From: Peristeroidobacter soli
Lineage (GTDB): Bacteria; Pseudomonadota; Gammaproteobacteria; Steroidobacterales; Steroidobacteraceae
Assembly: GCF_004138485.1 (NCBI RefSeq)
Contig: NZ_RYEV01000005.1
Span: 248,001 to 312,000 of the forward strand
DNA length: 64,000 nucleotides
Reading direction: 5' to 3'
Below are positions 1 to 64,000 of the stretch, piece after piece (the first letter of the stretch is position 1; each line of letters opens with the position of its first letter). Both the position numbers and the translations under genes were made by a program. The notes beneath the pieces are model-generated. The model did not search any database, had not been told where the DNA came from, and saw nothing but the letters and a program-made list of their open reading frames with translations.

Positions 1-333
1 TGCCAGCGCTGCATGCAGCCGGCGCAGATCGAGCTCGACGACACCTTTCAGGTGATACTGGTCGAGGAGGAGCGCAATGACGAGCCGGGCGGTTACGAGC
101 CGGTAGTCACGAATCCCTCGCGGCTCGATCTGGCCTGGCTGGCGGAAGAGCAGGCGTTGCTGGCCTTGCCGCTGGTGCCGATGCACCAGAGCGAGGACTG
201 TGCCGCCGCAGTGGCGTCGGGTGAAATTGCATCGACGGAGGAACGAGAGGATGAGGTCGAGGACGCGCAGGACGCGGCCGGCAAGACTCATCATCCGTTC
301 CAGAATTTGCGGGATCTGCTGCGTAAGCAGTGA
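1..333 (+). CDS. yceD: YceD/DUF177 family protein, 5' end outside window
   Basis: The reading frame is open from base 1 and begins C-Q-R-C-M, so the true start lies upstream of the window. The CxxC pair, the stretch YEPVVTNPSRLDLAWLAEEQ and the LPLVPMHQSEDC segment match the C-terminal two-thirds of YceD (large rRNA subunit accumulation protein). In E. coli, yceD is needed for normal 23S rRNA levels and precedes rpmF, exactly the neighbour seen here 39 bases downstream. The acidic C-terminal linker before the last HPFQNLRDLLRKQ is typical. Function comes from family knowledge; co-transcription with rpmF and plsX is inferred from spacing. Confidence 0.9.
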   Translation, partial: CQRCMQPAQIELDDTFQVILVEEERNDEPGGYEPVVTNPSRLDLAWLAEEQALLALPLVPMHQSEDCAAAVASGEIASTEEREDEVEDAQDAAGKTHHPFQNLRDLLRKQ

Positions 334-372
334 GCTGCCCGAAGTCGATATTGGATAGTTTGGAGATCAGTC

Positions 373-567
373 ATGCCTGTTCAGAAAAGCCGAAAGACCC
401 CGTCCAAGCGCGGCATGCACCGCTCGCACGACGGCCTCGCCCGCCCGGCGCTGTCGGTCGATCCGACCTCGGGTGAAACTCATTCCCGTCACCGCATCTC
501 GCCGGATGGTTTCTATCGCGGCAAGAAAGTGATCGCGACCAAAGAAAAGTCCGATAGCGACGAATAA
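373..567 (+). CDS. rpmF: 50S ribosomal protein L32 (bL32)
   Basis: A 64-residue basic protein starting [20 protein letters not shown], the diagnostic N-terminus of bL32. The length is slightly above the usual 56-60 because of an acidic tail (KEKSDSDE). It carries no zinc-binding cysteines, so it is the Cys-minus form. A GGAG Shine-Dalgarno stretch lies about 8 bases before the ATG. It is a component of the large ribosomal subunit. The gene sits between yceD and plsX, the conserved proteobacterial order linking ribosome and phospholipid synthesis genes. Confidence 0.97.
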
Positions 568-596
568 TCCGCGTCGTCAGCTCCGAAGGACCGTAT

Positions 597-1622
597 CTGA
601 GCAACCGACCGGTCACCATCGCGGTCGACGCCATGGGGGGCGATCACGGCCCCTCGGTCACCGTGCCTGCGGCGCTCGCGGCCCTGCAGAGAGACGCCGA
701 CCTGCGAGTCACGCTGGTCGGCCTGAAAGAGCCCGTTCAAGCATTGTTGAACGGCGCAGAACAGGGGTTGCTGTCGCGTATTCAGCTGCGCGCAGCCTCT
801 CAAGTCGTGACCATGGACGAGAAACCGCAGGAAGCCCTGCGGAAGAAAAAAGACTCGTCCATGCGCGTCGCCATCGATCTGGTGAAAGCAGGCGAGGCCG
901 ACGCCTGTGTGAGCGCCGGTAACACCGGTGCACTGATGGCCACGGCGCGCTTCGTGCTCAAGACCATCGAAGGCATCGATCGGCCCGCCATCATCTCCCG
1001 CATCCGTGCCCGTCACGGCCACACGCACATGCTCGACCTCGGCGCCAACTCTCAATGCAGCGCCGAACATTTGTTTCAGTTCGCGGTGATGGGGTCGGTG
1101 GTCGCCTCCGACATGCATGGCATCGCCCGGCCGCGAATCGGCATCCTCAATATCGGCGAAGAAGAAACCAAGGGCGACAGCGTCGTGCAGGACGCCGCGC
1201 GATTGATCTCGGCGAGCCAGCTGAACTACATCGGCTTCGTGGAAGGCGACGATATTTTTTCGGGTGAAGTGGACGTCGTGGTGACCGACGGCTTCACCGG
1301 CAACGTCGCGCTCAAGACGATGGAAGGGCTGGCCAACATGCTGGTCGGCGCCTTGAAGACCGAATACACGCGCAATCCCATGCGCTATGTAGGAGCGTTG
1401 GCTTCGTGGCCGGTCCTGCGGTCGCTACGTAAAGAATTCGATCCGCGCACCTACAATGGTGCGAGCATGGTCGGGCTGACCGGCGTGGTGATCAAGAGTC
1501 ATGGCAGCGCCGACACAGTGTCGTTCGCCAATGCCATCGCGGTGGGTCTGGTCGAGGCACGTAAGGGAGTGCCCACCCAGATCGTCAACCTGCTCAAGGC
1601 ACACACGCCCGCCGTGGCTTGA
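597..1622 (+). CDS. plsX: phosphate acyltransferase PlsX, probable CTG start
   Basis: PlsX converts acyl-ACP to acyl-phosphate, the first step of phospholipid synthesis by the PlsX-PlsY route; it is a peripheral inner-membrane enzyme. The sequence TIAVDAMGGDHGPSVTVPAA at the N-terminus, SAGNTGALMA and DVVVTDGFTGNVALK are family hallmarks. The first ATG (633) falls inside the conserved DAMGGD motif and would delete the first beta strand. In frame upstream there is no ATG, GTG or TTG, but a CTG at 597 gives LSNRPVTIAVDAMGGD, matching the family N-terminus, and GAAGGA sits 6 bases before it. I therefore call a CTG start and a 341-residue product. It is the third gene of the yceD-rpmF-plsX unit. 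Confidence 0.9.
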   Translation: MSNRPVTIAVDAMGGDHGPSVTVPAALAALQRDADLRVTLVGLKEPVQALLNGAEQGLLSRIQLRAASQVVTMDEKPQEALRKKKDSSMRVAIDLVKAGEADACVSAGNTGALMATARFVLKTIEGIDRPAIISRIRARHGHTHMLDLGANSQCSAEHLFQFAVMGSVVASDMHGIARPRIGILNIGEEETKGDSVVQDAARLISASQLNYIGFVEGDDIFSGEVDVVVTDGFTGNVALKTMEGLANMLVGALKTEYTRNPMRYVGALASWPVLRSLRKEFDPRTYNGASMVGLTGVVIKSHGSADTVSFANAIAVGLVEARKGVPTQIVNLLKAHTPAVA

Positions 1623-1745
1623 AATCGCCCACGGCCCCCCTAAGATTGAACCAGTTGAGACGTTGACAGGTCTGCTTACGTTTGGCTGGGACGCCGTCCA
1701 GCTCACACTCTTGACCGTGCGCAACTGCTAGACTTTTCGCTCACC

Positions 1746-2735
1746 ATGAAGATCCGTTCTCTGATCCGCGCCGCGCTGCTGCTGGCAGCCACGACCAACG
1801 CCTTCGCCGCGACCTATACCTTGCCCATCGGCAAGGACACCGTGATCGGCGAAGTGCAGAAGGTGGTGGCCGCGCACGAAGACACGCTGCTGGACATCGG
1901 CCGCCGCTACGGCGTGGGCTATGAAGAGATCGTCGCGGCCAATCCCGGTGTGAATGCCTGGGTGCCGGGCGCGGGCACCGAAGTGCTGATTCCGTCGCGT
2001 TACATTCTTCCCGACGGGCCGCGTGATGGCATCGTCGTCAGCCTGTCCGAACATCGTTTGTTTTATTTTCCGCCGCACAAGCAGGGCGAGGCCGCGGTGG
2101 TTCGTACCTATCCGATCAGCGTCGGACGCATGGATTGGCATACGCCGCTGGGTCTCACGCGCATCGTGAATAAGCGCGAGAAGCCGATCTGGTATCCGCC
2201 GGAATCCGTGCGCGCCGAACACGCGGCCGACGGTCGTCCGCTGCCGAAAGCAGTGCCGCCGGGGCCGGACAATCCGTTGGGTGAGTACGCGATGCGCCTG
2301 GGAATCCCTGGCGGTGCGTATCTGATCCACGGCACCAATCGTCCTTCGGGCGTGGGCATGCAAGTCACTCACGGCTGCGTGCGCATGTTCCCCGAAGACA
2401 TCAAGGAGCTCTATCCGATGGTGCCGGTGAATACGCCGGTGCGTCTGGTCGACCAGCCGTACAAGATGGGCTGGCGCGGCGATGAGCTGTTCATGGAAGT
2501 GCACACGCCGCTGGAAGGCACCGATAGTGCCGATTCGCACAGTCTCACCAACATCACCAAGCTGCTGGTGGCCGCGACCCAGGAACGTCCGGATGTGGTC
2601 AGCTCCGGCGTGATCGACTGGGCCAAGGCCGAGCGCACGTTCGAAAGTGCCAGCGGCATTCCCGAGCCGGTGATGCTTCATCCCGCCCCGGTGCCCTCGA
2701 CCGTCCAGGTCATCAACGACACCGCCGGACGATAG
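1746..2735 (+). CDS. L,D-transpeptidase (YkuD family) with LysM-like segment
   Basis: A 329-residue exported enzyme. Residues 1-22 form a cleavable signal peptide ending NAFAA. Residues about 40-85 resemble LysM (VAAHEDTLLDIGRRYGVGYE... NPGVNAW, then VLIPSRYILP). The YkuD catalytic domain spans about 95-235 and contains HGTNRPSGVG followed by THGCVRM, the His/Cys active site (Thr replaces the usual Ser before HGC). Such enzymes make 3-3 peptidoglycan cross-links or attach outer-membrane lipoproteins to peptidoglycan. The closest E. coli types are ErfK/YbiS/YcfS. The alanine-rich lipoprotein gene just downstream on the other strand could be a substrate, but it ends in lysine only like Lpp in general form, so that link is speculative. 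Confidence 0.88.
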   Translation: MKIRSLIRAALLLAATTNAFAATYTLPIGKDTVIGEVQKVVAAHEDTLLDIGRRYGVGYEEIVAANPGVNAWVPGAGTEVLIPSRYILPDGPRDGIVVSLSEHRLFYFPPHKQGEAAVVRTYPISVGRMDWHTPLGLTRIVNKREKPIWYPPESVRAEHAADGRPLPKAVPPGPDNPLGEYAMRLGIPGGAYLIHGTNRPSGVGMQVTHGCVRMFPEDIKELYPMVPVNTPVRLVDQPYKMGWRGDELFMEVHTPLEGTDSADSHSLTNITKLLVAATQERPDVVSSGVIDWAKAERTFESASGIPEPVMLHPAPVPSTVQVINDTAGR

Positions 2736-2873
2736 TCTTCTTAGCGTCTCCCACGCGCAGTGGGGTGCACTGCTAAACTGCGCAAGCGGACCTCGCGGCC
2801 GAGGTCACCTAAACCACCGAGTTAGTCCATGGCCAAAGCTGTGGGGTCCGCCTCTATCGCCTTTTCCGCCCCC

Positions 2874-2906
2874 AAAAGAAAAACGCCGCGGATTGCTCCG
2901 CGGCGT
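2874..2906 (-). terminator. intrinsic terminator of the small lipoprotein gene
   Basis: Read on the minus strand, an 9-bp GC-rich stem (ACGCCGCGG pairing with CCGCGGCGT, 6-nt loop) is followed directly by TTTTTCTTTT. It lies about 35 bases after the stop of the minus-strand lipoprotein gene. Confidence 0.9.
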
Positions 2907-2940
2907 CTGTCTTGATCTTGCGATCTCGAAGCTGAGTCGA

Positions 2941-3252
2941 TTACTTCGACTGCGACTTCTTGAACATGCGATCGATCTTCTCGTTGGTCGCGTCACAGCA
3001 GGCCTGGCTGGCCTGAGCGGCCTGCAGCGCCTGGTTGGCAGCGCTCTGCGCGCTGTCAGCAGCGGAACGAGCGGACTGCGCGGCGCTGGCAGCAGAGTCG
3101 GCAGCAGCCTTGGCGGCAGCGGCGTCCTGCACAGCCTTGTCGGCAGTGGCCTTGATTTCGTCAACGGCTTTCTGCGAGACGCAACCGCTGGCAGCAACGA
3201 GCGCCAACGCAGCAATGCCTGCCTTGAGCGAGGTGGAGATGGTGTTCTTCAT
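2941..3252 (-). CDS. small alanine-rich coiled-coil lipoprotein (Lpp/OprI-like)
   Basis: A 103-residue protein from the ATG at 3252, preceded by GGGGAAAGAACTC. Residues 1-24 are a lipoprotein signal peptide ending ALVAASGC, so Cys24 would be lipidated. The rest is an alanine zipper with heptad spacing (KAVDEIKATADKAVQDAAAA, then many AAxSA units), a CC pair near residue 81 and a C-terminal KKSQSK. It resembles Pseudomonas OprI and E. coli Lpp in architecture: a trimeric periplasmic rod anchoring outer membrane to peptidoglycan through a terminal Lys. The double cysteine (ACCDA) is not typical of Lpp and could form disulfide cross-links. The gene is monocistronic with its own terminator, in keeping with an abundant structural protein. 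Confidence 0.82.
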   Translation of the reverse strand: MKNTISTSLKAGIAALALVAASGCVSQKAVDEIKATADKAVQDAAAAKAAADSAASAAQSARSAADSAQSAANQALQAAQASQACCDATNEKIDRMFKKSQSK

Positions 3253-3656
3253 GAGTTCTTTCCCCTTCGGGTCGGATAAAAAAGGACCAGAGCGACAAAT
3301 TTTCACGGCCTCTTAATACACGAGAGTTATGGCTGGTTCCCGTGGTTCAGGCTTGCCAGCTTCTTTTGTTGTAAAAGCTGCCAGCTTGGCCGAGCGCGGA
3401 GGATACAAGATTGGCGTCGACCGATAAAGGTTATGTAGCCATACGTCGTTTCAGCGCGACACAAACATACTGATTTGAGAGGTTCGCCAGCGGCTGCCTT
3501 GCCGATTCTTCGGCGGATCGCACCGGCCGGATGCCCCCTCGCGGGGCAGGTTCGGCGATTTCACAGAATCGGCATGCGCCAGCCGTCCGTCTCGGTCCGC
3601 AAGCCGCCGGTCGGCTGCAGTTGCCCCCGGTCCGGGCGGTGGGCAATTTGCGCGCC
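3253..3656. other. 404-base gene-free stretch between lipoprotein and pilus genes
   Basis: Divergent intergenic region that must hold the promoters of the lipoprotein gene (minus) and the pilus operon (plus). I see an 8-base direct repeat GCCAGCTT at 3355 and 3380 with an imperfect AT-rich hairpin between its copies, but no convincing coding sequence and no clear consensus promoter. The frame upstream of the pilus gene's ATG at 3657 is open, but the protein it would add resembles nothing known. Confidence 0.5.
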
Positions 3657-4238
3657 ATGAAAAAAGCACGTTCCCAGGTCGACGCCTGCCGGGCACGGCA
3701 CCGATCGCGCGGCTTCACCCTCCTGGAGCTGATGATCGGGTTGACGGTGCTCGGCATCCTGCTGGGCATCGGCGTGCCCGCGTTCCAGGGAATCATTCGC
3801 CAGAACCGGCTGGCCGCGCAGACCAACGAGCTGCTGGCGACGGCGGCGATGGCTCGCAGCGAAGCGGTCAAGCGCGGAGCCACCGTTTCCATCTGTCCAG
3901 TCTCGACCGGCAACGCCGATGAATGCGCCGGCGATTCTTCATGGAGCAATGGCTGGCTGCTGTTCAGTGACGACGCCGGCGATGGCGAGTACGACGACGG
4001 CGCCGACACGCTCATCCAACGCTGGCCGGCCTCGACGCTCCGGCGCATGACCATCACGAACGAGGCCGTCGCGGCGGTCACTTATCGCGGCGACGGCAGC
4101 ACGACGCTCGGGCCGGGCGGCGACACCACTTTCACGGTCGCGCCTACCGGCGACTACTGCAAGGACCCGGACGGGGCGCGCAGTGTGACGGTCACGACGA
4201 CCGGGCGCGTCAACGCGTCCAAGCGCGATTGCCCATGA
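3657..4238 (+). CDS. fimT: type IV minor pseudopilin FimT/FimU (GspH family)
   Basis: A 193-residue prepilin starting at the ATG at 3657. The leader ends RSRG and is followed by FTLLELMIGLTVLGI, so PilD would cleave after Gly and methylate Phe; Glu+5 is present. The C-terminal part has the GspH/FimT beta-rich domain (ARSEAVKRGATVSICPVSTG near residues 60-85, DDGADTLIQRW later). Minor pseudopilins of this kind prime pilus assembly at the inner membrane and cap the fibre. This is the first gene of fimT-pilV-pilW-pilX-pilY1-pilE. Its TGA overlaps the ATG of pilV. Confidence 0.9.
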   Translation: MKKARSQVDACRARHRSRGFTLLELMIGLTVLGILLGIGVPAFQGIIRQNRLAAQTNELLATAAMARSEAVKRGATVSICPVSTGNADECAGDSSWSNGWLLFSDDAGDGEYDDGADTLIQRWPASTLRRMTITNEAVAAVTYRGDGSTTLGPGGDTTFTVAPTGDYCKDPDGARSVTVTTTGRVNASKRDCP

Positions 4239-4777
4239 CGGGCGGCGTCGATACGAGTCAGGACCTCCGGACATCTGGCATGAAAGCAAACTTCACAAAT
4301 CGCGGCTGGCGCGCCAGGCGACACGGCGCCGGCATGACGCTGATCGAAGTGCTGGTGACATTGGTCATCATCTCGGTCGGTCTGCTGGGTGTGGCCGCTC
4401 TGCAGTTGACCACCGTGCGTAACAACTACGACTCGTACGTTCGTTCGCAGGCCGCGGTGCTGGCGGCCGACATGCTCGATCGGATGCGAGTCAACCGCGC
4501 AGTGGCGTTGAGCGACGCCAATCCGTACACCGTCGCATTGGGCCCGGTAACCGCCAGCGGCACGCAACCGGCGCGCGACATCGTGGACTGGAAGGCCACT
4601 CTGGCGGCGCAGCTGGTCGGCGGCGACGGCGCGATCACGGTCACCCAACTCGCTCCTCCGACGGGGCCGGGGACGCCGCCCCGGCGCGCCATCGTCACCA
4701 TCACGGTGCAGTGGGGCGAGCGTAACGCGGGTGATGAAGACAACACGCTGCGATTCGTCACGTCGAGCCAGATCTGA
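4235..4777 (+). CDS. pilV: type IV pilus minor pilin PilV
   Basis: The prepilin cleavage motif RRHGAG|MTLIEVLVTLVIISVG is followed by the PilV pattern LLGVAALQLTTVRNNYDSYVRSQAAVLAADMLDRMRVNR, diagnostic of this family. The start is chosen at 4235, where ATGA overlaps the fimT stop; this gives a rather long leader (about 33 residues). An ATG at 4280 giving MKANFTNRGW is an equally possible start, and a TTG at 4229 is also in frame. Length from 4235 is 180 residues. It forms part of the minor-pilin priming complex with PilW, PilX and FimT. Confidence 0.88.
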   Translation: MTGGVDTSQDLRTSGMKANFTNRGWRARRHGAGMTLIEVLVTLVIISVGLLGVAALQLTTVRNNYDSYVRSQAAVLAADMLDRMRVNRAVALSDANPYTVALGPVTASGTQPARDIVDWKATLAAQLVGGDGAITVTQLAPPTGPGTPPRRAIVTITVQWGERNAGDEDNTLRFVTSSQI

Positions 4778-4785
4778 GCATCGCC

Positions 4786-5865
4786 ATGCCGACACCATCC
4801 AAACATTCCGTGCAGGGTTTCAGCGTGCTCGAGCTGATGGTGGCCATGGCCATCAGCTTGCTGTTGCTGATGGGCGTGATCGCGTTGTTCGTCAGCTCGC
4901 GCCAGAGCTACGAAACGACGGAACGTCTGTCGCGCATCCAGGAGAACGGCCGGTTCGCGCTCGACCAGATGGTCAACGACGCGCGGGCTGCCGGCTTTCA
5001 AGGCTGTTCGCGGGCGGTCAATACGTCCCGTCGGGTCGACTATGCGATCAACCGACTCAATAGTTCGAACTTGTTGACCTGGAACTTCGGGCTGACGACG
5101 CAAGGCTTCGAGGGCGCCACTGGCACCTTCGTGCCGGCGCTGGACGCGGCCTCCGTTGGCATTTCCCCTGAGCCCAATGCAGGGGGCGACGTGCTGGTGC
5201 TGCGGATCCCGAGACGCGAAGCCCAGACCATGTACACGGTGAACTCAGCCGGTGCCACCGCTCCGCTCGAAGTTGCGAATGTCACTCCGGCGCCGTTCGA
5301 AGTGGGTGACACGGTCATGGTGACCGACTGCGAGGCGCGCGCCTGGTTCTCAGTCACCAGCTACGCAGCGGGCGTCATCGGGCATGCGGCGAGCGGCGCC
5401 GGCAGCAGGAGCCCGGGCAACGTCGACGGCGATTTGTTTCATCCGTTCCGGGCCTTCTCGCAGATCGTGCCCGTCGACACCATCATTTATTACCTGGCGC
5501 GCAGCTCGCAATATCCGGACGCCGACCCGGTGCGGCTGTCGTTGTATCGCAGGACCGGCAACGCTGCGGTCAGCGACGAGATCGCCGACGGTATCGATCG
5601 GCTGGAAGTGCAGTATGGAATCGACGCCGGCGGCGGCGCCATCAGCTACGTGGACGCCTCCGGCGTCACCAACTGGGACAACGTTCTGACGGTCCAGATC
5701 GCGGTGCTGGCACGCGCGCCGGAAGCCTACGGCACCGATCTCGACACTCAGGAATACGTGCTGTTCAGCTCACCCAATCTGGTCACGACCGAGCCGTACA
5801 ACGATCGTTTCCAGCGCAAGGTGTTCACGGCCACGGTCGGTTTGCGCAACCAGATCATCGATTAG
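4786..5865 (+). CDS. pilW: type IV pilus assembly protein PilW
   Basis: A 359-residue prepilin with cleavage site QG|FSVLELMVAMAISLLLLMG and the PilW continuation RLSRIQENGRFALDQMVNDA plus ARAAGFQGC. The long C-terminal beta-rich domain ends with TVGLRNQIID, as is common in PilW. PilW connects the minor pilins in the tip complex. It begins 8 bases after pilV ends, consistent with a single operon. Confidence 0.92.
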   Translation: MPTPSKHSVQGFSVLELMVAMAISLLLLMGVIALFVSSRQSYETTERLSRIQENGRFALDQMVNDARAAGFQGCSRAVNTSRRVDYAINRLNSSNLLTWNFGLTTQGFEGATGTFVPALDAASVGISPEPNAGGDVLVLRIPRREAQTMYTVNSAGATAPLEVANVTPAPFEVGDTVMVTDCEARAWFSVTSYAAGVIGHAASGAGSRSPGNVDGDLFHPFRAFSQIVPVDTIIYYLARSSQYPDADPVRLSLYRRTGNAAVSDEIADGIDRLEVQYGIDAGGGAISYVDASGVTNWDNVLTVQIAVLARAPEAYGTDLDTQEYVLFSSPNLVTTEPYNDRFQRKVFTATVGLRNQIID

Positions 5866-5872
5866 GCGACTC

Positions 5873-6439
5873 ATGAACAAACATCTGACATTGCCGCGCG
5901 CGCGGCAGCAACGGGGCGCAGTGCTGATCGTGAGCCTGCTGTTGTTGCTGGTGATGACGCTGCTCGGTCTCGGCGCCAGCCAGAGCACGCGCTTGCAGGA
6001 GCGCATGGCGGGCAACCAGCGCGATCTGGAGCTCGCCTTGCAAGGCGCCGAATCGGCGTTGCGCGCGGCGGAATATCAGCTGCGACCGAACATGAACGTC
6101 AACGAGCGCATGTGCCAGACGCCGTCGATCGACTGTGTCACTTTCGACTCGCTGCTGCTCAACGACAGCAACATGCCGCTCGATCTGGGCAAGCAGATCG
6201 ACCAATGGTGGACCGACAACTCCCAGATCTACGAGGAAGCGGCCCGCTTCACGACGCTCAAGCAAGCGCCTCAGTACGTCAACGAGTACTACGGCGAAGT
6301 CAAAGACTCGCTGACCGTTGGCAGCTCCTACATCAACGTGGTGCGCGACTTCTACCGTTCCACGGGCCGCTCGCGCGGCATGACCGACAGTGCGCAGGTC
6401 GTGGTCCAGAGCACGTACTCGCGCGTGGTCTTCGAATAA
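5873..6439 (+). CDS. pilX: type IV pilus assembly protein PilX
   Basis: A 188-residue protein with the PilX N-terminal signature QRG|AVLIVSLLLLLVMTLLGLG followed by ERMAGNQRDLELALQGAESALRAAE. As in other PilX proteins there is no Glu+5 after the cleavage site, which suits a tip-initiating pilin. It carries two cysteines (MCQTPSIDC) likely to form a disulfide. It starts 7 bases after the pilW stop and precedes pilY1, the conserved order. Confidence 0.92.
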   Translation: MNKHLTLPRARQQRGAVLIVSLLLLLVMTLLGLGASQSTRLQERMAGNQRDLELALQGAESALRAAEYQLRPNMNVNERMCQTPSIDCVTFDSLLLNDSNMPLDLGKQIDQWWTDNSQIYEEAARFTTLKQAPQYVNEYYGEVKDSLTVGSSYINVVRDFYRSTGRSRGMTDSAQVVVQSTYSRVVFE

Positions 6440-6471
6440 CTCTCATCGACATGGCCGAGGCAGGTCCTTAC

Positions 6472-9400
6472 ATGTTCAAAAAATACATCACCCGAGTGTC
6501 GACTCTGCTGGCGACGACAGCCGCGATGCTGCTGTCGATTCCGGCGAGCGCGGTCGACTTGGCCCTGAGTCAGCAGCCGCTGTTCCTCAGCCCGACGGTC
6601 GCGCCTCTGAACATGCTGGTGGTCGGCCGCGATCACAAGCTCTATTACGAGGCCTACAACGACTACACCGACCTGGACGGCGACGGTACGCTCGACATGC
6701 GGTTCAAACCCGGCATCACGTACTACGGCTATTTCGATTCCACCAAGTGCTACGCCTACGGTGCCGACGGCGTGTTCGACCCGACGCGTACGGCAGGCAC
6801 CGGCAATACCTGTACGGCGGTGGACTCCGAGTGGAGCGGCAACTTTCTCAACTACGTGACCACCGCGCGTATCGACGCGCTACGCAAGGTCCTTTACGGC
6901 GGCTTTCGCTCGACCGATACCGCCACCGAGACGGTCCTGCAGCGGACTTATCTGCCGCAAGACGCGCACAGCTGGGGTAAGGAATACACCAGCGTCGCGG
7001 TCGACGGCTACAACATCGCTGACTACACCTCGCTCGCGTTGCCGACCGCCAACAATCGGCACCTGTTCGCCAACACTACGATAACCTCCACGCCGGACAG
7101 CTCCAATCCGCTGATGCGCGTGCTGACGAATCGCGCCGAACGGATCTGGAACTGGGTGAGCATCGAGCGCCCGGTGGCCAACGATCGCATGTTCAACGGC
7201 GACAACGGCCCGTTGATCTCGCCCGCGCCCACCGACTACTACGTCCGGGTCCGTGTCTGTAAGACCGGTCTGCTCGAGTCGAACTGCCAGGCGTACACCG
7301 GCGGCGGCAACAAGCCGATCGGCTTGTTGCAGGAGTTCGGCGGCAACGATTCGATGTACTTCGGCCTGATCACCGGCTCGTACAGCAAGAACACCAGCGG
7401 CGGCGTGTTGCGACGTCGGATGGACTCGATCGCCAGCGAGATCAACGACGACGGCACGTTCAAGACCGGCAATTCCAATGCCGGCATCATCGCCACGTTG
7501 AACCGGATGCGAGTCACCGGCTTCAACAGCGGCAGCCATCAATACAACTGCGGATGGACCGCGGCCGCGCGCACCATCAACGAAGGCGAGTGTCAGATGT
7601 GGGGTAACCCGATCGCCGAAATGATGTATGAGAGTCTGCGTTACTTCGCCGGTCAGAGTGCGCCCACCAGCGCATATTCCATCGCTTTCGGCGCCGGCGA
7701 GGAGAGTCAGCTGGCCGGCGGCGGCTTGCCGGTGGCGACCTGGAACGATCCGTATTCGGGCACCGGCGCGCATCCTTACTGCGCCAAGCCGTTCCAGACC
7801 GTCGTCAGCGACATCAATCCGTCGTACGACACCGATCAGTTGCCGGGCACCGCGTTCGGATCGTTCAGCGGCACCCTGGGCACGCTGAATGTCTCGGCGC
7901 TGGGCCAGACCATCTGGGACAATGAATTCGGCGGCTCGCAGAACGTCTTCATCGGTCAGTCGGGGAACGTGACCGATGGCGCACCGACCCCCAAGACGGT
8001 TACATCGTTCGGCAATATCCGCGGCCTGTCGCCCGAGGAACCGACCAAGCGTGGCGGCTATTACGCTGGCAGCGTCGCTTACTACGGTCGCACCAACGAT
8101 ATCAGCTCCGCGCGCGGCACACAGAACGTGCAGACATTCGCGGTCGCGCTTGCTTCGCCGTTGCCGAAGATCAGGATCCCGATCGGTACCGGCGCCAATG
8201 TCAGAACAGTGACGCTGGTGCCATTCGCGAAGTCGGTGAACGGTTCCGGCATCTCCGCCACCGCAAGCTTCCAGCCCACCGACCAGATCGTCGATTTCTA
8301 CGTCGATACGCTGAGCGATACCTACGGTAAGTTTCGCGTCAACTTCGAAGACGTGGAGCAGGGCGCCGACCACGATATGGACGCGATCGCCATCTACGAA
8401 TACACGGTGACCGGTAACACCGTGAACGTCAAAGTGACGTCAGAATACGCGTATGGCGGCATCACTCAGCACATGGGCTATGTGATCTCCGGTACGACCC
8501 ACGACGGTATCTACTTGGAAGTGCTCGATCAGCGCGGCGGTGACGTGTCCTACGACACCGATTACTTCCTGGATACCCCGGAGGCATTCACCGGCACACC
8601 GCCGGCGCCAAACTCCGGCGTCGGTCGCTGGAACGACGGCGCGGCGTTGCCCTTCGTGCACGAACGCACGTTCTCCGCGGGCACCAGCCCCGGCGCGATC
8701 CTGCTGAACGACCCTTTGTGGTACGCAGCCAAGTGGGGTGGCTTCACCGACACCAATGAAAACAACCTTCCGGACCTGGAGTCCGAGTGGGATAGCGATC
8801 GTGGCTCGGGTCAGGCCGGCGTGCCCGACAATTATTTCCTCGTGACCAACGCCTTGACGTTGAGTCAGCAGCTGCGCGAGGCGTTTACTGAAATCCTTGC
8901 GCGTAATGCCTCGGCGTCCTCGGCGTCCGTCAACAGCGGCGCCATTTCCACGGACTCGCGTGTGTACCAGGCTCGGTTCAACACGCGTAACTGGGATGGC
9001 GAACTGATGGCCTTCGGGCGCGATCCCGCAACCTCCCTTGTGAGTACGACGCCGCTGTGGAATGCGCGCGACAGGATGCCTGCGCCGGATGCGCGCAAGA
9101 TCTTCACGGTCAATAGCGATAACACCGCCGTGCCTTTCCGGTGGGATAACCTCGACGCCACGCGCCGCACTCAGCTCGCCGATACCGAACAGCTGCAGCA
9201 GACCTACGTCAATTATCTGCGCGGCGATCAGACCAACGAGGGCTCGGGCACTAACTACCTTCGCGAGCGCGCGTCGAGGCTTGGCGACATCGTGTCCTCA
9301 GCGCCGCTGTACGTCGGCGCACCGCGCGCCCGTTACGCGGACAACATGCCGGGCACGACGCCATATTCGGAGTTCGCCGAGGAACAGCAAACGCGTAAGC

Positions 9401-10926
9401 CACTGCTGTTCGCCGGTGCCAATGACGGCATGCTGCACGCGTTCGAAGCGGGTGGCCTGGTCGCCAATCCGTCCGGTCCTCCCGGAGACATGATCGAAGA
9501 TCCGAGCGGCGGCAGGGAAGTGTTCGCGTACATTCCGAAGTCGGTCTTCCCGAACCTGCGACTGCTGCCCCGGCAGCCCTATTCGCATCGTTATTACGTC
9601 GACGGTTCGCCGAATTCCAACGACGTGTTCTTCAGGAACGCCAATGAGTGGCGCACCGTGCTGGTCGGCGGCTTGAACCTGGGCGGCCAGGGCATCTACG
9701 CGCTGGACATCACCGATACTTCGGCACTGACCAGCGCCGAGGCGAATGCCGGTTCCATCCACCTCTGGGAGTTCACCGACGAGAACGATCGCGATCTCGG
9801 CTACACCTATAGCCAGCCCGCCATCGTGCGTCTGAAGGACGGCAGTTGGGCTGCGGTCTTCGGTAATGGTTACAACAACACCGTTACGGATGGACGCGCC
9901 AGCACGACCGGCAACGCCGTGCTGTACATCGTGAACATCGAGACCGGCGCCTTGATCCGCAAGATCGATACCGGCGTCGGCATGAGCGATCCGCGGGCCG
10001 GCGGCAAACCCAATGGCCTGGCTACGCCCACCATGGTGGACATCGATGGCGACCGCATCGTCGACTTCGCGTATGCCGGCGATCTGCTCGGCAACCTCTG
10101 GAAGTTCAACCTGCGTCCCACCGAAAGCTCGCAGTGGGGCGTCGCCTTCACCGATACCAACGGCAATCCGGCGCCGATCTTCGCGGCCACCGACAGCAAC
10201 GCGGCGGGCGGCAACATCCAACCCATCACGGTGCGTCCGGAAGTGGCCCGCGGGCCGTATGGCGCGGGCACGATCGTCGTGTTCGGCACCGGCAAGTTCC
10301 TGGAGATCGGCGACAAGGACCTGCCGGCGGGCTCGACGACCAAGCAGAGCTTCTACGGCCTGGTCGACCGGGACAATTACACCGCCGCCACCAACACCTA
10401 CGACCCCAACGACAAGGTGGTCCGCAACCGCCTGGTGCAGCAGACCATCACCTCGGAAACGAACGCGGCGCCGCTCCGGCGCAGCACCTCGATGACGGCG
10501 ATGAATCGCAACGGCTGGTACCTGGATCTGGTGTATCAAAACAATATCCGGGGCGAGCGCGCGGTCACCGATCCGACCATTCGTGGCGATCGCGTGTTCT
10601 TCACCACGTTGATTCCGAACAGCGTGCCTTGCGACTTCGGCGGCCGCAGCTGGTTGATGATTCTGGACCTGCTGAGCGGCGGCCGGCTGCCGGATGGGCA
10701 GGTGGACAGCGACGGCGATGGCGACATCGACCAGGCCGATGCGGATACCTCCGGTGTCGGCACGGAGGACATCCAGTCGCGCGTCGAATCCCAATTGTGT
10801 CTGGACGGCAGCAACTGCGAGTACGACAGCCTGTTGTCGTCCGGTAGCAGCGGTGCGCTCACCGAACGGGCCGGTGCGCCCACGCGCGGCCTGCAGGGCC
10901 GCCAGTCGTGGCGCCAGATCCGGTAA
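6472..10926 (+). CDS. pilY1: pilus tip adhesin / assembly factor PilY1
   Basis: A 1484-residue secreted protein starting at the ATG at 6472 (GAGGCAGG about 8 bases upstream); an in-frame ATG at 6451 is the alternative. The signal peptide ends IPASA. The mature N-terminus VDLALSQQPLFLSPTVAPLN with YNDYTDLDGDGTLDMRFKPG is typical of PilY1 proteins. The C-terminal half, from about residue 930, is the PilC/PilY1 beta-propeller (VSSAPLYVGAPRARYAD, LLFAGANDGMLHAFEA, TPTMVDIDGDRIVDFAYAGD). DxDGDxDxxDAD near residue 1420 looks like an EF-type calcium site. PilY1 works with minor pilins at the pilus tip in adhesion, twitching and surface sensing. The unusual length versus the roughly 1160 of P. aeruginosa lies mostly in the N-terminal half. 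Confidence 0.93.
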   Translation: MFKKYITRVSTLLATTAAMLLSIPASAVDLALSQQPLFLSPTVAPLNMLVVGRDHKLYYEAYNDYTDLDGDGTLDMRFKPGITYYGYFDSTKCYAYGADGVFDPTRTAGTGNTCTAVDSEWSGNFLNYVTTARIDALRKVLYGGFRSTDTATETVLQRTYLPQDAHSWGKEYTSVAVDGYNIADYTSLALPTANNRHLFANTTITSTPDSSNPLMRVLTNRAERIWNWVSIERPVANDRMFNGDNGPLISPAPTDYYVRVRVCKTGLLESNCQAYTGGGNKPIGLLQEFGGNDSMYFGLITGSYSKNTSGGVLRRRMDSIASEINDDGTFKTGNSNAGIIATLNRMRVTGFNSGSHQYNCGWTAAARTINEGECQMWGNPIAEMMYESLRYFAGQSAPTSAYSIAFGAGEESQLAGGGLPVATWNDPYSGTGAHPYCAKPFQTVVSDINPSYDTDQLPGTAFGSFSGTLGTLNVSALGQTIWDNEFGGSQNVFIGQSGNVTDGAPTPKTVTSFGNIRGLSPEEPTKRGGYYAGSVAYYGRTNDISSARGTQNVQTFAVALASPLPKIRIPIGTGANVRTVTLVPFAKSVNGSGISATASFQPTDQIVDFYVDTLSDTYGKFRVNFEDVEQGADHDMDAIAIYEYTVTGNTVNVKVTSEYAYGGITQHMGYVISGTTHDGIYLEVLDQRGGDVSYDTDYFLDTPEAFTGTPPAPNSGVGRWNDGAALPFVHERTFSAGTSPGAILLNDPLWYAAKWGGFTDTNENNLPDLESEWDSDRGSGQAGVPDNYFLVTNALTLSQQLREAFTEILARNASASSASVNSGAISTDSRVYQARFNTRNWDGELMAFGRDPATSLVSTTPLWNARDRMPAPDARKIFTVNSDNTAVPFRWDNLDATRRTQLADTEQLQQTYVNYLRGDQTNEGSGTNYLRERASRLGDIVSSAPLYVGAPRARYADNMPGTTPYSEFAEEQQTRKPLLFAGANDGMLHAFEAGGLVANPSGPPGDMIEDPSGGREVFAYIPKSVFPNLRLLPRQPYSHRYYVDGSPNSNDVFFRNANEWRTVLVGGLNLGGQGIYALDITDTSALTSAEANAGSIHLWEFTDENDRDLGYTYSQPAIVRLKDGSWAAVFGNGYNNTVTDGRASTTGNAVLYIVNIETGALIRKIDTGVGMSDPRAGGKPNGLATPTMVDIDGDRIVDFAYAGDLLGNLWKFNLRPTESSQWGVAFTDTNGNPAPIFAATDSNAAGGNIQPITVRPEVARGPYGAGTIVVFGTGKFLEIGDKDLPAGSTTKQSFYGLVDRDNYTAATNTYDPNDKVVRNRLVQQTITSETNAAPLRRSTSMTAMNRNGWYLDLVYQNNIRGERAVTDPTIRGDRVFFTTLIPNSVPCDFGGRSWLMILDLLSGGRLPDGQVDSDGDGDIDQADADTSGVGTEDIQSRVESQLCLDGSNCEYDSLLSSGSSGALTERAGAPTRGLQGRQSWRQIR

Positions 10927-10944
10927 GGTCAAGGAGACATTTGT

Positions 10945-11373
10945 ATGCTAGTGGGAACATCGCGTCGCTCGGTGCGCGGCATCACGCTGATCGAGCTGAT
11001 GATCACGGTGGCGATCGTCGGTATCCTCACCGCGATCGCCTATCCGAACTATCGTCAGTATGTGCTGCGGGGGAATCGCACCGAGGCGAAGACGGCGATG
11101 ATGCAGGCGTCGCAGGACCTGGAGAAATGCTTCACGCGCTACGGTCGCTACAACCATGACGATTGCGTGGCGTTCGGCAGACTCAGAGCCGGCGTCAACA
11201 GCGCGGGTGACCGCTACCAGCTTTCGTTTGCTGCAGTCGACGACCCCACGGTGCAGTATTCGATCCAGGCGCAGCCGCGGGCTGCTCAAGCCCAGGACGT
11301 CTGCGGCACATTGACACTCGACCAAACCGGCAGGCGAGGCGACTCCATCAACGACGCCGCCAAATGCTGGTAA
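10945..11373 (+). CDS. pilE: type IV pilin PilE (minor or major pilin)
   Basis: A 142-residue prepilin with RG|ITLIELMITVAIVGILTAIAYPNYRQYVLRG (class IVa pilin, Glu+5 present). Two cysteine pairs are visible (KCFTRYGRYNHDDC and DVCGTLTL...AKC), the latter forming the D-region loop. GNRTEAKTAMMQASQDLEK is the PilE family signature. It is the last gene of the operon, 18 bases after pilY1, and is followed by a strong hairpin. By position it is PilE, a minor pilin in Pseudomonas-type operons. Confidence 0.9.
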   Translation: MLVGTSRRSVRGITLIELMITVAIVGILTAIAYPNYRQYVLRGNRTEAKTAMMQASQDLEKCFTRYGRYNHDDCVAFGRLRAGVNSAGDRYQLSFAAVDDPTVQYSIQAQPRAAQAQDVCGTLTLDQTGRRGDSINDAAKCW

Positions 11374-11399
11374 CGTCGAAATAACTCCCGTTTGATGCG

Positions 11400-11433
11400 G
11401 CAAGCGACCTCCTTCCAGGAGGTCGCTTGCTTT
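11400..11433 (+). terminator. terminator after the pilus operon
   Basis: A perfect 13-bp inverted repeat (GCAAGCGACCTCC / GGAGGTCGCTTGC) with a 5-nt loop is followed by TTT. It stands 26 bases after the pilE stop and just before the lexA promoter. The T tract is short. Confidence 0.8.
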
Positions 11434-11446
11434 CGCGGCTGTGCAC

Positions 11447-11462
11447 CTGTATATAGGCACAG
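11447..11462 (+). promoter_or_regulatory. LexA (SOS) box of lexA
   Basis: The 16-base sequence CTGTATATAGGCACAG fits CTGT-N8-ACAG, the gamma-proteobacterial LexA operator. Its centre lies about 33 bases before the lexA ATG, so LexA would repress its own gene. DNA damage would relieve this through RecA-stimulated self-cleavage. Confidence 0.9.
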
Positions 11463-11486
11463 TCGTTGGATGCATATACAACCGCC

Positions 11487-12116
11487 ATGTCCGAACTGAC
11501 GCCCCGGCAACGTGAGATCGTCAAGCTGATTCAGGAGTCTCTGCGCGATAACGGCATGCCGCCGACGCGGGCCGAGATCGCGACCGCCATGGGCTTCAAG
11601 TCAGCCAATGCCGCCGAGGAGCACCTGCGTGCGCTCCAGAAAAAAGGCGTGCTGGACATCATCCCGGGCGCCTCGCGCGGCATTCAATTGAAGGATTCTC
11701 TTCGTGAGCAGATGGGTCTGCCGCTGATTGGTCGAGTTGCAGCAGGCAGGCCCATGCTCGCGGAGGAGCACATCGAAGGCCGTTATCAGATCGATCCGAA
11801 GATCTTTCAACCGCGCGCGCATTACCTGCTCAAGGTACGCGGCATGAGCATGAAAGACATCGGCATCATGGATGGCGATCTGGTGGCCGTGCATCGCACG
11901 CCGGAAGTGCGCAATCGTCAGGTCGTGGTCGCGCGTCTGGACAACGAAGTGACGGTGAAGCGCTATAAGCAGGACGGCAAGATCGTCTGGCTGTTGCCCG
12001 AGAACGAAGAGTTCGAGCCCATCCGGGTCGACTTGAAGGAACAGTCGCTGATCATCGAAGGCATCGTGGTCGGCGTGCTGCGCCAGGGCGGCAAGTCCAA
12101 AGGGCTATTTCAGTAA
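11487..12116 (+). CDS. lexA: SOS repressor LexA
   Basis: A 209-residue repressor beginning [17 protein letters not shown]. The winged helix-turn-helix is at about residues 1-65 ([23 protein letters not shown]). The self-cleavage site is Ala86-Gly87 in RVAAGRP, the catalytic Ser is Ser121 in GMSMKD and the catalytic Lys is Lys158 in EVTVKRY. The ATG at 11487 is preferred over an in-frame TTG at 11466 because it gives the canonical N-terminus. LexA represses DNA repair genes until RecA filaments trigger cleavage. The last 12 bases overlap the convergent nasA coding end, so there is no room for a terminator between the two genes. Confidence 0.96.
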
Positions 12117-14750
12117 CAGCTGCCTGATCTCCGGCAGGCACGAGCCGCAGTTCGTGCCTGCTTTCAATTTCCGGCCCACCTCCTGCGGCGTCTTCAATTG
12201 ATCCTGGGCGATGGCCTTGCACAGCGTGGTTCGTCCCACGCCAAAGCACGAGCACACCAACGGGCCAGGATCTTCCGCCGAGGACGGCGGTCCGCCGTTG
12301 AGTAACGACACCCGGTCCACGTTACCGATGCGCTTTTTCGCGAACAGACTGGACAGCCAGGTTCGTGAGGGCAGATCGCTGCGAGGCGAAATGAACGCAC
12401 AGCCCTCGAGTCGTTCCTCGACCAGCAGCGCCCCTCGAAATACGCCGCACGCCGGATCTGAGAACTCCACCCAATCCATATCGGGATGAATCGCCTGTAA
12501 TGCCTGGCGCGCCCACGTGGAGCCGGGTGCGTGGCCACGTCCGGCAATCTCATATCGCATGAACTGCGCGCCGCGGATGGCCGTCCACCAGACCGCATCC
12601 AGCTTTTGGATGGGCGCGCGCGTGAGCACGAATCCATGCCAATTGACAGGGAACGGGGTGACGCGCGCCGGCGTGTGTTTGAACTCCGGCTCGCCCGACA
12701 CCGGATCGACGACTGGATTGACCAGCGCGCCCACGCGCGCATCGGATGCAACAGCGCCACTCCAGTGAATGGGCACGAAGATCGTGCCTCTCGGCATTTC
12801 ACCGCTGGTCTTCACACGTGCGACCAGCGCGCCCCACTGAGTTTCAACGCGCGCGAGCTGACCGTCGCTCACCGCCGCCAGCAATGCGTCCTGCGCATGC
12901 ATGTCGACGTAAGGCTCGGGCAGATGCGCGCTGAGTTGAGGCGCGCGACCCGTGCGGGTCATCGTGTGCCATTGATCGCGAATACGACCGGTGTTCAACA
13001 CCCATGGAAACTCTGCGTCGGTTCGATGCTCCGGCGCGCGTGTCGCGGTCGGAACGAAACGCGCGCGACGATTGCGTCTGTAGAAGTGCCCGGATTCGAG
13101 CAGGCGAGGTGTCCCGGGATGATTGCGCCCAGGCACCGGCCATTGGATGGGCGCGAGCTCGTCGTATTCGGTCGAGGTGATTTTCGCCAGGCCGCCGATA
13201 TCGAAGGCGCGCTCGCCGTCGTTGTTCCAGGTCGACAGCGCGGCATGCTCGATGAAAATCTCGTGCACGCTGTCGTAGTTGAAGCCGTGGTCGAAGCCCA
13301 TGCGCCGTGCGACTTCGCAGATCAACCACCAGTCCGGGCGCGCTTCGCCGCTCAATGCTTGGAAGGCCCGCTGACGTGAGATGCGACGTTCCGAGTTGGT
13401 GACGGTGCCATCTTTCTCGCCCCAGCCCGCAGCCGGCAGCAACACATGCGCATGCGCGTTGGTGTCGGTGCCCGCGAAACAATCGGACACCACGACCAGC
13501 TCGCACCGTCGCAACGCTTCCTTGACCTTGTCGGCGTCGGGCAGGCTCACCACCGGATTGGTCGCCATGATCCAGACGGCTTTCACTTTGCCGTCATGAA
13601 TGGCATCGAACAGCTCGACTGCCTTGAGTCCGCCGCGTTCGGCGATGCGTGGGCTGCGCCAGAAGTTTTGTACGAGCTCGCGATGGCTCGCATCTTCCAG
13701 GTCCAGGTGCGCGGCCAGCATGTTCGCAAGGCCGCCCACCTCCCGACCGCCCATCGCGTTCGGCTGGCCGGTGATGGAGAAGGGCCCCGCGCCGGGCTGA
13801 CCGATACGCCCGGTGAGCAGATGACAGTTGACGATGCTGTTGACCTTGTCCGTGCCCGCCGAGGATTGATTCACACCCATCGAGAACGCGGTGATGACGC
13901 GCTCATGGTCGGCAAACATTCGATAGAACTCGAGCACCCGCTCGGTGTCGAGCCCGCAGACGGCGGCAAGTCGATTCACGTCACCGGCGGATTCGCGGGC
14001 AACGCTCAACGCCTCATCGAGTCCTTCCGTGTGGTTCGCGATGAAGTCCTTCGCGACTCGGCCATGCTCGTGCAGATACGCGAGCAGACCGTTGAAGAGC
14101 CACACGTCGCTGCCGCTGCGTACCGGCACGTGCAAGTCGGCGATCTCGCACGTTACGGTTCGCCGCGGATCGACCACCACGATCTTCATTTTCGGCCGCT
14201 GCTGTTTCGCCTGAGCGATGCGCTGGAACAGGACGGGATGACACCAGGCGGCGTTCGCGCCGACCAGGACGATCAGATCCGCCAGCTCCAGATCTTCGTA
14301 ACACACCGGCACGACGTCCTCACCGAAGGCACGCTTGTGCCCGGCGACGGCCGATGACATGCACAGCCGGGAGTTGGTGTCGATATTCGCAGTGCCGATG
14401 AAACCTTTCATCAGCTTGTTGGCGACGTAGTAGTCCTCGGTCAACAATTGACCCGAGACATACAGCGCGACGGCGTCGGAGCCATGCTCGGCGATGATGC
14501 GATTGAATCCAGCGGCAACGTGAGTCAGCGCCGCCTCCATGCTCACTCGCTGGCCGTTGATCTCCGGATGGAGCAGCCGGCCGTCCATGCCGAGCGTCTG
14601 ACCCAGCGCCGACCCTTTGGAGCACAGTCTGCCGAAGTTCGAGGGATGAGTCGTATCGCCGCTGATGGTGACCGTGCCGCGCGCAGCATCGGATTGAGCG
14701 ATGACTCCACACCCGACGCCGCAATACGGACACGTCGTCCTGATGCTCAC
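12105..14750 (-). CDS. nasA: assimilatory nitrate reductase, molybdopterin catalytic subunit
   Basis: An 881-residue Mo-bisMGD oxidoreductase that reduces nitrate to nitrite in the cytoplasm. The [4Fe-4S] ligands are in CPYCGVGCG (residues 8-14) and [25 protein letters not shown] and GMGVNQ-like [15 protein letters not shown] mark the NasA/NarB branch. The molybdopterin dinucleotide-binding domain is near residues 570-700 ([20 protein letters not shown]). The C-terminal 60 residues form a BFD-like [2Fe-2S] domain (VCSCFGVG ... TNCGSCLPE), as in Klebsiella NasA. It is the last gene of nirB / NirD-flavoprotein / nasA and overlaps the preceding stop by ATGA. There is no separate NasC, so the upstream flavoprotein fusion is the likely electron donor. 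Confidence 0.95.
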
Positions 14751-16303
14751 TGTCGACGAGCCACCGCTTCGCCAAATATCAGCTTGTCACGCAATGGACT
14801 GACATCGCGGCCTTCGCTCATCAGCTCGCAGTACCAGGCGCCGTCGCGAGTGTCGCCGTACAACACGGCGCCGCGCACCTTGTTGTCCTCGATGACGATG
14901 CGTTTATAAACGCCGCGCTTCGCATCACGTAACACCAGCGCCTCGCTGCCGGGCCCTCCGATGAAATCGCCGGCCGAGAACAGATCGATGCCGGTGACTT
15001 TCAGATGCGTGGACAACATCGAGCCCCGATATCGACCGACGCCGTGCTCGGAGAGATGAGTCGCGCAGACGCTGGCCTGCTCGTAGAGCGGGGCGACCAG
15101 GCCGTACGTGTTGTTTCGATGCTGGACGCATTCGCCGACTGCATATATGCAAGGATCGAAGGTTTGCAGGGTGTCGTCGACCAGCACGCCACGGTCGCAT
15201 CGCAGACCGGCCGCGCGGGCCAGATCGGTATTCGGGCGAATGCCGGCGGCCATGACGACCAGATCCGCGTCGATGACGGTCTCATCGGCAAACTGCACGC
15301 CTCGGACTCGATCGGTGCCCAGGATGGCTGTGGTCTTGGCCGGCATGTGGAATCGCAGTCCGCGTTTTTCGAGCGACTGCCTCAGCAGCTGTGCGGCCAC
15401 CGGGTCGAGTTGCCGCTCCATCAATGTTTCCAGCAAGTGCACCACAGTGACTTGCATGCCTTGCTTCAGAAGTGCGTTGGCGGCTTCCAGGCCCAGCAGT
15501 CCGCCGCCGATGACAACCGCCTTCTCATGCGTGCGGGCAGCCGCGAGCATCGTGTTGACGTCCTGCAGATCGCGGAACGTCACGACGCCGGGCAGGTCCT
15601 TGCCGGGCACGGGCAGCACGATGGGATTGGAGCCCGTTGCCAGCAGCAGCCGATCGTAGTCAGCTTCAATCCCGTGCCGAGAGCGTACGCGACGACGGAT
15701 TCGATCGATCGCTACAGCCGGATCGCCGAGATGCAGTGTGACGCCATTGTCCCGATACCATTCGATGGGATTGAGCACGATGTCGTCGAATCGTTTCTCG
15801 CCCGCCAGCATCGGGGACAGCAGGATGCGGTTGTAATTGGGGACGGGCTCGGCGCCGAACACGATGATGTCATACGGCTGACCGGGGATGCCGAGCAATT
15901 CCTCGACGACCTTCATGCCGGCCATGCCGTTGCCGACCACCACCAGCTTGCGACGCGAGGTTTTGCGCAGCGGTTGGGTCTTGATCCAGATCTTGCCGTC
16001 GCTCACTCGCGTCGGCCACGCGCGTACCGAGTAATCGGCGTCCTCGACGCAGCGACCGGTGGCAAGATTGAAGTGATGTTTGTAAACCGGGGAGGCGACC
16101 ACGGGCTCGCCGTTCAGATCGCCGACCAGCCCCCGCGAGAGCACGTTGGCTTCACTGTGGGGATCGTAGTTGTCGAGTGCGTAGATTGCGTCGCCGACCC
16201 GAAAGACGGCGATCTGCCGTCCGTCGACCAACGCGGCGACACCGCTTTCGGGCAGCAAGTCATCGAACGAGCAGGCGCTGCTCCAGGTGTGTGCGTGCTT
16301 CAT
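14747..16303 (-). CDS. NirD-like domain fused to NirB/NasC-like FAD oxidoreductase
   Basis: A 518-residue fusion. Residues 1-110 match NirD, the small subunit of NADH-nitrite reductase (YDPHSEANVLSRGLVGDLNG, VASPVYKHHFNLATGRCVED); like NirD it has a Rieske fold without the cluster Cys/His pairs. Residues about 117-515 are a class I pyridine nucleotide-disulfide reductase with two Rossmann motifs (VVVGNGMAG and VVIGGGLLGLEAA) and FAD motif YAVGECVQH, close to the first 400 residues of NirB. I infer two jobs: NirD subunit of the NirB complex and NAD(P)H-dependent electron donor to NasA. It lies between nirB and nasA with 4-base overlaps on both sides, which implies coupled translation. Confidence 0.88.
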   Translation of the reverse strand: MKHAHTWSSACSFDDLLPESGVAALVDGRQIAVFRVGDAIYALDNYDPHSEANVLSRGLVGDLNGEPVVASPVYKHHFNLATGRCVEDADYSVRAWPTRVSDGKIWIKTQPLRKTSRRKLVVVGNGMAGMKVVEELLGIPGQPYDIIVFGAEPVPNYNRILLSPMLAGEKRFDDIVLNPIEWYRDNGVTLHLGDPAVAIDRIRRRVRSRHGIEADYDRLLLATGSNPIVLPVPGKDLPGVVTFRDLQDVNTMLAAARTHEKAVVIGGGLLGLEAANALLKQGMQVTVVHLLETLMERQLDPVAAQLLRQSLEKRGLRFHMPAKTTAILGTDRVRGVQFADETVIDADLVVMAAGIRPNTDLARAAGLRCDRGVLVDDTLQTFDPCIYAVGECVQHRNNTYGLVAPLYEQASVCATHLSEHGVGRYRGSMLSTHLKVTGIDLFSAGDFIGGPGSEALVLRDAKRGVYKRIVIEDNKVRGAVLYGDTRDGAWYCELMSEGRDVSPLRDKLIFGEAVARRQ

Positions 16304-18834
16304 ACAGCCTCTCGTTGGCGCTGAGCGCGCTCTTCGTTGGTCGCGGGGCGGATCTGCCCGCGCTCCTGCACGAACACGACGTTGTCATCGGTACGATCGC
16401 TGTTCACGAAGTGGCGGAAGCGCTTCAACGTCTGCGGATCTTCCACGGCCTTCTTCCATTCGCACTCGTAAGTGTTGACGATGCGCGCCATGTCCGCTTC
16501 CAGCTCCGCGCCGACGCCGAGCTTGTCTTCGATGACGACCTGTTTGAGGTAGTCGAGTCCGCCTTCCAGATTGTCGAGCCACACCGACGTGCGCTGCAGG
16601 CGGTCGGCGGTGCGGATGTAGAACATCAGGAAGCGATCGATGTAGCGGATCAACGTTTCGCGATCCAGATCGCCGGCGAGCAAGTCGGCATGACGAGGCT
16701 TCATGCCGCCGTTGCCACACACGTACAGGTTCCAGCCTTTCTCGGTGGCGATGATGCCGACATCCTTGCTCTGCGCTTCGGCGCATTCACGGGTGCAGCC
16801 CGAGACTGCGAACTTGAGCTTGTGAGGAGAGCGCAGACCTTTGTAGCGGTTTTCGATGTCGATGGCGAAACCGACGCTGTCCTGAACGCCGTAACGACAC
16901 CACGTCGAGCCGACGCAGGACTTCACGGTGCGCACGGATTTGCCGTAAGCGTGACCGGATTCGAAGCCCGCATCGATCAGCTCGCGCCAGATCAGTGGTA
17001 ACTCGTGAACCTGCGCGCCAAACAAGTCGATGCGCTGACCGCCGGTGATCTTGGTGTACAGGCCATACTTCTTCGCCACCTCGCCGATGACAATCAGCTT
17101 CTCTGGCGTGATTTCGCCGCCGGCGATGCGCGGGACGACGGAGTAGGTGCCGTCCTTCTGCATGTTGGCGAGGTAGTAGTCGTTCGTGTCCTGCAGCGTG
17201 GCCTTGTCGCGCTTCAGCACGAACTCGTTCCAGCACGACGCCAGGATGGAGGCGACAGTGGGTTTGCAGATGTCGCAGCCCAGACCGCGGCCGTGCTTCC
17301 CGAGCACTTCGTCGAAGCTCTTCAGCTGACCGACGCGCACCAGATGGAACAATTGCTGGCGCGAGTAACGGAAATGCTCGCAAAGGTGGTTGTTGACCGC
17401 GACGCCTCGGCTCGCCAGCTCCGCTTTCAGAATCTGAGTGACGAGGGCGGTACAGCCACCGCAGGACGTTGCAGCCTTGGTCGAGCTTTTCAATGCGCCG
17501 ATGGTCTTGCAGCCGGCATCGATGGCAGAGCAGATCATGCCTTTGCTGACGTTGTTGCAGGAACAGATCTGGGCGGTGGCGGGCAGGCCTGCGACGCCGG
17601 CGCGCTTGGGTTGTTCGGAGCTGCCGAAGCTCGGGACGATCAACTCTTCGGGATTCGACGGCAGCGCCGTGCCGTCGAGCATCATGTTCAGCAGCACGCC
17701 ATAGTCATCCGCGTCACCGATCAGAATGCCGCCGAGCAGTCGGGTGCCGTCGTCGTTCACGACCAGCTTTTTGTAAACCTGCTTGCGCTCATCGACGAAG
17801 GCGTAGGCGCGCGAGCCCGGACTCGAGCAGTGCGGATCGCCGATCGACGCGACATCGACGCCCATGAGCTTGAGCTTCGTGCTCATGTCCGCGCCCGTAA
17901 AAATCGGGTCGGCGGTCTCCTGCAAGCGCGCGGCGCAGACGCTGGCCATCTGGTAGCCGGGCGCGACCAGGCCGTACAGCTTACCGTTCCATAGCGCGCA
18001 CTCGCCGATGGCGAAGATGTCCGGATCGGAGGTGCGACAGTCGCTGTCGATGACGATGCCGCCACGCTCACCGACACTCAGTCCGCATGCGCGGGCCAGT
18101 TCGTCGCGTGGTCGAATGCCGGCGGAGAAGACCACGATGTCCGCTTCGAGCGCGCTGCCGTCGGCGAAGTTCAAGCGATGACGGCACTGTTCGCCGTCGA
18201 CGATTCCAGTCGTGCTCTTGCCCGTGTGGATGCCGACACCCATCTCGTCGATCTTCTGTCGCAACACGCGACCGCCGCTATCGTCGACCTGAACGGCCAT
18301 CAGGCGCGGCGCGAACTCGACCACGTGTGTTTTCAAACCGAGATCGCGCAGCGCTTTGGCCGCTTCGAGGCCGAGCAAACCACCGCCGATGACCACGCCG
18401 ACTGTGCTGTGCGCGGCGGCCGAGCGAATGGCTTCCAGATCTTCGATCGTACGATAGACGAAACACCCCGCGCGTTCTCGTCCCGGGATTGGAGGTACAA
18501 AAGGATATGAACCGGTGGCAAGCACCAGTTGATCGTAGGGGAGGGTTCGACCCTCCGCCGTTCGCACGCAGCGCGCGTCGCGATCGATCCCGATGGCTTT
18601 GTCATTCAGATGAAGCGCGATGTCGTTGCGCTCGAAGAAGTCTTCACTCGTAAGGGCAAGATCTTCCGCGCGCTTGCCGCTGAAGAAGCTCGTGAGCTGC
18701 ACGCGATCGTAGGCAGCGCGCGGCTCTTCGCAGAGCACGCTGATTTCATACGAGGCGGTCGCGTCCGCGAGCCGCTCGAGGAGGCGTTGCCCGACCATGC
18801 CATTGCCGATGACGACCAGCTTTTTAACAGACAT
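16300..18834 (-). CDS. nirB: assimilatory NAD(P)H-nitrite reductase large subunit
   Basis: An 844-residue enzyme reducing nitrite to ammonium. Residues 1-400 hold FAD and NAD(P)H domains (VVIGNGMVGQRLLE, VVIGGGLLGLEAAKAL). Two BFD-type [2Fe-2S] segments follow: ICSCNNVSKG ... TSCGGC near 425-465, and GLGCDICKP near 520. The ferredoxin-like and siroheme/[4Fe-4S] domains lie beyond 550, with the cluster ligands in CVGSTWC and CTREC. The length agrees with E. coli NirB (847). First gene of a three-gene minus-strand operon with a sigma-54 promoter about 150 bases upstream, so nitrogen control by NtrC/RpoN is expected. Confidence 0.96.
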   Translation of the reverse strand: MSVKKLVVIGNGMVGQRLLERLADATASYEISVLCEEPRAAYDRVQLTSFFSGKRAEDLALTSEDFFERNDIALHLNDKAIGIDRDARCVRTAEGRTLPYDQLVLATGSYPFVPPIPGRERAGCFVYRTIEDLEAIRSAAAHSTVGVVIGGGLLGLEAAKALRDLGLKTHVVEFAPRLMAVQVDDSGGRVLRQKIDEMGVGIHTGKSTTGIVDGEQCRHRLNFADGSALEADIVVFSAGIRPRDELARACGLSVGERGGIVIDSDCRTSDPDIFAIGECALWNGKLYGLVAPGYQMASVCAARLQETADPIFTGADMSTKLKLMGVDVASIGDPHCSSPGSRAYAFVDERKQVYKKLVVNDDGTRLLGGILIGDADDYGVLLNMMLDGTALPSNPEELIVPSFGSSEQPKRAGVAGLPATAQICSCNNVSKGMICSAIDAGCKTIGALKSSTKAATSCGGCTALVTQILKAELASRGVAVNNHLCEHFRYSRQQLFHLVRVGQLKSFDEVLGKHGRGLGCDICKPTVASILASCWNEFVLKRDKATLQDTNDYYLANMQKDGTYSVVPRIAGGEITPEKLIVIGEVAKKYGLYTKITGGQRIDLFGAQVHELPLIWRELIDAGFESGHAYGKSVRTVKSCVGSTWCRYGVQDSVGFAIDIENRYKGLRSPHKLKFAVSGCTRECAEAQSKDVGIIATEKGWNLYVCGNGGMKPRHADLLAGDLDRETLIRYIDRFLMFYIRTADRLQRTSVWLDNLEGGLDYLKQVVIEDKLGVGAELEADMARIVNTYECEWKKAVEDPQTLKRFRHFVNSDRTDDNVVFVQERGQIRPATNEERAQRQREAV

Positions 18835-18991
18835 CTTGCACCCATGACGGACCGCCCCGAGCAGGGCATCCGGATCGTTTGATGAGGGTGGTTGGGACAG
18901 CGAGCTGCGTCAGGCCGCGCGTGGCGGAGGTGAGTACCGGCAGTCACTGGTGCTGCGCCCGTCATTGGAGCAGCCAAGATGCTTCCAATGC

Positions 18992-19007
18992 TGCAAACGC
19001 TATGCCA
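18992..19007 (-). promoter_or_regulatory. sigma-54 promoter for the nirB operon
   Basis: On the minus strand TGGCATAGCGTTTGCA matches the -24/-12 consensus TGGCAC-N5-TTGCA with one mismatch. The predicted start is near 18981, giving a leader of about 147 bases before nirB. I found no intrinsic terminator in that leader. Confidence 0.75.
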
Positions 19008-19147
19008 CGACTTGTGAGGCGACTTGCCCGCTATTTTGGCGACCTTCATGCGTCTGAATGCGCGGATGTGGTGCGTGCGGCCCGCAGGGCGCGCTTAAAG
19101 TGGTGCGATTCCGGTCGCGCCTCCTGATGGTGCAAGGGCCGTGGGCA

Positions 19148-19163
19148 TGGCACAGGCATTGCA
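19148..19163 (+). promoter_or_regulatory. sigma-54 promoter for nasT-nasS
   Basis: TGGCACAGGCATTGCA is a perfect match to the sigma-54 consensus, with correct -24/-12 spacing. The predicted start is near 19174, only about 4 bases before the nasT ATG, so the nasT message would be nearly leaderless. The region 18835-19177 (343 bases) contains this site and its divergent partner but no gene. Confidence 0.85.
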
Positions 19164-19177
19164 ACCGTGACCCATCG

Positions 19178-19783
19178 ATGCCCGATGTCAGGCCAAAAAC
19201 CGAAGCCTCCCTGCGCGTGCTGATCGTCGATCAGAACGTCATGCGAGCCAGCATTCTCGAAGAGGGATTGCGGGAGGCCGGCTATCACAACGTGACGGTG
19301 CTGCGTGAGATGCACAACCTCATGCGACGCATCGTCGACATCGATCCCGACGTCATCGTCATCGACCTGGAGAATCCCAATCGCGACGTGCTGGAGCAGA
19401 TGTTCCAGGTGTCGCGCGTGGTGCGCAGGCCCATCGCCATGTTCGTCGATCGGTCCGATACCGACATGATCGTGGCGGCGGTGGATGCCGGCGTCGGCTC
19501 CTATGTGGTCGACGGATTGAAGAAGGAGCGGGTGAAGGCCGTGCTCGACATGGCGATCAGCCGGTTCCACGCCTTCAACAAGTTGCGTGAGGAACTCGAC
19601 AGCGCCCGTCAGGCGCTCGACGAACGCAAGATCGTGGAGCGGGCCAAGGGCATTCTGATGAAACAGCGGGGCATGAGCGAGGAGGCCGCTTATGCACTGC
19701 TGCGGAAGGCCGCGATGAATGAGAATCGCCGGATCAGTGAGGTGGCGCAAAGCGTCGTGACTGCGTCGAGTCTGTTCAAATGA
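19178..19783 (+). CDS. nasT: nitrate-responsive antiterminator NasT (ANTAR)
   Basis: A 201-residue protein from the ATG at 19178. Residues 10-125 form a receiver-like domain (LRVLIVDQNVMRASILEEGL) and residues about 130-195 an ANTAR RNA-binding domain: coiled-coil ELDSARQALDERKIVERAKG followed by ILMKQRGMSEEAAYALLRKA and the third helix. NasT binds paired hexaloop hairpins in leader RNA and prevents termination; NasS sequesters it when nitrate is absent. The first acidic pocket is weak (ID at the DD position), typical of NasT, which is not controlled by phosphorylation. The stop overlaps the nasS ATG by four bases. A matching hairpin-terminator leader precedes nrtA. Confidence 0.93.
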   Translation: MPDVRPKTEASLRVLIVDQNVMRASILEEGLREAGYHNVTVLREMHNLMRRIVDIDPDVIVIDLENPNRDVLEQMFQVSRVVRRPIAMFVDRSDTDMIVAAVDAGVGSYVVDGLKKERVKAVLDMAISRFHAFNKLREELDSARQALDERKIVERAKGILMKQRGMSEEAAYALLRKAAMNENRRISEVAQSVVTASSLFK

Positions 19784-20943
19784 GTGATGTGACCACCGTC
19801 GTCGGATTCATTCCATTGATGGACTGCGCGCCGCTGGCGGTCGCGGTCGAAAAAGGCTTTGCCGCCGGGGAAGGCCTCGACCTGCGTCTGGTGCGCGAGA
19901 CGTCGTGGGCCAACATTCGTGACCGCGTGGTCGTCGGTCATTTCGATGCCGCCCACATGCTCGGTCCCATGGCCATCGCCTCGACGCTCGGGATCGGTCA
20001 TCTCAAAGTGCCCATGGCCGCGCCCCTGTCGTTGGGGTTGGGCGGCAATGCCATCACTGTTTCGTTGCGGGTGTGGGATTTGATGATGGCGGAAGGTGCT
20101 GCCTTGTCCGCGGGTCCACGTGCGCTCGGTGAGGCCCTTCGCAAGGTCGTGCGCGCGCGTGAACGAGCGAACAAGCCGCCGTTCACGTTCGCGATGGTCT
20201 ATCCGTTCTCCGCGCACAACTATGAGCTGCGGTATTGGTTGGCTGCATCGGGTATCGATCCGGATCGGGATGTACGACTGGTCGTGATTCCGCCGCCCTT
20301 GCTCGTCGATGCCATGCGTGAAGGCCAGATCGATGGTTTCTGTGTCGGCGAGCCTTGGAATAGTGTCGCGGTCTCGGTCGGTGTCGGCTGCATCGCGTTG
20401 CCGACCACCGCGATCTGGAAACAGAGTCCGGAGAAGGTGCTCGGCTGTCGTCTGGAGTGGACACAGCGCTATCCGGACCGGGTGCAGGCGCTGGTGCGCT
20501 CCCTATATAAGGCAGCGCTGTGGTGTGAGCAGCCGGAGAATCACTCGGAGCTGGCCCGCTTGCTGGCTGAGCCGCGCTTCGTCGGTGCGCCGGCGGAAAT
20601 CCTTTTGCGGGGCCTGTCGAATCGGCTCTGTTTGCAACGAGGCGAGGAAGTGGAGCGCCTGGATGGGTTCTATTTGCCAGCTTCGCACGCCGCCACGTTC
20701 CCCTGGGTGAGCCATGCGCTGTGGTTCTATTCGCAAATGGTGCGCTGGGGACAGGTCGCATTCGATCCCGAGCACGTTGCACAGGTGCGGGCGACTTATC
20801 GGCCCGATCTGTATCGTCTCGCGTTGGACAAAACAACAAACGTTCCCTCGGCGGATACCAAGCTCGATGAGCTCTTCGATGGCGTTCGCTTCGATTCGGA
20901 CGATCTGCCGGGCTATCTCGCTGCGCTACCTTCGTGCAGCTGA
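19780..20943 (+). CDS. nasS: cytoplasmic nitrate sensor NasS
   Basis: A 387-residue protein of the NrtA/CmpA nitrate-binding family with no signal peptide: it begins MSDVTTVVGFIPLMDCAPLAVAVEKG. It shares with the downstream NrtA the blocks [45 protein letters not shown] and GFCVGEPWN, which shape the nitrate site. Lack of export plus adjacency to nasT identifies it as NasS, the sensor that releases NasT upon binding nitrate or nitrite. The ATGA overlap with nasT suits a 1:1 complex. Confidence 0.92.
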   Translation: MSDVTTVVGFIPLMDCAPLAVAVEKGFAAGEGLDLRLVRETSWANIRDRVVVGHFDAAHMLGPMAIASTLGIGHLKVPMAAPLSLGLGGNAITVSLRVWDLMMAEGAALSAGPRALGEALRKVVRARERANKPPFTFAMVYPFSAHNYELRYWLAASGIDPDRDVRLVVIPPPLLVDAMREGQIDGFCVGEPWNSVAVSVGVGCIALPTTAIWKQSPEKVLGCRLEWTQRYPDRVQALVRSLYKAALWCEQPENHSELARLLAEPRFVGAPAEILLRGLSNRLCLQRGEEVERLDGFYLPASHAATFPWVSHALWFYSQMVRWGQVAFDPEHVAQVRATYRPDLYRLALDKTTNVPSADTKLDELFDGVRFDSDDLPGYLAALPSCS

Positions 20944-21044
20944 ACCGGATGTTTGCTCCGTTGCGGCTCAATTGCGGCTCGCATCCATTGGCTCCAGACA
21001 CGCAAGTCGTTGTCCTGTCGAGAGGTGGCTGGCTGCATTGATGC

Positions 21045-21060
21045 TGGCACGGTCGTTGCA
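21045..21060 (+). promoter_or_regulatory. sigma-54 promoter for nrtA operon
   Basis: TGGCACGGTCGTTGCA fits the -24/-12 consensus perfectly. The predicted start is near 21071, immediately before the first leader hairpin. Confidence 0.85.
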
Positions 21061-21070
21061 ACTCTGAGGG

Positions 21071-21129
21071 CAACGGGGCGATTCGTCGCTCCAACCATCG
21101 GGCCGGCCCAATAGCGGGCTGGCCGGGCA
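21071..21129 (+). promoter_or_regulatory. two-hexaloop ANTAR target RNA in nrtA leader
   Basis: The predicted transcript begins with two hairpins. P1 (21075-21092) is a 6-bp stem closing the loop AUUCGU. P2 (21101-21124) is a 9-bp stem closing the loop AAUAGC. Both loops have six bases, A at position 1 and G at position 5. They are 8 bases apart and stand directly before an intrinsic terminator. This is the architecture of ANTAR-responsive leaders controlled by NasT/NasR-type proteins. The family rule I recall is A1 and G4, so the G register should be checked. Confidence 0.75.
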
Positions 21130-21188
21130 ACGCCGCCGACTCCACTGCATGCCATGCGCGTGCAATGAAGTCGGCGGCGTTTTTTTTT
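21130..21188 (+). terminator. attenuator terminator upstream of nrtA
   Basis: A perfect 12-bp stem (ACGCCGCCGACT pairing with AGTCGGCGGCGT) ends in nine T residues. It lies 33 bases before the nrtA start codon and downstream of its promoter, so it must act on the leader. Readthrough would need an antitermination event, presumably NasT bound to the hairpins just upstream. Confidence 0.9.
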
Positions 21189-21221
21189 GGTCTGGAGATC
21201 GTCTGGGGAGTGACCGGGTCC

Positions 21222-22610
21222 ATGCTGAAGAAAACGTTCCGGGCTTGCTGGCTGATTGCGGTCGCCGCGTTGAGTGCCACTCACGCCCCGGCTGCGGAGC
21301 TCGCGCTGGAGAAGGAACAACTCAAGCTCGGCTTCATCAAGCTGACCGACATGGCGCCGCTGGCCATCGCCTACGAGAAAGGCTTTTTCGAGGACGAAGG
21401 GCTGTATGTGACGCTGGAGCCGCAGGCGAACTGGAAAGTCGTCCTCGATCGCGTCATCACCGGCGAGCTGGATGGCGCGCATATGCTCGCGGGACAGCCG
21501 CTCGGCGCGGCGGTGGGCTTCGGCACGAAGGCCGACATCATTACGTCGTTCAGCATGGATTTGAATGGCAACGCGACCACGGTCTCGAATGAAGTCTGGA
21601 ATCTGATCAAGCCAAAGCTGGCGACGGATGCGCAGGGCAAGCCGATTCATCCAATCAAAGCGGACGCACTCAAGCCCGCGATCGACGCGTTCAAAGCGGC
21701 GGGCAAGCCATTCAGGATGGCCATGGTGTTCCCTGTGTCCACGCACAACTATGAGCTGCGGTATTGGCTCGCCGCGGGCGGGCTGCATCCGGGGTTCTAT
21801 TCGCCCACCGATGTGTCCGGCCAGATCAAGGCCGATGTGTTTCTTTCCGTGACACCGCCACCGCAGATGCCGGCGGCGTTGGAGGCGGGCACGGTCAATG
21901 GCTACTGTGTCGGCGAGCCGTGGAATCAGCAAGCCATCTTCAAAGGCGTCGGCGTTCCTATCGTCACGGATCTGGAGATCTGGAAGAACAATCCAGAGAA
22001 GGTGCTCGGTGTCACGCGGGCCTGGGCTGAGAAATATCCGAATACCTATGTGGCGCTGCTGAAAGCGCTGATTCGCGCCGGCAAATGGCTCGATGAAAAC
22101 AATGGCGCGAATCGCAAGGAGGCAGCGCAGATTCTTTCGCGCTCCGAGTATGTCGGCGCCGACTACCGCGTGATTGCCAATAGCATGACGGGTACGTTCG
22201 AGTTTGGTCGCGGCGACAAACGCAGCGTGCCGGACTTCAACGTGTTCTTCCGCTACTACGCGACGTATCCGTACTACAGCGATGCGGTGTGGTTCCTCAC
22301 TCAGATGCGCCGCTGGGGACAGATTCCGCAGACTCAGACAGATCAGTGGTACCACGACACCGCGAAGAAGGTTTATCTCACCGCGCCCTATCTGCGCGCG
22401 GCAAAATTGCTGATCGAAGAGAAGAAGGCGAAGCAGGAAGACTTCCCCTGGAACAGCGACGGCTACCGCCCGCCGACCAGGGAATTCATCGACGGCGTCG
22501 AGTACGACGGCCGCAAGCCCAATGATTATTTGCAGAAGCTCACGATCGGCTTGAAGCAGGGTCAGATCGTCGAGAGCGGCAATGTCGCGACCAAACAGGG
22601 AGCCACCTGA
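21222..22610 (+). CDS. nrtA: nitrate ABC transporter substrate-binding protein
   Basis: A 462-residue periplasmic binding protein. The ATG at 21222 (GGGGAG upstream) gives the signal peptide [20 protein letters not shown]...APA; upstream frame reaching 21165 overlaps the terminator and is not coding. Conserved NrtA blocks are [62 protein letters not shown] and [12 protein letters not shown]. It delivers nitrate (possibly nitrite) to NrtB. Compared with NasS it adds a signal peptide and about 75 extra residues. It is translated in step with nrtB through TGATG. Confidence 0.93.
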
Positions 22611-23734
22611 TGCCCACATCGACCTTGGCTATCGCACGCGAGCAGACTCCGCCCGCGCCGACATCGAGTACGCCCGCGGCAGTGTCGCCACCAGCTCGGA
22701 AGTTGAAAGAGTCGCCGCTGTGGCTCGAGCGCCTACTGCGCCTGTTCGCGACGGTCGGACTGGGCTTCATCAATCCCATCGTGCGTCTGTGTCGTGGCGA
22801 AAATCCACAGCAGCAGATGCGTGAGCTGTGGCGCCAGCTCGGCGTTCCACTGCTGGCTGTCGCAGTCTTCCTGTTCGCCTGGAGCCAGGCGTCCAGTCGT
22901 ATTCAAACCAGCCTGGGCCAGATCCCGGGGCCGATTGCGGTTGCCGGGCAGGCGCGGAGCTTGTGGGCGGACCACAAAGCCGAGCGCGCGAAAGCGGCGG
23001 CATTCTATGAGCGGCAGGAAAAGCGCAACGCCGCCAGACTCGCGAAGGATCCCAACGCCGGGATCAAGTTCGTGAAGTACACCGGCAAGCCGACGTACAT
23101 CGATCAGATCCTCACCAGCCTGAAGACCGTGTTCACCGGCTTCTTGCTGGCGACACTGATCGCTGTGCCGCTCGGCATCCTGTGCGGACTCAGCGCCACC
23201 ATCAACTCATCGCTGAACCTGCTGATCCAGATCTTCAAACCGGTGTCGCCGCTCGCGTGGCTGCCGCTCGTGACCATCATCGTGAGCGCGGTCTACGTGA
23301 CGGCGGACCCGATGTTCGAGAAGTCGTTTCTGATCTCCTCGATCACAGTCACGCTGTGCTCACTGTGGCCGACGCTGATCAATACGGGCGTCGGCGTGAA
23401 CTCCATCGACCGCGATCTGCTCAACGTCTCGCGAGTGTTGCAACTGAAGTGGACCACCAAGCTGTTCAAGCTGGTGTTGCCGTCGTCGCTGCCGCTGATC
23501 TTCACCGGCATGCGACTGTCGCTGGGCGTGGGCTGGATGGTGCTGATCGCGGCGGAGATGCTCGCGCAGAATCCCGGCCTCGGAAAGTTCGTGTGGGATG
23601 AGTTCCAGAACGGCAGCTCCGATTCATTGGCGCGACTGATGGTGGCGGTCTTGACCATCGGCATCATCGGCTTCCTGCTCGATCGGATCATGCACACGGT
23701 GCAGAGCCTGCTCGACTTCGGCGTGCGTCGTTGA
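22610..23734 (+). CDS. nrtB: nitrate ABC transporter permease
   Basis: A 374-residue inner-membrane permease starting at the ATG of a TGATG overlap with nrtA. After a long Pro/Thr-rich cytoplasmic N-terminus (about 40 residues) there is an amphipathic segment and a first membrane helix (LLAVAVFLFAWSQA, about residue 80), a basic linker, then the BPD_transp_1 core from about residue 170. The ATPase-contact EAA-like loop is seen as MVLIAAEMLAQNPGLGKFVWD. The extended N-terminus is usual for NrtB of proteobacteria. It forms the channel with the double ATPase encoded next. Confidence 0.92.
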   Translation: MPTSTLAIAREQTPPAPTSSTPAAVSPPARKLKESPLWLERLLRLFATVGLGFINPIVRLCRGENPQQQMRELWRQLGVPLLAVAVFLFAWSQASSRIQTSLGQIPGPIAVAGQARSLWADHKAERAKAAAFYERQEKRNAARLAKDPNAGIKFVKYTGKPTYIDQILTSLKTVFTGFLLATLIAVPLGILCGLSATINSSLNLLIQIFKPVSPLAWLPLVTIIVSAVYVTADPMFEKSFLISSITVTLCSLWPTLINTGVGVNSIDRDLLNVSRVLQLKWTTKLFKLVLPSSLPLIFTGMRLSLGVGWMVLIAAEMLAQNPGLGKFVWDEFQNGSSDSLARLMVAVLTIGIIGFLLDRIMHTVQSLLDFGVRR

Positions 23735-23746
23735 AAGAGAAGTCTT

Positions 23747-25423
23747 ATGACCTTTTTACAGCTCAACTGTATCAGCAAGAGTTACGGCTCGGGGGAGCAA
23801 CAGGCCGAGGTGCTCAGCGACGTTAACTTGAGCATCGAAGAGGGCGAGTTCGTCGCCATCGTCGGCTTTTCCGGCAGCGGCAAAACCACGTTGATCTCGA
23901 CCATCGCCGGCTTGATTCCGCCGGACTCGGGCGAGGTGCTGTTCCAGGGCCAGCCGGTCACCGGACCGGCGCCGGATCGGGGCGTGGTATTTCAAAACTA
24001 TTCCTTGCTGCCCTGGTTGACGGTCCAGAGTAACGTCGCTCTGGCCGTCGACAGTGTCTTTCCAAAATGGCCGGCCGCGCAGCGGCGGGCACACGTTCGC
24101 AAATACATCGAGATGGTCGGCTTGACGCATGCGATCGACCGGCGTCCCGCGGAGTTATCCGGCGGCATGCGTCAGCGTGTGGCGGTGGCGAGAGCCCTGG
24201 CGATGGATCCGAAGGTCTTGCTGCTGGATGAACCGCTCTCCGCATTGGATGCGCTCACCCGTGCCCGCTTGCAGGATGAGATCGAGGCGATCTGGGAGCG
24301 CCAGCGCAAGACCGTCATCCTCGTGACCAACGATGTGGATGAAGCACTATTGTTGGCGGATCGCATCATTGCCCTGAAGCCAGGTCCGCGGGCCACGCTG
24401 GGTCGTGAATTCAAAGTGGATCTGCCCCGGCCGCGCGATCGCAGGGCGGTCAACGAAGATGATTCCTATCGACGGCTGCGTGCGCAGATCTCTCAATACT
24501 TGATGAGCCTGAGCATGCAACGCAGCGGGGCCGCGAGCTCCACACGAGCGCTGCCGTCGGTGGTTCCCATCGAGCCGCCGGTGCCGAAGACCTTACGTAA
24601 GGCGACGCGGCCGAAGCCCGCGGAGAATCTGGACAAGTTCGTCGAGTTCTACGATGTGAGCAAAGTGTTTCCGACGCCGAAAGGGCCGCTGACGGTCGTC
24701 GACCGGTTCCAGCTCGACATTCGAAAAGGGGAGTTCATTTCCTTGATCGGGCACTCGGGCTGCGGCAAGTCGACGGTGCTGTCGATGGTCGCCGGGCTCA
24801 GCGAAGTTTCCAGTGGCGGCATCACTCTGGATGCACGCGAAGTCACATCCGCTGGCCCGGATCGTGGTGTCGTGTTTCAAGCGCCGAGCCTGCTGCCTTG
24901 GTTGACCGCCCGCGAGAACGTGGCGCTCGGTGTCAACCAGGTCTACCCCCATGCGACCGAACAGGAACGACGCGACATCGTCGAGTACTACCTGACTCGG
25001 GTCGGCTTGGGCGATGTGCTGGAGAAAAAGGCGGCTGAGTTGTCGAACGGCATGAAGCAACGCGTCGGACTGGCCCGCGCGTTCGCGCTCTCACCCAAGC
25101 TGCTGTTGCTGGATGAGCCATTCGGCATGCTCGACGCGCTGACTCGCTGGGAGCTGCAGGAAGTGCTCATGGAAGTGTGGAAGCGCAATCAAGTGACCGC
25201 GATCTGTGTCACGCACGACGTCGACGAGGCCATTCTGCTCGCCGATCGAGTGGTGATGATGACCAACGGTCCGCAGGCGCGCATCGGTCGCGTCATGAAT
25301 ATCGATCTGCCCCGGCCGCGGACTCGAAAGCAGTTGCTCGAGCATCCGAGATACTACGGATATCGTAATGAGTTGCTCGCATTCCTGGAGTCGTGCGAGC
25401 GTCAGCATACTCATGCGGCATGA
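23747..25423 (+). CDS. nrtC: nitrate ABC transporter, tandem ATPase fusion
   Basis: A 558-residue protein with two complete ABC ATPase domains. Domain 1 (about 1-255): Walker [10 protein letters not shown], signature [15 protein letters not shown], Walker [12 protein letters not shown]. Domain 2 (about 300-550): Walker [10 protein letters not shown], signature [15 protein letters not shown], Walker [13 protein letters not shown] linker rich in Ser, Pro and Arg (about 255-300) joins them. Both domains are of the NrtD/SsuB/TauB type, and the separate NrtC and NrtD of cyanobacteria are here one chain, without the NrtA-like extension of cyanobacterial NrtC. It would power nitrate uptake through NrtB. 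It lies 12 bases after nrtB. Confidence 0.92.
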
Positions 25424-25457
25424 GTGAAAAAAAGCGAATGCACTGGGAGAGCGGACG

Positions 25458-26717
25458 ATGAAATCCTGGAGTCGACGGTTGAGCCTGGCGGTGGCCATGG
25501 CGGTGCCATGCATTGCCGGGGCGGCGGACTTTGGCGTGATCGGTGGCGCGCTCATGGAGTCGAAGCCGATCTTCGATACGCGCTTGCGCTACGAGAATGT
25601 GGATCAAACGCCGTTGGCGGAGGAATCGGACGCGGAAACGTTGCGCGTGCGGCTTGGCTTCGAAACCGGCAAAGCGTGGAACACGACGTTCCTGGCCGAA
25701 GGCGAAGCAATCGTCGATCTCGCTGGCGACTACCGTGACGATGCCTCTCGTCCCCGCAACGCGGCCTATCCCCTGATTCCCGATCCGGCCGGCGAGGAGA
25801 TCAATCGGCTGCAGCTGGTGAATACCTCGCTGCCCGGCACGACGGTGACGTTGGGGCGACAGCGCATCAACCTCGACGATCAGCGCTTCGTGGGCAATGT
25901 CGGCTGGCGACAGAACGAACAAACATTCGATGCGGTCCGCATCGTCAACAAGCCGACATCATCGCTCACCCTGGACGCGACGTACTTGACCCAGGTCAAT
26001 CGCATCTTCGGTCGCGACTCGCCGCAAGGCCGTTATCACGGCGATGGCGTGCTCGCCAACGCGGCGTATCAGTTCGGCTTCGGCAAGCTCAGTGCCTTTG
26101 GTTACTGGCTGGACTTCGATCACCTGGATGGCGTGCCGGTGGCGATGGACCCGATCCGGGTGTCCAGCGAAACCTTTGGCGCCCGGTTGGCGGGCGAGCG
26201 CCCGCTGAGCAGGATCAAGCTGGCGTACGCGGCCACATACGCCCAGCAGAGCGACTATGGCAACAATCCACTCAACTTCGACCTCGATTATTATTCGGTC
26301 GAACTGACCGGCACGTATCGCCAATACAGCGTGACGCTGGGTCAGGAAGTGATGGAGGGCAATGGCACCGTCGGCTTCTCGACGCCGCTTGCGACCATGC
26401 ATCGCTTTCACGGCTGGGCCGACAAGTTCCTGACCACGCCGGCCAATGGCATCGACGATAAATATGTGAGCGTGGGTTATCTCGCGAAGGGCGTCGCGAT
26501 GCTCGATACGTTGTCCGCGACGGTCGTGTATCGCGACTTCGAATCGCAGCGGCTGTCGCAGGATCTGGGCGACGAGGTCGATCTGCAGATCCAGGGCAAG
26601 TATCAGCGCTTCATCGGGCTGGCGAAAGTTGCGCTCTATGAGGCGCACGAAGGTCGCACGCCGGCGGCGTATCAGGACACGACCAAGTTCTGGGTGCAGC
26701 TCGAGTACGTCTGGTAA
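25458..26717 (+). CDS. outer-membrane porin, alginate-export/OprD-like beta-barrel
   Basis: A 419-residue protein with signal peptide MKSWSRRLSLAVAMAVPCIAGAA. The mature part consists of alternating hydrophobic/polar beta strands (TRLRYENV, TLRVRLGFETG, VTLGRQRINLDDQRFVG, SLTLDATYLTQVNRIFG) and ends in an aromatic residue (LEYVW), as outer-membrane barrels do. The GRQRINLDDQRFVGNVGWRQNEQTFD block is typical of the Alginate_exp family. It follows the nrt genes by 34 bases in the same direction, so it is probably the outer-membrane entry port for nitrate. The substrate is inferred from context only. Confidence 0.82.
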   Translation: MKSWSRRLSLAVAMAVPCIAGAADFGVIGGALMESKPIFDTRLRYENVDQTPLAEESDAETLRVRLGFETGKAWNTTFLAEGEAIVDLAGDYRDDASRPRNAAYPLIPDPAGEEINRLQLVNTSLPGTTVTLGRQRINLDDQRFVGNVGWRQNEQTFDAVRIVNKPTSSLTLDATYLTQVNRIFGRDSPQGRYHGDGVLANAAYQFGFGKLSAFGYWLDFDHLDGVPVAMDPIRVSSETFGARLAGERPLSRIKLAYAATYAQQSDYGNNPLNFDLDYYSVELTGTYRQYSVTLGQEVMEGNGTVGFSTPLATMHRFHGWADKFLTTPANGIDDKYVSVGYLAKGVAMLDTLSATVVYRDFESQRLSQDLGDEVDLQIQGKYQRFIGLAKVALYEAHEGRTPAAYQDTTKFWVQLEYVW

Positions 26718-26741
26718 CGCGTCGAGCGCGGGATCCTGTCG

Positions 26742-27107
26742 CTATTGTTTCGGCGGCAGGATCTTCAGCACCGTTTCCGGCGGACGGCTCAGCACGGCGC
26801 CGAGCGGCGTGATCACGACAGGGCGGTTCATCAGGATGGGATGCTCGAGCATCCGCTCGACGATCTGATCGTCGCTCCACTGCGAGGAGTCGCCCAGATT
26901 CAACTTCTCGACTTCCTTCTCGCGCAACAGCTCGCGAGGCGTCAGCCCGGTTTTTTTCAGCAGGTCCAGCAGCGTTTTCCGGTCCGGCGGCGTTTTCAGG
27001 TACTCGATGACCGTGGGCTCGATGCCGCGCTCGCGGATCAGCGCCAGGGTGTTACGAGAGTTCCCACAAGCGGGGTTGTGATAGAGGGTCACGTCGGTGG
27101 AGCTCAT
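26742..27107 (-). CDS. arsC: ArsC-type arsenate reductase (glutaredoxin-dependent)
   Basis: A 121-residue thioredoxin-fold protein starting MSSTDVTLYHNPACGNSRNT; Cys14 in HNPACGNSR is the catalytic cysteine with the downstream Arg of the ArsC H-x3-C-x3-R motif. PVVITPLGAVLSRPPETVL is the ArsC C-terminal signature (R binding arsenate). It would reduce arsenate to arsenite using glutathione/glutaredoxin. There is no arsB, acr3 or arsR nearby, so this may be a stand-alone ArsC or a YfgD-type relative. It converges with the porin gene (24-base gap). Confidence 0.88.
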   Translation of the reverse strand: MSSTDVTLYHNPACGNSRNTLALIRERGIEPTVIEYLKTPPDRKTLLDLLKKTGLTPRELLREKEVEKLNLGDSSQWSDDQIVERMLEHPILMNRPVVITPLGAVLSRPPETVLKILPPKQ

Positions 27108-27210
27108 GCCGGCAGTCTAACATCGAGTCGCAAGGATCGCGATTTCGCCACTGTCGCGATCCGGCGTGCGGTAGGCTCGGGCCACCACAAATATCCTGGG
27201 GAACCCTGCA

Positions 27211-28347
27211 GTGATCACTCGCCGCTCCGTATTGAAGTCCGCCGCTGCCGCCACCGTGCTCAGCACGGGCTTGCCCATGATCAACATGGGTCAATACCAG
27301 GCGTTCGCGGATTCGCCCAAGAAATACTCGGCGAAGACCATGAAGACGGTGGAACGCGCCATCGTGATCGACATGCTCGGGCCCTTGAAGATCAATTTCG
27401 CTCCCGAGGCTTATGCGGGACGCATGACCGATGAAGAGGCCGAGATGTTTCGGACCTGCGGCATCACCGCCTTCCACAATTCCATCGGCACTGGCGGTCC
27501 AAGCGCAGTTGAAGACACGCTGTCCTTCATCGCGGCCTGGCAGGGTTACGTTGGACGCAATTCGCACGTGTTCACGCAGGTGAATACCGCCGTCGATATC
27601 GATCGCGCCAAAGCCGATCGCAAGATCGCCGTGATCACGGGCCTGCAGAACTCCGAGCACTTCCGCAAGAAGGAAGATGTGAAGGCGTATTATCAGCTCG
27701 GCCAGCGTTGCTCGCAGCTCACTTACAACACCCAGAATCTGCTGGGCAGCGGCGGCACCGAGCGTGTCGACGGCGGCTTGAGCGATTTCGGCGTGGAGAT
27801 CGTCAACGCCATGAACGAAGTGGGCATGCTGGTCGACGTTTCACACTGCGGCGACAAGACGACGCTCGACGCCATCGAGGTATCGCCGAAGCCCATCGCC
27901 ATCACGCATTCGAACTGCCGCGCCATTTTCAATCATCCGCGCCTGAAGACCGACGAGGCGATCCAGAAGCTGGCGGCGAAGGGCGGGGTGATGGGCATCA
28001 CCGGCGTGCGCATGTTCGTGCGGGACCGGGAGCCGACCACCATCGATCACATCGTCGATCACATCGACCATGTGGCGAAGCTGGTGGGCATCGAGCACGT
28101 CGGCATCGGCTCGGACGCCGACCTCAACGGCTACGACGACATGCCGCCCGACCAGCTCAAGATGCTGCGCGGCTCGTACAAGGCGAGCTACGGTTTCCGC
28201 GACAAGATCGACATCGAAGGCTTCGATCATCCGAAGAAAATCTTCGATCTGACCGAAGCGCTGTACCGTCGCGGTTATTCCGAACAGAACGTCCTCGCCG
28301 TGCTCGGCGGCAACTTCCGCCGGTTGCTCGGATCGACCTGGATCTGA
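27211..28347 (+). CDS. membrane dipeptidase (peptidase M19), Tat-type signal
   Basis: A 378-residue metallo-dipeptidase. The GTG at 27211 is preceded by CTGGGGA. The N-terminus ITRRSVLKSAAAATVLSTGLP is a twin-arginine signal peptide, so the enzyme is exported folded with its metals. Family blocks: DMLGPLKINF (first metal Asp region, where DGHND-type is replaced by DML), DVSHCGDKTTLDAIEVSPKPIAITHSNCRAI (metal ligands) and GIEHVGIGSDADLNG. M19 enzymes cleave dipeptides, often with D-amino acids, and some hydrolyse beta-lactams. It stands alone between the arsC and hpf genes and is followed by a strong hairpin. Confidence 0.87.
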   Translation: MITRRSVLKSAAAATVLSTGLPMINMGQYQAFADSPKKYSAKTMKTVERAIVIDMLGPLKINFAPEAYAGRMTDEEAEMFRTCGITAFHNSIGTGGPSAVEDTLSFIAAWQGYVGRNSHVFTQVNTAVDIDRAKADRKIAVITGLQNSEHFRKKEDVKAYYQLGQRCSQLTYNTQNLLGSGGTERVDGGLSDFGVEIVNAMNEVGMLVDVSHCGDKTTLDAIEVSPKPIAITHSNCRAIFNHPRLKTDEAIQKLAAKGGVMGITGVRMFVRDREPTTIDHIVDHIDHVAKLVGIEHVGIGSDADLNGYDDMPPDQLKMLRGSYKASYGFRDKIDIEGFDHPKKIFDLTEALYRRGYSEQNVLAVLGGNFRRLLGSTWI

Positions 28348-28363
28348 GCGCCGATCAGGTCAT

Positions 28364-28393
28364 GCCGTGCGAGAGCTGGGGCTCTCGCACGGC
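28364..28393. terminator. bidirectional hairpin between convergent genes
   Basis: A perfect 13-bp inverted repeat (GCCGTGCGAGAGC / GCTCTCGCACGGC) with a TGGG loop separates the dipeptidase stop from the convergent hpf stop. There is no T tract on either strand, so it may act as a transcript end or 3' stabiliser rather than a classic terminator. Confidence 0.55.
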
Positions 28394-28408
28394 CGATATC
28401 GGACGCGC

Positions 28409-28720
28409 TCAGTGCGCTTCGCGTTTGCCGATGGCGTGGCTGATGGCGTGATCCAGCCGCTCCAACGCGCCGTCGATGGCGAGTTGCAGGGTCTCGGCAT
28501 GATGAGTCACTGCGATGGGTTGCAGATTCGACATGCGCGCTTCCAGCATGCAGCGCTTATCGGGGCCGCCCTTGCCGCCGTTGATGTCCCCCAGGTGCAT
28601 TTCCACTCTTGTGATCCGGTCGGCGAACTTGGCTAGAGAGCTTTCGACCGCCTGGGATAGCCGGTCGGCGATTTCCCCGGTGAGGCGGACGTGGTTGTCA
28701 TGATTCACTTGTATCTGCAT
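28409..28720 (-). CDS. short HPF/RaiA-family ribosome-associated protein
   Basis: A 103-residue protein from the ATG at 28720 (GAAGGAAG upstream), beginning MQIQVNHDNHVRLTGEIADR. The beta-alpha-beta-beta-beta-alpha pattern, SLAKFADRITRVEMHLGDING and AVTHHAETLQLAIDGALERLD match the sigma-54 modulation / HPF-RaiA fold, which docks in the 30S decoding site to hibernate ribosomes or block subunit joining. It lacks the long C-terminal dimerisation domain, so it is the short type. It is not next to rpoN, unlike the housekeeping hpf, so it is probably an additional paralogue. Confidence 0.82.
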   Translation of the reverse strand: MQIQVNHDNHVRLTGEIADRLSQAVESSLAKFADRITRVEMHLGDINGGKGGPDKRCMLEARMSNLQPIAVTHHAETLQLAIDGALERLDHAISHAIGKREAH

Positions 28721-28951
28721 GCGAGCTTCCTTCGACCCATAAGCCATTAATTGGCCTATTTAAAGTACTCAGGCGGCTGTCGAGTTGTTCCTGTCGGTGA
28801 AAACTCCACAGCGGCCCCACAGGTGGACGATGGGGCCGTTGCGGACATTACGCAAGTGGGCCCTGTCACGATTCAATAAGGCGAAGCCGCAAGGCGGTGC
28901 CGGCCGTTGGCTGTATAAAAGGGTCATAGGCGCCGTTCCGAGCCCCGGCGT

Positions 28952-31120
28952 ATGATTCCGGGCTGGGTGAAAATAACGAGAGCGGGTGTGAACAAGGTCA
29001 GCGTGCGAGGCGTCGATGGCTCCCACCGCGACTATGGACTGACCGCCGGCACTGTGGCCATCGGCCGCGATCCGGCCAGCGCCATTCACTTGAAAGACTC
29101 GCAGGTCAGCTGGAAGCACGCCGTGCTCATCAGCGACGCGAGTGGCTGCATCATCGAAGACCTGGGCAGCTCCAACGGCACCTTCGTCGGCGCGCATCGG
29201 GTCCAGCGACATGTCGTGCATCCTGGCGAGCGGATCAAGATCGGTCCATACGAGTTGATGCTGCAAACCGCCCAGGTGCCGTCGCCCAATTCCGCCAGCG
29301 AGCGAACCTTGTTCGCCGCCGCCGATCATTACGTTCAGCGCCACGAACAAGAGCAGGACGCGAGCGTGCAAGCCGCGATCGAGAAGACCGGTGTCGCGGC
29401 GAAACCGGGCATCGAAGCCCGTGACTGGCGTACGTTGACGAAACGTTTGTTTCCGATCATGGGCGGGAAGGCGCTGTACGGCGACTTTCAGCTGCGCACC
29501 GAAGTCGTTGCGGGCATCACTGTCGCGGCGTTGCTGGTGCCACAGGGCATTGCTTACGCGCTGCTCGCAGGTTTGCCGCCCGTGATGGGTTTGTATGCGG
29601 CCATCCTGCCAATGATCATGTATGCGCTCACGGGGAGCGGCAGACAAACGTCGACGGGACCGGTGACGGTCGATTCGCTGATGTTGGTGCTCGGGCTGAG
29701 CACGATTGCCACGGCGGGCACCGCTGCCTACATCGCGCTCGCCGTCCTGCTCACCGCGGTCATCGGCATTTCGCAGGTGTTGATGGGCGCGCTACGGCTC
29801 GGCTTTCTGGTGAACTTTCTTTCCTATCCGGTGCTGGCCGGCTTCACGTCGGGCATCGCGATCATCACGGTGCTGGGTCAGCTGCATCACATCCTCGGCA
29901 TTCCTCAGCATCAGTTCCCTTATCTGTATGAAGCCGTGATCGATGTAGCGTCGCGTGCCGATCAGACGAGCCTCGCGACGCTCGCCATCGGCGTCAGCTG
30001 CATTCTGCTGTTGCTGGGATTCACGAAACTGTCGCCGAAGGCGCCAGGCCCGCTCACCATGGTCGTGGCGTGCACGCTGCTGTCGTTCGTGTTCCGGCTC
30101 GATCAGCACGGCGTCGCGGTGCTCGGTGACGTGCCGCGAGGATTGCCGCATTTCAGCCTTCCCGATTTCGAGTGGGCGCAGATCAAACAGCTGCTGCCGC
30201 TGGCGCTGACGATGGCACTCGTGGGGTTCGCGCAAACCGTTTCGGTGGGGAAGTCGCTCGGCAATAAATACGGCTACGACATCGATGCGAATCGCGAGCT
30301 GTCGGCGCTGGGTCTGGCGAACATCAGCGCGAGCGTGTCGCAGGGGTATGCCGTCTCGGGCAGTCTGGGGCGCTCGGCGCTGAATGCAACGGCAGGGGCG
30401 AGGACGCCGATCGCCGCCATCGTGACGGCGCTGTGCATGCTGCTGATCGCTTTGTTCCTGACGCCGTTGTTCAGCTATCTGCCCAACGTGGCCTTGGCCG
30501 CCATCCTGGTCGTCTCGTCGCTGCGGCTGATCGATACGCGGGAGATCCGTTATCTGTTCAATGTGAAGATCACGGAAGGATTGTTGCTGGTGTTGACGTT
30601 CGTCGCGACTCTGGTGATCGGCGTGATGCCGGGGCTGTTGTTGGGCATCGTCGCCTCGATCCTGCTGTTCATCACGTTGAACACGCGACCCTACACGGCG
30701 ATTCTTGGCCGGCTGCCGAACACCAACATCTTCCGCAACGTCGAGCACTTTCCGGAAGCGGAAACCATTCCCGGGCTGGTGATTCTGCGCATCGATGCGT
30801 CATTGTATTTTGCGAACGTGGTCTTTTTGAAGGAGCGCCTGCACGAGATCTGCGATGGATACGAGGGCGAGCTGCAGGCCTTGATTCTCGATGCCAGCGC
30901 GGTGAACGATCTCGATTCGTCCGCGGACACGGCGCTGCATCAGCTGTCCGACGAGTTCAAGAAGAAGGGCATCACCTTTTATATCGCCGGCGTGAAGGCG
31001 CCGGTGCGAGAGGTCATGCGACGCTCCGGCCTGTACAGTGCGCTCGGCGGCGATCATTTCTTTTTCACCATCGATGCGGCGGTCCGGCGCTTTCAGGAAC
31101 GGAGCACGACCTCGCGATGA
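28952..31120 (+). CDS. FHA-SulP-STAS anion transporter fusion
   Basis: A 722-residue protein with three parts. Residues about 15-105 are an FHA phosphothreonine-binding domain: VAIGRDPASAIHLKD, then SWKHAVL and EDLGSSNGTFV with the conserved GR, S..H and NG. Residues about 170-570 are a SulP transporter with 10 or more membrane helices (AALLVPQGIAYALLAGLPPVMGLYAA, TSTGPVTVDSLM). Residues about 605-700 are a STAS domain (VILRIDASLYFANVVF). SulP proteins move sulfate, bicarbonate or dicarboxylates. The FHA module suggests gating by Ser/Thr phosphorylation. A GTG at 28988 with GAGAG upstream is an alternative start and would keep the FHA core. The stop overlaps the next ATG. Confidence 0.9.
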   Translation: MIPGWVKITRAGVNKVSVRGVDGSHRDYGLTAGTVAIGRDPASAIHLKDSQVSWKHAVLISDASGCIIEDLGSSNGTFVGAHRVQRHVVHPGERIKIGPYELMLQTAQVPSPNSASERTLFAAADHYVQRHEQEQDASVQAAIEKTGVAAKPGIEARDWRTLTKRLFPIMGGKALYGDFQLRTEVVAGITVAALLVPQGIAYALLAGLPPVMGLYAAILPMIMYALTGSGRQTSTGPVTVDSLMLVLGLSTIATAGTAAYIALAVLLTAVIGISQVLMGALRLGFLVNFLSYPVLAGFTSGIAIITVLGQLHHILGIPQHQFPYLYEAVIDVASRADQTSLATLAIGVSCILLLLGFTKLSPKAPGPLTMVVACTLLSFVFRLDQHGVAVLGDVPRGLPHFSLPDFEWAQIKQLLPLALTMALVGFAQTVSVGKSLGNKYGYDIDANRELSALGLANISASVSQGYAVSGSLGRSALNATAGARTPIAAIVTALCMLLIALFLTPLFSYLPNVALAAILVVSSLRLIDTREIRYLFNVKITEGLLLVLTFVATLVIGVMPGLLLGIVASILLFITLNTRPYTAILGRLPNTNIFRNVEHFPEAETIPGLVILRIDASLYFANVVFLKERLHEICDGYEGELQALILDASAVNDLDSSADTALHQLSDEFKKKGITFYIAGVKAPVREVMRRSGLYSALGGDHFFFTIDAAVRRFQERSTTSR

Positions 31121-31506
31121 AACGTCCCATTGAAACTCCATGCCCCTGCGGATCGTCGCAAGCCCATGAACGTTGTTGTGGGCGATGGCACGCAGGCGAG
31201 CCGGCACCCGATGCGGAATCCTTGATGCGGTCACGGTACTCGGCGTTCGTGATGCGTAACGAACCGTATCTGCTCGCCACCTGGCACGGCACTCAGCGAC
31301 CCAAATCGATCGAGTTCGATCCGAACCAAAAGTGGCTGGGTCTGAAGATCGTCGACTCGCGTGGCACCGGCGCCGACACGGCGGAAGTTGAATTCATCGC
31401 TCGATTCCGGATCGGCGGCGGCTCCGCGGCGCGGCTGCACGAGCGCAGCCGCTTCGTGAGAGAGGGTGGCCGCTGGTTCTATGTCGACGGCGACATTCGC
31501 GGCTGA
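31117..31506 (+). CDS. YchJ-family protein with SEC-C zinc motif
   Basis: A 129-residue protein starting in an ATGA overlap with the transporter. CPCGSSQAHERCCGRWH (residues 8-24) is the SEC-C zinc-binding motif, followed by the YchJ (UPF0225) NTF2-like domain: AESLMRSRYSAFVMRNEPYLLATWH and RSRFVREGGRWFYVDGD. The role of YchJ is unknown. The frame extends far upstream inside the transporter gene, but only this part is a real protein. Confidence 0.9.
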   Translation: MKRPIETPCPCGSSQAHERCCGRWHAGEPAPDAESLMRSRYSAFVMRNEPYLLATWHGTQRPKSIEFDPNQKWLGLKIVDSRGTGADTAEVEFIARFRIGGGSAARLHERSRFVREGGRWFYVDGDIRG

Positions 31507-31516
31507 TCTCGGGCGA

Positions 31517-32104
31517 CTACAGGCCGCCCAATCCCAAGCCGAAGTTCACCTTGAGCAGGATGAGCGCGCCGAAGATCGCAAACAGCGCCGCGGCGACGAA
31601 GCGCATCTTGCTCAGCGGGAAGCGTTTTGCCAGGGTCTCACCGAGCAGTACCGCCGGAACGTTCGCGATCATCATGCCGAGCGTCGTGCCCATCGTGACG
31701 GCGAGCAGGTTGTTGAACTGAGCGCCGAGCGCGACGGTTGCGAGCTGGGTCTTGTCGCCCATCTCGGCCAGAAAGAACATCACCAGCGTCGTGACGAACG
31801 CGCCGTGCCTGGCGGTCTTTTGTTCGTCTTCATCGAGCGTATCGGGAACCAGTGCCCAGGCGGCGAAAGCGAGGAAGGCGAGGCCGAGCACCCAGCGCAT
31901 CACGTCGGGGCTGACTTTCATCGCGACCCAATCGCCGGCCAGGGCGGCGAGCGCATGATTGACGATGGTGGCAATGAAAATGCCCGCGATGATGGGCCAG
32001 TGCTGACCCCGGAACCGGGCGGCGAGAACGAAAGACAACAGCTGCGTCTTATCGCCCATCTCGGCGAATGCGACCATGCCGAGCGAGCTGAGCAAAGCTT
32101 CCAC
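31517..32104 (-). CDS. UPF0016/GDT1 family manganese exporter
   Basis: A 195-residue membrane protein with two copies of the E-x-G-D-K-T motif (MVAFAEMGDKTQLLSFVLAARF and FFLAEMGDKTQLATVALGA), the hallmark of the GDT1/TMEM165/MneA family of Mn2+/Ca2+ transporters. Six hydrophobic helices are visible. I choose the GTG at 32104, preceded by GGGAG, since upstream frame to 32314 runs into the riboswitch. The gene is preceded by a yybP-ykoY riboswitch, which pins the role down to manganese efflux. It converges with the ychJ-like gene (10-base gap). Confidence 0.93.
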   Translation of the reverse strand: MEALLSSLGMVAFAEMGDKTQLLSFVLAARFRGQHWPIIAGIFIATIVNHALAALAGDWVAMKVSPDVMRWVLGLAFLAFAAWALVPDTLDEDEQKTARHGAFVTTLVMFFLAEMGDKTQLATVALGAQFNNLLAVTMGTTLGMMIANVPAVLLGETLAKRFPLSKMRFVAAALFAIFGALILLKVNFGLGLGGL

Positions 32105-32177
32105 GAATCGGGACTCCCGGGCCAGCGGCGCAAATACCAATGACTCCACGCCCACCGCCGGCCCCGGCCATGGTCGT

Positions 32178-32285
32178 AAAGTCAAAGGTCTCGCCCAGCT
32201 GATGCCGCCGACGCCATGGTCTTCGACCAAGTGTGTTGACGTCGGCTCCTTACGTTGCGTAAGGCGGCTACTCCCCAGTGACGGG
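32178..32285 (-). promoter_or_regulatory. yybP-ykoY manganese riboswitch
   Basis: On the minus strand the leader has the motif's conserved elements in order: GGGGAGTAG (32268-32276), a small hairpin CCTTACGCAACGTAAGG, GTCAACACACTTGG, a GC-rich hairpin, and GCGAGACCTTTGAC (about 32181-32194) closing the basal stem with GTCA at 32279-32282. It ends about 75 bases before the GTG of the Mn exporter gene. Mn2+ binding is expected to switch the gene on. The whole gap 32105-32481 (377 bases) has no other gene. Confidence 0.9.
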
Positions 32286-32481
32286 GCGCAAGATAACGAC
32301 TCGGGCGGCGACATACAAGGGGCCGCCGCGCTGCTGTCGACGATTTAAGGGTTTGGCCTAAGGAAGCTCGGATCAATCGACTTCCCTGGCCTCGGCAAAT
32401 CTGCGACTGATTGAAATGCTTCACCGATCGAAGCCGATGAAGTCGAGTCGTGGCAATTGATCAGATGTTCTCCGGAATGCT

Positions 32482-34167
32482 TCAAGAGGCGCGCGAGGGA
32501 TCGGTCAGAGGTTCGGCCAGGTCGTGCGGTGTCGAGACATGGCCGGCGGGGAGTGCTCCGGTCTGTCGCTCGATCATGCGCCTGACGATGGGCAGGCCCG
32601 GTCCTTGATGCAACCCGTGCAGGCGCTCGGGAATGGTGGCGTCATCCTGCGTGATCCGATTGTTGTGCCGGATGTATTCGAGCCATGTCGGCGTCGTGTA
32701 ACGCTCCACCCAGACGCTGGCATCGGCGAGGTCGCGCAATAACATCCAATGCATGGCGCCGTCGCGCTTGCGGATGCGTCGGCGTTCCGCCATCACTGCC
32801 AGAAACTCGAGCACGTCCTCTTCGCGAATTCTGTATTCGACCGTAATGACGACCGGACCGGTGCGTGACTCGACCGGGACGGCGGTGTCCGGCGCCTCCC
32901 ATCGGCGCAGCGGATCCAGATTCAGATCGGCGGTTTCCGATAGCGGCACTCGCAGGCCAATCGCCGCGCAGATCAACATGACCAACGCAGCGGCGAACAA
33001 CGCGAGGCTCACACCATCGCTTTCGGAGATCACACCCCACAGCCAGCTGCCGGCCGCCATGCCGCCGAATGTGGTCACTTGATACAACGACAATGCGCGG
33101 GCCACGACCCAACGGGGCGTCGAGAGCTGCACCGAGACGTTGAATGTTGAAAGCGTCAGCACCCACGATGCGCCGGCGATCATCATCATCGCGACGGTGA
33201 GTGTGGAGAAGGTGCTGATGCCGGCGATGGCCGCGGCAATTGCGAAGGCCACGCAAGAGATGCGCGTCAGTCCTTCCGACGACAATCGCTGACGCAGACG
33301 AGCACTGCTCAGCGCACCGAGCACCGCGCCGAATCCGAACGCGCCCAACAGCAGGCCGTAGGTGAGCGGGCCGCCGGTGAGTAAATCTTTCGCAACCAGC
33401 GGCAACAATGCCATCACCGAGCTGGCGCCGATGCCGAAGACACAGCCTCGCAGCAGCACGCGTCGAATCGACGGCGACATGGCAACGTAACGAATGCCGG
33501 CCGCGACCGCGATTCCCAATGTTTCTCTGGGCAGCAGTTGGGGAGGGCGCACCGGGCGCCAGCGCGAGAGCACGGTAATCAGCGCGATATAACTTGCCGC
33601 GTTCACCGCAAATGCCGCTGCGGCGCCGGCAGCCGCCACGATCGCACCACCGATCGCCGGGCCAACGCTGCGAGCAATATTGAAGCCCATGCTGTTGATG
33701 GCGACCGCGCCCGCCAGATGCGCTCTGGGCACCATGTCGCCCACCGACGCCTGCCACGCCGGCCCGTTGAACGCGGCCCCGCAGCCGATCAGGAATGTGA
33801 ACATCAGCAGCAGCCAGGGCGTGATCAATCCCTGCCAGGCGCACACGGTCAGCATGATGGATACGCCGAGCATGAAAATCTGCGCACCGAGCATGACCTT
33901 GCGGCGATCCAGGTTGTCCGCCATCGCCCCGGCGAACAGCGACAGCAACACGATGGGCAGCGCCACCGAGGTCTGCACCAGGGCGACCATGTCGGCCGAT
34001 TTCGCGATGGACGTCATCATCCACGCCGCGCCCACCGTCTGGATCAATCCACCCAGATTCGATGCCACGCTCGCGAACCAGATCGAGCGGAACACCGGAA
34101 ACCGGAACGGCGACAGCGCCGACACGGGCGGCGTGCTGTCGGCGGAGGAGGTCGTGGCCTGAAGCAT
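32482..34167 (-). CDS. MFS exporter (EntS/MFS_3 type) with C-terminal alpha-beta domain
   Basis: A 561-residue protein from the ATG at 34167. Residues about 15-410 form a 12-helix MFS transporter of the MFS_3 (enterobactin exporter-like) family: FRSIWFASVASNLGGLIQTVGAAWMM, AGAMADNLDRRKVML, FNIARSVGPAIGGAIVA. Residues about 430-560 are a soluble domain with VITVEYRIREEDVLEFLAVM and WVERYTTPTWLEYIRHNNRIT, resembling the ferredoxin-like ABM fold used as a sensor or quinol-type enzyme. Substrate unknown; siderophore or drug export are possibilities. It diverges from the GGDEF-EAL gene. Confidence 0.85.
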   Translation of the reverse strand: MLQATTSSADSTPPVSALSPFRFPVFRSIWFASVASNLGGLIQTVGAAWMMTSIAKSADMVALVQTSVALPIVLLSLFAGAMADNLDRRKVMLGAQIFMLGVSIMLTVCAWQGLITPWLLLMFTFLIGCGAAFNGPAWQASVGDMVPRAHLAGAVAINSMGFNIARSVGPAIGGAIVAAAGAAAAFAVNAASYIALITVLSRWRPVRPPQLLPRETLGIAVAAGIRYVAMSPSIRRVLLRGCVFGIGASSVMALLPLVAKDLLTGGPLTYGLLLGAFGFGAVLGALSSARLRQRLSSEGLTRISCVAFAIAAAIAGISTFSTLTVAMMMIAGASWVLTLSTFNVSVQLSTPRWVVARALSLYQVTTFGGMAAGSWLWGVISESDGVSLALFAAALVMLICAAIGLRVPLSETADLNLDPLRRWEAPDTAVPVESRTGPVVITVEYRIREEDVLEFLAVMAERRRIRKRDGAMHWMLLRDLADASVWVERYTTPTWLEYIRHNNRITQDDATIPERLHGLHQGPGLPIVRRMIERQTGALPAGHVSTPHDLAEPLTDPSRAS

Positions 34168-34355
34168 CGGCCAATGATATCGCGACCTTGCCGCCGCGCG
34201 GTTGCTTATGTCAGCTGTTTCAGGCGGGCGCACGTCCGGCCGCACCTCCGCCTTCGCGACGCAGTTCCCGCTTTCGACAGGATCCCGGCCGGGCGCTGCG
34301 TGGCTTGGAATCACTTCACGGCAGGGCAGCAGTGCTGGACGGTAACGTCCTGCAA

Positions 34356-35918
34356 ATGTCCGCTGTCCTCATTGATCTACTGCCGGATCTGGTGTTCCTC
34401 ATGCGTCGCGACGGTTCGGTCGTGGCGCACGCGGGAGGCCAGGCTGTTCCCGACTTTCGCCGCGATGGCCTGGATGCAGGCGACAAGGTCGAGCAGATCT
34501 GGTCGCCGACCACGGCGGCGCTCATCAAGCGGCTGCTGCGCCGGAGTATTACCAGTCGCGCTCCAGTCGAAACCCGTTTTCAGGAGCAGGGGCGCGGTTA
34601 CGAGCTGCGAATTTCCCCGCAGGGTCCGAGTCGCGCCATCGGCGTGATTCGTCCGGTGCTGTCGGAGTCGGATCGCGCAGGCGAAGTGATCGCCGACGAG
34701 CCGCGCTGGCTGGGTCTGGATCGGCGGGGGTTCCTGCGTCGTTTGAACGATTCGCTGTCCACGTCGGTGCTGCGGGAGATGCCCATCGCCTGCGCCGTCG
34801 TGCATCTGGAAGGAATATCGGAGATCGCGCGGACTCTGGGGGTGCGCGTGTCGGAAGAGGTCATGAGCACCGTCATGGCCCGAGTCAACGAGCAGCTCGG
34901 AACCAGCGAGACCAACTACTCTGGCCAGCTCCGAGAGAATGAGCTATCGGTCGTGCTGAACACGACCGATCGCGATGCCATCGGCGCGAGCCTCAAGGAT
35001 CTGACCAAGCATCTGCGAGCGCCGATTCCCTCGGGCGACGTTGAATTCAGACTCACCCCGTACATTGGCGTTGCGTTGTCTGCGGTGGACGCATCGTCAG
35101 CCGAGGCGCTGCTCGAGCATGCGCGTACCGCTGTCGAGGAGGCGAGGCGGGCGGCAACGACGCGGCCCTCGTTCTATAGCGAAGCCATGCAAGTGCGTTC
35201 GCTGTCGCGGCTCGATCTGGGTCGGGAGCTGCGCGACGCCATCGCCAATCGTGACATTCGTTTTCGTTACGTGGGGCGTCACGAACTGGCCACCGGCCGG
35301 CAAGTGGCGACCGTCGCTTATCTCAGCTGGCATCATCCGTTGCGCGGTGAGATTCCGCCCGCCGAGTTCCTGCGCATCGCCGTTGCCACCGGGCTTGCGG
35401 TGGATCTTTCCAGAATGGCTCTGGATTCCATCGTGGACGAGTTCGCAGCCCAGTTGCAGCACTGCGCGCCGGATATGAGAGTTTCATTCGGTCCGCTGCG
35501 CGATCACATTCTTCACGAAGAGTTCGCAGCCGACGTCGAGCGCGTGCTCGCGAGACTGCCACCGGAACGACTGGAACTGCGCATCGCCGAGAAGGCGTTT
35601 GTCGCTCGCGAAATCCACCCTCTGCGCACGCTACACGAGCGAGGAGTGCAAATCGTCGTGGATGAAGCGGCGCGCGCCGTTGCGTCGTTACCTTCCCTGG
35701 CCAGCGCCCCTGTTTCAGGTCTGCAGTTGGATCGTTCCTGGACGACCGCGCTGTTGAGAGACGAGACCGCTCGCAAGGTATGTCGCGCCACCATGAGCAT
35801 CGCTCATGCGCTCGATCTGTCGCCGATCGCGGCCGGCGTCGATACCGAGGAAATTCGCGATCTCCTGCTGGAGATGGGCTGCCGCTACGGCAGTGGCGAT
35901 GTTTTTGCCGCGATATAA
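34356..35918 (+). CDS. degenerate GGDEF-EAL domain protein
   Basis: A 520-residue protein. Residues about 1-95 look PAS-like (LIDLLPDLVFLMRRDGSVVAH). A GGDEF-fold domain follows (about 120-280), but the signature position reads RENEL. The last 250 residues have an EAL fold in which EALLRW is replaced by VAYLSW and the DDFGTG loop by VDEAARA. Both c-di-GMP enzymatic sites are therefore lost. It may be a c-di-GMP-independent scaffold or inhibitor of active partners. Start: ATG 34356 chosen; a GTG at 34332 is in frame and possible. It lies just upstream of the protease-kinase-regulator unit. Confidence 0.78.
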   Translation: MSAVLIDLLPDLVFLMRRDGSVVAHAGGQAVPDFRRDGLDAGDKVEQIWSPTTAALIKRLLRRSITSRAPVETRFQEQGRGYELRISPQGPSRAIGVIRPVLSESDRAGEVIADEPRWLGLDRRGFLRRLNDSLSTSVLREMPIACAVVHLEGISEIARTLGVRVSEEVMSTVMARVNEQLGTSETNYSGQLRENELSVVLNTTDRDAIGASLKDLTKHLRAPIPSGDVEFRLTPYIGVALSAVDASSAEALLEHARTAVEEARRAATTRPSFYSEAMQVRSLSRLDLGRELRDAIANRDIRFRYVGRHELATGRQVATVAYLSWHHPLRGEIPPAEFLRIAVATGLAVDLSRMALDSIVDEFAAQLQHCAPDMRVSFGPLRDHILHEEFAADVERVLARLPPERLELRIAEKAFVAREIHPLRTLHERGVQIVVDEAARAVASLPSLASAPVSGLQLDRSWTTALLRDETARKVCRATMSIAHALDLSPIAAGVDTEEIRDLLLEMGCRYGSGDVFAAI

Positions 35919-36073
35919 CAAAACCAATAGCGGCGCGGCATTTAACACCACGTTATGGGAACCGCGTCACAGGTACTGACTGGTTTCGAGCGACTACTCC
36001 AACGCGGTTACAGCTGCATTCGAGTGAAATAACGATTACGGGACACGCACCGTCCCGCACTCGTGAGTCACTC

Positions 36074-37906
36074 ATGCGAATGCGCTCGACAGCCTTGTTA
36101 TTGACTGCTCTGGTCGCCGCCGGTACCGCCATGGCGGACGCGCCGGCCCGGTCGTTGTATATCGTCCAGAGCAAATCCGCCGACGCCGCGTCGACACGCT
36201 TGCGTTCGGCGGGAGTTCAGGCCGAACGTGAGTTGAGTGTGATCAATGCAGTTTCGGCTTATCTAACGCCGGAGCAGGTCGCCACGCTGCGTGCCGATGC
36301 GAGCGTGCGCGTGTTCGACGACCGCGAGGTGAGCCCGCGGGGCGGATTGTTCGATTCGCTGGCCGGTGTCCTGGGCAACAACGCGGTCATCAAGCTGACT
36401 CAGCAGGTGACCACACCGATCGTCGCTCCGCTGTTACAGAGCCAACTGACCAGCTCGCTCACCTCGCCGCTGGTGAAGCAGTTGAGCGCTCAGCAGCAGC
36501 TGAAGGATGGCAAGGGCCTCAACACGCTGGGCCTGCTCTATGAAACGAATTATCCGGCGCTGATCGGCGCGGATTCGCTGCACACCGCGGGCGTCACCGG
36601 CAAGGGCGTCACCATCGCCGTGCTCGATACAGGCTTCTGGCAGGACGTGAGTCAGAACTACGCCAACCGCGTGCTGGCGACGGTGGATGTGACCAACGGC
36701 AATCGTCCGATCACCGGCGATCCGTACGGTCACGGCACGCACGTGACTGCCATCGCAGCCAGTGGCTCGCAGGCGCTCAACGGCAGCTATTCCGGTATCG
36801 CGCCGTCGTCGAACCTCGTGCTGGTACGCGCTTTCAATGGCGAGGGGGCGGGTCGTTACACCGACGTGATCGCCGGCGTGAACTGGATCGTCGCCAATCG
36901 CGACAAGTACAAGATCCGCGTGCTGAATCTTTCCTTCGGCGCGCCTCCGCAGTCGTATTACTGGGATGATCCGTTGAACCAGGCGGTGATGGCCGCGTGG
37001 CGGGCGGGTATCGTGGTCGTGGTGTCGGCGGGTAACGAAGGCCCGAGCCCGATGACGATCTCCGTGCCGGGCAATGTTCCTTACGTGATCACGGTCGGTG
37101 CGTTGACCGACAACAACACGCCGTACGATGCGACCGACGATCGTCTCGCTTCGTTCTCGTCCGCCGGTCCGACGTTCGAAGGCTTCGTGAAGCCGGAGAT
37201 GGTGGCGCCGGGCGGTCACATCGCGTCGTCCATGCCGAGCAGCAGCTATCTCGCGACGCTGGACCAGGATTCGATGAACCTCGCCAGCAATCTGTTCACC
37301 ATGTCGGGTACGTCGCAAGCGGCGGCCGTGACCACGGGCGTCGTGGCGCTGATGTTACAAGCCGATCCGAGCCTGACGCCGGACGCGGTGAAGTGCCGGC
37401 TGCTGGCGTCGACGCGGCCTGCGATCACCGCTCAGGGCAAGCTGGCTTACAGCGTATTTCAGCAGGGCGCGGGCTTGATCAATGCAGTCGCCGCGGTCAA
37501 CAGCTCCGCGACCGGTTGTGCTAACCGCGGCCTGAATCTGCAAGCCGATCTGGAGGGTTCCGCGCACTTCGGTGGCCCCGCCAACATCGACGACAACGGT
37601 CATTACGTGATCATGGACATGGAAAGCACCGACTGGGGCGACACCGTCGACGCCGACGGTTACACCTGGTCGAAGGGCTACACCTGGAGCAAGGGTTACG
37701 CGTGGAGCGAGGGCTACACCTGGAGCAAGGGCTTCACCTGGTCGAAGGGCTATACCTGGAGCAAGGGTTTTACCTGGTCGAAAGGCTTCACCTGGAGCAA
37801 GGGCTACACCTGGAGCAAAGGGCTGGCGTGGTGGGATGCGATGTCGCAGAGCTATGCCACCGGCACGCGCTCGGCGTCGATCGCGTCCTGGGTGCCGAAC
37901 GAATAG
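36074..37906 (+). CDS. subtilisin-like serine protease with TWSKG repeat tail
   Basis: A 610-residue secreted S8 peptidase. The signal peptide (residues 1-21) ends GTAMADA. Residues 25-80 resemble an I9-like inhibitory prosegment. The catalytic triad is Asp185 (VLDTGFW), His220 (GHGTHVTAI) and Ser414 (MSGTSQAA); the oxyanion Asn is in VSAGNEGPSP. Residues 529-588 are nine copies of G-Y/F-T-W-S-K plus a tenth decayed copy (GLAWWD). The short stretch after ends ASWVPNE. The tail is aromatic and basic and could bind cell wall, polysaccharide or membrane; its role is unknown. The gene is 42 bases before the large hybrid kinase, suggesting a linked system. Confidence 0.93.
   Translation: MRMRSTALLLTALVAAGTAMADAPARSLYIVQSKSADAASTRLRSAGVQAERELSVINAVSAYLTPEQVATLRADASVRVFDDREVSPRGGLFDSLAGVLGNNAVIKLTQQVTTPIVAPLLQSQLTSSLTSPLVKQLSAQQQLKDGKGLNTLGLLYETNYPALIGADSLHTAGVTGKGVTIAVLDTGFWQDVSQNYANRVLATVDVTNGNRPITGDPYGHGTHVTAIAASGSQALNGSYSGIAPSSNLVLVRAFNGEGAGRYTDVIAGVNWIVANRDKYKIRVLNLSFGAPPQSYYWDDPLNQAVMAAWRAGIVVVVSAGNEGPSPMTISVPGNVPYVITVGALTDNNTPYDATDDRLASFSSAGPTFEGFVKPEMVAPGGHIASSMPSSSYLATLDQDSMNLASNLFTMSGTSQAAAVTTGVVALMLQADPSLTPDAVKCRLLASTRPAITAQGKLAYSVFQQGAGLINAVAAVNSSATGCANRGLNLQADLEGSAHFGGPANIDDNGHYVIMDMESTDWGDTVDADGYTWSKGYTWSKGYAWSEGYTWSKGFTWSKGYTWSKGFTWSKGFTWSKGYTWSKGLAWWDAMSQSYATGTRSASIASWVPNE
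37658..37837 (+). repeat. ten 18-base coding repeats, (GYTWSK)n
   Basis: Ten consecutive in-frame 18-base units encode GYTWSK, GYTWSK, GYAWSE, GYTWSK, GFTWSK, GYTWSK, GFTWSK, GFTWSK, GYTWSK and GLAWWD. Codons vary between copies (TGGTCGAAG versus TGGAGCAAG), so the protein pattern is conserved beyond simple DNA duplication. Confidence 0.97.
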
Positions 37907-37948
37907 TTGGGATTGTGACGCGCGTCGTGCGGTCCTTCGGCGGCGACG

Positions 37949-40900
37949 ATGGATTCGGCAAACCAGTCAACGGTTGCTTCATCAAACCTCGGGCAAGCTG
38001 CGGCCGTGAGTGCAAATCCACTGACGCGCGCCTGGCGGGCGTCACTGATCATCGCAGGGTTGTTGTCGGGAGCAGCGATCGCCACGGCGGCCGATGCTCC
38101 TCCGCTCATTCTGGAACATCTGACGACGGTCGAGGGTCTGCCGCAGTCGACCGTCATGGCGACCCTGCAGGATTCGCAGGGGTTTGTCTGGCTCGGGACC
38201 GAGGATGGCTTGGTCCGTTACGACGGCCACCTCCTGCATCGCTATGCCGCCGTTCGCGGCGAGCCGGGCACGCTGTCGGGCAACTACATCTGGGACATCG
38301 CCGAGGATGCCCGCGGCGATCTGTGGATCGCCATTCGCGACGGCGGCGTGGCGCGATGGCAGCGCAAGTCCGATACATTCACAATCTATCGTCACGACGA
38401 CAACAAGCCCGACTCTCTGGCGAGCGACAGTGTTCGCGCGCTCCTGGTCGATACACGCGGACAGGTCTGGATCGGCACCAGCGATGCGGGTGTCGACATT
38501 CTCGATCCGGCGACCGGCGGTGTTCGACACTTGCGCTCGACCGGCCGTGGCCGGGCGGCGTTGAGCAGCGACCGCATCTTCACTCTGTCTCTGGCCCGTT
38601 CCGGAGATGTCTGGATCGGCACGCAGGCGGGGCTCGACCTGTGGCGTCTGGAGGACGAGTCGATCACTCCGTTCGGTCCGCCGGCCGGCGCGCCGGGCTC
38701 GCTGGCGGGACAGGAAATCTCACATGTGCTCGAAGACAAGAGTGGCGCCGTATGGGTGGGCAGCTTCAAGGTCGGCTTGACGCGACTGGATCGCGAAGGA
38801 CGTCTGCTGGCTGCGTATCGCCAGAGCCGCGCACCCGATGCGCTCGGCAACGACGATGTTCGCAGCGTTCTCGAGGATCAGGCCGGCCGCTTGTGGGTAG
38901 GGACCGCGGACGGACTCGAACTGCTCGATCGCGCCAGCGGGCGCTTCACGCACTTCCGCCACGACGATAGCAACGCGAATTCGCTGCTCGATTCGTTCGT
39001 CATGTCGCTGTACGAAGATCAGGCCGGCGTGATGTGGATCGGCACGCGCACGGGGGGTGTGAGCCGCTGGAATCCGCGCAGCTGGGAACTCGGCGGTCAG
39101 CGTCCACAGTGGGTGGGCAGCGGGCCGGTGAATGCATTTGCCGATGCTGGCGATGGGCGTGTCTGGATCGCGGCGCTCGATGGCGGTCTGCGCCAGTTCG
39201 ATCCTCGAACCAACGAGGCGACTCCGCTCGACAAGTTGACGCGTGATCATCAAGCGCTGCGTGACGAACGTGTGATGTCACTGCTTCGCGATCATCTCGG
39301 CACGCTGTGGATCGGCACGATGTCGGGTGGCCTGAAGAAACTCACTCCGGCCGGGCGCATCGAATCGATTCCGGTGAAGGCGGGCGATCCGCGTGCGACG
39401 AGCGCCGCGGGCATCATGAGCATCGCGGAAAGTCGCAGCGGTCAGATCTGGATCGGCACCTTCGGCGGTGGCGCGAACGTGCTGGATCCGGCGTCGGGCG
39501 CGATTCGTCAGCTGCCGTTTGGAGCTCAACCTGGAGCCATCGGTTCACCCGAGGTGACCTCGCTTGCCGAGGATGCGCGTGGCAACTGGTGGATCGGCAC
39601 CATGAACGGTTTGAATCTCGCGCGGGCCGATGGGCAGGTCGTGCGGGTTTTCAAGAACGATCCGAACGACACGGCATCGTTGGCGGCCAACGTCGTCTAT
39701 GCAGTCACCGTCGACGCACGCGATCGTGTGTGGGCCGCGACGGATGGCGGTGGTCTGGCGCAGGTCGAGGGCTCGTCGGCGGCGCCGGAGCAGATTCGCT
39801 TCAAAACCCTCACGCGCGAGCAGGGCCTGTCGAGCGACACGCTGTACGGTGTCGTGGCCGACGACGCGGGCTCGCTGTGGCTGAGTGGCAATGCCGGCCT
39901 GATGCGTCTGGATCCCGAGAGTGGCGCGATCAAGACCTTCCATCGCGAACACGGTCTGCAGGGCGAAGAGTTTGCATTCGGTGCCTATCATCGCTTGAGC
40001 GACGGTCGCGTGTGTTTCGGCGGTCCGGGTGGTTTCAACATCTTCGATCCGACCCGGCTGAGCGAGAACCGGCAGCCGCCGCGTCTCGCGCTGACCAATG
40101 TCGACATTCTCGGCGCCCGCATGCGCAGCGGCACGCCGTTCTGGTTGCTCCAGAATATTCCGCTCAGCTATCGCGACAGCATCCTGTCGCTCGACTTCGG
40201 CGTGCTGGACTTCGGCTCGACTCAGCACAATCGCCTGGCGTATCGCATGCCGGGACTGAGCGATGACTGGATCGACCTGGGCAGTCAGCGACGAATCACA
40301 CTGACGACGCTGCCCGCCGGCGAGCACGTGCTCGAAGTTCGCGCCGCGAGCTCCGATTCGGGCTGGAGCGAGCAGCCCTACAAAATCACTATTGAGCGCG
40401 CGCCAGCGCCCTGGCAATCGCCTTGGGCCTATGCCGCGTACGCTGCATTGATCCTCGGCGTGATCTTGTATCGCGCGCATCGACAGCGCCGCAAATACCA
40501 AGCTGTGGTTCACCAGCGTGAAGTGCTGGACGCCGAAGTGAAGTTGCGGACGCGAGAGCTGGTCGAAAGCAATCGTCAGCTCGCCGAAGCCGCGCAAGCC
40601 AAGAGCAACTTCCTCGATCGCATGAGTCACGAGTTGCGTACGCCCATGAACGGCGTGGTCGGCATGACCGAGCTGCTGTCGCGTACCCAACAGTCAGCGA
40701 CGCAATCGCATCTCACCAAGACCATTCGCTCCTCGGCGCAGATCCTGTTGCAGATCGTGAATGACTTGTTGGATCTGTCGAAGATTCGCGCCGGCAAAGT
40801 GGAGCTCGAGGCATTGCCCATCGATCTCGGCCAGGTGCTGGAAGAATGCACCAGCCTGTTTGCCGGGGCCGCCGAGGGCAAAGGCATCGAACTGATCGTT

Positions 40901-42472
40901 TGTCCGCCCGCGCGCGGCGAACGGGTGCTGCTGGGCGATCCGCTTCGCGTGCGTCAGATCGTGATGAACCTCGTCGGCAACGCGGTGAAGTTCACCTTGC
41001 AGGGTGAAGTCGTCGTGCGAGCCGATGTGACGATGGTCGACGAGGAGCGCGCCGTTGCCAGGATTGCCGTGACCGATACCGGCATCGGCATGGATGAAGC
41101 GGCCGTCGAGCGCATCTTCGAACCGTTCTCGCAGGCGGATGAGACCACGACCCGGAAATTCGGCGGCACCGGTCTGGGCCTGGCGATCTGTCGCGAGCTG
41201 GCCGACATCATGGACGGCGAGATCACCGTGGAGAGCACGCCGCAGGTCGGATCGACGTTCCATTTGGCGCTGCCTCTGCAGATTGATTCGACACCTGCTG
41301 CAGCCGAGACGGCATTGCCTCGCCGCACCGTTCGCATCCTTACTCGACGCACGTCGTTGCGGGAGTCGCTGACGCGTCACGTGTCTTCATTCGGGCTGGT
41401 ACCTGCAGACGGCGGGGCGGAGATCACGATCCTGGATGCGAGCACGCATTCCGAAGAGTTGAAACGTTTGTTGACAGGCCGGACGTCGCGGCCCGGGCTC
41501 ATCGTCATTGCAACCAATGCCGAGGCCGAGTCTTACAACCTGCGCGCGTTGCTCGATGAGAAGATCATCGTGCTCAAGCCCGTGCACCGGATTGCGCTAC
41601 GCGAGGCGCTGGCGGTGGTCACTGGTGTCGAGGTGGCAGCGACCGATCAGCCTCGTACCAGCGCGAGCGATACGCCGTCGTTCAAAGCGCATGTCCTGCT
41701 GGTTGAGGACGAGCCTGTCAACGCAGCGGTGGCCGAAGGCTATCTCGCAAGCCTGGGTTGCACGAGCGTGTGGGCGAAGAGTGGCAACGAAGCCGTGGCG
41801 CGCAGCGCCGGCGAGCACTTCGATCTGATCCTGATGGATCTGAACATGCCGGACATGGATGGATTCGCGACGACCCAACTGATCCGCCAGCGAGCGAAGC
41901 AGGGCGAGCGCACGCCCATCGTTGCGCTCACCGCGCACGATGCAACCACGTATCGAGAAAAGTGCTTGCGCGCCGATATGGATGACATCCTCACCAAACC
42001 CTACACGCTGGACGAGTGCGCGCGCCTGTTACGCAAATGGTTGGTGACCCAGGAAGCCGATACCGCGGCGCAATTGATCAAGCTGTCCGCCGCACCGACG
42101 AAGCAAGATGCGCTTGCGAGCGTCGATGCCAATGCGGTCGCGTCGATGCGAAAACTGAGCGCCCGCGGTCACTCCGACTTGTACTCGAAGCTCGTGGAGT
42201 TGTTTCGAACCGGTTCGGCCGAGTCGCTGGCGCAATTGAGTGCCGCGATGGCTGAGCAGGATCTGAAGACCGCGGCCGGCATCTGTCACAAGCTGGCTTC
42301 GAGTGCGTCGAATGTCGGCGCGCTGAGCTATGGCAAGGAGCTGCGCAGGCTCGAGCAATTGTGTATCGCGGGCGAGCAGCAGCAAGCCGCCACGCTCCAT
42401 GACACGATTCAGGCCGCGCACGCGCCCCTGATGAACGCACTGCTGGGCCTGACCATGAAGGCGAGCGCATGA
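37949..42472 (+). CDS. hybrid two-component sensor kinase with periplasmic beta-propeller
   Basis: A 1507-residue protein. The signal peptide or anchor ends IATAADA near residue 48. Residues about 55-740 contain repeated propeller units (GFVWLGTEDGL, DLWIAIRDGGVARW, QVWIGTSDAGVDIL) followed by a Y_Y_Y domain (about 745-815). A membrane helix lies near 825-845. The HisKA phospho-acceptor is His894 (MSHELRTPMNGVVGM), with an HATPase to about 1110. A first receiver-like domain (about 1120-1230) lacks the acidic pocket; the second has Asp1297 (LILMDLNMPDMDG). An HPt domain ends the chain, with His1447 (CHKLASSAS). Such propeller kinases often sense polysaccharides. The stop overlaps the next gene by ATGA. 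Confidence 0.93.
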   Translation: MDSANQSTVASSNLGQAAAVSANPLTRAWRASLIIAGLLSGAAIATAADAPPLILEHLTTVEGLPQSTVMATLQDSQGFVWLGTEDGLVRYDGHLLHRYAAVRGEPGTLSGNYIWDIAEDARGDLWIAIRDGGVARWQRKSDTFTIYRHDDNKPDSLASDSVRALLVDTRGQVWIGTSDAGVDILDPATGGVRHLRSTGRGRAALSSDRIFTLSLARSGDVWIGTQAGLDLWRLEDESITPFGPPAGAPGSLAGQEISHVLEDKSGAVWVGSFKVGLTRLDREGRLLAAYRQSRAPDALGNDDVRSVLEDQAGRLWVGTADGLELLDRASGRFTHFRHDDSNANSLLDSFVMSLYEDQAGVMWIGTRTGGVSRWNPRSWELGGQRPQWVGSGPVNAFADAGDGRVWIAALDGGLRQFDPRTNEATPLDKLTRDHQALRDERVMSLLRDHLGTLWIGTMSGGLKKLTPAGRIESIPVKAGDPRATSAAGIMSIAESRSGQIWIGTFGGGANVLDPASGAIRQLPFGAQPGAIGSPEVTSLAEDARGNWWIGTMNGLNLARADGQVVRVFKNDPNDTASLAANVVYAVTVDARDRVWAATDGGGLAQVEGSSAAPEQIRFKTLTREQGLSSDTLYGVVADDAGSLWLSGNAGLMRLDPESGAIKTFHREHGLQGEEFAFGAYHRLSDGRVCFGGPGGFNIFDPTRLSENRQPPRLALTNVDILGARMRSGTPFWLLQNIPLSYRDSILSLDFGVLDFGSTQHNRLAYRMPGLSDDWIDLGSQRRITLTTLPAGEHVLEVRAASSDSGWSEQPYKITIERAPAPWQSPWAYAAYAALILGVILYRAHRQRRKYQAVVHQREVLDAEVKLRTRELVESNRQLAEAAQAKSNFLDRMSHELRTPMNGVVGMTELLSRTQQSATQSHLTKTIRSSAQILLQIVNDLLDLSKIRAGKVELEALPIDLGQVLEECTSLFAGAAEGKGIELIVCPPARGERVLLGDPLRVRQIVMNLVGNAVKFTLQGEVVVRADVTMVDEERAVARIAVTDTGIGMDEAAVERIFEPFSQADETTTRKFGGTGLGLAICRELADIMDGEITVESTPQVGSTFHLALPLQIDSTPAAAETALPRRTVRILTRRTSLRESLTRHVSSFGLVPADGGAEITILDASTHSEELKRLLTGRTSRPGLIVIATNAEAESYNLRALLDEKIIVLKPVHRIALREALAVVTGVEVAATDQPRTSASDTPSFKAHVLLVEDEPVNAAVAEGYLASLGCTSVWAKSGNEAVARSAGEHFDLILMDLNMPDMDGFATTQLIRQRAKQGERTPIVALTAHDATTYREKCLRADMDDILTKPYTLDECARLLRKWLVTQEADTAAQLIKLSAAPTKQDALASVDANAVASMRKLSARGHSDLYSKLVELFRTGSAESLAQLSAAMAEQDLKTAAGICHKLASSASNVGALSYGKELRRLEQLCIAGEQQQAATLHDTIQAAHAPLMNALLGLTMKASA

Positions 42473-44241
42473 GTATCGCGGACCGCCATTCCGGCATCGC
42501 CATCATCGCCGACGACGAGTCGACGGGGCTCGTGTTGTTGGAAGAGTCGGCAGCGCAGGTTGGCTTGGAAGCGCTGGCATTCGACAACGGTGCCGATGCA
42601 CTCGCGGCCGCGCTCAACAATCAAGTGGCCATCGTCCTGCTCGACGTCGATATGCCGGGCCTCAACGGCTATGAAGTCTGCCGCCGTTTGCGTGCCGACG
42701 CGCGCTTCACCACCACACCCATCGTCATGGTGACCGGGCATGAGGATTCGGACGCGATCACACTGGCGTTCGAAGCAGGTGCGACCGACTTCGTTTCCAA
42801 GCCGGTGAATTGGGCACTGTTGCCGAGGCGCCTCGAATACATTCTTCGTAATGCGGCTGGTGCGCGAGCACTGATTGCGAGCACCGAACACATCGAGCGA
42901 CTCGCTTACTACGATACGTTGACAGGCCTGCCGAATCGGCAGCGCTGCATGGAAACGGCTGCGGCCATGTTCGATGCCGCCAGGCAGGCGGGTGAGAATG
43001 CAGCGGTCGTCTATATCGATCTCAACAGTCTGAAGCGTGTGAACGATTCGTTTGGTCACGCCATGGGCGACGCTGTGTTGCGTGCCTTTGCGGATCGACT
43101 GGTGCGCACGGTGAACGAGTTCGGCATCGAGTCCGAGCGAGTCCTGATCTCACGATTGGGCGGTGACGAATTCGTGGTGGTGCTCAGACAGGCGGGTGCT
43201 CGCGAAATCGCGCTGACCCTGGCACGACAGTGCGCCGAAGCGTTCAAGCTGGCGATCACTCACGACGCATTGGAGTTCTACTCATCGCCGAATATCGGCG
43301 TGGCGGTGTATCCAGACGATGGCGCTGACGTAGCCACTGTGTTCAAACACGCAGACACGGCGATGTACCACGCCAAGGCAACCTCCGGCGCCGTAGCGTC
43401 GTATGCGCCCGCGATGAGCGCCAGAATGCGTGACTGGCTCGAGCTGGAAGGCCGGCTGCGCAAGGCAGTTCACAACGACCTGCTGAACCTGGTCTTTCAA
43501 CCCAAGTTCCGGATCCAGGATCGCAAGCTGGTCGGCGTCGAAGCGCTGCTGCGCTGGCGCGACGCCGAGTACGGCGATATCTCACCGAACCGCTTCGTCG
43601 AGATCGCCGAAGACAGCGGTCTGATCCTGGACATGAGCAGCTGGGTGGTGCGAGCCGTGTGCCGGCAGCTGCGCAAGTGGCTGGATCGCGGCATCGTGCT
43701 GCCGGTCGCGATCAACTGCTCGGGTAAGGAATTGTTACACGGCGATCCCGCGAAGGTCGTGGAGGCCGAGGCAAAGGCGGCGGGCGTGCCGGCGTCGTTG
43801 ATCGAGATCGAGTTGACGGAATCGCTGCTGATCAAGGACTCGGCGACGGTACAGAGCGCGCTGAAACGTCTGCGGCAGCTGGGGTGTCGAATTGCGCTGG
43901 ATGACTTCGGCACCGGCTACTCGTCGCTTGCCTATATCACCCGCTTTCCGCCCGATCGCATCAAGATCGACAAGGCATTCGTGCGCGATATCGAGAACTC
44001 GGCCGGTGACGCGGCGGTGGCGAGCGCCATTCTTTCGCTTGCTCACAGTCTGAATCTGGTGGTTACCGCGGAAGGCGTGGAGCGCCAGGGTCAGCTCGAT
44101 TGGCTGCTCGCCCGAGGCTGCCACGAAGTGCAGGGTTTCCTGTTAGCCAAGCCGCTGTCGGTGGCGGATCTCGAAGCACGTTTTTTTCCTGCAGCGAACG
44201 ACGTGGCCGAAGAGCCGCAGCAACTGCTGTCGCGGGCGTAG
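42469..44241 (+). CDS. response regulator with GGDEF and EAL domains
   Basis: A 590-residue cytoplasmic protein. The receiver domain (residues about 8-125) has the acidic pair DDE, Asp about 64 in VLLDVDMPGLNG and SKPVNW. The GGDEF domain (about 140-305) has an intact SRLGGDEFVVVL, without an RxxD inhibitory site. The EAL domain (about 320-575) has VEALLRW, ELTESLL and DDFGTGYSS, all intact. It can in principle both make and break c-di-GMP. The 4-base overlap with the hybrid kinase makes it the probable phosphorylation target of the kinase's HPt. Confidence 0.93.
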   Translation: MSIADRHSGIAIIADDESTGLVLLEESAAQVGLEALAFDNGADALAAALNNQVAIVLLDVDMPGLNGYEVCRRLRADARFTTTPIVMVTGHEDSDAITLAFEAGATDFVSKPVNWALLPRRLEYILRNAAGARALIASTEHIERLAYYDTLTGLPNRQRCMETAAAMFDAARQAGENAAVVYIDLNSLKRVNDSFGHAMGDAVLRAFADRLVRTVNEFGIESERVLISRLGGDEFVVVLRQAGAREIALTLARQCAEAFKLAITHDALEFYSSPNIGVAVYPDDGADVATVFKHADTAMYHAKATSGAVASYAPAMSARMRDWLELEGRLRKAVHNDLLNLVFQPKFRIQDRKLVGVEALLRWRDAEYGDISPNRFVEIAEDSGLILDMSSWVVRAVCRQLRKWLDRGIVLPVAINCSGKELLHGDPAKVVEAEAKAAGVPASLIEIELTESLLIKDSATVQSALKRLRQLGCRIALDDFGTGYSSLAYITRFPPDRIKIDKAFVRDIENSAGDAAVASAILSLAHSLNLVVTAEGVERQGQLDWLLARGCHEVQGFLLAKPLSVADLEARFFPAANDVAEEPQQLLSRA

Positions 44242-44371
44242 CGCGCAACTATTCGCTTGCTACGGTCCGGTGATGTACAGGGCAGGGGCGGAATACGACG
44301 ACCTTCTGGCCGTGCAACCCTGAGCGGGCCGGAGATTGTCGCGTCTGGGCCGCGCGTGATTGCACGCCGGC

Positions 44372-45397
44372 TCAGGCGGTCTGATAGAGCGAGACGCGAT
44401 TGCGGCCCGCCTGCTTGCCCGCGTACATGGCCTTGTCGGCACGGTCGATCAGTGTTTCCAAGGTGTCGGATTCCCGGCTGGCGGCGACGCCGATCGAGAT
44501 GGTCACCCGGTCGATGCATTGCTCGGTGCCGCTGCGCCGGATCGTGCGGGCTGACGTGGCGGCGCAGATCCGCTTCGCCAGAATCGCGGCACCCTCGAGC
44601 GTGGTGTCCGGCAGGAAGATGGCGAACTCTTCGCCGCCGATGCGAGCGGCGATGTCACGGCCCTTGATGCTCTCGCAGATCACTTGCCCGACCGCGCGCA
44701 GCACCTTGTCGCCGAGCAGGTGGCCGTAGGTGTCGTTCAGCGTCTTGAAGTGATCGATATCGGAGAGCAGCATGGCGCCGCCCTGCAACGAGCCCGCGTC
44801 CTCCACGAACGACTGCATGCGTTGCTCCAGGCCGCGCCGATTGAGCATGCCCGTCAGCGGATCCAGCTTGGCCTGATGCTCGGCCTGCTTCAGCTGTTCG
44901 GTGAGGTGGCGCGCTTCCTGCGTCGAGCGCTCGAGCTGCTCGGTCAGCTCCTTGGTCACGACCCGCATGCGCTCGGTATCGGTGATGAGGTCGGCAACGA
45001 TGTCGGTGATCAGGTTCATGGCCAGCGGCCGGGCCAACTGATCCTTGTGAAGCAGCAGGGTCTGATTGAACTGCGTGGCCTCGAGTCCCGCGCTGGAGGC
45101 GGCTGTCGCTGTATCCGACAGCAGCGTCTGCAGCCGTTGATGCATGCGTTCGAGCGCTTCCGCGTCCCGGGCGATGACGAAGTTCGCATGCAGGCGCCAG
45201 ACGTCGTCGTCGGTCAGCGACTCGCGCCGGGCCACGCGTTGATCCAGCTCGTTGCTCAGTCGCGGGTTGATGCCGGCGACGTGCTCATACCAGAGAGTGT
45301 AGGTCTGAGGGTGATAGGCCGCCCGATGCTGAGCCATCAAGGGCAGTGTCAGGCGCAGAATCTCCGCGCTCTGTTCTTTCGTCTCTTTGTATCGCAT
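44372..45397 (-). CDS. diguanylate cyclase
   Basis: A 341-residue protein. Residues 1-170 are alpha-helical with no recognised domain (MRYKETKEQSAEILRLTLPL ... YHPQTYTLWYEHVAG, common in soluble cyclases) and a coiled coil (LTEQLERSTQEARHLTEQLKQAEHQ). The GGDEF domain (about 175-335) has LDPLTGMLNRRGLEQRM and an intact active site ARIGGEEFAIFLP; the upstream RxxD inhibitory site is not conserved (KGRD). It converges with the REC-GGDEF-EAL gene, so three or four c-di-GMP proteins cluster here. Confidence 0.92.
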   Translation of the reverse strand: MRYKETKEQSAEILRLTLPLMAQHRAAYHPQTYTLWYEHVAGINPRLSNELDQRVARRESLTDDDVWRLHANFVIARDAEALERMHQRLQTLLSDTATAASSAGLEATQFNQTLLLHKDQLARPLAMNLITDIVADLITDTERMRVVTKELTEQLERSTQEARHLTEQLKQAEHQAKLDPLTGMLNRRGLEQRMQSFVEDAGSLQGGAMLLSDIDHFKTLNDTYGHLLGDKVLRAVGQVICESIKGRDIAARIGGEEFAIFLPDTTLEGAAILAKRICAATSARTIRRSGTEQCIDRVTISIGVAASRESDTLETLIDRADKAMYAGKQAGRNRVSLYQTA

Positions 45398-45618
45398 TGT
45401 CGACGCCGGTTGAGCCGGACTTTGTCATAACCCGCTGGGGCGCAAGTCTGCGGCCGGAAACGCTTATTGACAAGGCAAATCGATAAAGTGTCGATCGCCA
45501 TTACACAATGGCGAGCAATAGTTCATTGGCATCCCATCAATTGAGTCGTGGTGTGCGGTGCGAGGGCACGGCTACCTTCGCGCCGCGATCGACCAGCAAA
45601 CTCAACACGGGGGATGTC

Positions 45619-47682
45619 ATGAAAGGAACCAGATATCGCGCGTCTCGATCTTGCAACCTGGCAGGCGTCGCGCTGCTAGCGTCGTTGTCCTACGTGGGAT
45701 CGGCCGATGCGATCACCATCACCAACACGGATCTATTGTTCGAGGCCGGGGCGGCCACCGTCACGCTGACCAATCCGACCGGCAACGTCTCCTGGACGCT
45801 GCTGGATATTGCCGGAAACATCGTGGCCTCCGGCACGGCCAGCGGCACCAACGGCTCCATCAATCTCAACAGTATTCCAGCCGGATATTACCGGCTGTCG
45901 CTGGGGGCCTTGTTCCAGGGCACCATCGATACCAGCGTCGGCATCATCACCAATCTGTCGACGGTACCGAATGCGTCGACCAACAAGTTCGGCACCACGG
46001 CCCATCCGGAGATCCTGCCGTCACCGAACTACGCGAGCCTGCTCGCGAAGGGCGGCCTGTCGTTCATGCGCTTCGATATGCGCTGGCCGCAGATCGAGCC
46101 GACCGCCGGCAATTACACATTCGCGCCGACCACGCCGTACTTCATCGACTACGACGCGCTCATTTCCTCGCTGACCACCGCCAACATCAAGCCGTTGGCC
46201 GTGCTCGGATATTCCAATCCGGCCTACGACAACGACACTCGTCCGTACTCGCCGGCGGGGCGTGCTGCCTATGCGGCCTACGCCGCGGCCATTGCCGATC
46301 GTTATGGCGCTCAGCTCGAATACGAAATCTTCAACGAGTACAACCATCCCGACGGCTTCGCGCAGGGCAACTGCGACTGGTCGGTGAGTTGTTATCTGCC
46401 GATGCTACAGGCGGCGGAAGCAGCCATCCATGCCGAGGCACCCACGGCGAAGGTCGTGCTGACCGGCATGGCGGGTCTGTCGCCGCTGTGGCTCGGTGGC
46501 GATACCCAGGTGCAGCCGGAATATAACTTCATCTCCTACAACTGGCTGAAGGACTTCCTGGATGCGGGCGGCGCCAGCTATGTCGACGTGTTCAATATTC
46601 ACAACTACACGGTCGAGACCGGCACCGGCGCGCTGACTTTCGGCAATCCGGAAGGCGACAACGAAACCATCGTGCAAAACGTCAAGTCGTTGCTCGCGAA
46701 CTATCCCGCCGCGTCGGGCAAGCCGCTGTGGATGACGGAGACCGGCTGGTCCACCTATCCAACCATCGGCGTTTCGGAGGCGGTGCAGGCCGCGTATCTG
46801 GTGCGCGATGCCGTGCTGACCTTGCGCAAGGGGTTGGATCGTTATGAGTTCTACGATCTGTTCGACGACAGCCCGTATGCGAGCCCGGACGGCAACTGGG
46901 GCATGCTCCGTCATCCCCAATACAATCCCGCCATCGCGCCGAAGCCCGCATTCGTCGCGCAAGCGGTGCTGAGCCGCAAGCTCGACGGCTACACGTACTC
47001 CAGCTCGGACAGCCTCGGCGCCAACGTGTACTCGCTGGTGTTCACTAAGTCGGGATCGCCGTCGGTGCGCGTCATGTGGACGTCGAATCCGAACGCGACG
47101 GGCGTCGATGTGGCCGCGAGCGCCGCGTTCAACGTGACGAGCACGTTGGGCACGGTCAGATCGGTGACACCGTCGAGCGGTACGGCGGTGCTCGCGCTCT
47201 CAGGCAATCCGATTTACGTGGTTGGCAGTTCGGTGAGCGGCGTGAGCCTGCATTCCGGCAATCCCAGCGGCGGCGCTGATCTCGCGCTCGGCAAGTCCGT
47301 TGTCTCGAGCAGTGATTCCGGCGGCAACGTCGGGGCCAACACAGTGGATGCCGGCGTCAGCACTTACTGGCGGAGCGCCAGCTTGCCGGCGACGTTGACG
47401 ATCGACATGGCCGCGAGCTACGACGTGCATACGGTGAAGGTGTCGCTGCCGCCGGAATGGACGTGGTGGAGAAACGAGACCATTGCGATCCAGGCGAGCA
47501 CCGATGGGATCAACTTCTCGACGATCTCAGCCGCGAAGTCGTACGGATTCACCAACACCAACAATTTCCTGGTATCGATCGATCTGCCGGTCACCACGGC
47601 ACGATACATCCGGGTGTCGGTGACGGCCAATAGCCTGAACACGGGCGCCGAGATCGGTAAGCTGGAAATCTACGGTCTATGA
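45619..47682 (+). CDS. secreted glycoside hydrolase with C-terminal F5/8-type domain
   Basis: A 687-residue exported enzyme. The ATG at 45619 (GGGGGAT upstream) starts a signal peptide ending GSADA. Residues about 35-115 are a beta-sandwich (LLFEAGAATVTLTNPTG). A clan GH-A TIM barrel (about 130-480) holds FMRFDMRWPQIEPTAGNYTF, the acid/base Glu in YEIFNEYNHPDG and the nucleophile Glu in LWMTETGWST. The last 140 residues are a discoidin/F5_8 type C carbohydrate-binding domain (DLALGKSVVSSSDSGG ... YIRVSVTANS). The barrel resembles GH39/GH5-like enzymes; I cannot name the substrate. It precedes sugar-catabolic genes. Confidence 0.85.
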   Translation: MKGTRYRASRSCNLAGVALLASLSYVGSADAITITNTDLLFEAGAATVTLTNPTGNVSWTLLDIAGNIVASGTASGTNGSINLNSIPAGYYRLSLGALFQGTIDTSVGIITNLSTVPNASTNKFGTTAHPEILPSPNYASLLAKGGLSFMRFDMRWPQIEPTAGNYTFAPTTPYFIDYDALISSLTTANIKPLAVLGYSNPAYDNDTRPYSPAGRAAYAAYAAAIADRYGAQLEYEIFNEYNHPDGFAQGNCDWSVSCYLPMLQAAEAAIHAEAPTAKVVLTGMAGLSPLWLGGDTQVQPEYNFISYNWLKDFLDAGGASYVDVFNIHNYTVETGTGALTFGNPEGDNETIVQNVKSLLANYPAASGKPLWMTETGWSTYPTIGVSEAVQAAYLVRDAVLTLRKGLDRYEFYDLFDDSPYASPDGNWGMLRHPQYNPAIAPKPAFVAQAVLSRKLDGYTYSSSDSLGANVYSLVFTKSGSPSVRVMWTSNPNATGVDVAASAAFNVTSTLGTVRSVTPSSGTAVLALSGNPIYVVGSSVSGVSLHSGNPSGGADLALGKSVVSSSDSGGNVGANTVDAGVSTYWRSASLPATLTIDMAASYDVHTVKVSLPPEWTWWRNETIAIQASTDGINFSTISAAKSYGFTNTNNFLVSIDLPVTTARYIRVSVTANSLNTGAEIGKLEIYGL

Positions 47683-47703
47683 CAATATAGGGGTGGAGTG
47701 TTC

Positions 47704-47737
47704 GATGGCGCGGCCGTAAACGGTCGCGCCATCTTTT
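47704..47737 (+). terminator. intrinsic terminator after the glycoside hydrolase
   Basis: A 13-bp stem (GATGGCGCGGCCG / CGGTCGCGCCATC, one G-U pair) with a TAAA loop is followed by TTTT. It also abuts the stop of the convergent epimerase gene. Confidence 0.85.
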
Positions 47738-47738
47738 C

Positions 47739-48755
47739 TCAGTCTTGCGTCATGGCGAACAGATAGCGGGTATCGTGACGATACGTTTCGCCCGGTTGCA
47801 CCATGATGCTCGGAAACGTGGGCTCATTGAGCGCATTGGGAAATCCATGCGGCTCCAGACAGAGCCCGACTCGTGCACGGAACATCCGTGGTGTCGCGCC
47901 CGCCAGGCTGTTGCCTGAGTAGAACTGAATTCCTCGCTGGTTGGTGCTGACGCTCAGGCGAATGCCCGAGCGGCGGCTCGATAGTTCGGCGGCGACGGCC
48001 GAGCCCGGCAGCAGAGGGCAGTAGTGATCGTAGCCCCCGTCCGTCTCATGAATCCTGGCGCCGATGGGGGTGCGCTGTCGAAAGTCCAAGGGTGTGCCGT
48101 CGACCGCGCGGATCTCGCCGGTGGGGATTTGATCCTGGCTGACCGGCAGATACGTCGCGGCTGCGAGCCGCAGCTCATGATCGTCGATCGAAACGTCCGG
48201 ATCGCCCGTGAGATTGAAGTAGGGATGCAATGTGAGATTGAGCGGCGTCGCGCGATCGGTGGTCGCGGTCACGACGGTTCTGAAGGACAGCGGCGAGTCC
48301 AGGCGCACCTCCATCTGCACCGAGACATTGCCTCGATACCCTTCATCGCCATCGGGCGACTGCAATTCCAGCAGCACGCCGGGCGAGCCGCCGTCGACGC
48401 AGGCAACCGCCCGCCACAGGGAACGACCGAAGCCGATGAGCCCGCCATGCAGATGGTTCGGCCCATCGTTGCAACTGAGTTGAAACTCCGGATGGGCCCG
48501 CGCGACCGTGCGATTCGCGCAGCGTCCGATGATGGCGCCCAGAGCGGCGGTATCCAGCTCGTATTCCCTCAGCGACGCATAGCTGAGCACGGTATTCACC
48601 GGCCCCCGGCGCGCGTGTGGAAAATTGATCGCTCGTATTCGGGCGCCGTATTCGAGGATCTCGACACTGAAGCCACTGCGTGGATGCGACAGCGTGATGC
48701 GATCCACTCGACGGTCGTCCTGCAGGTATCCAAACGTATCTTTGATGACTGGCAC
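47739..48755 (-). CDS. aldose 1-epimerase (GalM family)
   Basis: A 338-residue mutarotase. The GTG at 48755 is preceded by GGGGAGGATGT; the frame continues upstream but without family similarity. Key motifs are GRCANRTVARA, NDGPNHLHGG (substrate-binding Asn/His), NLTLHPYFNL (catalytic His) and CLEPHGFPNALN (catalytic Glu in LEPHGFPN). It interconverts alpha and beta sugar anomers in the cytoplasm. The gene diverges from the SDR-FAH-SDR operon, fitting a mutarotase that feeds the sugar dehydrogenase of a deoxysugar pathway. Confidence 0.9.
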   Translation of the reverse strand: MPVIKDTFGYLQDDRRVDRITLSHPRSGFSVEILEYGARIRAINFPHARRGPVNTVLSYASLREYELDTAALGAIIGRCANRTVARAHPEFQLSCNDGPNHLHGGLIGFGRSLWRAVACVDGGSPGVLLELQSPDGDEGYRGNVSVQMEVRLDSPLSFRTVVTATTDRATPLNLTLHPYFNLTGDPDVSIDDHELRLAAATYLPVSQDQIPTGEIRAVDGTPLDFRQRTPIGARIHETDGGYDHYCPLLPGSAVAAELSSRRSGIRLSVSTNQRGIQFYSGNSLAGATPRMFRARVGLCLEPHGFPNALNEPTFPSIMVQPGETYRHDTRYLFAMTQD

Positions 48756-48923
48756 ACATCCTCCCCGGGGTCGGAGCGAGGGTAAAGAACGGTGGCGCGA
48801 ACCAGCCACGCGCCGCTTGATCGCGCACCGATTCTGAATTGATCGGCGCGCAGTCAAAACGATATCGACATCGCATCAACTGTGTCGTGGTAGCGGCGAA
48901 GAGCCGGTCGCTAAGGTACGGCC

Positions 48924-49658
48924 ATGTCGAAAAGATTGGCGGGCAAGGTTTGTCTGGTCACAGGGGCGGCGCAGGGCATCGGCCGTGCTGTCGTCGAAGC
49001 GTTCGCCGCCGAAGGCGCGCGCGTGATCGCGACCGACATCCAGACGGAAAAGCTGCGTGAGCTGGGCAGTGGCGTCGAGGTTCTGGCGCTCGATGTCACG
49101 AATGCCGACAGCGTTCGCGAGGCGGCCCGACGATATCCCGATGTCAACGTACTCGTGAACTGCGCCGGTTATGTCGCGGTGGGCACCGCGCTGGAATGCA
49201 CTCCCGAGGATTTCGCGGCCAGCCTGAGCATCAATGTGACCTCCATCTACACCATGGTGCGGGCGTTTCTGCCTGGCATGGTGGAGCGTCACGACGGCGC
49301 CATCATCAACATCGCTTCGGTGGTCTCGACGACCATGGCGGCGAGTCGGCGCTTCGTGTACGGGGCCACCAAGGGGGCGGTGATCGCGATGACTCGTTCC
49401 GTTGCCTTCGATTTCGTGCGCGAGGGAATTCGTTGCAACTGCATCAGTCCCGGCACCATAGATTCACCCTCTTTGGCCGATCGCTTGAATGCTTTCACCG
49501 ATCCAGGGGCCGCGCGGCAAGCGTTGCTTGACCGGCAACCCATGGGCCGGATGGGCCAGGCGCATGAGATCGCCGCCGTCGCCGTGATGCTGGCGTCGAA
49601 CGAAAGCTCGCTGATCAACGGCGCCGATCTGGTGGTGGACGGAGGCATCAGCATCTGA
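48924..49658 (+). CDS. SDR dehydrogenase, 2-keto-3-deoxy-L-fuconate dehydrogenase-like
   Basis: A 244-residue classical short-chain dehydrogenase. TGAAQGIGR binds NAD(P), NCAGYVAVG follows, and the catalytic Ser-Tyr-Lys are in NIASVVSTTM and YGATKGAV. The closest described family by sequence pattern (MSKRLAGKVCLVTGAAQGIGRA, PSLADRLNA) is 2-keto-3-deoxy-L-fuconate 4-dehydrogenase. Its stop TGATG overlaps the start of an FAH-family hydrolase, the partner enzyme that cleaves the diketo product. Assignment to fucose or rhamnose is inferred. Confidence 0.85.
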   Translation: MSKRLAGKVCLVTGAAQGIGRAVVEAFAAEGARVIATDIQTEKLRELGSGVEVLALDVTNADSVREAARRYPDVNVLVNCAGYVAVGTALECTPEDFAASLSINVTSIYTMVRAFLPGMVERHDGAIINIASVVSTTMAASRRFVYGATKGAVIAMTRSVAFDFVREGIRCNCISPGTIDSPSLADRLNAFTDPGAARQALLDRQPMGRMGQAHEIAAVAVMLASNESSLINGADLVVDGGISI

Positions 49659-50521
49659 TGTCGGCCATGAAGTTGCTCAGATTTGGCCCCAAGGGCGGCG
49701 AGCGTCCCGGATTGCTGGATGGCGAGGGCCGCATTCGCGATCTCTCGGGAGTCGTTGCGGATATCGATGCGCGCACGCTGCCGGACTTGCAGCGTCTGCG
49801 TGTGCCGTCCATCGACAGTCTGCCGATCGTGAATGCCGATGTGCGCATCGGCGCGCCGGTCGCCGGCGTCGGAAAGATCATCTGCGTGGGCCTCAACTAT
49901 TCGGATCACGCCCGCGAAACCGGCCAGGCGATACCTCGCGAGCCCATCCTGTTTCTGAAAGCGACCTCGTCCATCGTCGGCCCGAATGACGACGTGGTGT
50001 TGCCGCCCGGTGCGGAGAAAGGCGATTGGGAAGTCGAGCTCGGCATAGTGATTGCTCGCGAGGCGCGTTATGTGCCGCTGGCCAGCGCGATGGACTACGT
50101 CGCTGGCGCTTGCGTCGTCAATGATGTGTCGGAGCGTAGCTATCAATTGGAGCGAGGCGGGCAATGGGACAAGGGCAAGGGCTGCGACACCTTCTGTCCG
50201 TTGGGTCCCTATCTGGTGACTCTGGACGCAGTCCCGCGCCTCGATGATCTTCGGATGTGGTGCACGGTGAATGGCCGCACCGTCCAGGACGGCAACACGC
50301 GCACCATGATCTTCGACGTTCCCTATCTCGTTCACTACATCAGTCAGTTCATGAGTTTGCAGCCGGGCGACGTCATCAGTACCGGCACGCCGCCGGGCGT
50401 AGGCATGGGCATGAAGCCGCCCCAATGGCTCAAGGAACAGGACATCATGGAACTGGGGATCGAAGGATTGGGAACGCAGCGACAGCGCGTCGTGCGCCAC
50501 ACCGCCGAGGCGCGCTCGTGA
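49658..50521 (+). CDS. FAH-family hydrolase, 2,4-diketo-3-deoxy-fuconate/rhamnonate type
   Basis: A 287-residue protein of the fumarylacetoacetate hydrolase family. Family motifs: GKIICVGLNYSDHARETG, EPILFLKATSSIVGPNDDV, the metal-binding EVELGIVIA, and TGTPPGVGMGM in the active site. FAH enzymes beside a 2-keto-3-deoxysugar-acid dehydrogenase hydrolyse 2,4-diketo-3-deoxy-L-fuconate (or rhamnonate) to pyruvate and L-lactate. The start overlaps the preceding stop (TGATG); an internal ATG at 49667 is also possible. Its own stop overlaps the GTG start of the next SDR. Confidence 0.88.
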   Translation: MSAMKLLRFGPKGGERPGLLDGEGRIRDLSGVVADIDARTLPDLQRLRVPSIDSLPIVNADVRIGAPVAGVGKIICVGLNYSDHARETGQAIPREPILFLKATSSIVGPNDDVVLPPGAEKGDWEVELGIVIAREARYVPLASAMDYVAGACVVNDVSERSYQLERGGQWDKGKGCDTFCPLGPYLVTLDAVPRLDDLRMWCTVNGRTVQDGNTRTMIFDVPYLVHYISQFMSLQPGDVISTGTPPGVGMGMKPPQWLKEQDIMELGIEGLGTQRQRVVRHTAEARS

Positions 50522-51285
50522 CCGACGCAACCAGGCTTGCTGTCGTCACGGGAGGCAACTCCGGTATCGGTCATGAGACCGTCATCGCGCTCGCCAGTCA
50601 GGGCTGGGATGTCGCCGTCAGTTACATTCATGACGAAGCGGCGGCTGCGAATGTGACGCGTCAGATCGAGAGCCACGGCCGACGCGCCTGGGTCAAGCGC
50701 TGCGATGTGGGCATCCGGGAGGATGTCGAGACCTTCTTCGACAACATCGTCGCGGCGTTCGACACAGTCCCGACGCTGCTGATCAACAACGCCGCGGTCC
50801 AGACCTGGAGTCCGTTCCTGCATCTGGAGGAAGCCAGCTGGGATCAGGTCATTCGCACCAATCTGAAGGGCTGCTTTCTGAACACGCAGAAGGCGGCGAA
50901 GCTGATGATCAAAGCGGGGCGGCGTGGCGCCATCATCAACATCGGCTCCGGCTGCAACAAGGTGCCCTTTCCCAATCTGGTCGATTACTCGGCGTCGAAG
51001 TCCGGCATCGAGCAGCTCACCCGGCTCGCGGCCGTCGAGTTCGGTCCGCATGGAATCACGGTCAATTGCGTGGCGCCCGGCGCCATCGAGAACGAGCGCA
51101 CGCGTAAGGAAGTGCCCGACTACGCCGCAACGTGGTCGCGTATCACGCCGATGCGCCGGGTCGGTACGCCGGCCGACGTCATCAACGCGATCCTGTTTCT
51201 GGCCCGCGAGGAATCCAACTTCATCACGGGCCAGACCCTGAGCGTCGACGGCGGCGTCTTTACTCAGCCGAACTGGCCATACTGA
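50518..51285 (+). CDS. SDR-family oxidoreductase
   Basis: A 255-residue SDR starting at GTG 50518 (GTGA overlap). It has TGGNSGIGHET, NNAAVQTW, Ser in GSGCNKV and the YSASKSG active-site Tyr/Lys. LFLAREESNFITGQTLSVDGG marks the classical family. In this operon it may be the L-fucose or related sugar 1-dehydrogenase that opens the pathway, or another oxidoreductase; the sequence alone does not decide. Its last 26 bases overlap the convergent AraC regulator gene. Confidence 0.85.
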   Translation: MTDATRLAVVTGGNSGIGHETVIALASQGWDVAVSYIHDEAAAANVTRQIESHGRRAWVKRCDVGIREDVETFFDNIVAAFDTVPTLLINNAAVQTWSPFLHLEEASWDQVIRTNLKGCFLNTQKAAKLMIKAGRRGAIINIGSGCNKVPFPNLVDYSASKSGIEQLTRLAAVEFGPHGITVNCVAPGAIENERTRKEVPDYAATWSRITPMRRVGTPADVINAILFLAREESNFITGQTLSVDGGVFTQPNWPY

Positions 51286-52225
51286 TCCGATTCGGGTGCG
51301 GCTTGCGCTGCAGGTCGGCGCTCGCCTCCGGCACCTGCGGACGGTCCAGCATCCGGCTGCGCTGCTCGCGGAACTGAGTCGGGTTCATGCCCTTGAGCGC
51401 CAGGAATTGCCGGTTGAAGTTGGCGATGTTGTTGTAGCCGCAATTCATGGCGATGTCGGTGATGCCTGCTTCGCCCTCCATCAGCAGGCGGCACACCTCG
51501 TTGATGCGCAGGATGTTCACGAACCCGACGAAGGTCTGGCCGGTGGCCTTGCGAAAGAAGCGGCTGAACGCCGGCGGCGTCAGGCCGACCAGCGCGGCGA
51601 TTTCCGACTGACTGACTTCGCGGCCGAGATGCTGTCGCACGTAACGATGAATGAACTCGATGCGCTGGCGGTTGGTCTCGGTGATGTCGTTGGTGATGTG
51701 ATAGTCGGCGCTGGCCAGCGCGCGCAGGTCGTCGGGCGCCTGCGCCATGACCTGCAGGATCTCCAGCAAACCCATCAAGCGCTCCAGCCCGGTCTTGCGA
51801 AAGATCGATTTCATCAGGCCCTGCACGCGCGTGGCCGTCTCACCCTGAATATGTAAGCCGCACTTGGACGCGCGGAACAGGCGGTTGATGGGCGCGAGCT
51901 CGGGCAGGCCGAGGAAATCCCCGCCGAAGCTTTCAGGGCGAAACTGCAGGACGATGGCTTCGGAGCCATGTTCCTGCGCGCCGAGATCGGTTTCGTCGTG
52001 CCAGCAGTGGGGCAGATTGGGGCCGAGCAGCACCAGGTCGTTCTGTTCGTAGCGCTCGATGCTATCGCCGACGAAGCGCGTGCCGGCGCTGCGCACCACC
52101 CAGCTGAGCTCGAATTCGGGGTGATAGTGCCAGGTGTGGTCGTCGGCCAGCCGGGCGCAGGAAAACCAGAGGCTGCAGAAAGAGCTCTCGTTGTCGGTCT
52201 GCACGTTCTCGAACTTCGGTTCCAC
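51260..52225 (-). CDS. AraC-family transcriptional regulator
   Basis: A 321-residue regulator. The GTG at 52225 is chosen because GAGGGGA lies 6 bases upstream; ATG 52261 and TTG 52288 are in frame but lack a Shine-Dalgarno. Residues about 15-110 form a cupin-like sensing domain (HYHPEFELSWVV, LLGPNLPHCWH). Residues about 195-300 hold two helix-turn-helix units (EIAALVGLTPPAFSRFFRKA, ITDIAMNCGYNNIANFNRQF). It diverges from the TonB receptor gene, so it likely controls sugar uptake and the adjacent catabolic genes. Confidence 0.9.
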   Translation of the reverse strand: MEPKFENVQTDNESSFCSLWFSCARLADDHTWHYHPEFELSWVVRSAGTRFVGDSIERYEQNDLVLLGPNLPHCWHDETDLGAQEHGSEAIVLQFRPESFGGDFLGLPELAPINRLFRASKCGLHIQGETATRVQGLMKSIFRKTGLERLMGLLEILQVMAQAPDDLRALASADYHITNDITETNRQRIEFIHRYVRQHLGREVSQSEIAALVGLTPPAFSRFFRKATGQTFVGFVNILRINEVCRLLMEGEAGITDIAMNCGYNNIANFNRQFLALKGMNPTQFREQRSRMLDRPQVPEASADLQRKPHPNRISMASSAE

Positions 52226-52240
52226 GTCTGTCCCCTCAAC

Positions 52241-52254
52241 GGCACCCGGGTGCC
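52241..52254. promoter_or_regulatory. 14-base perfect palindrome in the araC-tonB receptor gap
   Basis: GGCACCCGGGTGCC is self-complementary and lies 15 bases upstream of the AraC start codon, inside the divergent control region. It could be a regulator operator. No bound factor can be named from sequence. Confidence 0.4.
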
Positions 52255-52376
52255 GGAGCATATTAAAACTGTACGTGTGGCTGGCCAACTATTGCGTAGT
52301 CGGCAACTGCGACGCTGTGTCCTAATCTCACCACAGTAGCGCGGACCCTGAAGAGTCCGTCACAGCGAGGGGGAGC

Positions 52377-54623
52377 ATGAAGTACAGAAATCGCGGCTTG
52401 ATTTTCGTTTGTGCCTGGTCGGTGGCGGGCGTGGCGTCGGCTCAGTCGACCAAACAGGCGGTCGAGCCGAATTCGCAACTGCTGGAAGAAGTGGTGGTGC
52501 AGGGCTATCGCATCGATGCGTCCACCAGCGCCACCGGCATCGTCACCAGCATCCTGGACACGCCGATCTCGATCACGGCCCTGACCAGCGAGTTTCTCAG
52601 CGACACCGGTTCGCAGCAGATGATGGATGCGATCAGCTCGATGACCGGCGTCATGGGTCAAAGCAACAGCGGCGAGGTCGGCACCAATTTCGGTGTGCGC
52701 GGCTTCGCCGTCACGCCCCAGGTGGATGGCTTCGATACGCTGTCGACTGCGGCGGGCCTGGGCTCCTCGGTGGGCGTGGAGCGCATCGAAGTGGTCAAGG
52801 GCCCGTCCGCGGTGTTCAACGGCAACGTGCCGCCGGGCGGCACCATCAACATCATCTACAAGAAGCCGTCGTTCACACGGAAGAATTACATTGAAGTGGG
52901 CTATGGCAGCTGGGATTACAAGAGCGCGGAGGTCTTTTCGACCGGCACGCTGGGCTCCGACAAGCTCGCCTATCTGATCAACGGCTATCTGAAGGACATG
53001 GATGGCTGGGTGAAATGGACCGGGCAGAAGGAGCAGACCGTCATCCTCGGCCTGACTTACAAGCCCATCGACGATCTGACTCTCTCCGTGAACTATCGCA
53101 AGGCCGATGTCGATACGCGCGCCTCGACGTTGCCGGTCAGTCACGAGGGTTTCATGGGATCGGGCACGCCGTGGTTCGTGCCGCTGGATGCGTGGGTCGG
53201 CGCGAATTACGGACCGACGGAGCCGATCCAGACCATCACCGTCGAGGACTACCTGCCGGGCGGCAAGCGTTACAACGTGCTCGGCCCGCAAAACCTCAAC
53301 CAGGCCGAAGTCGAGATGGCCAGCTTCGATGTGAATTATCGGATCAACGACCACATCGAAGTGCGCAACGGTTTCTTCTACAACACGTATCTGTGGCAGC
53401 CGCTCGCGCTGATCCAGAGTGGCGCCAAGGTGCTGGGTGCCGACGGCCGCTCCAGCATTCTTTCCATGTTCCTCGGCGGCCGAACCGGCGAGACCGGTTG
53501 GCAGAACAAACTCGAGGCGGCGCTCGACTTCGACACCGGTCCGATCAGTCATCAGATGCTGGTGGGCTATTCCGACTCGTACAGCGAGGCGGATATTCTC
53601 GAGGCTTACATCGGGGCACCGGCGATCAATTCGAACGGCGAGCCGTGGGACTATCGCACTGACGGCCCGCGCATGTTGCGTGATGAGTTCAACGCGCGTC
53701 TCGCTACCAATCCGACGCCCGACATTCTTTCCACCGACTATGCGCACACACGTACGCATGCGTACTACATCGCCGAGCAGGCATCGATGTTCGACGGTCG
53801 TTTGCGTGCGCTCGTCGGCGGTCGCTACACCGAGACCACGGTTTCCGGACTGCGTGTTACAGATACGACACCGCAGGCCGGCCTGGTGATCAAGCCGTTC
53901 CCGGGCGATTCCTCGCTCGCCGATACGTCGATCTTCATGAACTACTCGGAGTCGTTCACGCCTTCGGGGCTGTTACAGCCGGGGACCGACCAGGTCGTTC
54001 CGCCCGCGCAGGGCACGGGCAAGGAAATCGGCATCAAGACCGCATGGTTCGGTGGCGAGGTCGCGAGCACGATCTCCGTGTTCCGCGACGACCTGGGTAA
54101 CATCGCGACGCCAGATTATTCCACGCAAGGTCAGACCGGCAGCATTGTTTCCTATCACCTCGGCGGCAAGGGACGAACCGAAGGCGCCGAGGCCGAGGTC
54201 GTGTGGACGCCGAGCCGCAGTCTGCAGCTCTCCGCCAACTACACCTATATGCCGACGGCTGAGTATCTGGCTTATCCCGGCGTGCCGCAGATGGTCGGTC
54301 TGCGCTTCGGCAGCACACCCAAGGAGCAGTGGAATCTCAGCGGTCGCTATGCGTTCGACCAAGGACTGCTGTCGGGTGCGTACGTCGGCGCCTGGGTTCA
54401 TGGGCAATCGAGCACTCAAGGCGTGATGGCTGGAGATTGGCAGTACGCAGTCCGGCTTCCGAGCCTGGTGCAGGCCGATCTGTTCGCCGGTTACGCGTTC
54501 AACAAGCTCGAGGCGCGCGTGAACGTCAAGAACGTCGGCAACCGCGGCGGCTATGTCATGAACAACGTGTTCCAGCCCAACTCACCGAGATCGGTGTACC
54601 TTACATTGAACTATTCACTGTAA
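52377..54623 (+). CDS. TonB-dependent outer-membrane receptor
   Basis: A 748-residue protein with signal peptide MKYRNRGLIFVCAWSVAGVASA. The plug domain starts EEVVVQGYRIDAS and includes SNSGEVGTNFGVRGFAVTPQ and VGVERIEVVKGPSAVFNG. The 22-strand barrel ends LTLNYSL. By plug pattern it is of the siderophore-receptor type (CirA/FhuA-like), which also includes oligosaccharide and natural-product importers. The genes after it encode periplasmic and cytoplasmic glycoside-processing enzymes, so a glycosylated substrate is as likely as iron. The Shine-Dalgarno is GAGGGGG. Confidence 0.92.
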   Translation: MKYRNRGLIFVCAWSVAGVASAQSTKQAVEPNSQLLEEVVVQGYRIDASTSATGIVTSILDTPISITALTSEFLSDTGSQQMMDAISSMTGVMGQSNSGEVGTNFGVRGFAVTPQVDGFDTLSTAAGLGSSVGVERIEVVKGPSAVFNGNVPPGGTINIIYKKPSFTRKNYIEVGYGSWDYKSAEVFSTGTLGSDKLAYLINGYLKDMDGWVKWTGQKEQTVILGLTYKPIDDLTLSVNYRKADVDTRASTLPVSHEGFMGSGTPWFVPLDAWVGANYGPTEPIQTITVEDYLPGGKRYNVLGPQNLNQAEVEMASFDVNYRINDHIEVRNGFFYNTYLWQPLALIQSGAKVLGADGRSSILSMFLGGRTGETGWQNKLEAALDFDTGPISHQMLVGYSDSYSEADILEAYIGAPAINSNGEPWDYRTDGPRMLRDEFNARLATNPTPDILSTDYAHTRTHAYYIAEQASMFDGRLRALVGGRYTETTVSGLRVTDTTPQAGLVIKPFPGDSSLADTSIFMNYSESFTPSGLLQPGTDQVVPPAQGTGKEIGIKTAWFGGEVASTISVFRDDLGNIATPDYSTQGQTGSIVSYHLGGKGRTEGAEAEVVWTPSRSLQLSANYTYMPTAEYLAYPGVPQMVGLRFGSTPKEQWNLSGRYAFDQGLLSGAYVGAWVHGQSSTQGVMAGDWQYAVRLPSLVQADLFAGYAFNKLEARVNVKNVGNRGGYVMNNVFQPNSPRSVYLTLNYSL

Positions 54624-54638
54624 GAGGCTGGCGGAGCG

Positions 54639-56231
54639 ATGCTGACATTCGATCGTCGGACGTTTTTGCAACAAGCCGGCGTGGCGACGGTGGCGCTCGG
54701 GATGGGTGCCACATCGCTGCGTGCGTTCGCGGATGAACGCGCGACACCAGAAGCCGCGGGCGTTTCGTCACAGGCGATTCGAGCGTTTCTGGACGCGGTT
54801 GCCGGTTCGAAGCATGAGATGCACAGTCTGATTCTCATGCGCCACGGGCAGAACGTGGCCGAAGGCTGGTGGCAACCGTATCGCGCCACTACGCCGCAAA
54901 CTCTGTATTCGTTGAGCAAGAGCTTCACCTCGACCGCGGTGGGGCTCGCGGTCGCGGACGGCAAGCTCAAGGTGACGGATCGGGTCATCGACTTCTTTCC
55001 CGACCAGTCGCCCGGCGGCGTCAGCGAGAATTTACATGCGATGCAGGTTCAGCACTTGCTCACGATGTCGGCGGGCCACTCTGCTGATACGGCGCCGCTG
55101 ATCACTCACGAACAGGATTGGGTGAAGGCGTTTCTGGCGCTACCTGTCGAGCATGTGCCGGGCAGCACGTTTGTTTATAACAGCGGCGCCACCTACATGC
55201 TCTCCGCCATCGTGCAAAAGGTGACGGGGCAAAAGCTGATCGATTACCTGCGTCCCCGCCTATTAAAACCATTGCGGGCTCGCGTGGTTCAGTGGGCGAC
55301 CTGCCCGCGCGGCATCAACACTGGCGGATGGGGGCTGAGCATAACCACGGACACGCTCGCGAAGTTCGGTCAGCTGTATTTGCAACAGGGACAGTGGAAC
55401 GGTGCGCCGTTGTTGCCGGAAGCCTGGGTGAGGGAGGCGACGACCTTCAAGATCCAGCAACCGGCGACCGCGCCCGGCAGCGACCTCGCCCAGCTGAAAC
55501 AAACCAGCGATTGGCACCAGGGCTACGCCTATCAGTTCTGGCGTTGCCGCCACGACGGCTTTCGCGGCGACGGTGCGTTCGGGCAGTACTGCATCGTGCT
55601 GCCGAAACAGGATGCGGTGATCGCAATCACGAGCGCGACTGCCGACATGCAAGGCTTGTTGAACCTGGTATGGGAGCATCTGTTGCCTGGCCTGCGAGAC
55701 AAGCCGCTGCCGGTGACTGCGGCTTCGAGTTCGAAGTTACAGGAACAACTCGCCGCGCTGACGTTGCCGGTGCCGGCAGGTTCGAAAACATCGCCGACGG
55801 GTGCTCGAATCAACGCTCGCAGCTTCACGCTGGAATCCAACAGCCTCGGGGCCAAGAGTGTGGCGCTCCGCTTCGATGGCGATGCTTGCAAGTTCGAGCT
55901 GACGACGGGGACGGGCAGCTTCGATGTCGATTGCGGGCTCGGTCGCTGGGCCGATGGCACGACTTCCATGCCCGGCACACCGCCAGAAATCTCTGAATTG
56001 GTCGGACCGCCCGTGGGGCCGCAGCGGCCGGCGAACGTCGGGGCCGCGGGGGCATGGAAAGACCCGAACACTTTCCAGATGCAGTGGCGCTTCTACGGAA
56101 CGCCCCATCACGACGACGTGACGTGTCGCTTCGATGGCGACGGCGTGCAAGTCGAATTCAAGAACAGCATCACGACACTCAGCGGCGGCGGGCATCCCGA
56201 GACGCGGCCGATATTGAAGGGACGAGCCTGA
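54639..56231 (+). CDS. Tat-exported serine hydrolase, class C beta-lactamase family
   Basis: A 530-residue enzyme. DRRTFLQQAGVATVALGMG is a Tat signal. The beta-lactamase-related domain has SLSKS (Ser-x-x-Lys nucleophile, YSLSKSFTST) and the YNS tyrosine motif (FVYNSGATY). The last 130 residues form an extra beta-rich domain (FDGDACKFELTTGTGSFDVD ... RFYGTPHHDDVTCRFDGDG). The family includes esterases, transesterases and D-aminopeptidases; removal of acyl groups from a glycoside would suit this operon. It lies 15 bases after the receptor gene. Confidence 0.85.
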   Translation: MLTFDRRTFLQQAGVATVALGMGATSLRAFADERATPEAAGVSSQAIRAFLDAVAGSKHEMHSLILMRHGQNVAEGWWQPYRATTPQTLYSLSKSFTSTAVGLAVADGKLKVTDRVIDFFPDQSPGGVSENLHAMQVQHLLTMSAGHSADTAPLITHEQDWVKAFLALPVEHVPGSTFVYNSGATYMLSAIVQKVTGQKLIDYLRPRLLKPLRARVVQWATCPRGINTGGWGLSITTDTLAKFGQLYLQQGQWNGAPLLPEAWVREATTFKIQQPATAPGSDLAQLKQTSDWHQGYAYQFWRCRHDGFRGDGAFGQYCIVLPKQDAVIAITSATADMQGLLNLVWEHLLPGLRDKPLPVTAASSSKLQEQLAALTLPVPAGSKTSPTGARINARSFTLESNSLGAKSVALRFDGDACKFELTTGTGSFDVDCGLGRWADGTTSMPGTPPEISELVGPPVGPQRPANVGAAGAWKDPNTFQMQWRFYGTPHHDDVTCRFDGDGVQVEFKNSITTLSGGGHPETRPILKGRA

Positions 56232-56233
56232 CA

Positions 56234-58024
56234 GTGGGATTCATTACCGCCGACGCGGCGTTGAAGTCGCAGTATGACGTGATCGTGGTGGGCTCTGGCG
56301 CCGGCGGTGGCCAGGCAGCCTATACGCTTGCAATGGAAGGCGCGCGCGTACTGATGCTCGAAGCGGGGCGCCGTTACGATCCCACGACCGAAACGCCGAT
56401 GTTTCAAACGCCGGAGCAGGCGCCGTTGCGAGGCTGGATCACCTCGGACAAACCTTTCGGTTTCTACGACGCGACGGTGGACGGCGGTTGGGAAGTGCCC
56501 GGCGAACCGTACGTTCAAGGCAGCACGCAACCGAGTGAGAAATTCACCTGGTGGCGCGCACGCATGCTCGGCGGTCGGACCAATCATTGGGGACGCATCT
56601 CGCTGCGTAACGGTCCCTACGATTTCAAACCGCGCACGCGCGACGGTCTCGGCTTCGATTGGCCGATCTCTTATGAGGAACTCGCGCCGTACTACGACAA
56701 AGTAGAGATGCTCATCGGCGTGTACGGATCGAAGGAAGGCCTGGAGAACACGCCGGACTCTCCCGATGGGATTCTGTTGCCGGCACCGAAGCCGCTGGTC
56801 AGCGATTTGTTGATTGGCAAAGCAGGCGGAAAACTCGGCATCCCGATGGTCGCCTGTCATCGCGCCGTGCTGACGGAACAGCTCGACTGGAAACGTTCGC
56901 CGGCCAAACTGCATCCGGGCAACGCCGCCGCGCAGGCCATCATCGCGGCCGACATGAAGAAGCGAGCGGCGTGTTTCTGGGCGACCCCTTGCGGCCGCGG
57001 TTGTTCGATCCGTGCGAACTATCAATCGACGACTGTTCATCTGCCGCCGGCGCTGGAGACGGGGCGGCTCGATATCGTCACGGATGCGATGGTTCGCGAG
57101 GTCACGCTTGCCAAGAACGGCAACGCGTCCGGCGTCATTGCCATCGATAGAAAAACACGCCGGGATTTCCAGGTCACGGCACGCGCGGTGGTGTTGGCGG
57201 CGAGCGCGCTGGAGTCGGTGCGCATTCTTCTGAATTCCGGGCGAGGGCTGGCGAATTCGAGCGGCAAGCTCGGCAAGTACCTGATGGATACCGTCGGCAG
57301 CGACCTTTCGGGGCAGATCCCGATGCTGGAGAACATTCCACCGCACAACGAAGACGGTGTCGCGGGCGGGCACTTGTATTCGCCCTGGTGGCTCTACAAG
57401 GAGCAGCGGGCCGGTAAGCTCGGCTTCGCGCGCGGCTATCACATCGAGTTCGGTGGTGGCCGGCACATGCCGGAGGTATCGACCGCGATGGGGTTGGAGT
57501 GGCTGACGGGCGGCAGCTATGGCGCGAAGTTCAAGGAAGACGCGCGTCGCTACTACGGCTCGATGGTTTACTTCGCCGGTCGCGGCGAGATGATTCCCAA
57601 CGAACATTCCTATTGCGAGATCGATCCTGTCATCAAGGACAAGTGGGGTATCCCGGTGCTGCGTTTCCATTGGAAGTGGTCGGAGCACGAGACGCGTCAG
57701 GCGGCCCACATGCAAAAGACTTTCGCGCAGATCATCGAAGCGATGGGCGGGCGCGTGCAGGGGCGCGCGGAGACCGATGGCACCAAGGCGATTGCGGCCG
57801 GTGGCAGCATCATCCATGAGGTCGGCGGTGCGATCATGGGCGACAACGCGCGCGACTCCGTGGTTAACAAGTGGTGCCAGGCCTGGGACGTGAAGAATCT
57901 GTTCCTGGCCGACGGCGCACCGTTCCCGTCAAACGCCGACAAGAACCCGACGCTCACGATCATGGCGAACGCCTGGCGTGTGGCCGATCACATTCTGGAT
58001 CGCATGCGTCGCAAGGAGCTGTGA
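56234..58024 (+). CDS. GMC-family oxidoreductase (probable sugar/glycoside 3-dehydrogenase)
   Basis: A 596-residue flavoprotein. The GTG at 56234 gives MGFITADAALKSQYDVIVVGSGAGGGQ, with GSGAGGG binding FAD; the upstream frame overlaps the previous gene. GGRTNHWGR and VPGEPYV follow, and the C-terminal block NADKNPTLTIMANA carries the GMC active-site Asn after the HEVGGAIMGDN His. It has no signal of its own. Together with the downstream subunit 3-like protein it matches the glucoside 3-dehydrogenase / gluconate dehydrogenase architecture, which oxidises a sugar hydroxyl in the periplasm. The exact regiochemistry is inferred. Confidence 0.88.
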   Translation: MGFITADAALKSQYDVIVVGSGAGGGQAAYTLAMEGARVLMLEAGRRYDPTTETPMFQTPEQAPLRGWITSDKPFGFYDATVDGGWEVPGEPYVQGSTQPSEKFTWWRARMLGGRTNHWGRISLRNGPYDFKPRTRDGLGFDWPISYEELAPYYDKVEMLIGVYGSKEGLENTPDSPDGILLPAPKPLVSDLLIGKAGGKLGIPMVACHRAVLTEQLDWKRSPAKLHPGNAAAQAIIAADMKKRAACFWATPCGRGCSIRANYQSTTVHLPPALETGRLDIVTDAMVREVTLAKNGNASGVIAIDRKTRRDFQVTARAVVLAASALESVRILLNSGRGLANSSGKLGKYLMDTVGSDLSGQIPMLENIPPHNEDGVAGGHLYSPWWLYKEQRAGKLGFARGYHIEFGGGRHMPEVSTAMGLEWLTGGSYGAKFKEDARRYYGSMVYFAGRGEMIPNEHSYCEIDPVIKDKWGIPVLRFHWKWSEHETRQAAHMQKTFAQIIEAMGGRVQGRAETDGTKAIAAGGSIIHEVGGAIMGDNARDSVVNKWCQAWDVKNLFLADGAPFPSNADKNPTLTIMANAWRVADHILDRMRRKEL

Positions 58025-58659
58025 TGGACAGACGTACCACCATCAAATGGGTGCTCGCCGCGTCGGCGTCGATGCCGTTGCTCGAGTACTGCGACGAGGT
58101 TCTTGCCGCGCCGTCGACCAAGACGACGCCAGCGGTTGCAAAACCGTACGGCACCGATCCGAATCTGTTGCGCGTGTACAAGCCGGGCGATCTCTGGCCA
58201 CTGACATTTACGGCGGATCAGCGGGCAACGGCTGCCGTGTTGTGCGATCTGATCATTCCAGCGGATGCCAGGTCGCCGAGTGCTTCGTCGGTGGGCGTGG
58301 TCGACTTCATCGATGAGTGGGTCAGCGCGCCGTACGAACCTCAGCGCGCCGATCGGGCAGTCGTGGTCGACGGACTGCAGTGGCTCGATCAGGAATCAAG
58401 CCGGCGTTTCTCCAAACCGTTCCGACAGCTCGGGGTGAGTCAACAGCGACAGGTCTGCGACGATATCTGTTATCTGCCGAAGGCAAAGCCGCAGTTCAAA
58501 CAGGCTGCCGTGTTCTTCGCTCGTTATCGCGATCTGACCGCGGGCGGTTTCTATACGACGCCGCAAGGCCGTAAAGATCTCGAATACATCGGCAACGTGC
58601 CGATGCCGAGCTTCAACGGACCGCCGCCCGAAGTGCTGAAGAAAGTGGGATTGCTATGA
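58024..58659 (+). CDS. gluconate 2-dehydrogenase subunit 3-like protein
   Basis: A 211-residue protein starting at the ATG of a TGATG overlap with the GMC gene. MDRRTTIKWVLAASASMPLL is a twin-arginine signal, so it can carry the GMC subunit out by hitchhiking. FTADQRATAAVLCDLIIPADA is the family hallmark. Such small subunits pair with GMC dehydrogenases in gluconate, glucoside and fructose dehydrogenases. No cytochrome c subunit is encoded nearby, so the electron acceptor is unknown. Confidence 0.87.
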   Translation: MDRRTTIKWVLAASASMPLLEYCDEVLAAPSTKTTPAVAKPYGTDPNLLRVYKPGDLWPLTFTADQRATAAVLCDLIIPADARSPSASSVGVVDFIDEWVSAPYEPQRADRAVVVDGLQWLDQESSRRFSKPFRQLGVSQQRQVCDDICYLPKAKPQFKQAAVFFARYRDLTAGGFYTTPQGRKDLEYIGNVPMPSFNGPPPEVLKKVGLL

Positions 58660-59657
58660 CACAACCGCAGCTTCGATCGCGACGACAGGTGCTTGCAGGT
58701 CTCGGCGCCTTTGCCGCCGCCGCGATGTTGCCGACGTTTCGGGCGCAGGCAAACACGCCGGCTGCCGCGGGTGGGAGTGCGCCATGGTTGTTGGGGTTGC
58801 AGCTCTACACCTTGGAGGACGCGCCAGCGAAAGATCTGGACGGCACACTCGAAGAGGTCGCGGGTATCGGCTATCGAACCGTACAGATCTCACAATCGTA
58901 TGGCCAATCGGCGCAGCGTCTGCGGGCTGCGCTGGATCGGGCTGGGCTGTCTTGTCCCGCGATTCATGTGTTGCCACGTCCTGCAAAGAACAGTTGGGAT
59001 CTCGAAGGCGACCTGTCGCGACTCGCCGATGACATCTACACCCTGGGCGCGACCCATGCCGTCGTTCCGGCGCCGCGCTATTCAGATGCGCTCGTCGACG
59101 CGCTGAATCATCCGCCGCCCGGCGGTTTCAACGCGGCAAAGCTGCTTGGAGTGCTGAAGCTCATGGGAGCGGACGACTGGCGGCGAACCGCCGACCTGAT
59201 GAACGAGAAGGCGGAGATCCTGGCGCGCTCGGGCATTCGTGTCGGCTATCACAATCATGGCTTCGACTTCGTGCCGCTGGAACAGGGCAAGAGCGGCTTC
59301 GACATTCTGTGGGAGCGCACCGATCCGAAACTCATCGACCTCGAGCTCGACATCGGCTGGGCCGTGACCGCCGGGCAGGATGTCAAAGCGCTGTTCCACC
59401 GCGCCAATGGTCGCATTCGCACCGTGCATCTCAAGGACACGGCCAGGGTGTCGAGCAATCCCATGGACCTGGCCTCGACCGATGTGGGCACAGGCATCGT
59501 CAACTGGCGAGAAGTGTTCGAACTGATTCGCGAGACCCGAGTCCGCTACCTGTTCGTCGAGCAGGAAGCGCCATGGGTGAATACATCGCCGATGAAGGCC
59601 GCGCGAGTGGCCTACGCCTATCTCAGCAAACAGTTTGGACACGCGGCATTCCGATGA
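58656..59657 (+). CDS. Tat-exported sugar isomerase/epimerase-like TIM barrel
   Basis: A 333-residue protein starting in an ATGA overlap. SRRQVLAGLGAFAAAAM is a Tat signal. The xylose-isomerase-like AP2Ec barrel shows LGLQLYTLEDAP, GYHNHGFDF (metal-binding His), DLELDIGWAVTAGQ and TVHLKDTARV. Members of this group next to 3-keto-sugar dehydrogenases have been linked to elimination or isomerisation of 3-keto-glycosides. That role is inferred from context. Periplasmic location matches its GMC partner. Confidence 0.86.
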   Translation: MTQPQLRSRRQVLAGLGAFAAAAMLPTFRAQANTPAAAGGSAPWLLGLQLYTLEDAPAKDLDGTLEEVAGIGYRTVQISQSYGQSAQRLRAALDRAGLSCPAIHVLPRPAKNSWDLEGDLSRLADDIYTLGATHAVVPAPRYSDALVDALNHPPPGGFNAAKLLGVLKLMGADDWRRTADLMNEKAEILARSGIRVGYHNHGFDFVPLEQGKSGFDILWERTDPKLIDLELDIGWAVTAGQDVKALFHRANGRIRTVHLKDTARVSSNPMDLASTDVGTGIVNWREVFELIRETRVRYLFVEQEAPWVNTSPMKAARVAYAYLSKQFGHAAFR

Positions 59658-61627
59658 TGATATTCAACGAACGTCACTCTGTGCTGAGGAGCACCGCTGG
59701 GATTGCTTCACAGGCGACCGGATTGTGGTCGCGATGCTTGCGTGCTTTGGTGGGGGCGACTGTCGCGCTCCTTGCGATGAGCGGCATTGCTTCCGCGTCC
59801 GAGCCTGATTTCGCCGCAAAGGGACCGGGCTCGCTGGTCGAAGCGAAGGTCGTCACCGACATCGACGAATCGATCACTGCCCTCCGGGCGACAGCGGTGC
59901 GTGTGAAGTATCGCTCGACGTCCGGTCGTGACGGCTCCTCCACCGTCGTCTCCGGCATGATCTTCGTGCCTGCGGGCACGCCGCCACCGGGCGGCTGGCC
60001 GGTGCTGGCGCATGCACACGCAACGGCGGGCATCAACTACGAATGCGGTCCCTCGCTGTCGAAAACCATGTTTGGCACCGTGCCGATGATGGCGGCTTCG
60101 CTGAAGATGGGCTACGCCGTCGCGGCGGCAGACTACGAAGGGCTCGGCGCGCCGGGCGTCCATCTCTATCTCGGCGCCAGGACTGAAGCATGGAACGTCA
60201 TCGATTCGGTGCGTGCGCTTCGTCACTTCCGGCCCGGCGCGATTTCCGATCGGTGGCTGGTGTTCGGCGGCTCGCAGGGCGGGGCGGCCGCATGGGCAAC
60301 AGCGGAACAAGCGGTGACTTACGCGCCCGAACTGAATCTGCTCGGCGCCGCGGCGCTGGTCCCGCCGACGGATTTTTCCGAGTATGCGCAGATGGCGGCG
60401 GACGGCTCGTTCAATGAGTTCCAGAAGGCCGCCTACATCTGGATGCTGATGACTCAGCATCGCGTCAATCCCAAGCTGGACCTCGATCTCTATAGACGCG
60501 GCTCCGCGGCGAAAAATTGGCAGGCGCTTTCCTATTGTTTCGGCCCACACGAGCAAGAGCGTGCGGAAGCTTTGCAGAAAGTCACAGCCGATGAGATCAA
60601 ACCGGCAACGCCGGCGGCCACTCAGCACATGGCGAAGCTGCTCGAGGCGATGGCGTTACCCCACCAGGCAGCGAAGGCGCCCATGCTGGTGATCTACTCC
60701 GGCAAGGATGAGTTCATCAAACCCGAATGGACCCGCACCGCCATCAAGAAGGCGTGCGCCATGGGCACGAAGATTCAGGAAGTGTTCCTGGCCGACAAAG
60801 GCCACATCGGGCCGAGTTGGGAGATGTCGACGCAATGGCTCAACCAACGGTTGGCGGGCGAGCCGTTCCAGGATACGTGTTCACAGAAAGAAGAGGATTT
60901 TCCGGTCGGATATTCGGACGGTCCCAAACTGCCGGGCAGCCAGTGGCGCGTCCACGACGAGAAGCGCCCGCGTCCTGCGATCGTCACACCTGCCGCGGCC
61001 GAGGGTAAGCCACCGTCCGACGCCGTCGTCTTGTTCGATGGAACAGACCTGAAGGAATGGGTCTCCGCCAAGGACGGCTCTTCCCCAAAGTGGAAGATCG
61101 TGGACGGCGCGATCCAGGTCGTCGCGGGCACCGGCGATATCGTCACAAAACAATCGTTCGGCGACAGTCAGCTGCACGTCGAGTTCGCGACGCCGGCGCT
61201 GCCCATCAATCGCAGTCAGTGGCGCGGCAACAGCGGTGTGTTCTTGTATGGTCTGTATGAGGTGCAAATACTCGACGGCTATCAGAACCTCACCTATGCG
61301 GACGGCGAGGCCTCCGCCATCTTCGGTCAGTCGCCACCCCTGGTGAACGCGTCGCGCCCGCCGGGCGAATGGCAAAGCTTCGACATCGTCTATACCGGCC
61401 CGCGCTTCAAGGACGGCAAAGTCACGACGCCAGGCTACGTCACGGTGTTTCACAACGGTGTGATCACGCAGAATCACACGCAGATCCTGGGCACGACATT
61501 GTTCCACCAACTGCCCGGCACGGTGGTGCACGGTCCGACGGGACCGATCAAGTTGCAGGATCACACCTATCCGCTGCGTTTTCGCAATATCTGGATTCGA
61601 CCGCTGCAACCGACCGCTCCGGAGTAG
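59654..61627 (+). CDS. fusion of alpha/beta hydrolase and DUF1080 (3-keto-disaccharide hydrolase-like)
   Basis: A 657-residue exported protein starting at the ATG of an ATGA overlap (59654). A signal peptide spans residues about 25-47 (ALVGATVALLAMSGIASA). Residues about 50-405 are an alpha/beta hydrolase of the secretory lipase group: nucleophile Ser in FGGSQGGAA, Asp in YSGKDEF, His in DKGHIG. Residues about 450-655 are a DUF1080 / 3-keto-disaccharide hydrolase domain: VVLFDGTDLKEWV, NSGVFLYGLYEVQILDG, FRNIWIRPL. I infer one part de-esterifies and the other cleaves the oxidised glycoside. The pairing in one chain is unusual. Confidence 0.86.
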   Translation: MMIFNERHSVLRSTAGIASQATGLWSRCLRALVGATVALLAMSGIASASEPDFAAKGPGSLVEAKVVTDIDESITALRATAVRVKYRSTSGRDGSSTVVSGMIFVPAGTPPPGGWPVLAHAHATAGINYECGPSLSKTMFGTVPMMAASLKMGYAVAAADYEGLGAPGVHLYLGARTEAWNVIDSVRALRHFRPGAISDRWLVFGGSQGGAAAWATAEQAVTYAPELNLLGAAALVPPTDFSEYAQMAADGSFNEFQKAAYIWMLMTQHRVNPKLDLDLYRRGSAAKNWQALSYCFGPHEQERAEALQKVTADEIKPATPAATQHMAKLLEAMALPHQAAKAPMLVIYSGKDEFIKPEWTRTAIKKACAMGTKIQEVFLADKGHIGPSWEMSTQWLNQRLAGEPFQDTCSQKEEDFPVGYSDGPKLPGSQWRVHDEKRPRPAIVTPAAAEGKPPSDAVVLFDGTDLKEWVSAKDGSSPKWKIVDGAIQVVAGTGDIVTKQSFGDSQLHVEFATPALPINRSQWRGNSGVFLYGLYEVQILDGYQNLTYADGEASAIFGQSPPLVNASRPPGEWQSFDIVYTGPRFKDGKVTTPGYVTVFHNGVITQNHTQILGTTLFHQLPGTVVHGPTGPIKLQDHTYPLRFRNIWIRPLQPTAPE

Positions 61628-61630
61628 GAC

Positions 61631-62548
61631 ATGGTCGATCGCGTCAATCTCGACGGCGGAGTCGCCAGTGACGTCGCCATTGTCCGCGACGAACGAGGCC
61701 GGGAGATTGTCGTCAAGCAGGCGCTGCCGAAACTCAAAGTCGCTGCCGACTGGCGTTGCGATCCCGCACGATCCAGTCAGGAGGTCGAAGCGCTTCGAAT
61801 AGCGCCGACGTTCCTGGGCGGCGAAGTGGTGCCTCGGGTTCTGTGGGTCGATGCCGCGAATCATCGATTCGCGATGGAGCGGATCGACGCGAGCCTGCGG
61901 AACTGGCAGGCGCAGCTCAGTGCAGGCGAGGTCAACTTGATGACCGCCGCCCGCATCGGCGAGTTGCTTGCGCGCCTTCAAACGGAGTCCGCTCGCGACT
62001 CCAGTCTGGCGACGACGTTTGGCACTCGTGAATATTTCGAGCTGCTTCGCATCCAGCCGTTCTTTGTGCGAGCGGCCGAGAGGAATCCCGAGGCGCGTGA
62101 GCCGATCGATCGAATCATCGAACTGCTGCGTGCGCCGGGACGAGTGCTCGTCCACGGCGACTACAGCCCAAAAAACATTCTGGCGCGCGATGCGCAGGTT
62201 GTGATCCTCGACTGGGAAGTCGTGCATTGGGGCGAGCCGCGCTTTGACATCGCATTCTGTCTCTCTCATTTGCTCCTGACCGGCTGGCGTCGCGGCAGCT
62301 CGAAGTCTTCTTACTACGCGGCTTGCCATGCGTTTACCGGTGGCTATGCCAAGCGCGGACCGGTTGCCTCGCATGACACCGTGCTCGCCCGAGTCATCGG
62401 CGCACTCGTGCTGGCGCGACTCGATGGCGATTCGCCGGTGAATTTTCTCGACGAGCTCGATGTCGAGGAAGTGAGAAAGCGCGCCCTGAGGCTGCTGCTC
62501 GAACCTGCGCCGGCGTGGTTGGAGCTCTTTGACCGGCTACTGTACTGA
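61631..62548 (+). CDS. aminoglycoside phosphotransferase-family kinase
   Basis: A 305-residue cytoplasmic kinase of the APH/ChoK fold. The brief N-terminal nucleotide loop (VASDVAIVRDERGREIVVKQA with the Lys) and a catalytic loop HGDYSPKNIL plus the metal-binding ILDWEVVHWGEPRFDIAF are intact. Family members phosphorylate drugs, choline, methylthioribose or sugars. Placed after the glycoside genes and before an enolase homologue, it may phosphorylate a sugar or its derivative; resistance is less likely given the context. It is 3 bases after the DUF1080 fusion gene. Confidence 0.86.
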   Translation: MVDRVNLDGGVASDVAIVRDERGREIVVKQALPKLKVAADWRCDPARSSQEVEALRIAPTFLGGEVVPRVLWVDAANHRFAMERIDASLRNWQAQLSAGEVNLMTAARIGELLARLQTESARDSSLATTFGTREYFELLRIQPFFVRAAERNPEAREPIDRIIELLRAPGRVLVHGDYSPKNILARDAQVVILDWEVVHWGEPRFDIAFCLSHLLLTGWRRGSSKSSYYAACHAFTGGYAKRGPVASHDTVLARVIGALVLARLDGDSPVNFLDELDVEEVRKRALRLLLEPAPAWLELFDRLLY

Positions 62549-62561
62549 GATTGCTGCGCTC

Positions 62562-63857
62562 ATGAATCCTTCGCGAATCGCTTCTTTGAAGCTGCGTCAG
62601 ATCCTCGACTCTCGCGGTCGCCCGACCGTCGAGGCCGATGTGATCTTGCATGACGGGTCTTTGGGTCGTGCGTCGGTGCCCTCGGGTGCTTCCACCGGCA
62701 AATACGAAGTCCGCGAGTTGCGAGATGGCGATGCCGAGAGCTACGAGAGCTACGGAGTTCAATCCGTCGTCGCGACTGCGTTGCAAGCCTGTGAAGGGCA
62801 GATGCAGGGCGTGGATGCGCTCGACCAGACTGCGGTCGATGCAACGCTACGCTGGATCGATGGCACACCCGACCTCGGACGCGTCGGTGCCAACCCCATT
62901 CTCGCGCTGTCTCTTGCAACCGCTAGAGCTGCGGCCGCGCATGTGCGTCAGCCCCTGCATGTTTATCTCAGATCGCTCGTGCCCGGCGTGGCGCCGTCCA
63001 TGCCGATGCCAATGACAAACATCCTGAGCGGCGGAGCGCATGCCGGAGGAGGCATGGACTTCCAGGACTTCCTCGCGATGCCAGTCGGCGCAACGACGTA
63101 TTCTCAAGCACTGGAGTGGATTGCCCGCGTTCGCAGCGCCGCTGCACGTTTGATGGCGCAAGAGGGTCGGGTCACATTGCTGGCGGACGAGGGCGGTCTG
63201 AGCCCGGGTTTCGAAAGCGCCGAGCAAGCGTTGACGCTGATGGTGCGGGCCATCGAGGCCGCACGACTGCGACCGGGACATGACATGGCCATCACCATCG
63301 ATGTCGCTGCGAGCCAGCTATATGTGGAGGAGCAACGTTGCTATCACTTGCGCCGCGCCGGCCGCGAGCTGACTTCTGATGCGATGATGTCCTATGTGTT
63401 CGACTTGTGCGGCAAGTACCCGATCGTGTCGGTGGAGGATCCATTCGATCAGGACGATTGGGAGGCGTGGCAATCGTTCACTCGCAAGCTTGGCGATCGC
63501 TCGCTACAACTCGTCGGCGATGACTTCTTCGCGACCAACGCGCAACGCCTCGCTTCGGGGATCGAACGGCAGGTGGCGAATGCCGTACTCATCAAGGTCA
63601 ACCAGAACGGCACCTTGAGCGGCACTCTCGACGTCATGGCACTGGCCCGCAAGGCCGGCTATGCGACCGTGGTGTCCGCCCGCTCGGGTGAAACCGAGGA
63701 CTCATTTATTGCCGATCTGGCCGTGGCCACCGGCGCGGGCCAGATCAAGATCGGATCGGTGCGCAATTCGGAGCGGCAGTCCAAGTACAATCAGTTGCTG
63801 CGGATCGAGGAGGAGGCGGGGTTGACGTTCGCTGCCTTCATGCACAAACGGCGCTGA
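62562..63857 (+). CDS. divergent enolase-family protein lacking the active-site histidine
   Basis: A 431-residue enolase homologue from the ATG at 62562. Conserved: SGASTGKYE, His160, Glu210 in ADEGG, the metal ligands Asp247, Glu292, Asp320, and Lys345 and Lys396 matching catalytic residues. Changed: Ala373 where true enolases have the conserved His of S-H-R-S-G-E-T-E-D (here SARSGETED), and Asp169 in place of the catalytic Glu of the QEF motif. The C-terminal tail is short. It is therefore doubtful as a glycolytic enolase and more likely acts on another phosphorylated or acidic substrate. It is 14 bases downstream of the kinase. Confidence 0.9.
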   Translation: MNPSRIASLKLRQILDSRGRPTVEADVILHDGSLGRASVPSGASTGKYEVRELRDGDAESYESYGVQSVVATALQACEGQMQGVDALDQTAVDATLRWIDGTPDLGRVGANPILALSLATARAAAAHVRQPLHVYLRSLVPGVAPSMPMPMTNILSGGAHAGGGMDFQDFLAMPVGATTYSQALEWIARVRSAAARLMAQEGRVTLLADEGGLSPGFESAEQALTLMVRAIEAARLRPGHDMAITIDVAASQLYVEEQRCYHLRRAGRELTSDAMMSYVFDLCGKYPIVSVEDPFDQDDWEAWQSFTRKLGDRSLQLVGDDFFATNAQRLASGIERQVANAVLIKVNQNGTLSGTLDVMALARKAGYATVVSARSGETEDSFIADLAVATGAGQIKIGSVRNSERQSKYNQLLRIEEEAGLTFAAFMHKRR

Positions 63858-63979
63858 CTGCGCGAAGGGCATGCGCAGCGTGCGTCATTCGCGACGAAAC
63901 CTTGCCCGCCGCTCCTTCGACTGAAACTCAGCCCGGAGCCCAGGCGTACTGTCCTTGAAGTAACAACAAGGAGTGCATC

Positions 63980-64000
63980 GTGGCTTCGAAGCTCATGCTG
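63980..64000 (+). CDS. start of a gene continuing beyond the window
   Basis: A GTG preceded by AAGGAG at 8 bases spacing opens MASKLML and runs off the window edge. Only seven codons are visible, so no function can be assigned. The gap 63858-63979 shows a small hairpin (CTGCGC/GCGCAG) without a T tract. Confidence 0.35.

Follow-up and report, generated by a model that had tools for sequence, protein, structure and literature searches.

An APH-type kinase and an enolase paralog form a portable module, found in many bacteria as well as some archaea, that probably converts a small sugar acid, which may be L-glycerate, into phosphoenolpyruvate (PEP). Both genes lie in the window, by which we mean the whole 64,000-nucleotide stretch of Peristeroidobacter soli DNA that was analyzed. 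Among the best 80 of at least 568 confirmed relatives of the kinase, an enolase homolog adjoined the kinase gene in 67 loci from many phyla, and the estimated gap was 60 bases or less in 54 of the 65 cases with the enolase downstream; in seven of the 80, 10 kb of downstream sequence was present without an enolase. The pair was also found on three haloarchaeal plasmids, the plasmid sample being 16 regions of 32 plasmid matches, two of the 16 without annotation. Counts of neighbors are approximate, as genes came from a simple ORF script and family assignments from single-seed tblastn searches (E 1e-12). At this threshold, a GMC homolog was detected in 2/67 pair loci, and a match to DUF1080, to subunit 3 or to the TIM protein in 0/67 (44 of these loci span at least 15 kb). 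The sequence-only reading had proposed a candidate pathway joining glycoside oxidation to the kinase and enolase; its own check, linkage of these genes in other genomes, gave a split result, and given these counts a general link was dropped. The pair accompanies a variety of catabolic routes, and its linkage to the GMC and DUF1080 genes, which recurred in one genome of the same genus (G007), is a local addition.

Few known enzymes are as conserved as enolase. We compared 82 paired enolases (67 from contigs and 15 from the 16 plasmid stretches; some are close kin and not all are independent), numbering residues as in yeast enolase. Residue 168 was Asp in all 82, and residue 373 was Ala in 79, with Gly, Thr and Val in the remaining three; the Gly preceding Asp-Glu211 was replaced by Ala in 81, and T397 by Val or Ile in 80. 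Housekeeping enolases carried Glu, His, Gly and Thr at these four sites in 39 of 39 cases. Every paired copy retained the metal ligands, the Lys345 base, Lys396 and Arg374-Ser375 (H159, D246, E295, D320, K345, R374, S375 and K396 in 82/82; E211 in 81/82). The paired enolases formed a single clade with support of 1.0 and zero housekeeping copies within it. Exclusion of rows of 330 residues or fewer had reduced 70 extracted sequences to 67; judged by length, the three excluded rows are probably L055, L104 and L107; Asp168 and Ala373 are both seen in L104, Asp168 only in L107, and neither site in L055. In the window copy, Glu168 is replaced by Asp and His373 by Ala, and a second, ordinary enolase, 47% identical to this copy, is encoded elsewhere in the same genome (G000:C4:191223-192455). 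An ordinary enolase was likewise present in 36/36 genomes tested, and 29/35 encoded a D-glycerate kinase of class I or II; one genome in these sets, G082, has a relative of the kinase with no enolase next to it. Because these ordinary enzymes are already in place, a new substrate is suggested for the paired enolase. Both main changes, at the Glu168 and His373 sites, are on the side of the active site that faces the leaving group in yeast enolase, and a larger substrate could account for them just as well.

In the window, the pair belongs to a coherent unit of 12 genes (48924 to 63857), larger than the run of seven plus-strand genes (54639-63857) that had been described from the sequence. For that run, the order and all junctions agreed with the description of genes lying head to tail with overlaps or gaps of at most 15 bases, and the conserved block reaches left to 48924, beyond the genes of the first reading. 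Conservation of the gene order, which had been proposed as a check, was found in G007 at 60-77% identity, and the left part of the unit (a FAH-family hydrolase, two SDRs, the AraC regulator and the TonB receptor) recurs there. The first gene, SDR1 (48924..49658, +), is L-2-keto-3-deoxyfuconate 4-dehydrogenase-like, with 8xwk/8y11/8y4j (7.7e-68), identified in PMC11199699 as L-KDF dehydrogenase (L-KDFDH), as its closest PDB matches and 71% identity to G007 over the portion present there. It is followed by a predicted FAH-family 2,4-diketo-3-deoxy-acid hydrolase (49658..50521, +), whose closest PDB match is L-2,4-diketo-3-deoxyrhamnonate hydrolase (8gsr, 4.5e-93); its NF053535 score of 400.4 bits did not reach the cut-off of 500, and the G007 homolog (74.6%) lies on the opposite strand. 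SDR2 (50518..51285, +; adh_short_C2 191.3 bits; 74.5% in G007) gave no specific match in the PDB comparison; it may be a 1-dehydrogenase of sugars or a reductase of 3-keto-sugars. An AraC-family regulator (51260..52288, -; HTH_18 70.8 bits; 76.9% in G007) and a TonB-dependent receptor (52377..54623, +; PF00593 108.4 and PF07715 47.6 bits; 76% in G007) complete this part. An aldose 1-epimerase (mutarotase; 47739..48857, -; PF01263 222.1 bits) belongs loosely to the block: a 33% identical homolog was found in the G001 cluster, and none in the G007 stretches L037 and L039.

The receptor leads the seven-gene run, as had been noted, its stop at 54623 lying 15 bases from the ATG of the serine hydrolase at 54639 (junction read directly). 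This hydrolase of the beta-lactamase/esterase family (54639..56231, +; PF00144 121.1 bits, cut-off 27; 60% in G007) falls outside the 3-succinylated cholic acid synthase family (NF045925 348.3 bits, cut-off 800). Two bases separate it from the GTG at 56234 of a GMC oxidoreductase (56234..58024, +; PF05199/PF00732, GMC_oxred_C 86.7 bits, cut-off 24.6; 77% in G007), a putative glycoside 3-dehydrogenase, which overlaps by TGATG a gluconate 2-dehydrogenase subunit 3-like gene with its ATG at 58024 (58024..58659, +; PF13618 (Gluconate_2-dh3) 85.5 bits, cut-off 23.4; 71% in G007). An ATGA overlap leads to a xylose-isomerase-like TIM barrel (58656..59657, +; PF01261 (AP_endonuc_2) 67.8 bits, cut-off 31.1; 67% in G007), a putative 3-keto-glycoside lyase, and another, at 59654, to a fusion protein (59654..61627, +). 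The fusion had been described as alpha/beta hydrolase-DUF1080; the DUF1080 part (3-keto-disaccharide hydrolase; PF06439 142.6 bits, cut-off 26.8) stands, and the hydrolase part is better described as secretory lipase-like (PF03583 (LIP) 65.0 bits, cut-off 23) and is lacking from the G007 homolog, which consists of the DUF1080 part only (73%). Tat-like signals were read by eye on the serine hydrolase, subunit 3 and the TIM protein. The GMC protein, subunit 3, TIM barrel and DUF1080 fit known 3-keto-glycoside chemistry, DUF1080 and GMC with subunit 3 each being present above the gathering score, and GMC-subunit 3 is a putative C3 oxidase of glycosides. LacABC is presumably of the same GMC plus subunit 3 type.

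Three bases after the fusion gene begins the APH-fold kinase, our proposed L-glycerate 2-kinase (61631..62548, +; PF01636 52.6 bits, cut-off 23.2). Aminoglycoside resistance was considered for it and rejected, as family searches listed no specific resistance family. The enolase paralog, a proposed L-2-phosphoglycerate dehydratase (62562..63857, +; Enolase_C 308 bits, cut-off 21.5), follows after 13 bases, assuming the ATG at 62562; the alternative TTG start at 62529 in the ORF list would overlap the kinase gene.

Glycoside oxidation accounts for the kinase and enolase less well than do the FAH hydrolase and the two SDRs on the left side of the receptor, genes that the sequence-only reading had not listed. 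Recurrent neighbors of the pair were L-fucose-route enzymes. FAH was approximately 50-55% identical in 11 pair-FAH loci picked for comparison from the 21 with a FAH match, and in nine of these 11 an SDR 41-44% identical to SDR1 came after it (the SDR1 neighbor count takes in general SDRs); in six other contig loci with a FAH match, the best FAH segment was 34-48% identical. Two pair loci sit in agar/porphyran clusters: the G001 region has agarase-CBM, MR/MLE, DGOK, ALDH and SMP-30 genes, and in Microbulbifer (L108) an ALDH-kinase-enolase series stands between genes for porphyranase and agarase-CBM, and a sulfatase gene is also present. No agarase match was found in the window. L-KDFDH (8xwk/8y11/8y4j) accepts the 6-hydroxy analog L-KDGal with a 5.3-fold lower kcat/Km, and D-KDGlu with a 105-fold lower one, according to the available text of PMC11199699.

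In L084, kinase, enolase and a LarA-type racemase occur in that order, and the gene after the racemase probably encodes the lactate permease that was counted in the family tally (96 proteins, most chosen from 145 operon neighbors), in which the identity of members such as the permease and IlvD was inferred from length, sequence and position. PEP carboxylase was found in 0/67 contig loci and 4/16 plasmid loci (one cut by the stretch end). Together with LarA and the permease, it points to a C3 acid. In favor of PEP as the product, PEP carboxylase, a hydroxyacid dehydrogenase and the kinase are consecutive on three Rhizobium plasmids, with the enolase four genes on and on the opposite strand, so that kinase and enolase are not adjacent in this part of the evidence. 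A D-2-hydroxyacid dehydrogenase-type gene was present in 11/67 contig and 9/16 plasmid loci; as this family normally makes D-hydroxyacids, D-glycerate is favored at those loci.

From this gene content we infer a route, including its reactions, substrate, handedness and order of steps. The exported serine hydrolase, GMC protein with subunit 3, TIM barrel and lipase-DUF1080 protein would remove acyl groups from a glycoside and open it by oxidation, thereby supplying the sugar. An L-fucose-type route would yield L-lactate and, from a 6-hydroxylated L-sugar, L-glycerate instead. The kinase would then place a phosphate on C2, and the enolase would remove water from L-2-phosphoglycerate to give PEP. 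A sugar-acid dehydratase and lactonase would be supplied from elsewhere in the genome: none occurs among the Pfam matches of the window block, and 7 IlvD/Edd and 9 MR/MLE matches above cut-offs lie elsewhere in the window genome. In our estimate, there is a little under an even chance that the pair first phosphorylates and then dehydrates a small 2,3-dihydroxy acid, L-glycerate being the likeliest one. The narrower proposal, that in bacteria and haloarchaea the paired enolase has inverted stereochemistry and forms PEP from L-2-phosphoglycerate made by an APH-type L-glycerate 2-kinase, the L-glycerate being left over from L-sugars such as L-galactose, is put forward tentatively. An enolase with stereochemistry inverted in this way has no precedent known to us. 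In the available text of PMC5943477, the published pathway for anhydro-L-galactose follows a different branch.

The kinase may instead act on D-glycerate as a fourth, APH-type class of D-glycerate 2-kinase, with the enolase as a dedicated isoenzyme for ordinary 2-phosphoglycerate. The D-2-hydroxyacid dehydrogenase neighbors, which are hydroxypyruvate/glyoxylate reductase-like, and the PEP carboxylase neighbors in Rhizobium agree with this, as does the lack of any class I or class II glycerate kinase match in the window genome, G001 and G011. However, an ordinary enolase accompanies the pair throughout the tested genomes and a D-glycerate kinase in most, and a dedicated, altered enolase would therefore have no obvious use; we consider D-glycerate doubtful. 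A larger acid is unlikely too. Here the kinase would phosphorylate C2 of a C4-C6 aldonate and the enolase would be its dehydratase, in place of the missing sugar-acid dehydratase, the Glu168Asp and His373Ala pocket making room for a C3 substituent. The position of the altered residues, which presumably surround the leaving-group site, suits this, and so does the window block without a dehydratase; none is annotated near the pair on two plasmids either, where gene tables are incomplete. Against it, the PEP carboxylase and LarA/permease neighbors indicate a C3 acid, and dehydratase genes do lie near the pair elsewhere (IlvD/Edd and MR/MLE in L053, MR/MLE in L050, UxuA in L115, and MR/MLE in the G001 region), for which reason a dehydratase-replacing role was set aside.

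Other chemistry on a PEP-like skeleton, in which something else than water is lost, or a role outside catabolism, would also suit changes at the presumed leaving-group side, and ring-cleavage-like neighbors of the pair occur in Rhizobium and Rhodococcus; no family supplying a specific alternative substrate stood out in the neighbor tallies, and we rate this as improbable. An ordinary duplicate enolase placed beside an unrelated kinase by chance is hardly credible: the gene passes the equivalog cut-off for phosphopyruvate hydratase (TIGR01060), and annotated plasmid records name the paired copies plain eno or enolase, but adjacency in most of the best 80 of at least 568 relatives and a single clade with fixed substitutions already contradict it.

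A widespread enolase clade with fixed leaving-group-side changes and its own kinase would represent a new specificity in a core enzyme. If correct, the proposal would fill a step in sugar breakdown that is so far unassigned, and would put right such automatic labels as "eno" and "aminoglycoside phosphotransferase". 2-Phosphoglycerate is sold commercially in both enantiomeric forms (catalog numbers in the available text of PMC13228409). As the sequence-only reading had supposed, no pathway combining this kinase and enolase was found in the open-licence literature, among the matches listed.

The two enzymes and the routes around them can be set against known systems. In the PDB, the kinase profile matched methylthioribose kinase (2olc) best (6.4e-12), but the TIGR01767 score is 54.2 bits against a cut-off of 275 and the neighbors differ. 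Three classes of glycerate kinase, I, II and III, are described in the available text of PMC2063504; they share with our proposal the ATP-dependent 2-phosphorylation of glycerate feeding enolase, whereas the window kinase has the APH fold and belongs to none of the three (its Pfam list comprises PF01636 and sub-threshold PF02958, with PF02595 and PF13660 absent), and L- rather than D-glycerate is proposed. As in the 3-keto-glycoside pathway (LacABC/DUF1080; available text of PMC9007349), an exported DUF1080 protein lies beside a glycoside-oxidizing dehydrogenase; the window differs in its lipase-DUF1080 fusion, its serine hydrolase and its join with a pyruvate/glycerate route. Non-phosphorylating L-fucose/L-rhamnose route 3 (FucF-FucG, LRA5-LRA6; available text of PMC11199699) has a FAH diketo-acid hydrolase and an L-KDF dehydrogenase, of which the FAH-family gene and SDR1 are putative counterparts, with a mutarotase nearby in the window, whose block lacks a dehydratase or lactonase and adds a kinase and enolase that L-lactate formation would not need. 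Finally, the paralog resembles enolase/phosphopyruvate hydratase in its TIGR01060 score (498.8 bits, cut-off 300) and in its metal ligands, K345, K396, E211, R374 and S375, but the paired copies are set apart by Asp168 and, in nearly all, Ala373, and they occur in addition to an ordinary enolase wherever this was tested.

The seven genes that the sequence-only reading had described in the window (serine hydrolase, GMC oxidoreductase, subunit 3, isomerase-like TIM barrel, alpha/beta hydrolase-DUF1080 fusion, APH-type kinase and enolase homologue) were confirmed, and the gene order was conserved in a related genome. In the same-genus genome G007, the order SDR2-AraC-TonB receptor-serine hydrolase-GMC-subunit 3-TIM-DUF1080-kinase-enolase was the same as in the window, with 60–77% identity (tblastn). 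SDR1 (71%) and the FAH hydrolase (74.6%, opposite strand) lay just beyond this order in G007 (tblastn), indicating that the conserved unit comprises 12 genes, at about 48924–63857. To the left of the unit, the mutarotase and F5/8-type protein had no match in G007 stretches L037 and L039. The protein at 45508–47682 carries an F5/8 type C domain at its C terminus, matches a glycoside hydrolase core below threshold, and is possibly a secreted glycosidase adjoining the cluster.

The kinase (61631..62548, +) and enolase (62562..63857, +) have a wider distribution, and we regard this module as a more general discovery at the locus than the seven-gene run. A strong kinase homologue with an adjoining enolase was present in 4 of 60 genomes searched: the window genome, G007, G001 and G011. 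Using a profile built from three kinases, we searched a species-level genome collection and analyzed the best 80 of 568 loci. An enolase homologue adjoined the kinase in 67 of these 80 (downstream in 65, upstream in 2), and the estimated gap was 60 bases or less in 54 of the 65 downstream cases (maximum, 873). In the other 13, the contig ended less than 1 kb from the kinase (6 loci) or 10 kb held no enolase (7 loci). By record title, paired loci include Acidobacteria, Verrucomicrobia, Chloroflexi, Spirochaetaceae, Pirellulaceae, Nocardia and Proteobacteria, and Archaea are represented by haloarchaeal plasmids. The pair also occurs in L118, titled as a Bordetella parapertussis MAG, a label that may be wrong. 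An Enterobacter plasmid (L123) carries a weaker kinase relative (34% to the L098 kinase) with no enolase annotated beside it, clustered with a U32 peptidase, an aminotransferase, an iron-containing redox enzyme and an M14 peptidase in what looks like a small biosynthetic cluster.

We compared 82 paired enolases (64 contig loci, the window, G007, G001 and 15 plasmid copies), partly non-independent because of close kin (two Spirochaetaceae loci, Haladaptatus plasmids and Rhizobium plasmids), with 39 housekeeping enolases (own genome, 8 relatives and 30 carriers), taking yeast numbering to follow from conserved motifs. All 82 formed a single clade (FastTree support, 1.0). Every paired copy had Asp at residue 168, and 79 had Ala at residue 373 (Gly, Thr and Val once each), against Glu168 and His373 in 39 of 39 housekeeping enzymes, one of which has Ile at 345. 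The remaining catalytic residues were retained, except for Glu211 to Lys in one plasmid copy; position 39 was split between Ser (42 copies) and Ala (40). The departing hydroxyl or water is bound in yeast enolase by Glu168, Glu211 and His373, which places the changes at the leaving-group side. Changes would be needed there for an L-substrate, since the two faces would swap roles, and also for a larger substrate, which requires room; both readings fit, and sequence alone does not discriminate between them. A genome of the same order has a second enolase homologue (G045:C19:14998-16245), which shares only 31% identity with that of the window.

A source of glycerate is suggested by the neighboring genes. 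The best PDB matches of SDR1 and the FAH protein are L-KDF dehydrogenase and L-2,4-diketo-3-deoxyrhamnonate hydrolase, respectively. As described in PMC11199699, this route converts 6-deoxy-L-sugars to pyruvate and L-lactate, and L-KDF dehydrogenase accepts L-KDGal. Because L-lactate has no 3-hydroxyl to eliminate, the kinase and enolase would be sensible only for a sugar that retains its 6-hydroxyl; such a sugar would yield glycerate, and an L-sugar L-glycerate. Of 21 FAH-matching loci, we selected 11 with a pair-FAH arrangement for detailed comparison (L026, L050, L053, L076, L082, L088, L094, L098, L125, L130 and L134). Their FAH is about 50–55% identical to that of the window, and is followed in 9 of 11 by an SDR 41–44% identical to SDR1; the SDR is more distant in L026 (31%) and L053 (29%). 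In six further contig loci, the best FAH segment showed 34–48% identity. On two Rhodococcus plasmids (L120 and L131), the order FAH-CtBP-enolase-APH-FAH is conserved between two species, with cupin, DoxX and acyl-CoA-type genes nearby.

Neighbor families were counted from single seeds (E 1e-12, match anywhere in the locus). Among the 67 contig loci, SDR1-like genes occurred in 19 (general SDRs included), FAH in 13 (and in 7 of 16 plasmid stretches), LacI in 12, SMP-30 in 6, MR/MLE in 5, ALDH in 4, HpcH in 3, LarA-like, UxuA and RraA in 2 each, and IlvD/Edd and DHDPS in 1 each. In L084, a Negativicutes MAG, the pair precedes a LarA-type lactate racemase homologue and a probable L-lactate permease, and may form an operon for glycerate uptake and racemisation.

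Three Rhizobium plasmids (L122, L129 and L135) encode PEP carboxylase, a CtBP-like hydroxyacid dehydrogenase and the APH kinase consecutively, with the altered enolase on the other strand and four genes further along, so that kinase and enolase are not immediate neighbors on these plasmids. The L122 PEP carboxylase retains the AHPTE and FHGRGG motifs. These neighbors favor PEP as the product; counting against this argument, PEP carboxylase was found in 4 of 16 plasmid stretches and none of the 67 contig loci (single seed, E 1e-12). On the same plasmids, the enolase lies beside VOC, cupin and flavin-reductase-like genes, in what looks like a ring-cleavage pathway. The L form of the substrate is put forward as a hypothesis. 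The chief evidence against it is the D-2-hydroxyacid dehydrogenase type of neighbor (11 of 67 contig loci, 9 of 16 plasmid stretches), because this family normally makes D-hydroxyacids. Counting against the D form, an ordinary enolase was also found in 36 of 36 genomes tested (a short fragment only in G065 and G074) and a D-glycerate kinase of class I or II, the classes searched, in 29 of 35 (class I, 17; class II, 13; both, 1). Neither class was found in the window genome, G001 or G011, so the module may act on either form in these three.

The cytoplasmic half of the unit (SDR1, FAH, SDR2, kinase and enolase) would convert the sugar to pyruvate and PEP by putative steps. The exported half (serine hydrolase, GMC with subunit 3, TIM and lipase-DUF1080) is consistent with a role in taking up an acylated glycoside and opening it by oxidation; PMC9007349 describes DUF1080 proteins found next to LacABC-type dehydrogenases as proposed 3-keto-glycoside hydrolases. 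The serine hydrolase (54639–56231) scored 348 bits against a 3-succinylated cholic acid synthase model, below the cut-off of 800 and well above other named models among the matches listed, and may act on the glycoside as an esterase or acyl transferase. The two halves were seen joined only in the window genome and G007. The combined pathway proposed by the sequence-only reading was thus half right: its gene order is conserved in G007, but among the 67 contig loci GMC occurred in two, both outside the genus: L108 and L091, in the latter immediately ahead of the kinase. DUF1080, subunit 3 and TIM occurred in none. No dehydratase or lactonase was among the Pfam matches of the unit; elsewhere in the window genome, 7 IlvD/Edd and 9 MR/MLE matches exceed the cut-offs.

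L-galactose is the sugar suggested by two loci. After the pair, G001 has FAH, SDR and mutarotase genes (kinase-enolase-FAH-SDR order as in G011) and, about 9–20 kb further on, genes for DGOK, ALDH, MR/MLE, SMP-30, an agarase-CBM protein and a sugar transporter. The L108 locus of Microbulbifer sp. HZ11 reads porphyranase (−), ALDH, kinase, enolase, CBM6 protein (−), MFS, agarase-CBM protein, SMP-30-like and sulfatase (−). The published anhydro-L-galactose pathway leads via a 2,5-diketo acid to KDG (PMC5943477, whose main text does not contain the word enolase). Because that pathway takes another course, the route through the kinase and altered enolase would be an alternative branch.
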